IMG/VR virus record: IMGVR_UViG_3300026479_000047
Coordinates: 1-26,072 of that record
Strand: one strand, 5' to 3'
From: a virus
Length of the DNA stretch: 26,072 nt
Position 1 is the stretch's first letter. Every line of letters starts with the position of its first letter. Below the pieces are notes generated by a model that did not search any database, was not told where the DNA came from, and saw only the letters and a program-made list of their open reading frames with translations. A program made the position numbers and the translations under genes. Shown here in pieces: positions 1 to 26,072 of the stretch.

Positions 1-63
1 AATGGAGAAGAATACAAAGTACAAATCGACAAGCCTATTGAATGTATCGGATGTGGCAGCTGA
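1..63 (+). CDS. C-terminal end of an upstream gene (partial)
   Basis: The first frame is open from the window edge to a TGA and encodes the last 20 residues of a protein, ending in PIECIGCGS. The composition is protein-like, and the 52-base gap to the next start suits an operon. Too little is visible to name a function. The closely spaced Cys pair in the tail could bind metal, but that is a guess. Confidence 0.5.
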   Translation, partial: NGEEYKVQIDKPIECIGCGS

Positions 64-115
64 TTTAAAGGCATTAATTATACTATTTATACTAAACAAA
101 CTAAAATAAAAGACT

Positions 116-691
116 ATGGGAAAGACGAATTTATATAAGGCACTAGCTAACTTTCAGCAAAGCGTACCAGTAATTCACCAAAACACAAAAGGATATGGTT
201 ATACTTATGCTAATCTGGCTAAGATTTTTGAAACTATTAACCCTATAATGAAAGAGAATGGGTTAGGGTTTACTCAGTTGTTAGGTAATAACGACTTAGG
301 GTTTACAACAATTACTACAGTTGTATTTCATGTAGAAAGTGGTGAATATATTGAAAGTACTATGGTAATACCTAACGACGTTAACTTAAAAGGTATGAAT
401 GAATTTCAAGTAATGGGGTCAGCTATCACATATTACCGTAGATACTCTTTAAGTGCTATTCTAGGTATTATTACTGATAAAGATACAGACGCAAGCGGAG
501 AACAAGATAAAAAACCTACACCTGCTAAAAAGCCTACACCTAAAAAGAAAGAGGTTTTAAACTCTAGCCATAAGGTATGGGCTAATGTAGTAGTAGGATT
601 AAAGACTGGTTACACTATGGACCAAGTAAAGCAGAAGTACACAGTTTCTAAAGAAGTAGAAGAGGAGTTAACAAAATTAGCTAGCGAATAA
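116..691 (+). CDS. erf: ERF-family single-strand DNA annealing protein
   Basis: 191 residues. The N-terminal two thirds carry the ERF (essential recombination function) signature: an early YKAL..FQ segment, a GYGYTYANL stretch near residues 26-34, and the diagnostic block GSAITYYRRYSLSAILGI around residues 101-118, followed by an acidic DKDTDA segment. A Lys/Pro-rich linker (about residues 131-145) leads to a small C-terminal domain. ERF proteins anneal complementary single strands in phage homologous recombination. The stop codon overlaps the start of the exonuclease gene (TAATG), so the two are translationally coupled, as expected for an annealase-exonuclease pair. The family call is firm; the role in this phage is inferred. 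Confidence 0.92.
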   Translation: MGKTNLYKALANFQQSVPVIHQNTKGYGYTYANLAKIFETINPIMKENGLGFTQLLGNNDLGFTTITTVVFHVESGEYIESTMVIPNDVNLKGMNEFQVMGSAITYYRRYSLSAILGIITDKDTDASGEQDKKPTPAKKPTPKKKEVLNSSHKVWANVVVGLKTGYTMDQVKQKYTVSKEVEEELTKLASE

Positions 692-1308
692 TGAAACAAT
701 TTAAGATAAGTCCAAGCCAATGCGGTAAGATAATGGTTAACGCTCGTAAGAAAGGCGAACTATCTAAAACTACTTTAAGCTACGTAGACGAATGGGTTAA
801 AGAGCAAATCTACGGTAGAAGAAAAGATATTAGTAGTAAGTATTTAGATAAGGGTAACGACGTAGAAGACGCTTCTATTGATTACATATCTAAGATGCTA
901 AATCTAAAAGGTATTAAGAAGAACGAAGAGTTATTCGAGAACGACTTTATGAAAGGTACTCCCGACGTTATAACTAACGACACGGTAATAGACCTTAAAA
1001 ACTCTTGGGATTGCTTTACGTTCCCTTTATTAGAGAAAGAAGTGCCAAACAAAGATTACTTCTATCAGTTGCAGTGCTATATGGCTTTAACAGGTAAAAA
1101 GAAAGCTAAGTTAATCTATACGTTAATGAATACACCAGAGGACTTAATACCTAAATGGGACCTCTTCAACCATTGCTATGACGGTATAGATACTAAGTAT
1201 AGAATTAAGGTATTTGATATTGAGCGAGACGACGAAGTAATTAAAGAGATAGAAAACAGAGTAAAAGCAATTAGAGAACACATCGCAGTAGTAACTGCAT
1301 TTATTTAG
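691..1308 (+). CDS. PD-(D/E)XK exonuclease, YqaJ/lambda-Exo-like
   Basis: 205 residues. The nuclease core is visible as GTPD (residues 89-92) followed by the D-x-K motif DLK (101-103), then YQLQCYMALTGKKKAKLIY (about 125-143), which matches the helix-strand that follows the active site in YqaJ/RecB-type nucleases. An acidic residue near 59 (GNDVEDA) may be the upstream metal ligand. Such enzymes resect double-stranded ends to give the substrate for the ERF annealase encoded immediately upstream. The pair would form a two-component recombination system, completed by the SSB-like protein just downstream. A Cas4/RecB-type nuclease is a less likely alternative. Confidence 0.85.
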   Translation: MKQFKISPSQCGKIMVNARKKGELSKTTLSYVDEWVKEQIYGRRKDISSKYLDKGNDVEDASIDYISKMLNLKGIKKNEELFENDFMKGTPDVITNDTVIDLKNSWDCFTFPLLEKEVPNKDYFYQLQCYMALTGKKKAKLIYTLMNTPEDLIPKWDLFNHCYDGIDTKYRIKVFDIERDDEVIKEIENRVKAIREHIAVVTAFI

Positions 1309-1329
1309 TAAACAATTAAATTATATATT

Positions 1330-1584
1330 ATGAGTGAAGCAAAAATTTTCGTAGGAAACGGAAAAGAAAACGAACAGTATGGGTTTGTAAACTTTTCAAT
1401 CTGTTTATCAGACTTACCACAGGAACACGTTAGTGAGTTTAAAGGTAAGAAGTACATTAACTTAACTATCTCTAAGAAGAGAAACGGTGCGGATGATTAC
1501 GGTAAGACTCACGCGGTTAGTGTGAATACTTGGAAGCCAGAAGGAAAGGTAATAGATGACTCACCGTCAGACCTCCCATTCTAA
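1330..1584 (+). CDS. Small protein with SSB-like acidic C-terminal tail
   Basis: 84 residues. No classical OB-fold SSB motif is obvious by eye, but the protein is short, beta-strand rich, and has basic segments (FKGKKYINLTISKKRNG) that could contact DNA. Its last residues, DDSPSDLPF, closely resemble the conserved tip of bacterial SSB, which in Bacteroidetes ends in DDLPF and recruits replication and repair partners. Its position directly after an annealase and an exonuclease fits a single-strand DNA-binding or recombination-mediator role. This is inference from the tail and the context. Confidence 0.6.
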   Translation: MSEAKIFVGNGKENEQYGFVNFSICLSDLPQEHVSEFKGKKYINLTISKKRNGADDYGKTHAVSVNTWKPEGKVIDDSPSDLPF

Positions 1585-1610
1585 AAAGGTAGTTTGCATC
1601 TTACCTTTTT
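1583..1610 (+). terminator. Hairpin at the end of the recombination operon
   Basis: A perfect 9-bp stem (AAAAAGGTA at 1583-1591 with TACCTTTTT at 1602-1610) encloses a 10-base loop and ends in five T. The upstream gene's stop codon lies at the start of the stem. It looks like a modest intrinsic terminator. A second GC-rich stem at 1646-1652/1661-1667 (7 bp with one G-T) lies before the next gene but lacks a T tract. Confidence 0.55.
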
Positions 1611-1685
1611 AAGTACCTACTTAAAGAATTAGATTTAGAAATTATAGAGGGGTGGGAACGCTCCTCTTAATTAAACAAAAACGAA

Positions 1686-1892
1686 ATGAAAAAACTATTA
1701 ACTACTCTATACAAAAACACACTAAGTCAGATATTACTACTACTTACTGTAATGTTTCTTTCTTACTTCCTTTCTAGGTGGTTCGAATCGCTATATTCGG
1801 TGTCTGTTATCGCTTCTGTTATGCTATTGGTTTACGCTTTAGTATTTATTATAGCTGGTATTGTTAACGCTATTAAAGACGGTTTAAAATGA
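1686..1892 (+). CDS. Small membrane protein, two predicted transmembrane segments
   Basis: 68 residues with two hydrophobic stretches, about residues 14-29 (SQILLLLTVMFLSYFL) and 39-60 (VSVIASVMLLVYALVFIIAGIV), separated by a short polar loop. A Lys-rich N-terminus and a basic C-terminus suggest both ends lie in the cytoplasm. The A-rich leader (ACAAAAACGAA) before ATG is typical of this genome. The last codons overlap the next membrane-protein gene (ATGA), so the two are probably made together. Size and topology would also fit a class II holin-like protein, but no lysis enzyme is nearby, so I do not assign one. Confidence 0.65.
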   Translation: MKKLLTTLYKNTLSQILLLLTVMFLSYFLSRWFESLYSVSVIASVMLLVYALVFIIAGIVNAIKDGLK

Positions 1893-2254
1893 GTTTAGTA
1901 CTAGTAATGTTAGCAGCTATATGTAATGCTATAATGGACGTGACACAGTTTCATTTTTACAAATCTATATTTAATAAAGAACCTTTTAGCGTTTCTTGGT
2001 GGAATGGAGATATATCGTGGAGAAATAAATATAAAAACGGTTCAGTATCTCAAGGGCGTAATAATATCCCTGTATGGTTTACGGATGCCTTCCACTTTTT
2101 TAAAAGTTTAATGATACTACTATTAGCTTTAGCTATAATCTCTTATGAAACTATGATCAACCCGTTAATAGATTTATTTATGTTAGGGTTAGCTTGGAAC
2201 ACTTTCTTTTCTTTATTTTACAAACACATTTTAAAATCAGAGACCTATGAGTAA
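1889..2254 (+). CDS. Membrane protein with WWNGDISWRNKY motif
   Basis: 121 residues. The N-terminus is hydrophobic (about residues 2-17), and two further hydrophobic stretches occupy roughly 72-86 and 90-112. Between them is a polar region rich in aromatic and basic residues (VSWWNGDISWRNKYKNG, then an FTDAFHFFKS segment). Proteins with a similar SWRxKxKNG...HFFK pattern are common as uncharacterised genes in Bacteroidetes. The gene overlaps its neighbours on both sides (4 bases upstream, 8 downstream), so it is part of the replication operon. The function is unknown; membrane tethering of replication or superinfection exclusion are possibilities without direct support. Confidence 0.65.
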   Translation: MSLVLVMLAAICNAIMDVTQFHFYKSIFNKEPFSVSWWNGDISWRNKYKNGSVSQGRNNIPVWFTDAFHFFKSLMILLLALAIISYETMINPLIDLFMLGLAWNTFFSLFYKHILKSETYE

Positions 2255-2912
2255 ATTACGAAGCGTAAGCACATCGTTTTGGTCTGACCCTTTTATAGAG
2301 GAGTTATCACCAGAAGCTAAACTATTATATCTATACCTCATTACAAACGATAAGACTAATATGCTAGGCGTTTATGAGTCAAGTATTAAAAAGATGTCAT
2401 TCGAAACTGATATAAGCAAAGAAAACATAAAGACATATCTAAACAATTTTGAGGGGTTCGGAAAGATTCAGTATTTAGACAATTACATTATATTAGTTAA
2501 CTACGCTAAGCACCAAAGATATAATACTAATATGCGTAAATCTGCTATTCAGATATACAACTGTTTACCTGACAGTATTAAGTTCTGCATAGATCTACCT
2601 AGTGACATGGAATCTTTAAAAGAAAGTAAGCCAGTCAAAGCAATAGAGAAAGCTGAAGCAGTAGAAGAAAGCGGCTACAAGTACAAAGAGGGGAACTTAC
2701 AGTTAACGCACAAAGAGTATAGGAAACTAACAGAAAACCATTCCGAAATGATGGTAGACGACTATATTAACAGGGTTGCAAATTGGAAGAACAAAGACAA
2801 GATTAAATCTATGTACTTTACTATCATTAGATGGATGTCTAAAGACACTAAAGCTCAACCTGTGGAGGTTAAAAAAGAAAGTAATATTACTGGGTTTAAT
2901 GAAGTGTTTTAA
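2247..2912 (+). CDS. Replisome-organiser / DnaD-like replication protein
   Basis: 221 residues. The N-terminal ~110 residues read like the winged-helix domain of phage replisome organisers (SFWSDPFIEELSPEAKLLYLYLITN, then a segment of helices ending in YIILVNYAKHQ). A charged linker (about 125-150) leads to a helical C-terminal part ending in a short tail. Proteins of this kind load the replicative helicase at the phage origin. The next gene, 3 bases downstream, is a helicase-type ATPase, which supports that pairing. The N-terminal similarity is fairly clear by eye; an origin-binding role is inferred. Confidence 0.7.
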   Translation: MSKLRSVSTSFWSDPFIEELSPEAKLLYLYLITNDKTNMLGVYESSIKKMSFETDISKENIKTYLNNFEGFGKIQYLDNYIILVNYAKHQRYNTNMRKSAIQIYNCLPDSIKFCIDLPSDMESLKESKPVKAIEKAEAVEESGYKYKEGNLQLTHKEYRKLTENHSEMMVDDYINRVANWKNKDKIKSMYFTIIRWMSKDTKAQPVEVKKESNITGFNEVF

Positions 2913-2915
2913 GTT

Positions 2916-3944
2916 ATGAAGTATTACTATAAACTAAACGACGTAACACAAGGGTTGAACAAACTAAGAGAAAACGGGTTAACTAGAGGTAAAGAAACTG
3001 GTTTCCCTTTTGATAATTTAGGTATATCTATTAAACCAGGTTGTACTACTTATTTAGCAGGTGCACCAGCTTCAGGTAAGTCTGAATTTTGGCTTGAAAT
3101 ATTAATTAACTTATCATGTCTTTACGACTGGAAGCACGTTATATTCACACCAGAAACAGGAAACGTGCAGGAGGTATACGCAGAACTATGCTTTAAGTAT
3201 ATAAACAAACCTTACTTTTCTACTGTTGATGGGTGCATGAGTGAAGCCGAAAGAGTTAAAGCCGAGATGTTTATTAGTGAACACTTTATAGTAGTAGACC
3301 CTAAAGACGACACTATAACTATTAAAGACTACTACAAGGTGGTAGATGACATAGAGCAAGAATACGGTATAACTGTTAACACTACAACTATAGACCCTTT
3401 TAACGAGGTTAAGCATGAGCTAGGAGCAGGTAGACAAGATTTATATATAGAGGAGATACTCGGGGAATGCAGAAGAAACGCAAGAGCGACAAAGAGACAT
3501 AACTGTTTAATTACTCACGTTAGAGACCAACCTATTATAGAAAAGGAGGGTAAAAGATTTTGTCCTATTCCAACACCTAGAGAGTTCGCAGGTGGACAAG
3601 CTTGGTTTAGGAAAGGTGAACAAATGGTTATTGTTTGGCGACCGCCTTACGGTGTCACTAGAGATAACGGTGAAGGAACTTACCAAGCTAATGAATGTAT
3701 AATAAGAGTAGCTAAGGAAAAGCCAAAAGGAGCGAGTAAAAAAGGCGATTATACTTTTTACTATGACAAAGGCAAGAATGCTTACTACTACGAAGAAAAC
3801 AACGCTAAATATTATGCTAAAAGAGATTTAAAACTAGAACAAAAGAAAATAAACCTAGAGCCTGAACCAAGTATGGATAGCTATATAAGAGGCGACAGCT
3901 TCACAAGGGCAACTGATGAAGACTTAGACTCATTACCATTTTAA
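2916..3944 (+). CDS. RecA-fold (DnaB-like) helicase ATPase with SSB-like tail
   Basis: 342 residues. The Walker A loop is GAPASGKS (residues 49-56), followed by the helicase-style strand VIFTPETG (75-82). A Walker B-like strand ends at D160 (NTTTIDPFNEV), and a sensor-type ITHVRDQP follows (199-206). This order matches the C-terminal ATPase of DnaB-family replicative helicases or RepA-like ATPases; no N-terminal primase-interaction domain is present. It acts with the replisome-organiser-like protein encoded immediately upstream. The extreme C-terminus, DEDLDSLPF, resembles an SSB tip, which is unusual for a helicase. An alternative is a hexameric recombination ATPase. Confidence 0.8.
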   Translation: MKYYYKLNDVTQGLNKLRENGLTRGKETGFPFDNLGISIKPGCTTYLAGAPASGKSEFWLEILINLSCLYDWKHVIFTPETGNVQEVYAELCFKYINKPYFSTVDGCMSEAERVKAEMFISEHFIVVDPKDDTITIKDYYKVVDDIEQEYGITVNTTTIDPFNEVKHELGAGRQDLYIEEILGECRRNARATKRHNCLITHVRDQPIIEKEGKRFCPIPTPREFAGGQAWFRKGEQMVIVWRPPYGVTRDNGEGTYQANECIIRVAKEKPKGASKKGDYTFYYDKGKNAYYYEENNAKYYAKRDLKLEQKKINLEPEPSMDSYIRGDSFTRATDEDLDSLPF

Positions 3945-3953
3945 AAAACAAAC

Positions 3954-4244
3954 ATGACGGATAAAAAACTAAAACACCAAGGCGTACTAGCTGAACTAGT
4001 AGCTAAATTAAAAGGCTTAGAAAATAAAACGGAAAGCCAAAAGAAAACATTAGACGACTTAGTAAACATAAGATTCCACATACTTCTAATGTATGATAAA
4101 GTAGAGGAGCTAGAAAAGGCTAATACTGAACTTTGCTACAGTAACGCCAACCACGAAAGATTCATCTTTAGTCAGAAAAGACTACTAAAAGCACAAGACA
4201 AAGAGTTGAAAGAGATAAAAGAAGTATTACACAATTCTATATAG
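3954..4244 (+). CDS. Coiled-coil hypothetical protein
   Basis: 96 residues, almost entirely charged and helical. Heptad-like spacing of leucines covers about residues 6-35 and 48-92, including a YDKVEELEKANTELCYSN stretch, so a coiled coil or helical hairpin is likely. It starts 9 bases after the helicase stop and belongs to the same operon. No family is recognised. A helicase- or phosphoesterase-associated accessory role would fit the position but is unsupported. Confidence 0.6.
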   Translation: MTDKKLKHQGVLAELVAKLKGLENKTESQKKTLDDLVNIRFHILLMYDKVEELEKANTELCYSNANHERFIFSQKRLLKAQDKELKEIKEVLHNSI

Positions 4245-4280
4245 TTAAAAGTTAGTATATTAAACAAAAATTAATAATAA

Positions 4281-5330
4281 ATGGCAAACAGAAAAAGAGA
4301 CCTGAGGGTTTGGGTTAACACAGAAGAAAAAGAATTCCTAAAAGATTTAAGAAGTAAAGAAAAAGAGAGAAACAGTTTACTAAAAGAAGAAGCAGGAGCG
4401 GCAGGTATTGAGTTAAAAGATATTAAGCACTATTGGTATAAGTCTGAAAAGTTTTCAATGTTCGCTAAGAATAGTGCTAAGACGTATGAAGAGCTTAGAG
4501 ATGATATTATAGCAGATATGGACGGTTACAGTCCTAAGTACCCTAAAGTAAAGCGTAAGCAATCTAAAGACGGGCATTTACTTGTAATTGATATAGCTGA
4601 CCTTCACATTAATAAACACGCTAAAGAATATAGTACGCAAGAAGCAGTTAAAAGAGCTATTCTAGGTACAGAAGGATTACTTCAAAAGTCTAGCGGTTTT
4701 AATATTGATAAGATCCTTTTCGTTATTGGTAACGATGTTCTTAATACTGACACGATATCTAAAACTACAACAAAAGGAACTCCTCAAGACACAGATGTTC
4801 ATTGGTACAAAGCTTTTACTATAGCTCGACAGGTTTATGTTAAGTGTATCGAAATGTGTATGCAGGTAGCTGATGTAGACGTTATCCATTGCCCTTCTAA
4901 TCATGATTTAATGTCTGGTTGTTTCTTGGCTGATAGTTTAAAAAGTTGGTTTAGATTGTCCGAAAATGTTAATTTTTTCATAGGTCCTGACTACAGAAAG
5001 TACTACCAATACCATAGAAATATGATAGAACTAGAACATGGAGACAAAGGAAAGAAGGCTAATTTGCCTTTAGTTATGGCACAAGAGCAACCTAAAATGT
5101 GGGCGGACACTAAATTTAGATACGCTTATTTACACCACGTACACCATTCAGATAAAACACAATTCCAAACAAGCAAAGATTATATCGGTTGTAACGTAAC
5201 TTATTTACGCTCTCCATCTTCTGCTGATGAGTGGCACGAATTACAAGGGTTTATTAATATAGTAGCAGTAGAAGCCTTTGTACACAGTAAAGAACTTGGT
5301 AGAGTAGCACATTTAACCCATTATTTTTAG
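4281..5330 (+). CDS. Calcineurin-like metallophosphoesterase
   Basis: 349 residues. The metal-ligand motifs of the calcineurin fold appear in order: D107-L-H109, G150-N-D152, N207-H208 (SNHD), H253-G-D255, and a His cluster at 285-289 (HHVHH). The first ~95 residues are basic and helical and may bind nucleic acid or a partner. Related phage proteins sit in replication modules and resemble the nuclease subunits SbcD/Mre11, so a DNA end-processing role is plausible; phosphatase activity cannot be excluded. The gene follows an A-rich leader 36 bases after the coiled-coil gene and ends just before a structured non-coding segment. Confidence 0.85.
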   Translation: MANRKRDLRVWVNTEEKEFLKDLRSKEKERNSLLKEEAGAAGIELKDIKHYWYKSEKFSMFAKNSAKTYEELRDDIIADMDGYSPKYPKVKRKQSKDGHLLVIDIADLHINKHAKEYSTQEAVKRAILGTEGLLQKSSGFNIDKILFVIGNDVLNTDTISKTTTKGTPQDTDVHWYKAFTIARQVYVKCIEMCMQVADVDVIHCPSNHDLMSGCFLADSLKSWFRLSENVNFFIGPDYRKYYQYHRNMIELEHGDKGKKANLPLVMAQEQPKMWADTKFRYAYLHHVHHSDKTQFQTSKDYIGCNVTYLRSPSSADEWHELQGFINIVAVEAFVHSKELGRVAHLTHYF

Positions 5331-5335
5331 TATAT

Positions 5336-5428
5336 TGTAGTAGTAGAGTTGCAGCTACATTTAAAAATATTTTAAAAGTCCTTAGTGTTAGTAGAGTCTG
5401 CAACCTCGAAAGCGCTAAGGCTTTTTTT
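5336..5428 (+). ncRNA. Structured terminator/attenuator with kissing-loop potential
   Basis: The segment between the phosphoesterase and homing-endonuclease genes can fold as follows. TGTAG 5336-5340 pairs with CTACA 5355-5359. TTTAAAA 5360-5366 pairs with TTTTAAA 5370-5376. CCTTAGTG 5380-5387 pairs with CGCTAAGG 5413-5420, followed by C and seven T (5422-5428), the layout of an intrinsic terminator. The first loop contains GTTGCAG (5348-5354), exactly complementary to CTGCAAC (5398-5404) in the terminator loop. A direct repeat TAGTAGAGT occurs at 5341-5349 and 5389-5397. The T tract ends 3 bases before the endonuclease ATG. Pairings are read directly; the regulatory role is inferred. Confidence 0.55.
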
Positions 5429-5431
5429 ATT

Positions 5432-5971
5432 ATGGAAATTTGGAGACCTATAGAAGGTTTAGAAAGTAGTTACGAAGTGTCAAACTTAGGTAATGTTAAA
5501 ACTAAAGAGAGGGTTGTAAGAAACTCTACCCACGGTAAAGCAGATGGTTATAGACTTTTGAAAGAAAAGATTCTTTCCCCTAAAACTAAAAGGAACGGGT
5601 ACTTAGAAGTCAGTTTAACTATTTCCACTAGGAATAGAAAGTCTTTTTATGTTCATAGACTTGTAGCTATAGCTTTTATTGGTGGTATACCAGAGGGTTA
5701 TAATGTTAACCATAAGAACGGAATTAAATCCGATAACAGTTTAAACAACTTAGAAGTAGTAACGCATTCTCAAAATATGAAACACGCTTACGATAATGGC
5801 TTAAACAAACCCCCAGTTAATTATAAGTTTAAAGATAATGAGGTTAAAGATATTAAACGTCTAAAGAAAGTAGACGGACTTTACAACAAGCAGATAGCGG
5901 ATATGTACGGGTGTAATATCGGTACAATCCAAGGTATAACCTCGGGTAGAACATACAAACACGTTAAATAA
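5432..5971 (+). CDS. Homing endonuclease, NUMOD4-HNH type
   Basis: 179 residues. The N-terminus is a NUMOD4 motif (EIWRPIEGLESSYEVSNLGNVKT, residues 2-24, one of the DNA-binding modules of homing enzymes). The HNH_3 core follows: HRLVAIAFIGG then VNHKNGIKSDNSLNNLEVVTHSQN, with the conserved His-Asn and Asn-Leu residues. The C-terminal ~50 residues look like a helix-turn-helix (NKQIADMYGCNIGTIQGI). It is a free-standing mobile endonuclease lodged between the phosphoesterase and resolvase genes; no intron boundaries are apparent. Its stop overlaps the next start (TAATG). It probably spreads by cutting related phages that lack it. Confidence 0.9.
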   Translation: MEIWRPIEGLESSYEVSNLGNVKTKERVVRNSTHGKADGYRLLKEKILSPKTKRNGYLEVSLTISTRNRKSFYVHRLVAIAFIGGIPEGYNVNHKNGIKSDNSLNNLEVVTHSQNMKHAYDNGLNKPPVNYKFKDNEVKDIKRLKKVDGLYNKQIADMYGCNIGTIQGITSGRTYKHVK

Positions 5972-6318
5972 TGATTTACGAATACTACATAAAAGAAAAC
6001 CCTATAAGCCTTAACGACTGGTATTCGGGGAAACATTGGACTCAAAGAAATAAGCAAAAAAACAAATGGAGTAACTTATTTAAAGAGCATCTAGATGTCA
6101 ATCCACCTAACAAACTAACTAAGTATAAGATAACATTACTAGTTAACAGTAGGCACGACCCAAGTAACACTATAACTATCATAAAGATATTTGAAGACAC
6201 GTTAAAAAAGCTAGGTTATATTGTAGATGATTCGCCTAAATACTGTAAAAGTATAACGATTAAACCAGATTCAACACTAGAAAAACCTAGTTTTAAAATA
6301 GTTTTAGAAAGTATTTAA
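5971..6318 (+). CDS. rusA: RusA-like Holliday junction resolvase
   Basis: 115 residues, close to the usual ~120 of RusA. The N-terminus (ISLNDWYSGKHW...R) resembles the phage RusA pattern of an NxxY-type start followed by basic residues. The active-site region reads SRHDPSNTITIIKIFEDTLKKLGYIVDDSPKY, with an acidic residue in the DPSN position and the closing DD, matching the metal-binding acidic residues of RusA. RusA resolves four-way junctions produced by the recombination system encoded at the start of the window. Translational overlap with the homing endonuclease suggests that gene was inserted directly ahead of it. Confidence 0.8.
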   Translation: MIYEYYIKENPISLNDWYSGKHWTQRNKQKNKWSNLFKEHLDVNPPNKLTKYKITLLVNSRHDPSNTITIIKIFEDTLKKLGYIVDDSPKYCKSITIKPDSTLEKPSFKIVLESI

Positions 6319-6342
6319 TAAAATTATTCTAATTGATAATCA

Positions 6343-6372
6343 AGGGGTTACATATTGTAGCCTCTTTTTTTT
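6343..6372 (+). terminator. Intrinsic terminator after the resolvase gene
   Basis: A 9-bp stem (6343-6351 with 6357-6365, including two G-T pairs) has a 5-base loop ATATT and an eight-T tail. Its core GGGGTTACATATTGTAGC is identical at 14001-14018, so this is one of two near-identical terminator copies in the window. Confidence 0.8.
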
Positions 6373-6414
6373 GTTAAAAAGTTAGGAGTTATCAACTTAA
6401 ATAGTGTATCTTTG
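6373..6414 (+). promoter_or_regulatory. Phage promoter module, copy 1
   Basis: A 24-base element beginning GTTAAAAAGT and ending AAC (6373-6396) is followed after 10 bases by TATCTTTG (6407-6414), a perfect match to the Bacteroidetes -7 consensus TAnnTTTG. It starts on the base after the terminator T tract and precedes the gene at 6444, so transcription likely restarts here. Two other copies are at 9571 and 13141. Confidence 0.75.
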
Positions 6415-6443
6415 AGGAAACGAAACAACAAAAACGAATAACT

Positions 6444-6719
6444 ATGAAATTAAGAAGCGGACAAATTCAAGACGTAAAAAAAGCAATTATCAAAGAGGTA
6501 AAAGAGTTAGAGTACGGTACTAAAAGTGTTAATTCTTACGTAACATTAACCGACTTAGATTTAGACCTAGATTACACTTTAAAGGTAGCGCCTGTAGTAT
6601 ATAGCGGTTTAACTTTAATAGCTTGTTTAGATTACTGTGTAGCATTCCACGAAAGTGTTGGAGATGTAGATATAGAAAACACAGAAGATATTGAGACTAT
6701 AACTATTAAACTTTGGTAA
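6444..6719 (+). CDS. Hypothetical acidic protein
   Basis: 91 residues, acidic in the second half, with a DLDLDLDYTLKV run near residues 32-43 and a probable alpha/beta fold. The ATG follows the leader AACAAAAACGAATAACT downstream of a strong promoter, so it is probably expressed early and well. No family is recognised. Confidence 0.7.
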   Translation: MKLRSGQIQDVKKAIIKEVKELEYGTKSVNSYVTLTDLDLDLDYTLKVAPVVYSGLTLIACLDYCVAFHESVGDVDIENTEDIETITIKLW

Positions 6720-6720
6720 T

Positions 6721-6885
6721 ATGGACAACGATGCACTACAAGCGATAGAGATAGTAGACAACTTGCTACTGTCTTATAAAGAAAAGATAAAGCAATTGCC
6801 AAAAAACGAAAGACTCAAACAAGGCTTTAACGATATGCTACAGGTAAGGGGCGTATTATGGAACTTAGGAAAGAATAAAAATTAA
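6721..6885 (+). CDS. Small hypothetical helical protein (54 aa)
   Basis: The ATG lies one base after the preceding stop. The 54 residues (MDNDALQAIEIVDNLL...) form a plausible amphipathic helical protein with a basic C-terminus. Codon use matches the neighbours, and the tight spacing supports translation. The function is unknown. Confidence 0.6.
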   Translation: MDNDALQAIEIVDNLLLSYKEKIKQLPKNERLKQGFNDMLQVRGVLWNLGKNKN

Positions 6886-6927
6886 CTTAGAAACCAATTA
6901 AAAACAAACAAACAAAAAACAATTATT

Positions 6928-7389
6928 ATGAAAAAATTATTATTACTACTAGCAGTTATTACAAGTTTAACAATTAACGCACAATGGAAGCAGGGTTATT
7001 ATGTAGATGAATTCGGAGATAGAACGGGTGACACGTATATGCACATGAGAGCTGTGGGAACTTTCTCTAACTCAGCCACGCAAAACTCGAAATGTGTTTA
7101 TGACTTTTACGATTCAGGCAATAGTATTACTGTAGATGTAAAAGAGTATGGTAGTAGTATGGCTACATCTATAGGGTATTCATTCGAGATAGTAAAAATA
7201 AAAACGCCTAGCGGAGAGGTTGAAACAATATATAATACATTCTTCGATAAGTCAGGCGTGTTATTTTTCACTAAAAAAAGATATACTCAACTAAAATCTA
7301 TACTAGCAGAAAAAGGCAGATACGTCATGGTGTTTAAAAAATCTGGTAAATACTCTAGTTCATCATATAAAGTACTTATCGAAAACTAA
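6928..7389 (+). CDS. Secreted protein with signal peptide
   Basis: 153 residues. The N-terminus MKKLLLLLAVITSLTINAQ is a textbook Sec signal peptide ending in the NAQ cleavage context common in Bacteroidetes. The mature part (about 134 residues) is beta-rich with many Ser, Tyr and Lys residues and no recognised domain. There is no lipobox Cys, so it is predicted to be periplasmic or secreted. A second secreted protein follows 27 bases later, suggesting a two-gene unit. Phage-encoded exported proteins often alter the host surface or exclude other phages; that role here is inference. Confidence 0.75.
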   Translation: MKKLLLLLAVITSLTINAQWKQGYYVDEFGDRTGDTYMHMRAVGTFSNSATQNSKCVYDFYDSGNSITVDVKEYGSSMATSIGYSFEIVKIKTPSGEVETIYNTFFDKSGVLFFTKKRYTQLKSILAEKGRYVMVFKKSGKYSSSSYKVLIEN

Positions 7390-7416
7390 TCAACATTAAA
7401 ACTAAATTAAATTATT

Positions 7417-7821
7417 ATGAAAAATCTACTATTAATCGGAATGCTACTTATGTCTGTAGCTAGTTTCTCACAACGTAATATAGAGTATAGAATCACTTCT
7501 AATAACCAGGAGCATTACATAGTTACAGGTGACGATGAAATTAAACTTGACTACAAAGTAATTGATGAATACTTATTTGAAATAGACTACTCGAATAGAG
7601 TGTTCTACTTTACTAGAAGCGGTGACACTTATGCGCTTAAAATTAAAAGTATTGAAAATAAAAGAGGAGATGAATACACGTATGAATTATATACTAAAAA
7701 CGGTCTTACTTTCACAATAATTATAAGTGCTACTCAAAAAAGAATAGTTGAAATAATTAAAAACTCTGAAGGCGTGGCTACTAGGTTTGTAGTTCATATA
7801 ATAGATAAAATACAGTATTAA
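7417..7821 (+). CDS. Secreted protein with signal peptide
   Basis: 134 residues. The N-terminal MKNLLLIGMLLMSVASFSQ is a clear signal peptide with cleavage likely after SFS or SFSQ. The mature protein is predicted to be all-beta, built of alternating charged and aromatic strands (for example FEIDYSNRVFYFTRSGDTY), with no recognised family. It resembles its upstream neighbour in design though not obviously in sequence. The pair sits between replication and DNA-modification genes, as accessory genes (morons) often do. Confidence 0.75.
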   Translation: MKNLLLIGMLLMSVASFSQRNIEYRITSNNQEHYIVTGDDEIKLDYKVIDEYLFEIDYSNRVFYFTRSGDTYALKIKSIENKRGDEYTYELYTKNGLTFTIIISATQKRIVEIIKNSEGVATRFVVHIIDKIQY

Positions 7822-7841
7822 AAAACAAAAATTAAATCATT

Positions 7842-8576
7842 ATGAAAAGAAGAGAAATAACAGAATTTAACGAAGCGTTCGGTTATCCAGCACCGAAAAA
7901 GCCAACTATTAAAGCTAACAACAAACTTAGAAGCAAATTAATTATTGAAGAGCTTACAGAGTATAACGATGCTGTAAAAGATAACGATATTGTAGAGATT
8001 GCAGACGCTATAGGCGATATGCTTTACTTAGTCTTAGGAGCAGCAGTAGAACACGGGATAGAGATAGAGCCAGTATTTAACGAGATACACCGCTCTAATA
8101 TGTCTAAATTAGGCGAAGACGGTAAACCGATTTATCGTGAAGATGGGAAAGTGCTTAAAGGGTCTAACTACTTTAAACCTAATATCAGTAAAACTTTAGT
8201 ACATTCGATTAACTATAAACCTGGTGTTAAATTCACTACAGATAAAACTATACTCGAGTTAGACGTTGAAATTGAAAAGTACATTAATACTGTAATAGAC
8301 GTTACTGCTGATTACTTCGACGTAACAGTTAATTCTTTAGCAGGTCCAAGCAGAAAGCAACCTATATCAATCGCTAGACATATTATTTCATACTTATGTT
8401 ATAAGAGGTACGATTACTATTCAATATTCGGCAAAGAACTTTCGTCTATCATCCATAGAGACAGAACCAGTTTCATACATGGTAATAAATTAGTTAGTCA
8501 ATTAATTAACTACGATAACAAAGTAGAGTTAGCAGTTAAAGACATAACTAAAACAGTTACCGCTGAACTAGGATAA
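7842..8576 (+). CDS. MazG-like pyrophosphohydrolase fused to DnaA domain IV-like domain
   Basis: 244 residues in two parts. Residues 1 to ~115 match the MazG/PRA-PH-like nucleotide pyrophosphohydrolases: the EEL.E helix (E36, E37, E40), the EIADAIGDMLYLV helix (52-64) with metal-binding acidic residues, and the family segment HRSNMSKL followed by GKPIYREDGKVLKGSNYF. Residues ~141-244 resemble DnaA domain IV: YFDVTVNSLAG, SRKQPISIARHIISYL, and RDRTSFIHG (206-214), which aligns with the RDHTTVLHA DNA-recognition helix of DnaA. The host-type His is replaced by Arg208. No AAA+ domain is present. It could hydrolyse nucleotides and also bind DnaA-box-like DNA. The first domain is firm; the second is a motif-based call. 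Confidence 0.8.
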   Translation: MKRREITEFNEAFGYPAPKKPTIKANNKLRSKLIIEELTEYNDAVKDNDIVEIADAIGDMLYLVLGAAVEHGIEIEPVFNEIHRSNMSKLGEDGKPIYREDGKVLKGSNYFKPNISKTLVHSINYKPGVKFTTDKTILELDVEIEKYINTVIDVTADYFDVTVNSLAGPSRKQPISIARHIISYLCYKRYDYYSIFGKELSSIIHRDRTSFIHGNKLVSQLINYDNKVELAVKDITKTVTAELG

Positions 8577-8603
8577 AAAAGTTAAAAAACAAAGATTAAA
8601 ATT

Positions 8604-9563
8604 ATGAACGTATTATCACTTTTCGACGGGATGAGTTGTGGACAGATAGCTCTAGACAAATTAGGAATTAAAGTAGATAACTACTTTGCAAGTGAAATAG
8701 ATAAATATGCTATACAAGTAACACAAAATAACTACCCAGAAACTAAGCAGATTGGGAGTGTTACAGAAGTGAAAGGTAAAGATTTACCAAAGATTGATTT
8801 ACTTTTTGGCGGTAGCCCTTGTCAGAGTTTTAGTGTAGCAGGTAACGGTAAAGGGTTTAATGGTAAAAGCGGTTTATTCTGGGAGTACGTAAGAGTGTTA
8901 AAAGAAGTTAAACCTAAATACTTTTTACTTGAGAATGTAGTAATGAAGAAAGAGTGGGAGCAAGTTATCACAGATGCATTAGGTGTTGAACCGATTAAGA
9001 TTAATAGTAGCCATTTAAGCGCACAAAATAGAAACCGTTTATACTGGACAAACATACCAGAAGTAAAAGTACCAGATGATAAAGGTATTCAGCTTTGCGA
9101 CATACTAGAGACCAATTTACCGTCTTGTGGTGTTGGCGGTAGGGTTGTAGGTCGCAGACTTAACGAGATAGGGAAAAGAGAAGATTATAATAAAAGCATT
9201 CCTATTAGCCAATATCTAGAGTTAAGAAAAGACAAAAAGTCTAACTGTATGACTACTGTTTATAAAGATTCTGTAGTGCCTTATTTCAAAACAGATAAGC
9301 GTATAAAAATAAAATTTAATCAAAATAAGTCTAGCTGCTTAACTGGAGGTGGTAATAGTGGCGGAAATCATTCCGATATGGATATTCTAGTTATTGACCC
9401 AGACGTTTGTAGACGTTATTCAGTAACCGAGTGCGAACGACTTCAGACAGTACCAGATGGCTATACAAAAGGTGTAAGTAATACTCAGAGGTATAAGATG
9501 CTAGGTAATGGTTGGACAGTAGATGTAATAGCACATATCTTTAAAAATATACCACTAACTTAG
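8604..9563 (+). CDS. C5-cytosine DNA methyltransferase
   Basis: 319 residues with the C5-methyltransferase motifs in order: SAM-binding LFDGMSCGQ (residues 6-14), catalytic GGSPCQSFS with Cys73, LLENV (108-112), AQNRNRLYW (140-148), a variable recognition region, and C-terminal MLGNGWTVDVIAHI. The target-recognition region (about 150-270) contains a GGGNSGGNHSDMDIL segment. No restriction enzyme is encoded beside it, so it probably protects phage DNA from host restriction or acts on gene expression. Its stop overlaps the region leading into promoter copy 2. The target sequence cannot be read from sequence alone. Confidence 0.93.
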   Translation: MNVLSLFDGMSCGQIALDKLGIKVDNYFASEIDKYAIQVTQNNYPETKQIGSVTEVKGKDLPKIDLLFGGSPCQSFSVAGNGKGFNGKSGLFWEYVRVLKEVKPKYFLLENVVMKKEWEQVITDALGVEPIKINSSHLSAQNRNRLYWTNIPEVKVPDDKGIQLCDILETNLPSCGVGGRVVGRRLNEIGKREDYNKSIPISQYLELRKDKKSNCMTTVYKDSVVPYFKTDKRIKIKFNQNKSSCLTGGGNSGGNHSDMDILVIDPDVCRRYSVTECERLQTVPDGYTKGVSNTQRYKMLGNGWTVDVIAHIFKNIPLT

Positions 9564-9570
9564 TGTTGCG

Positions 9571-9613
9571 GTTAAAAAGTATTAGGTTTTTAACAAGTAG
9601 TTATATATCTTTA
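9571..9613 (+). promoter_or_regulatory. Phage promoter module, copy 2
   Basis: The 24-base element 9571-9594 begins GTTAAAAAGT and ends TTTTTAAC. In this copy its ends form a perfect 8-bp inverted repeat (GTTAAAAA/TTTTTAAC). After 11 bases comes TATCTTTA (9606-9613), one base off the -7 consensus. Leader repeats of AAAAACGAAT follow up to the ATG at 9641. Confidence 0.7.
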
Positions 9614-9640
9614 CAAAAACGAATAACAAAAACGAATATT

Positions 9641-9871
9641 ATGAAAGTACAAGATTTAAGAAACGAATTATCTAACGGAGTGACAGACTTCGCGTTTATC
9701 AAAAAAGACGGAACAGTAAGATTAGCCCAGGGCACTACAAACTTGGCTTTTGTTCCAGTAGAAAAGCACCCTAAAGGCGGTAAGGCTAGTGATAAGGTTT
9801 TAGCTTACTTTGACCTAGAGAAAGATAACTGGAGATGTTTGTCAGTTAACACGGAATTTATAACAGCTTAA
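9641..9871 (+). CDS. DUF2693-like SH3-barrel protein
   Basis: 76 residues from ATG 9641. The frame stays open upstream to a GTG at 9563, but that stretch is promoter and leader, so the ATG after AACGAATATT is the chosen start. The sequence FIKKDGTVRLAQGTTN...YFDLEKDNWRCLSV matches the pattern of the DUF2693 proteins found in Bacteroides and their phages, predicted to be small SH3-like barrels. Their function is unknown. Being the first gene after a dedicated promoter suggests a high-expression regulatory or anti-host role (inference). Confidence 0.75.
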   Translation: MKVQDLRNELSNGVTDFAFIKKDGTVRLAQGTTNLAFVPVEKHPKGGKASDKVLAYFDLEKDNWRCLSVNTEFITA

Positions 9872-9889
9872 AAAAAACTTTAGTTTAAT

Positions 9890-10288
9890 ATGAAAGAGAG
9901 ATTTATAAAATTATTAGATTCGGTAGGTTATCCCTACCGTTCTATTAACTCAGTAGACAAGAGAGAGTTAATAGAGATACACAAACACATCTTTAAACAC
10001 CCTGACAGCTACTATAGAGAAAGGACCTGTAGAAGCTGCTTTCTATCAATGTTAAACGACTTAGTAATCAAGTACGAGCTACCTAAAAGAATGGAAGTAT
10101 CTGACGATTACGAAACTAGAATGTCTATTTGTCGCAGCTGTTCAGCTACAAAAGGGCAAGAGGGTAATAGCGTTTTGATTTGCGGGAAGTTAGGTAGACC
10201 TAGTAAAGGAAATTATCCTACTTGCGGGTGCATATTAAATGTTAAGAACCGCTTCAAAAGTCAAAAATGCCCAAGGGGTAAGTTTTAA
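9890..10288 (+). CDS. Cys-rich, probable zinc-binding protein
   Basis: 132 residues. Ten Cys residues are arranged as CRSC (about 47-50), CRSC (around 80-83), then a C..(CG) pair, TCGC, and a final CP, the spacing expected of zinc knuckles. The C-terminal half (RMSICRSC ... CGK ... TCGCILNVKNR ... KCPRGKF) matches a short Cys-rich domain seen in many phage hypothetical proteins. The stop codon lies at the foot of a large inverted-repeat structure. The function is unknown; DNA or protein binding through the zinc module is the likeliest guess. Confidence 0.7.
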   Translation: MKERFIKLLDSVGYPYRSINSVDKRELIEIHKHIFKHPDSYYRERTCRSCFLSMLNDLVIKYELPKRMEVSDDYETRMSICRSCSATKGQEGNSVLICGKLGRPSKGNYPTCGCILNVKNRFKSQKCPRGKF

Positions 10289-10437
10289 CGGCAAAGAATA
10301 TGAGTAGTAAGGTTCATACAGGCTTTGGACACGGTTGCAAACGTATAAATAAGAGCCAGTTAGATTGCTTGGAGCATAACGACCTTATTACTTATATTTA
10401 TTGTTGTATGTCTTTTTTAATTGCATACAATGCCGTT
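10287..10437 (+). repeat. Three-way-junction inverted-repeat structure
   Basis: Three nested stems are readable. The outer stem is AACGGCA 10287-10293 with TGCCGTT 10431-10437. The long arm is 10297-10314 with 10381-10398: 18 continuous pairs, three of them G-T. The short arm is TTGTATG 10404-10410 with CATACAA 10424-10430. Linkers are 3, 5 and 0 bases. A 53-codon open frame (10300-10461) crosses it, but I treat the structure as the real feature. It could be a structured RNA or a folded single-strand recombination site (attC-like in layout). Confidence 0.6.
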
Positions 10438-10445
10438 TTAGCCAT

Positions 10446-10455
10446 TGTTAGGCAC
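10446..10455 (+). repeat. Left inverted repeat flanking the methyltransferase
   Basis: TGTTAGGCAC is the exact reverse complement of GTGCCTAACA at 11117-11126, so the two 10-base repeats bracket the methyltransferase gene tightly. The core GTTAGGC/GCCTAAC resembles integron cassette core sites, but no integrase or complete attC pair is seen. Confidence 0.55.
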
Positions 10456-10472
10456 TTTTAATTTAATATGAT

Positions 10473-11114
10473 ATGAAGATAACAAACGAAGATAATATGG
10501 AATTGATGGCAAGGTATGAAGATAATTACTTTAATCTTGCAATAGTTGACCCACCTTATGGGATTAATATGGATGGTGGAAAAATTGGAGGTGATAATTG
10601 TGTTAAAGCAACAGAATACACTCAGAAACAATGGGATAACAAAGCACCTAATAAACAATACTTTGAAGAACTAAAAAGAGTAAGTAAAAAACAGATTATT
10701 TGGGGGGCTAATCATTTTATTGAAAACATACCAAACGCTAACAGTAGTTGTTGGATTGTTTGGGATAAGGACAACACGGGTAATTTTTCAGATAGTGAGT
10801 TAGCTTATACAAGTTTTGAAACTGCAGTAAGAAATTTCAAATGGAGGTGGAATGGGATGCTCCAACAAAATATGAAGAACAAACAAAAGAGAATACACCC
10901 AACAGAAAAACCTATACAGCTTTATGAATGGCTACTGCAGAACTACGCCAAAGAAGGGGATAAAATACTTGATACTCATTTAGGTAGTGGTTCAATAGCA
11001 ATAGCTTGTCATAATATGAAGTACGATTTAACAGCTTGTGAACTTGACAAAGAGTATTACGATAAAGCAATGAAAAGACTAAAAGAACATACGGCACAGC
11101 AAAGGTTGTTTTAA
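10473..11114 (+). CDS. Beta-class N6-adenine/N4-cytosine DNA methyltransferase
   Basis: 213 residues. The catalytic motif DPPYG (about residues 27-31) comes near the N-terminus, and the SAM-binding motif LDTHLGSGS (164-172) near the C-terminus, preceded by the HPTEKPIQLYEWLL segment typical of the N4/N6 family. That order defines the beta group. No cognate restriction gene is present, so it is a solitary methyltransferase, likely for protection against host restriction. The protein is short for the family, leaving little room for a separate recognition domain. Base composition differs from neighbours (more GGA/GGT and AAT/AAA, fewer CTA/GTA codons), and flanking inverted repeats suggest separate acquisition. 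Confidence 0.92.
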   Translation: MKITNEDNMELMARYEDNYFNLAIVDPPYGINMDGGKIGGDNCVKATEYTQKQWDNKAPNKQYFEELKRVSKKQIIWGANHFIENIPNANSSCWIVWDKDNTGNFSDSELAYTSFETAVRNFKWRWNGMLQQNMKNKQKRIHPTEKPIQLYEWLLQNYAKEGDKILDTHLGSGSIAIACHNMKYDLTACELDKEYYDKAMKRLKEHTAQQRLF

Positions 11115-11116
11115 TT

Positions 11117-11126
11117 GTGCCTAACA
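11117..11126 (+). repeat. Right inverted repeat flanking the methyltransferase
   Basis: GTGCCTAACA is the exact inverted copy of 10446-10455, lying 2 bases past the methyltransferase stop. A bulged hairpin (AAACAGC 11135-11141 with GCTGTTT 11150-11156) and a 13-base direct repeat AGCGTTTTAATGC (11139-11151 and 11171-11183) follow, before the small terminase gene. A possible -7 box TATTTTTA lies at 11200-11207. Confidence 0.5.
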
Positions 11127-11237
11127 CCAAAACAAAACAGCGTTTTAATGCTGTTTGTTGACTGTTAAAGAGCGTTTTAATGCGAACTATTAAAAACATT
11201 ATTTTTATAAACCGCTTATAATTAGTATAATAACACC

Positions 11238-11648
11238 ATGGAAGAAGAAGAAAAGAAACCAAGAAAAAGAAGTACAAAGGCAGAAACTCAAAGAAGAGTT
11301 AATGAAGCAATAGATTTTATGTTTAACCAGAATGCTACTAGACGTGAATGGGTAGACTATTGCGAAGATAACTACGACGTAATACCTAGACAAGCGGATA
11401 AGTACTGGGCAGAAGCTAAAAAAGTAGTATTAGAAAAGTACTCTAAGAATAGAGAGAATGTAATCAACAATCATTACGGTAGACTTTTTAACCTGTTCAA
11501 AGGAGCGCAGAAAGATGGCGAAAGAGAAGTAGCCAGAAAAATTCTAGCAGATATGGCTAAACTTTTAGGGCTTAATGAAGCTGAAAAGAAAGACGTTACA
11601 AGTGGGGGTGATAAGATTAACATTAATATTAATATAGATGATGACTAA
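11238..11648 (+). CDS. terS: Terminase small subunit-like protein
   Basis: 136 residues. A basic N-terminus (KKPRKRSTKAETQRRV) leads into helices around 18-60 that fit the DNA-binding HTH of small terminases (EAIDFMFNQNATRREWVDYCEDNYDVIPRQADKYW). A helical oligomerisation region and a C-terminal tail with alternating Asn/Ile ending IDDD follow. Size and position just before the large terminase support the call. It would recognise the packaging site. The repeats at 11139-11183 and the hairpin upstream are candidates for such a site, though this is unproven. Confidence 0.8.
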   Translation: MEEEEKKPRKRSTKAETQRRVNEAIDFMFNQNATRREWVDYCEDNYDVIPRQADKYWAEAKKVVLEKYSKNRENVINNHYGRLFNLFKGAQKDGEREVARKILADMAKLLGLNEAEKKDVTSGGDKINININIDDD

Positions 11649-11790
11649 ACACATAGAGAATAATAGACAAGAACGTAAAGCATTACGTACTAAGCCAAGT
11701 ATTAACAATATGATGTATTTAACTTACACTAAAAGTGGCAGGTATATTAAAGTAAATTGGAGAAGGTTTAAGACTTATGGTGAATGTTAA
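11641..11790 (+). CDS. Small basic protein between terminase genes (49 aa)
   Basis: The ATG overlaps the end of the small terminase gene, and the stop lies inside the start of the large terminase gene, so ribosomes could pass along all three. The 49 residues (MTKHIENNRQERKALRTKPS...) are strongly basic, with a TYTKSGRYIKVNWRRFKTYG segment. No family is recognised. Coding is likely from the overlaps and codon use but not certain. Confidence 0.5.
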   Translation: MTKHIENNRQERKALRTKPSINNMMYLTYTKSGRYIKVNWRRFKTYGEC

Positions 11791-13090
11791 TTTAACCAAA
11801 AAGCAAGGTTTAGCACTCAAATATTTAAGAGACAAAGAAACTATAGAAGTACTGTATGGTGGTGCTGCAGGTGGTGGAAAGTCTTTTTTTGGGTGCTTGT
11901 GGATTATATTAAACTGCCTTGACTACGACGGTTCTAGATGGTTAATAGGTAGAGCTAAACTAGATGCTTTAAAGAAGACAACGCTTAATTCTTTTTTCGA
12001 CGTAGCTAACATACTAGGTATAAACGGTAAGTTTAACTATAATGCTAACGAAAAAACTATAACCTTTCTAAACGGTTCGCAAGTAGTTCTTAAAGATTTA
12101 TTCCACTACCCTAGTGATCCTAACTATGACTCTTTAGGTTCGTTAGAGATTACAGGAGCGTTCATCGACGAGTGTAACCAGGTAGTAGAGAAAGCTAAAA
12201 ACGTAGTGATGTCAAGAATACGTTACAAGCTTACGGAACACAATCTAACACCTAAAATGTTGATGACTTGTAACCCTGCTAAGAATTGGGTTTATCATAG
12301 CTTTTACAAACCAAGTAAGGAAAACACACTACCAGAATACAGAAAGTTTATACAAGCACTTCTAAGCGACAATAAACACGTTCACGAGTCCTACGCTCAA
12401 TCGTTAGCAAAACTAGATAACGCATCAAGAGAAAGACTTTTAAATGGTAACTGGGAGTATGACGAAGATATAAGTAAGCTATTCGAGTTTTCATCTGTTT
12501 GTGATATTTTTACAAATGACTTTATAGAGGAGGGCGATAACTATATAACTGCAGATATAGCACGATTCGGTAGGGATAAAACGGTTATATGTGTATGGAA
12601 TGGATGGAGGTTAGAAAAGATGAAGTCTATCGACCAATCAAGCATAACAGAATCAGCAGAAGCAATAAGAAAGCTATCGAATGAGTACAGAATACCTACT
12701 AGTAAAATAGTAGTCGATGAAGATGGTGTAGGTGGAGGTGTTAAAGACATCTTAAAATGCCAAGGCTTTGTAAATAACTCTAAAGCATTAAAAGTAGAGG
12801 GTGAACTACAGAACTATTCAAACCTTAAAAGTCAATGCTATTTTTATTTAGCTGACAAAGTTAAAAACGCTGAAGTGTTTATTAAACATGGTATCTACAA
12901 AGAAAGCATTATACAAGAACTTGAACAAGTACGTATAAAGAATATTGACCAGGACGGGAAAAGAGCTGTAGAGGGTAAAGAGAAAATAAAAGAACTCATC
13001 GGTAGGTCACCCGATTATGCTGACGCTATAATGATGCGTAGTTACTTCAGTCTTGTAAGTACTACTTCATGGGTCGATAGTCTCTATTGA
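11777..13090 (+). CDS. terL: Terminase large subunit
   Basis: 437 residues. The ATPase has Walker A GGAAGGGKS (28-36), Walker B GAFIDEC with D131-E132, and a coupling-type MLMTCNPAKN (161-170). The nuclease domain starts with ADIARFGRDKTV (D260), continues with IVVDEDGVGGG (D314-D316), and ends with SPDYADAIMM carrying the last catalytic Asp. This is the motor and nuclease that packages DNA into the prohead. The gene is complete and ends before a strong terminator. Unusually, no portal gene follows. Confidence 0.95.
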   Translation: MVNVNLTKKQGLALKYLRDKETIEVLYGGAAGGGKSFFGCLWIILNCLDYDGSRWLIGRAKLDALKKTTLNSFFDVANILGINGKFNYNANEKTITFLNGSQVVLKDLFHYPSDPNYDSLGSLEITGAFIDECNQVVEKAKNVVMSRIRYKLTEHNLTPKMLMTCNPAKNWVYHSFYKPSKENTLPEYRKFIQALLSDNKHVHESYAQSLAKLDNASRERLLNGNWEYDEDISKLFEFSSVCDIFTNDFIEEGDNYITADIARFGRDKTVICVWNGWRLEKMKSIDQSSITESAEAIRKLSNEYRIPTSKIVVDEDGVGGGVKDILKCQGFVNNSKALKVEGELQNYSNLKSQCYFYLADKVKNAEVFIKHGIYKESIIQELEQVRIKNIDQDGKRAVEGKEKIKELIGRSPDYADAIMMRSYFSLVSTTSWVDSLY

Positions 13091-13110
13091 AAATAATTAA
13101 GCTGAAAATG

Positions 13111-13140
13111 AGGGAGTTATAAATTAATTCCCTTTTTTTT
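13111..13140 (+). terminator. Intrinsic terminator after the terminase operon
   Basis: AGGGAGTTA (13111-13119) pairs with TAATTCCCT (13125-13133) through 9 bp with one G-T pair, around a TAAAT loop. An eight-T tail reaches to 13140. Promoter copy 3 begins on the next base. Confidence 0.85.
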
Positions 13141-13182
13141 GTTAAAAAGTTATAGTTTATTAACTTGAAGTGCTTATATTTG
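13141..13182 (+). promoter_or_regulatory. Phage promoter module, copy 3
   Basis: The 24-base element 13141-13164 begins GTTAAAAAGT and ends TTAAC. Ten bases later comes TATATTTG (13175-13182), a perfect TAnnTTTG -7 box. As at 6373, it abuts a terminator T tract. A leader ACAAAAACGAATATT leads to the ATG at 13210. Confidence 0.78.
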
Positions 13183-13209
13183 ATGAAACGAATTACAAAA
13201 ACGAATATT

Positions 13210-13575
13210 ATGACTAGAATAAATGTAGCAGTAAAACCAATCGAGCTTAACGATAAAATGCTAATGGCAGAGCATAGAGAGATTAAGCGTATACCCAATT
13301 GCATTAAAAAAGGTCGTTATAATCTTAGCGGCATTCCTGACAAATTTACTTTAGGTACGGGTCATGTGAAATTCTTCTACAACAAGCTTGAGTACTTACA
13401 CGATAGATACGTAGACCTTTACTACGAATGTCTTAAACGTGGCTTTAACGTAACTAACTACGAAGAAGCTTTTAACGATTTACCAAACGAACTTTATAAC
13501 TGGTACGATGAAACTGATAGAGACAGGGAGATAATTTTACAGCGTATTAATGAACGATTAAATAGTAACAATTAA
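13210..13575 (+). CDS. denV: Pyrimidine-dimer DNA glycosylase (T4 endonuclease V type)
   Basis: 121 residues from ATG 13210; an in-frame upstream ATG at 13165 lies inside the promoter and is rejected. The N-terminus MTRINV keeps the catalytic Thr2 (the alpha-amino nucleophile) and Arg3 of T4 DenV. MAEHREIKR supplies the catalytic Glu (here Glu24) and flanking basic residues. FTLGTGHVKFFYNKLEYL and ECLKRGFNV match the T4 enzyme closely. It is about 17 residues shorter, lacking part of the C-terminal tail. The enzyme excises UV-induced cyclobutane dimers and nicks the DNA. A dedicated promoter suggests strong or early expression, sensible for a phage of sunlit water. Confidence 0.93.
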   Translation: MTRINVAVKPIELNDKMLMAEHREIKRIPNCIKKGRYNLSGIPDKFTLGTGHVKFFYNKLEYLHDRYVDLYYECLKRGFNVTNYEEAFNDLPNELYNWYDETDRDREIILQRINERLNSNN

Positions 13576-13602
13576 CAATTAAATAAATAACAAAAACAAA
13601 CT

Positions 13603-13971
13603 ATGATAGATAAATATTTATATAAAGAAATTTTAGTAAGTGACTATAAGATGGCTTGTGAAAACTATAAAGGAAGTCAGTTATTAACTAGAAACTGGGG
13701 CTTGTATTTTTTATACAACAATATTGGACTTTTATTATATATTGGATGGGCGAGGGGTTTTGATAATAGAGTAGGCAACCATATTAGAGGGGCGAGTAAT
13801 ACAAGTTGTTTTACAGATGAGATTTATAAGATAAAATTAATGAACGAGGATTCTTTTGATTCATTTAGAAAAGAATATACAGATTGTTTAGATATAGAAT
13901 ATTACTTAATAGATAAGTTAAAACCTAAATACAATAAACAAAAAGGATTAAAAACTGCTTACATTAATTAA
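13603..13971 (+). CDS. GIY-YIG nuclease
   Basis: 122 residues. The GIY-YIG core is visible: GLYFLYNN (33-40), LLLYIGWA (43-50) and NRVGNHIRG (about 56-64) with the catalytic Arg. A late helix DIEYYLIDKLKPKYNKQ carries the conserved Glu and the terminal NK-type segment. No extra DNA-binding domain is present, so it is either a free-standing homing endonuclease or a short repair-type nuclease. It follows denV by 27 bases with an A-rich leader and precedes a terminator and the long non-coding region, a typical landing place for a mobile endonuclease. Confidence 0.85.
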   Translation: MIDKYLYKEILVSDYKMACENYKGSQLLTRNWGLYFLYNNIGLLLYIGWARGFDNRVGNHIRGASNTSCFTDEIYKIKLMNEDSFDSFRKEYTDCLDIEYYLIDKLKPKYNKQKGLKTAYIN

Positions 13972-13999
13972 TTACAACGATTAAATAATAATTAGAAAT

Positions 14000-14027
14000 A
14001 GGGGTTACATATTGTAGCTCCTTTTTT
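14000..14027 (+). terminator. Intrinsic terminator after the GIY-YIG gene
   Basis: A 9-bp stem (14000-14008 with 14014-14022, two G-T pairs) with loop ATATT and six T. Stem and loop share 18 identical bases with the terminator at 6343. The one change, in the 3' arm, moves the G-T wobble without breaking the stem. Confidence 0.8.
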
Positions 14028-14063
14028 GGTTTATAGCCTTAAATTATACCCTTACTAGGGTGG

Positions 14064-14207
14064 TTACTTTTTCAACAAAAGAGCGTTACTTTTTCAACAC
14101 TTGCTACACTAGTAAGTATTTAGTTAGGTAATAAATAGCGTTTAATGCGTCAGACTTACTAATTTTTAGCGCGTTACTTTTTCAACAATGAGCTTACTTT
14201 TTCAACA
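14064..14207 (+). repeat. Four direct repeats TTACTTTTTCAACA
   Basis: Exact 14-base copies lie at 14064-14077, 14086-14099, 14174-14187 and 14194-14207. Spacing within the two pairs is 22 and 20 bases, about two helical turns, with 88 bases between pairs. Copies 2 and 3 share GCG before the repeat. All are in the same orientation in DNA without genes. They look like iterons: binding sites for a replication initiator or regulator. Confidence 0.85.
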
Positions 14208-14240
14208 GCGTTTTACTAAAGTGTTGATATACAGTAGTTT

Positions 14241-14303
14241 TAATCCTTTCAAAGGGTTACCTTATCCTTTCGAACCCTTACCTTATCCTTTCAAACCATT
14301 CCA
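14241..14303 (+). repeat. Three 21-bp tandem repeats with TTATCCTTTC core
   Basis: The core ATCCTTTC starts at 14243, 14264 and 14285, exactly 21 bases apart. Units read T(A/T)ATCCTTTC(A/G)AA followed by a variable, mostly CC-rich end. The first six bases, TTATCC, equal the start of the bacterial DnaA box (TTATCCACA) but the end differs. AAGGGTTAC in unit 1 (14252-14260) is mirrored by GTAACCCTT at 14313-14321. The arrangement suggests an initiator-binding array. Confidence 0.8.
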
Positions 14304-14323
14304 CTTTTTTTAGTAACCCTTCG

Positions 14324-14390
14324 GAAAGTAGAAGTAGAAGTAGAATAAGAATAAGAAGTAGAAGGTTAAGTATAAGTAGAAGTAGAATAC
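14324..14390 (+). repeat. Purine-rich GTAGAA simple repeat
   Basis: The top strand is nearly all A, G and T without C, made of AGTAGA and AATAAG units (for example GTAGAAGTAGAAGTAGAATA). It follows the 21-bp repeats. Such tracts can favour strand opening or slipped replication. No coding frame is supported here. Confidence 0.6.
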
Positions 14391-14624
14391 TAAACAGAAT
14401 ATCACTAAACAGATGCGCAACAAGTTGCTTTTACATAACTAATTCAATTTAATTCATTATAACCTTTTTAAAGCATTATTATAGCGTTATGGACTCTATA
14501 TATCATAATAAAAAGATAATCTCTTAAATCGCTTGTTTAACACCTTAAAAGCTATTCTACGATGCAGTTTTACCCTGTTTATTTATTTAGTTCATTAACT
14601 AGCTAATAGTATTAATAAATTCCG

Positions 14625-14632
14625 TATCTTTA
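14625..14632 (+). promoter_or_regulatory. -7 promoter box before the tail operon
   Basis: TATCTTTA matches TAnnTTTG except for the last base and lies 5 bases before ATG 14638. The 24-base upstream element of the other promoters is not clearly present. If used, transcription would start at or next to the ATG, giving a leaderless message. Confidence 0.45.
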
Positions 14633-14637
14633 ATAAG

Positions 14638-14877
14638 ATGATTATTAGCGATATAATAAGCGATAAAAGGCATAGCGTAGGAGTTGACGAAATGATATAC
14701 CTAGTAGAGTCTTATGTTAAGGATGTTAAGCATAAAAACATAACCGTAAACATATACCAAAACAGCATGGTCAATAAGAGGTTAAACCCTTTAGCGTTTA
14801 ATATTGAGATTAAGAAACTGTTTAGAGCGTTTACATACGCTTTAGCTCATTACAAGAAGAATGAATCTGTTAGATAA
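14638..14877 (+). CDS. Hypothetical protein, first gene of the tail operon
   Basis: 79 residues, basic, with a probable alpha/beta fold and no recognised domain. It opens the long rightward structural operon and overlaps the next small gene by 17 bases. The start at 14638 lies only 5 bases after a -7-like box; a later ATG at residue 19 is an alternative. Position suggests either a regulator acting on the adjacent repeats or an early structural gene, but nothing in the sequence decides this. Confidence 0.6.
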   Translation: MIISDIISDKRHSVGVDEMIYLVESYVKDVKHKNITVNIYQNSMVNKRLNPLAFNIEIKKLFRAFTYALAHYKKNESVR

Positions 14878-15022
14878 GATTAGAGAAGAAGACGTAGAGA
14901 AGTACGGACCTATCTGCGACAATGAAGATTGCAACAAGAACAAAAAGTTCTGCAGGTGTGAATCTTTTAGAAAGTATAAAGAGTCTATAGAATTAAAAAA
15001 ATCATTAAGAGATGGCAATTAA
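14861..15022 (+). CDS. Small four-cysteine protein (53 aa)
   Basis: The ATG lies inside the preceding gene and the stop overlaps the start of the next by 11 bases, so the three are coupled. The 53 residues contain CDNEDCNKNKKFCRC, four Cys spaced C-x4-C-x6-C-x-C, which could hold one zinc ion. The remainder is charged and helical. The function is unknown; a small zinc-binding accessory protein is the best description. Confidence 0.6.
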   Translation: MNLLDKIREEDVEKYGPICDNEDCNKNKKFCRCESFRKYKESIELKKSLRDGN

Positions 15023-15701
15023 AGGGCATTTAAGTAGAGGTAGTGAGAAGATTAAGTTTACTATACCTGAGGGTTGGAAAGAACTAACCCTGGAGACCTA
15101 TGAGAAGATTAACGACGACATGAACGCTTTGGATATCTTTTCTTTACTGTCTGGACTTGACATTCAATTAGTGAGAAAGTGTGACGCTCAAGAGGTAGAA
15201 TTCTTAGTAAGCCAAATGGATGAATTATTCAACCCTAAAGACTTAGAGACTGACGTAGAATCTGTAGATAGCTTCAAGATTAATGATAGAACTTTTAACG
15301 TACCTAGTGACTTGTTAAGCATTAAAGCAGGGCAGTACTATGATATCAAGAAGATTGAAGAGATGTATAAGGATAAGCCTTTAGAAGCTGTTAGAAAGCT
15401 ACTATCTTATATAATCTTAGAAGAGGGTAAAGAGTACGATTACAAAGATACCGAAGAGAAGTATAACCTGTTTAAACACCTTGACGTACAGACCGCTTTT
15501 AAAGTGCGTACTTTTTTTTTGACCAGTCATTTATTATCTATGACAGATTCAAACCGTTATTTGAAAAAGACTTCGATAGTAAAGAGGTTATCGCTGGATA
15601 CGATGCGCTTAGCAAAAAGTATGGTAGTTTACTTACTGTGTTTAGCCTTGCACAAGATAAAAGTATTATTGAAGGTATTTTCGGATTTAAGGAAAGGATA
15701 A
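15012..15701 (+). CDS. Tail assembly chaperone, zero-frame product (gpG-like)
   Basis: 229 residues if read without frameshift. The N-terminal part (FTIPEGWKELTLETYEKI, then a helical region to about residue 165) is acidic and helical, like phage tail assembly chaperones. After residue 169 (a run of nine T, 15512-15520) the zero frame turns into unnatural, Leu/Lys-rich sequence, while the -1 frame becomes clearly protein-like. This is the lambda G/GT arrangement, where most ribosomes make the short form. The family is assigned from layout and size; sequence similarity was not tested. A homopolymer sequencing error is the main alternative. Confidence 0.6.
   Translation: MAIKGHLSRGSEKIKFTIPEGWKELTLETYEKINDDMNALDIFSLLSGLDIQLVRKCDAQEVEFLVSQMDELFNPKDLETDVESVDSFKINDRTFNVPSDLLSIKAGQYYDIKKIEEMYKDKPLEAVRKLLSYIILEEGKEYDYKDTEEKYNLFKHLDVQTAFKVRTFFLTSHLLSMTDSNRYLKKTSIVKRLSLDTMRLAKSMVVYLLCLALHKIKVLLKVFSDLRKG
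15515..15521 (+). promoter_or_regulatory. Slippery site for -1 ribosomal frameshift
   Basis: In the zero frame the heptamer reads T TTT TTG inside a nine-T run, allowing both tRNAs to re-pair one base back. A small hairpin (GTCAT 15526-15530 with ATGAC 15540-15544) begins 4 bases downstream. A slip here joins the zero frame to the open -1 frame. Confidence 0.6.
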
Positions 15702-15787
15702 CAGATTATAAGATAGGTGAGATTTTTACCTACCTAATGTTAAAACAAGAGAAGAACGACTGCGATATTAAATACCAAAAGATATGA
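15521..15787 (+). CDS. Tail assembly chaperone, -1 frame extension (gpT-like)
   Basis: Reading on in the -1 frame adds 88 residues beginning DQSFIIYDRFKPLFEKDFDSKE and ending in CDIKYQKI, giving a fusion of about 258 residues. The composition is normal for a protein (balanced charged and hydrophobic residues), unlike the zero frame over the same bases. The extension has no start codon of its own near its beginning. Its TGA overlaps the ATG of the next gene (ATGA at 15784-15787), the coupling seen between true operon genes, which argues that ribosomes do reach this stop. In lambda the T part recruits the tail tube protein to the tape measure. Confidence 0.65.
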   Translation, partial: DQSFIIYDRFKPLFEKDFDSKEVIAGYDALSKKYGSLLTVFSLAQDKSIIEGIFGFKERITDYKIGEIFTYLMLKQEKNDCDIKYQKI

Positions 15788-15948
15788 AAACTACCAAGAT
15801 TAGATTCGAAGATCAATATCATAATATTGAGATAGAAGAAAAGAAAGAAGATTTAGATATTAATGAATTCTTTGAGATGTTAATAACCTTAGCAAAAGCT
15901 GTAGGTTATCACCCTGATACTATTAATGAATGGTTAAATAATAAGTAA
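15784..15948 (+). CDS. Small acidic hypothetical protein (54 aa)
   Basis: The ATG overlaps the stop of the -1 frame and the TAA overlaps the next ATG (TAATG), so the gene is tightly embedded. The 54 residues (MKTTKIRFEDQYHNIEIEEKKEDLD...) form a beta-start with an acidic stretch, then a helix ending in PDTINEWLNNK. No family is recognised; a small tail or regulatory protein is possible. Confidence 0.65.
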   Translation: MKTTKIRFEDQYHNIEIEEKKEDLDINEFFEMLITLAKAVGYHPDTINEWLNNK

Positions 15949-16442
15949 TGAACCTAAACACAATACAGAATATATTTAAAGAACTAGCTACTAAGCATAA
16001 AGCTATAAAGACGTTTTATACTGGTTTAGCTACTGAGTTTAATAGTGAGTTTAATTTAGAGTATCCTGCTTTAATTATTGACCCTGTAAGCATAACTAAG
16101 TCAGCTAGGGAGGGTTTCTTCGTTAATAATTGGAACGTAGTTCTAGAGGTTATAGACCTTATAAACGATGAGCGTAATATGGATGACGTTAACAAGACGT
16201 TAGATACTACTCAAAGAATACTAGACCAAGTTATAAGTAGGTTTATTACTGACTTTAACGATAAGCTTTTAACGTACGATAACGAGACGTTGAGAGCTGA
16301 TTGGGTTATTCAAGATAACTTTAACGTGTTACCGTTAATAGACGACACAGATAAGAATCACACAGGATGGCAAGTATCATTTACAATAACTGAGCAAGTA
16401 AGATTTTCTACTTGTTGCAATGATGACGTATTTAATGCCTAG
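15948..16442 (+). CDS. Tail terminator / head-tail joining-like protein
   Basis: 164 residues. Size, acidic character, an initial helix (LNTIQNIFKELATKHKAI) and a mixed strand-helix layout (YPALIIDP, NNWNVVLEVIDL, then a long helix, ending in a strand ITEQVRFS) resemble phage tail terminator or minor neck proteins that cap the tail. Its position directly before a gp10-like protein supports that. No diagnostic motif exists, so this is a structural-style guess. It shares 23 bases with the next gene. Confidence 0.5.
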   Translation: MNLNTIQNIFKELATKHKAIKTFYTGLATEFNSEFNLEYPALIIDPVSITKSAREGFFVNNWNVVLEVIDLINDERNMDDVNKTLDTTQRILDQVISRFITDFNDKLLTYDNETLRADWVIQDNFNVLPLIDDTDKNHTGWQVSFTITEQVRFSTCCNDDVFNA

Positions 16443-16896
16443 ACCATTTAGCCAAACAGTATTAAAGCTGAAGATAGTTTCTAACGACATGATAGACGAT
16501 ATCATAGACGATTTGAATAAGGGTAATAAAAATGCTTCAATGAGTTTAGCAAAGTCTCTTAAATCTAATGTTTTAGATACTGGTGCTAGTATAATATCTG
16601 TAAGGTTCAAAGCTAAAAGTCATTGGCGATTTGTTGACAAGGGTAGAAAGCCAGGTAAATACGTGCCTATAGCACCACTACAAAGGTGGGCAAGAGTTAA
16701 ACTAGGGTTAAGTGAGGAAGAAGCAGAAGGCGCAGCTTATGCGATTAGTAAGACTATTAAAAAGAAAGGTATAAAGCCTACTAATATATTTACTGACAAT
16801 GTAAACAAGTTTAAGAAAACAGCGTTAAACGTAGTTGCTAAGTCAGGTAAACAGGATGTAGCAGCAGAAATAAGAAAAATATTAAATAGAAAATAA
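16420..16896 (+). CDS. HK97-gp10-like tail completion protein
   Basis: 158 residues from ATG 16420; an ATG at 16435 (residue 6) is an equally plausible start and would shorten the overlap to 8 bases. The middle segment (HWRFVDKGRKPGKYVPIAPLQRWARVKLGLSEEEAEGAAYAISKTIKKKGIKP) matches the pattern of HK97 gp10-type proteins: a strand ending in a basic PGK turn, then W-xx-K and an EE-rich helix. Such proteins complete the tail-head joint. The next gene's start overlaps its stop (TAATG). Confidence 0.7.
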   Translation: MMTYLMPRPFSQTVLKLKIVSNDMIDDIIDDLNKGNKNASMSLAKSLKSNVLDTGASIISVRFKAKSHWRFVDKGRKPGKYVPIAPLQRWARVKLGLSEEEAEGAAYAISKTIKKKGIKPTNIFTDNVNKFKKTALNVVAKSGKQDVAAEIRKILNRK

Positions 16897-17321
16897 TGAG
16901 TACAATTTTAACAAGTTCAGTAACAGCAAGTGTAACGGTAAACGGTACAACTTACAGTGCTATTAATAACGAATCTATAACATTAGCTAATGATGAGGTA
17001 GTACACCAAGTGTTAAATGTTCCAACTTCAGAAACTACAATAGGTAATCTAGGTTTAGTAGGTCCTGCAAGTTTAAGCGACCTTAGTTATGCTTTAATCG
17101 TTAATAGAGACGGTACTAACTTTGTAAGGTTAAGGCTGTCAGATACAGGAGGAGCAACAGCAGATGTTAAGTTAAAAGCAGGTGAGTGTTTTATCTTACA
17201 TTCTAGAGACCTGAGTGTATCAGCTACAGAAGGGGCTTTTTCATCATTCTCTAGCATTGATAATATTAAGCTTCAGGCAGATACTTCGGCTTGTGATGTT
17301 GAACTTTTAATGGCGTACTAA
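16896..17321 (+). CDS. Beta-rich virion structural protein
   Basis: 141 residues, Ser/Thr/Val rich and nearly free of basic residues in the first half (TSSVTASVTVNGTTY). Alternating strands such as FVRLRLSDTGG and VKLKAGECFILHSRD follow. This composition is typical of tail tube, tail-associated or decoration proteins. Location between the tail completion gene and large tail proteins makes tail tube or a minor tail protein the best candidates. It overlaps both neighbours by one base. No specific family is recognised. Confidence 0.6.
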   Translation: MSTILTSSVTASVTVNGTTYSAINNESITLANDEVVHQVLNVPTSETTIGNLGLVGPASLSDLSYALIVNRDGTNFVRLRLSDTGGATADVKLKAGECFILHSRDLSVSATEGAFSSFSSIDNIKLQADTSACDVELLMAY

Positions 17322-18844
17322 TGGCTTTAACAGTAACAAATAGACCAGATACATATAGTGCGGCTTATTTACCTGTTGAATACGTTTTAACGTCTGACTT
17401 ATCGCCTAATAGTATTAGTGGTGAGATTAATTCTTTTGCAACACTTAGAGGTACTTCGTTTAGCGGTAGTGATATTCTAGTAAATACTAGCACACAGCCT
17501 TTACCTTTGGTAGTGGGTGATTATGTATTAATGGATAACGCAGGAGTTTACAACGGTGTACATAGAGTAAGTTCTATTGTTTCGGGTACTGAGGGCGTAA
17601 ATGTTCAGGAGTTCTATATAGATACACCAGTAAGTACTGAAGAGATAACAGTACCGTTCTTAAACGATGTTATTAAATTAGCTGTAGACGTTAGAAAGCA
17701 TTACAACAACTATTCAGCTGTTTTAGATGTTTACATAGGTGGTAGCTTTACAGTTAGGTTAAGAAAGAAGAGATACGTAAACAATGAATATATATTTGAT
17801 TTAAGCTCTATTATCCAAGAGTATTTAGGTAGTGACTTACTTACTTTGGATACATCTACTACTAGTACATCTATAGACTTAAGTAAAGAGGTTTACGTAC
17901 AGTATGCAGAAGAGTACGACACTATATCAAATTCATTACCTACGTTAACTATACAAGACTTTGTAGATGATTCAGCGAACACTTTTACAGCTGTTAACTC
18001 TACTGTTCCTTATGTATGGATGACAGACTTTAGTATAAGTTCTGTAAACTACGACTTAAGCGACTACTATAAGGCAGATGCTTTATTTTCTGCGGGTTCA
18101 GCTTATAACTGGCTTACTACTTCTACAGATATTAGAATAGGTAGTAACGATTCATATCAACTAAGCTTTATTAACGGGACAGAAACTTACAACGGTTCAC
18201 TTAATCCTGTAGCAGTTGACTTAGATTTAGTGTTAAATAAATACGACAGTTCTAACACTTTACTAGGTACTGACATTATTGTTATTGATAATGATTCTAC
18301 GACTAATTTAGAGGGCGTTTATAACGTGCCTGTTGGTACTTCTAACTTATCAGCTTACTTGACTAGTGATGTCGTTAAATATGAAGTAAGAGCAAGGATA
18401 GACGGTTTTGTTTTAGCTAACTATAAGACGTTTATAATTGAAAACGATTGCACAAAGATTCAAAGACGTTTCGAGTGGGTTAATAAACTTGGTGGCTTAG
18501 ATGCTTTTACTTTCACAGGTAAAGAGGTAAGAGACATAGACATAGAAAAAGAAACTTTTAAGAGAGTTATAGGAGCTAGTAGGAGTATTCCAGAGCGGTC
18601 GGTAACTACTTTCGGAGTGCAGACTAAAGATGTTTATACTGTTAATAGCGGTATAGTATCTAAGGTTGAAAAAGAATGGTTAATCAGTTTGTTAGAGTCT
18701 CCTGAGGTTTACTTAGTAGTTGACGGGTATAGGCTACCTGTACAAGTTAATTCTACTTTCGGTTTTGAGAAACTAGGCGAAGATAGTTACAATGTTACTA
18801 TGGAGTACGAACTAGCATTTGAGAAAATAATACAACGTAATTAA
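17321..18844 (+). CDS. Large beta-rich tail protein
   Basis: 507 residues, rich in Ser, Thr, Asp, Tyr and Val with few Cys, consistent with a virion protein of several beta-sandwich domains. Features include an N-terminal Ig-like stretch (about 20-110), a middle region with many Asn/Ser/Thr turns, and a more alpha/beta C-terminal domain (about 385-507) with ERSVTTFGVQTKDVYTV and EKEWLISLLESPEVYLVVDGYRLPVQV. No catalytic motif is seen. It may be a baseplate or minor tail protein. Starts and stops overlap by one base with neighbours. Confidence 0.6.
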   Translation: MALTVTNRPDTYSAAYLPVEYVLTSDLSPNSISGEINSFATLRGTSFSGSDILVNTSTQPLPLVVGDYVLMDNAGVYNGVHRVSSIVSGTEGVNVQEFYIDTPVSTEEITVPFLNDVIKLAVDVRKHYNNYSAVLDVYIGGSFTVRLRKKRYVNNEYIFDLSSIIQEYLGSDLLTLDTSTTSTSIDLSKEVYVQYAEEYDTISNSLPTLTIQDFVDDSANTFTAVNSTVPYVWMTDFSISSVNYDLSDYYKADALFSAGSAYNWLTTSTDIRIGSNDSYQLSFINGTETYNGSLNPVAVDLDLVLNKYDSSNTLLGTDIIVIDNDSTTNLEGVYNVPVGTSNLSAYLTSDVVKYEVRARIDGFVLANYKTFIIENDCTKIQRRFEWVNKLGGLDAFTFTGKEVRDIDIEKETFKRVIGASRSIPERSVTTFGVQTKDVYTVNSGIVSKVEKEWLISLLESPEVYLVVDGYRLPVQVNSTFGFEKLGEDSYNVTMEYELAFEKIIQRN

Positions 18845-20862
18845 TGGCGACACCTTTAAACATATACAACTTAGATAAGTTTAACCCTTACGACTTTTTT
18901 ATTCCGTTAACGTTTAGTATTAATGACTTTAGAGACATTAGCACAAGAAACGGTACATTCAGTAAGACTGTTAAAATACCAGGTACTAAAAAGAATGACT
19001 CTTTATTAGGTCATAGCTTTGATATAACTGCGGAGGGTTTCTTTGATAGGAATAAAAGAGTACCTGCGATAATAGAAAAGGATGGTATTAAGTATTTAGA
19101 TGGTTCTATGCAGCTTAAAAGCGTAGACATAACAGACGGTAAAAGTCATGTTTACAACATCATACTATACTCTAGTCTATCCGATTGGGGTGCTTTGATT
19201 AAGGATAAAAATATACAGGACTTAGATTATGATACTTTTACCTATAATGCTGCTAATATTGAAAATAGTTGGTCTTATAATGGACGTGATAATGGTTATA
19301 CTTTCCCTCTTATTAATTATGGTGAGTTTACTACCTATCCTACCTATGATACTACTAATTTAGTAGTAGAAGACTTTTTACCATCTGTTTTTGTTTATGA
19401 TGTTTGTAGAAAGATATTTAACGATATAGGTTACCAACTTAAACCTGGTTTCTTTAATCGTCAGGAGTTTAGAGATTTAATAATGCCATCGGTACTTACT
19501 GACTTAACCGCATCTAAAGAGTTTTTAAATGATAACAGAATAAGAGCTATAGTAGGTAATACTTCATCCGTAGTACTTAGTACTCAAATAGGTAAATTTA
19601 ACCTTTATACTGGCTTAGAAGACCCATTTAGTAATTGGAGTAACTTTTACTATGTAGTACCTTTCCCTAATGGCAGTTTTAGCGGTAATGCTACTATAGA
19701 GGTTACTAACTTACAATTCTTGTCTGATAATGATGTAACTTTTAAGATTAGTGAATACCAAGACTTAGTGACCTTTAACAGGGTTATTGATGAACAGACT
19801 ATAACAGTTAAAAAGAACTCGCAAGAAGTAGCAACATTTGAATTGTCATTTAACAACGAACAGTTAACAGATGGTTATTTAATTCTTATAGAATGGACGT
19901 CTAGTAATAGTGGTACTTCCTTACAAGTGCTACCTAATGGCTTACAGTTCAATATAACGCCTATATCTGCACCTTTAGCAGATGGTTCTGAAATATCTAT
20001 TAAGGACTTTGTTTACGACATAGACCAATCTAATTTTATTAAATCACTAGTTCAACAGTTTAACTTAGTTCACTTGACAGATGAAAGAGCTAAAACGGTA
20101 GAGTTTCTACATAGGGATGACTTTTATTTAGGTATTGAAGAAGCAGAAGACTGGACAGAGAAGCTAGACGTTAGTAAAAGACAATCTATTGAGCAGATAG
20201 ACGAAAGGTTAAATAGAAGGTTAGACTTTAAGTATAAAGAAGATGATAAAGACATCTTACTAACTACCTTTAAAGACACTTGGTCAACTACATTAACAGA
20301 TGATTCTGAAGAATTGTTAAACGAATTTTTAAAAGATGAAAAAACAATCGCAAATCTTCCTTTCGCTGGAAGTGTGGGAAGTGGTACTATTATCCAAAAG
20401 ACAGGTGGAAGTTTATATTTGCCTCAATTAGTTAACTACTTTAGGACTCCAGATGACTCTATAGACCTACAACCTAGAATGTTAATTTACGAGGGTTTAA
20501 AAAGTGGTATATGGACATTCGAGAGTAGTGTTAAAAATAACTTCCCATCTAGCTACTTTATCAAAAAGTCTAGCGGTCAATTTGATGTGTCTTTAAGTTT
20601 TAAGAGTCTTAACGAAGTAGATAGGTCAATACAAGATAATGACAAAGGGTTAAAAGATAGGTTCTATAATGAGCAAATAAGACAGTTTAACGAGTCTAGG
20701 TTATATACTTGTTATCTAAGGTTAACAGGTGTTGATATTGTTAATTTAAACTTTAGAAAACCTAAGCTAATTAACGGAGTTTATTACTATCTTAATAAAG
20801 TAGAAGATTACAAGGCAGGAGTATACGAATCAGTTAAATGTGAACTAATACAAATAGTGTAA
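18844..20862 (+). CDS. Large tail/baseplate structural protein
   Basis: 672 residues. The N-terminal ~120 residues (LTFSINDFRDISTRNGTFSKTVKIPGTKKND, then DGSMQLKSVDI.DGKSHVYNIILYS..SDW) match a pattern I associate with Bacteroidetes phage tail proteins annotated only as structural. The long remainder is beta-rich, with a helical DERLNRRLDFKYKEDDKD segment around 450 and a YLRLTGVDIVNLNFRKP...YYLNKVEDYKAG ending. It precedes the tape measure by 2 bases. A baseplate hub or host-recognition part is likely from size and position; the exact role is unknown. Confidence 0.6.
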   Translation: MATPLNIYNLDKFNPYDFFIPLTFSINDFRDISTRNGTFSKTVKIPGTKKNDSLLGHSFDITAEGFFDRNKRVPAIIEKDGIKYLDGSMQLKSVDITDGKSHVYNIILYSSLSDWGALIKDKNIQDLDYDTFTYNAANIENSWSYNGRDNGYTFPLINYGEFTTYPTYDTTNLVVEDFLPSVFVYDVCRKIFNDIGYQLKPGFFNRQEFRDLIMPSVLTDLTASKEFLNDNRIRAIVGNTSSVVLSTQIGKFNLYTGLEDPFSNWSNFYYVVPFPNGSFSGNATIEVTNLQFLSDNDVTFKISEYQDLVTFNRVIDEQTITVKKNSQEVATFELSFNNEQLTDGYLILIEWTSSNSGTSLQVLPNGLQFNITPISAPLADGSEISIKDFVYDIDQSNFIKSLVQQFNLVHLTDERAKTVEFLHRDDFYLGIEEAEDWTEKLDVSKRQSIEQIDERLNRRLDFKYKEDDKDILLTTFKDTWSTTLTDDSEELLNEFLKDEKTIANLPFAGSVGSGTIIQKTGGSLYLPQLVNYFRTPDDSIDLQPRMLIYEGLKSGIWTFESSVKNNFPSSYFIKKSSGQFDVSLSFKSLNEVDRSIQDNDKGLKDRFYNEQIRQFNESRLYTCYLRLTGVDIVNLNFRKPKLINGVYYYLNKVEDYKAGVYESVKCELIQIV

Positions 20863-20864
20863 AA

Positions 20865-23702
20865 ATGGCAAAAGAAGAAGTATTTTTTGGAATAAACATA
20901 GATACGGGGGAAGCGATAAAAGACTTTGGTACTCTTAAAAAACGAACAAAAGAGTTAAAAAAAGAATTAGACGGTACTAAAGTAGGCACTAAGAGGTTTA
21001 AAGAACTACAGACGGAGATAACTAAGAACCAAGGCACTATAAGACGTTTTAACCGTGAGTTAAGAGAAACTAAATCTTTAGCTACTAGAGTAGGACAAGG
21101 TGTTACTACAGCGTTTAAAAGAGTAGGCGTAGCTATGGCTGGAGCTTTTGCGGTAAGCGGTATCTTTCAAGTCGTTAAAAATGGTATTAAAACTTTCGCA
21201 GATTTCGAACAGAAAATAGCTGATGTAGGAGCAGTATCAGGAGCAACAGCGACAGAACTTAAAGAACTTGAGTTATCCGCTAGAGGTTTAGGTAAAAGCT
21301 CTATATTCACAGCTGAACAAGTAGCTGGACTACAGTTAGAATTAGCTAAGTTAGGTTTTACTACAGATGAGATTATAAGTGCTTCTGGAGGTATATTAGA
21401 CTTATCTACAGCTTTCAGAATAGATTTATCACAAGCAGCTTCTGTCACAGCATCAACTCTAAGAGCTTTTGGGTTAACAGCTGATGATACTACAAATTTA
21501 ACTGACTTAATGGCTGATGCGTTCTCTAGCACAGCTTTAGACATAGATAAATTCCAAGAATCAGTAAAACTAGTAGCTCCAGCTGCTAAATTAACTGGTG
21601 TAGCTGTTGAAGAAGTATCTGCTTTGCTTGGTGTTTTAGCTAATAACGGACTTAGCGGTTCAGTTGCTGGTACTCAGTTAAATAGAGTATTTATTGAACT
21701 TAATAAAAAAGGGCTTACACTTGAAGAAGCTATGATTAGGGTTAACAATGCTACCGACCCTTTTGCTGAGTCTTTAGCGTTAGTTGGAGATAGAGGTGGT
21801 AAAGCTTTAGCTATTTTCTCTACTCAACAAGAATCTTTAAAAGCTTTAAGAAAAGACTTTGCTAATGTAACAGGAGAAGCCAGTAAGCTAGCTAAAGCCT
21901 CTGGAGACACTTTAATTGGTGCTACTAAAAGACTACAATCAGCTTGGGACGAGTTTGTTTTAAGCTTATCTGAGACTGATTCCTTTATGGCTAGGATAAC
22001 TAGAGGAGCAGTAGAATTAGGTACTTCGTTTTTAGAACTTATCACTGATTCAGAAGAATTAAGTGAATCAATGGAAAAGCAAAGGATAGAGCTTAACGTT
22101 TTAATATCTAGGATTACTGACGCTAATATTAAAGAAGAGGATAGAATAGATCTTATACAGCAACTAAACAAAGAGTACCCTGAGTTTTTAGGCAACTTAA
22201 ACGCTGAAACAGCTACTAACGAAGAGTTAGCTATGAGATTAGGTGAAGTTAACCAAGAGATGATTAATAAAATTGCTCTTCAGTTACAAGATGAAAAATT
22301 ACAAGAGAAACTTAAAAAAGCAGCTAAATTACAAAATGAGATATTTGAAGAAGAAGGTAAAATTAGAGCTAGAATCATAGAACTTAATGAAGACTATAAT
22401 TTAGGGATAGCTACAACTGGAACCTCTTTTGAGAGGATGGCAAGCGCTGCTAAATCAGCTTTAGATGCTCAGACTATAATCACTGATAACTTCAAAACTG
22501 GTTTACCTACAGTAAATTCCCAAGGTAGAGCTAATGACAAATTAAGTAACTCGTTAATGTTCTTAAAAGATATTCAAGAAGACTATAACGAAGCACAACA
22601 AGAAGCAATTGACCTTCAAACGCAAAGACAAAGACTTGTTGAGTCTTTATTCGGTGGTGAAGACCCTAATGCACAAGCTGACCCTACTACTCCTGACGTA
22701 AGTACTACGGGGGATTCAAAAGCTACTAAGAAAACAGCAGAAGAGTTAGAAAAACAAAGGAAGCTTTACTTTGATCACGAAAGACTTAAGATAATGGTCT
22801 TAATGGATGGTGAAGAAAGAGAATTAGCTTTGATTGATCTTAAATACGAAAAAGAAAAGCAGAAACTCACAGAAGCTGGTCTAACAGAAGCCCAAATATT
22901 AGAAGCTAATGAGAGAGATAAGGAAGCTATAAGGCAGAAATATAGAGAGAAAGAAGAAAAAGCAGAAGATAAAAAACAAAGAGACCTTAAAAAGCTTAGA
23001 GATGCTGAAGCGAAATATGATAAAGAACAATTAAAAAAGAAAAAAGCGGACGCAGAGAAAGAAGCGGAAATTAATAACTCTAGATTTGATTCTGCGGCTA
23101 GTTTAGTTAATTCTACAATAGCTTTACTAGATAGAGATGAAAAGTCTAGAAAAAAGAACGGTAAACTCATAAAAGCTCTAGCTATTGCAGAGATTGCCAT
23201 TAACACACAAAAAGCTTTAATGAATGTAGAAGTTAACGAGAAATCGCCTTTATTTTTACCTAACTTATTTACGGGAGGTTTAGCTGGTTTAACTATTGGT
23301 ACTGTTCAAAAAATAGCTATAGCAGCACAAGGTATAGCAAGTGCAGGAATTGTTGCTAGCCAAAAGTTCGCTAAAGGTGGTATCTTAAGCGGTCCAAGTC
23401 ATGCACAAGGCGGTATTAAAACTAATCTAGGCGAGTTAGAAGGTGGTGAAGCTGTTATTAATAAAAAGTCTACTGCTATGTTTGGCGGTGCTTTATCTGC
23501 TATAAATGAAGCAGGAGGAGGTAAGAAGTTCGCTAAAGGTGGGGTTTTAGGAGTGCCTTCGACAGTTAATACACCAGACACAACAAATAGCCAAGTACTA
23601 AGAGCAATTAACAATATTAATATTAAACCTACAGTAAGTGTGGTAGAGATTAACGACGCACAAACTAGAATATCGGAAATTCAAAACAATTCAACATTAT
23701 AA
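20865..23702 (+). CDS. Tail tape measure protein, TP901 type
   Basis: 945 residues. A charged N-terminal coiled coil (about 20-75) precedes a hydrophobic segment (AGAFAVSGIFQV) and the PhageMin_Tail/TP901 core (about 115-330: TAEQVAGLQLELAKLGFTTDEI ... LGVLANNGLSGSVAGTQLNRVFIELNKKGLTLEEA). Long Lys/Glu-rich coiled coils (about 640-760) follow, then membrane-compatible segments and the typical Gly-rich end (KFAKGGILSGPSHAQGG, ELEGGEAVINKKSTAMF). It sets tail length; 945 residues predicts roughly 140 nm by the usual 1.5 angstrom per residue rule, less if only the helical part counts. A long non-contractile tail is therefore likely. Confidence 0.93.
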   Translation: MAKEEVFFGINIDTGEAIKDFGTLKKRTKELKKELDGTKVGTKRFKELQTEITKNQGTIRRFNRELRETKSLATRVGQGVTTAFKRVGVAMAGAFAVSGIFQVVKNGIKTFADFEQKIADVGAVSGATATELKELELSARGLGKSSIFTAEQVAGLQLELAKLGFTTDEIISASGGILDLSTAFRIDLSQAASVTASTLRAFGLTADDTTNLTDLMADAFSSTALDIDKFQESVKLVAPAAKLTGVAVEEVSALLGVLANNGLSGSVAGTQLNRVFIELNKKGLTLEEAMIRVNNATDPFAESLALVGDRGGKALAIFSTQQESLKALRKDFANVTGEASKLAKASGDTLIGATKRLQSAWDEFVLSLSETDSFMARITRGAVELGTSFLELITDSEELSESMEKQRIELNVLISRITDANIKEEDRIDLIQQLNKEYPEFLGNLNAETATNEELAMRLGEVNQEMINKIALQLQDEKLQEKLKKAAKLQNEIFEEEGKIRARIIELNEDYNLGIATTGTSFERMASAAKSALDAQTIITDNFKTGLPTVNSQGRANDKLSNSLMFLKDIQEDYNEAQQEAIDLQTQRQRLVESLFGGEDPNAQADPTTPDVSTTGDSKATKKTAEELEKQRKLYFDHERLKIMVLMDGEERELALIDLKYEKEKQKLTEAGLTEAQILEANERDKEAIRQKYREKEEKAEDKKQRDLKKLRDAEAKYDKEQLKKKKADAEKEAEINNSRFDSAASLVNSTIALLDRDEKSRKKNGKLIKALAIAEIAINTQKALMNVEVNEKSPLFLPNLFTGGLAGLTIGTVQKIAIAAQGIASAGIVASQKFAKGGILSGPSHAQGGIKTNLGELEGGEAVINKKSTAMFGGALSAINEAGGGKKFAKGGVLGVPSTVNTPDTTNSQVLRAINNINIKPTVSVVEINDAQTRISEIQNNSTL

Positions 23703-23703
23703 A

Positions 23704-23943
23704 ATGAGAGAAGAACTAGCAAAATTAACAGGAGTAGACAGAGAAGTTATAGATAAGCTTTTCAATGAGTTTTTAATAGATGGTCAAGCAGCTAGTAGAT
23801 ACATCGTTAGAAATGAATTTAAGGAAATTAAAAAAGCGCAACCTAAAAGAAGCAACCCCGATATATACTTTGAATTATCGGAAAAGTATAGAGTGAGCGA
23901 GTCTACTGTTTATAAGTGGGTGACAAATTATACACAATTTTAA
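23704..23943 (+). CDS. Small HTH protein between tape measure and protease
   Basis: 79 residues. The C-terminal part YFELSEKYRVSESTVYKWVTNY is a clear helix-turn-helix, like those of Mor/Trp-repressor-type or terminase-small-type proteins. The N-terminal part is helical. It begins 1 base after the tape measure stop. Its place at the boundary between tail and head genes suggests it could regulate the head operon that follows. DNA contact is inferred from the motif only. Confidence 0.7.
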   Translation: MREELAKLTGVDREVIDKLFNEFLIDGQAASRYIVRNEFKEIKKAQPKRSNPDIYFELSEKYRVSESTVYKWVTNYTQF

Positions 23944-23975
23944 AAACCGTAATTTTTTTTATTCATAATTAATAC

Positions 23976-23983
23976 TATAATTG
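23976..23983 (+). promoter_or_regulatory. Weak -7-like box before the head operon
   Basis: TATAATTG resembles TAnnTTTG with one mismatch and follows an eight-T run and AT-rich DNA. It overlaps the alternative TTG start of the protease. A separate promoter for capsid genes would make sense, but the match is weak. Confidence 0.3.
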
Positions 23984-23989
23984 AGCAAT

Positions 23990-25063
23990 ATGTGGTACAA
24001 CGCACAGAAAACAAACAATTTAGTAGAGGTTGACCTATTCGACGAAATCGGGGGATGGGGAATCTACGCTAAAGAATTAAAAGATGAATTATCTTCTATA
24101 ATTGGAAATCCTACCGAGGAAGTAGTAGTTAACATTAACTCGCCTGGTGGTTCTGTCTTTGAGGGTATTGAAATCTATAACTATTTAAAAGGGTTGCCTA
24201 ATAAAGTAACTGTAAAGATTAACAGTTTAGCTGCTAGTATCGCTACGGTTATCGCTTTAGGTGCAGATGAATTAGAGATTAGTGAAAGTGCTTTCTTTAT
24301 GATTCATAACCCATGGACAATGGCAGGCGGTGAGTCTGAAGATTTAAGGAAACAAGCGGACGTACTAGACAAGATTAAAGAAACTATCTTAAACATCTAT
24401 AAGAAGAACTCAAATCTATCCTTAGAGCGTTTAACTTCTTTAATGGATGAGGAAACATGGTTAACAGGTTCGGAAGCGTTAGAGTACGGATTTGCTACTA
24501 GATTAACTGAAGGAATGAATGTAGCTGCAATGGCTACTACTGAAATAGTAAATAATTTTAAAAATAAACCAAATAGCTTACAAATGGCAGAAGTACAAGA
24601 AGCAGTAGAAACTGTTGAAGAGGTAACTGTAGAAGCGACTGAACAAGTAGAAGCAGTAGAAACTGTTGAAGAAAATATTGAAGAGGTTGTTGAAGACGTT
24701 ACAGAAGAAAAGGAATCTATCCTAAATAAGGTTAAGGTTTTCTTAAACAATAAATTAGGCGAAGCGTCTAACGAACTATCTGACAGATACGGGGAAGTTT
24801 CAAACGAATTAAAAGAAGCTAAAGAAGCTAACGCAGATTTAAGCAACGAAATCGAAGAGACTAGAAACGTATTAGAAGAGTCGTACAAAGCTATGAACTC
24901 TCTAAAGGATAGTATCGAAGCTAAAGAATTAGAGATTAAAGAGCTTAAGGCTAAACTATCTGAAACAGAGGGCGAAGAATTAAAGCCAGTTACAGAGGTT
25001 AAAAATGAAGTAAAAACAAAAATGTCTTTTAGAGACGTAGTAAAGAATAAATTAAATAAATAA
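23990..25063 (+). CDS. ClpP-like prohead protease with scaffold-like C-terminus
   Basis: 357 residues from ATG 23990; an in-frame TTG at 23981 would add three. Residues 1 to ~180 are a ClpP/S14-type protease: oxyanion segment INSPGGSVFEG (49-59), catalytic Ser83 in NSLAASIATVIA, and His106 in MIHNPW, with an acidic residue in the following helix. From about residue 190 the protein becomes acidic and repetitive (EAVETVEEV twice) and then strongly coiled-coil to the end (about 235-340), like capsid scaffolds. An in-frame ATG at 24584 with an A-rich leader could start a separate scaffold protein. It matures proheads by cleaving scaffold and capsid precursors. Confidence 0.9.
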   Translation: MWYNAQKTNNLVEVDLFDEIGGWGIYAKELKDELSSIIGNPTEEVVVNINSPGGSVFEGIEIYNYLKGLPNKVTVKINSLAASIATVIALGADELEISESAFFMIHNPWTMAGGESEDLRKQADVLDKIKETILNIYKKNSNLSLERLTSLMDEETWLTGSEALEYGFATRLTEGMNVAAMATTEIVNNFKNKPNSLQMAEVQEAVETVEEVTVEATEQVEAVETVEENIEEVVEDVTEEKESILNKVKVFLNNKLGEASNELSDRYGEVSNELKEAKEANADLSNEIEETRNVLEESYKAMNSLKDSIEAKELEIKELKAKLSETEGEELKPVTEVKNEVKTKMSFRDVVKNKLNK

Positions 25064-25065
25064 AA

Positions 25066-26007
25066 ATGGCATTAGATTTAGCAGGATTATCAAATTACAC
25101 TTCTGAACACGCAGAAGAGTTTTTCGCAAAAGCAGTATTAAAGTCGAAGACTTCGGCACAAATGAACATCCTAACAGGATTCAAACCAGGTACGCACAAG
25201 CTACCAGACTTTTCACATGATTACGACTTGTTTCAAGACGGTTCAGCTTGTGGATTCAACGCACAAGGTGATTTAACAATTGAGCAAAGACAAATTATTG
25301 TAGAGTCTTTTAAAATCAACACACAGTATTGTGTTAGAGACTTAGAAGCTAAGTTTACACGTCAAATCATGCCAGCAGGTCAAGAGTATGACGGTTTAGC
25401 ACCAATCGAAGCAGGTTTATTAGCTGAGCTTTCTAAAGGTATCGCTAAAGCTGTAGAATTAACTTTATGGAGAGGTAACAAAGCAACAGCACCTAACGCT
25501 GTATCTTCATACGACTTAATGAACGGATTAGATAAAGTTATCGCAGACGAAACTGGTAACCTTGCATACGAAGGAGCTACAGGAGCTTTAACAACTTCTA
25601 ACATTATCGGAGCAGTTGAAGCACTTTACGAGAACTTAGGTTCTGACGCTTTCTCTGGAATTGATGAAGAGAATGACTGGGTAGTTTTAATGGGTGAAGA
25701 CAAAGTAAAGTTATACGAAAGAGCTTACAGAAACACTCACGGAGCTGTAGTATACAACACAGGATTTGAAAAGAGATTTGTAGACGGTACTAACATTGCT
25801 ATCGAAGGTGTAGGGGGTCTTAATGGAACTGATAAATTAGTTTTAGCTAGACGTTCTAACTTGGTTTTAGCTGTTGATTTAGCTAATGAAGAGCAAGACT
25901 TAATGGTATACATGGACCAAGATATGGAAAATGTAAGAGTTAAAGGTAGGTTTGCGATGGGTGTACAATTACACTTCCCATCTGAGGTTTCAGTAGATAA
26001 CTACTAA
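25066..26007 (+). CDS. Major capsid protein
   Basis: 313 residues, starting 2 bases after the protease-scaffold stop, the standard place for the capsid gene. Features fit an HK97-fold capsid: a helical N-arm, a central acidic alpha/beta region (LMNGLDKVIADE, then WVVLMGEDKVKLYE, a spine-helix pattern), and a C-terminal strand run (DQDMENVRVKGRFAMGVQLHFP). Codon choice shifts towards ATC, GGT, TTC and AAC compared with neighbours, as expected for the most abundant virion protein. The N-terminal segment lacks the long delta domain because the scaffold is fused to the protease. Confidence 0.88.
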   Translation: MALDLAGLSNYTSEHAEEFFAKAVLKSKTSAQMNILTGFKPGTHKLPDFSHDYDLFQDGSACGFNAQGDLTIEQRQIIVESFKINTQYCVRDLEAKFTRQIMPAGQEYDGLAPIEAGLLAELSKGIAKAVELTLWRGNKATAPNAVSSYDLMNGLDKVIADETGNLAYEGATGALTTSNIIGAVEALYENLGSDAFSGIDEENDWVVLMGEDKVKLYERAYRNTHGAVVYNTGFEKRFVDGTNIAIEGVGGLNGTDKLVLARRSNLVLAVDLANEEQDLMVYMDQDMENVRVKGRFAMGVQLHFPSEVSVDNY

Positions 26008-26024
26008 TAATAAGATTTAATAAC

Positions 26025-26046
26025 GGGGGTCTTCGGACTCCCTTTT
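26025..26046 (+). terminator. UUCG-capped terminator after the capsid gene
   Basis: GGGGGTC (26025-26031) pairs with GACTCCC (26036-26042) through 7 bp with one G-T pair, capped by the extra-stable TTCG loop and followed by four T. The short T tract suggests partial termination or RNA end protection of the capsid message. Confidence 0.8.
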
Positions 26047-26060
26047 AAAAAGATAACAAA

Positions 26061-26072
26061 ATGGCAGAATGT
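26061..26072 (+). CDS. Start of next gene (partial)
   Basis: ATGGCAGAATGT, with an A-rich leader after the terminator, begins a gene (MAEC...) that runs out of the window. It probably encodes another head or connector protein. Confidence 0.5.

Follow-up and report, generated by a model that had tools for sequence, protein, structure and literature searches.

A phage gene joining a MazG-type pyrophosphohydrolase to a DnaA domain IV-like domain, and its possible role as a phage-specific DNA-binding regulator

Why would a phage join an enzyme of nucleotide metabolism to the DNA-reading domain of a bacterial replication initiator? The question is raised by one gene in the window, the whole 26,072-nucleotide stretch of viral DNA that we analyzed. 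A first-pass annotation, made from the sequence alone, had described this gene as a MazG-like pyrophosphohydrolase fused to DnaA domain IV, and had proposed that the product acts as a decoy at host DnaA boxes, as a phage initiator, or as a sensor of (p)ppGpp or dNTP levels. The gene and its parts are as follows.

7842..8576, plus strand: MazG/PRA-PH and DnaA domain IV-like fusion gene (244 aa, ATG start, open frame)
7842..8186, plus strand: MazG/PRA-PH half, residues 1-115, DR2231-like (Pfam, PHROG 671, Foldseek)
7947..7961, plus strand: catalytic motif E36 E37 xx E40 (E36, E37 and E40 present in 58/58 ungapped separate MazG homologues)
8004..8018, plus strand: catalytic motif D55 xxx D59 (both present in 58/58 separate homologues; lost in the lineage of contig G009)
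8184..8240, plus strand: flexible linker, residues 115-133 (pLDDT < 50)
8250..8570, plus strand: DnaA domain IV-like half, residues 137-243 (Bac_DnaA_C profile; fold match to 3pvp and 1j1v)
8352..8357, plus strand: R171 K172, with R171 at the position of E. coli DnaA Arg399 (invariant in all aligned fusions)
8457..8483, plus strand: recognition helix RDRTSFIHG, with R208 at the position of E. coli His434 (alignment to DnaA)

Three Pfam profiles exceeded their curated cut-offs in the fusion, namely PRA-PH (residues 8-86, 4.5e-17, 62.7 bits against a cut-off of 21.3), Bac_DnaA_C (residues 148-216, 4.1e-10, 40.0 bits against 31.5), and MazG (4.9e-5, 24.0 bits against 22), and PHROG 671, a phage nucleotide pyrophosphohydrolase family, matched at 2e-39. 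A sequence search of the PDB paired the N-terminal half with 3nl9 and DR2231 and the C-terminal half with the DNA-binding domain of M. tuberculosis DnaA (3pvp, 1.1e-6), where RDRT stands opposite RDHT. The AlphaFold2 model has two well-predicted domains with a low-confidence, disordered linker (residues 115-133) between them. When this model was searched with Foldseek, the C-terminal half matched DnaA structures, DnaA-DNA complexes included, with target-normalized TM scores of 0.88 for 3pvp and 0.86 for 1j1v, at an rmsd of 1.8-1.9 Å; the best structures for the N-terminal half were those of DR2231, several of them with dUMP or a dUTP analogue. Since the profile, PDB sequence, AlphaFold2, and Foldseek results concur, the fusion described by the first-pass annotation is confirmed, and the SRK, AR, and RDRTSFIHG motifs that it had read are all found in the domain IV half. 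It had also reported that the ATPase domain is missing, and Pfam indeed returned no match to AAA+ domain III in the 244 residues; because this domain is absent, the fusion protein is not a DnaA.

The enzyme half resembles DR2231-like MazG/PRA-PH proteins and phage MazG (PHROG 671) in its fold, in its EExxE...DxxxD acids, and in N86 and K89. Standalone MazG forms occur in hundreds of phages, but unlike those that we read, which end near residue 120-145, the fusion continues into a DNA-binding domain. With E36, E37, E40, D55, and D59 all in place, the MazG half of the window is predicted to be a complete, metal-dependent dNTP pyrophosphohydrolase like DR2231. Sensing of (p)ppGpp seems a weak proposal, given that a cyanophage MazG neither binds nor cleaves (p)ppGpp and prefers dGTP and dCTP (PMC6850273), and that the closest structures are DR2231 complexes with a dUTP analogue or dUMP. 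The C-terminal half shares with DnaA domain IV (PF08299; 1j1v, 3pvp) its fold and the equivalents of Arg399, Arg407, Asp433, and Thr435. Of the DnaA contact residues, Arg399, Asp433, and Thr435 have retained equivalents, while His434 is replaced by Arg; R171, K172, R179, D207, and R208, all at DNA-contact positions, are invariant across the seven fusions aligned. Unlike DnaA, the fusion has no domains I-III and carries two to three extra helix-turn-helix residues, and the window is not enriched in DnaA boxes: with at most one mismatch to TTATNCACA, its 26 kb contain 19 boxes against 33.5 expected, and they are not clustered.

We found the join in about 10 other IMG/VR contigs, at the same genome position and under purifying selection, with dN/dS of 0.04-0.13 for both halves in most pairs. 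Full-length fusions in L002-L008 are 76-100% identical to that of the window, and more distant fusions are 43-51% identical; the gene is also present in the L181/L182/L183 lineage and in L103, and in L011 the contig end cuts inside the MazG half. The join is no assembly accident, as several independent contigs carry full-length fusions of 76-98% identity, and a fusion broken into two genes was seen in no contig of the group. Among longer contigs, the 40.5-kb G001 contains a stretch nearly identical to the window, and G007, G009, and G012, each of 36-38 kb, show broad synteny, with the fusion in the same place in all.

Searches outside this group support the view that the combination is unfamiliar, as no such fusion was found among named phages or in 399 sampled Flavobacteriaceae genomes. 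Matches in named phages covered at most 56% of the query and only its MazG part, and the domain IV half drew two weak matches there, in unannotated faecal phages. The first scan of bacterial genomes gave no relative and the second gave MazG-only relatives; the 399 Flavobacteriaceae genomes gave DnaA-like scores only (best 55 bits), with nearly all of the matches listed being DnaA-sized frames. In the literature searched, we found no paper that combines DnaA domain IV, MazG, and phage. Both component families are known; in the sources searched, we came across neither the join, nor its natural variant with a dead enzyme, nor the dyad that goes with it (described below). The host is probably a marine flavobacterium, judging from the closest MazG relatives and from TAnnTTTG promoters, a type that we take to be flavobacterial.

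The first-pass annotation had singled out a His-to-Arg change at a base-contact position. This change is real: Arg occupies the His434 position in all fusions and in 64/64 distinct separate domain IV proteins of related phages, versus His in 16/16 Flavobacteriaceae DnaAs, nearly all of which have the recognition helix RDHATVLHACKTV. The helix of the fusion differs from that of each flavobacterial DnaA read (H to R, A to T). His434-to-Arg is a phage-wide trait, and we agree that it predicts altered box specificity. Like the fusion, the separate phage “DnaA C-terminal” proteins (in uncultured Caudovirales, in Tenacibaculum phage Gundel_1, and in a 169-aa family) have domain IV without AAA+; unlike the fusion, they are not joined to MazG, and they are about 20% identical to it. 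The 169-aa family has its own, different C-terminal extension and shares the Arg at the His434 position. It comprises loci L196-L275, with 266 matching stretches in phage contigs, and tblastn gave no match to it in named phages. Since many viral proteins in BFVD are annotated as DnaA C-terminal, domain IV alone in phages was already known, and the novel part is its join to MazG.

Which sites might such a tail read? We identified a 24-bp inverted repeat, GTTAAAAA-N8-TTWTNAAC, with DnaA-box-like half-sites, at three promoters of the window.

6373..6396, plus strand: dyad GTTAAAAAGTTAGGAGTTATCAAC, at the promoter of 6444-8576, the gene run with the fusion
9571..9594, plus strand: dyad at the gene 9641 promoter, whose counterparts in L005, G003, and G009 lie directly 3' of the fusion gene
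13141..13164, plus strand: dyad at the promoter of the Pyr_excise gene 13183 (pyrimidine dimer DNA glycosylase)

The glycosylase gene behind the third dyad spans 13183-13575 (Pyr_excise, 1.7e-13). Dyads lie upstream of TAnnTTTG promoters at a constant spacing, three to four per genome (four in G001, three in G007, and four in G009), and the TAnnTTTG box is followed by a ACGAATAACAAAAACGAATA-like leader. Further copies are at 16169 in G001, at 23522, 29997, and 35982 in G007, and at 6146, 14095, 15303, and 20507 in G009 (reverse complement). In contigs with the domain IV type of the window, dyads scored 24-32 with a position weight matrix versus at most about 15 elsewhere, and the dyad was recovered in both L003 and L095, which had been held out of the matrix. 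Among the sequences scanned, the dyad was confined to contigs with this domain type: none occurred in the 2.5 Mb of other loci, it was absent from G012 and from G015, G016, G018, and G019, the last four being phages of the separate domain IV type, and in six flavobacterial genomes it did not rise above background. One G012 promoter has the left half-site, with the right half missing. Strict matches in L134, L149, and L150 were discounted, there being no promoter behind them. Since the dyad and the domain type share one phylogeny, their co-occurrence amounts to few independent events.

Two parts of E. coli DnaA share the reading of the box: Arg399 recognizes the 5' TTA from the minor groove, and TnCACA falls to the helix that begins at residue 434 (PMC5742627). 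Compared to the DnaA box, TTWTNAAC keeps the 5' TTW, the Arg399 part, and differs at position 6, within the TnCACA part. The half-site might thus fit a domain IV with Arg399 kept and His434 changed to Arg. We regard this as no more than suggestive, since roughly 4% of random 12-mers would resemble the DnaA box equally well, and some right half-sites fit only with two mismatches.

We favor, at a probability of roughly 0.4, the reading that the fusion is a phage-specific DNA-binding regulator on a MazG scaffold, with a domain IV tail re-specialized for phage sites. We infer that it binds the dyad, that MazG oligomerizes it, and that the outcome is regulatory. The MazG family oligomerizes, and it is from this family trait only that we expect the same of the fusion, whose MazG half would then probably serve also as an oligomerizing scaffold. 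Such an oligomer could place paired domain IV modules on the 24-bp dyad just upstream of TAnnTTTG promoters, where the bound protein would control phage transcription, that of its own operon included, and perhaps also replication at a noncoding region near 14 kb, with nucleotide hydrolysis as a second, dispensable function. The dyad could instead belong to the protein encoded at 2247, to a 79-aa helix-turn-helix protein at 23704, or to RNA polymerase itself.

Two features of the window bear on a role at the origin.

13972..14637, no strand: noncoding region of 666 bp, candidate origin, with four copies of TTACTTTTTCAACA (14-bp direct repeats, half-site TTTTCAAC) and three copies of the 21-bp repeat ATCCTTTC
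2247..2912, plus strand: replisome organiser/DnaD-like helicase loader (PHROG 1701, 1.7e-19; PHROG 6251, 5e-19)

It is rather unlikely, in our view, that the fusion is an origin-tethered enzyme or accessory initiator, with its tail on the phage origin, probably 13972-14637, and MazG cleaning or tuning dNTPs as replication starts. The noncoding region is equally placed in the window, G007, and G009, the four TTTTCAAC half-sites of the window region compare to 1.2 expected (P 0.03), and separate phage domain IV proteins can adjoin SSB-like or replication-like genes, as in G016, where one lies between genes of these two kinds (identified by eye). On the other hand, the repeats differ among the three genomes and are missing from G007 despite an identical recognition helix, and half-site counts are 1 versus 1.0 expected in G007 and 3 versus 1.2 in G009 (P 0.13). 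A dedicated replisome organiser is, moreover, encoded at 2247-2912, and its profile matches make it the more likely initiator; it is therefore doubtful that the fusion is the main phage initiator. As for particular targets, we do not take the four TTACTTTTTCAACA repeats for a conserved one: they are missing from the other fusion contigs, most of which do not cover the region, and from G007, which does. The TTATCC repeats at 14241-14303, put forward earlier as a site to test for binding, were not confirmed as DnaA boxes or as a conserved target; they are only partly present in G007 and G009 and are not conserved among relatives with the same recognition helix.

The two halves of the fusion have also changed separately. 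In the G009/G010/G011 lineage, the MazG half carries E36F, E37D, E40G, E52G, D55H, and D59S, and every catalytic acid is lost, while the domain IV half is intact (RDRTTFIHGNK) and 55% identical to that of the window. The protein is thus kept in one lineage without its catalytic residues, and AlphaFold2 still models the dead half with MazG helices. Genomes of this lineage also encode a second MazG, a standalone and intact protein of 106 aa that exceeds the Pfam cut-off; in G009 (L184/L185), this MazG and an adjoining thymidylate synthase-like gene, named by eye, lie at 20524-21636 on the minus strand. In L103/G012, the enzyme half is 76% identical to that of the window and the DNA-binding half 24%. 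Together, these two cases show that each half can be kept when the other diverges. The fusion gene of L005 (448-1200) is near L006 in its N-terminal half and near L004 in its C-terminal half, and looks like a recombinant between two lineages close to the domain boundary.

Such independence, along with the long linker and the loss of catalysis where a second MazG is present, is what would be expected of a loosely bifunctional protein with two unrelated, uncoupled activities on one polypeptide. We nevertheless consider this unlikely, as the join persists across lineages without ever being split in the contigs of the group seen, and even the dead MazG half is retained in helical form. The preferred regulator could also work as a switch, in which binding at dyad promoters is coupled to whether the MazG half is occupied by dNTP or dUTP, and one lineage would keep a dead scaffold or sensor while its second MazG hydrolyzes; if binding were so coupled, phage gene expression would read the nucleotide pool, a version that we find quite improbable. 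Most doubtful is an attack on the host, with the tail occupying DnaA boxes (TTATCCACA) at oriC or DnaA-controlled promoters to block host replication and MazG depleting nucleotides: it is the domain IV fold that binds DnaA boxes, and the Arg399 and Asp433 equivalents are retained, but the recognition helix is unlike each flavobacterial DnaA read and the DNA-binding half diverges rapidly among phages while the host helix is fixed, which, with the boxes not being enriched, also leaves the proposed decoy in doubt.

MazG is common in phages, and its purpose is still debated. The fusion, with variants altered in either half, offers a direct test of whether MazG acts via DNA and transcription and not just via the nucleotide pool. 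In phages, DnaA domain IV is reused as an independent unit for reading DNA, and the His-to-Arg change that these units have in common makes them convenient to compare with DnaA when asking what sets DnaA-box specificity.

Two other genes of the window, a C5 cytosine methylase (8604-9563) and a NUMOD4/HNH endonuclease (5432-5971), had no match in the relatives compared and are likely recent insertions. The ends of G001 (1-4211 and 36298-40503) overlap at only 87.5% identity; the overlap suggests a genome of about 36.3 kb, and its identity suggests mixed strains in the assembly.
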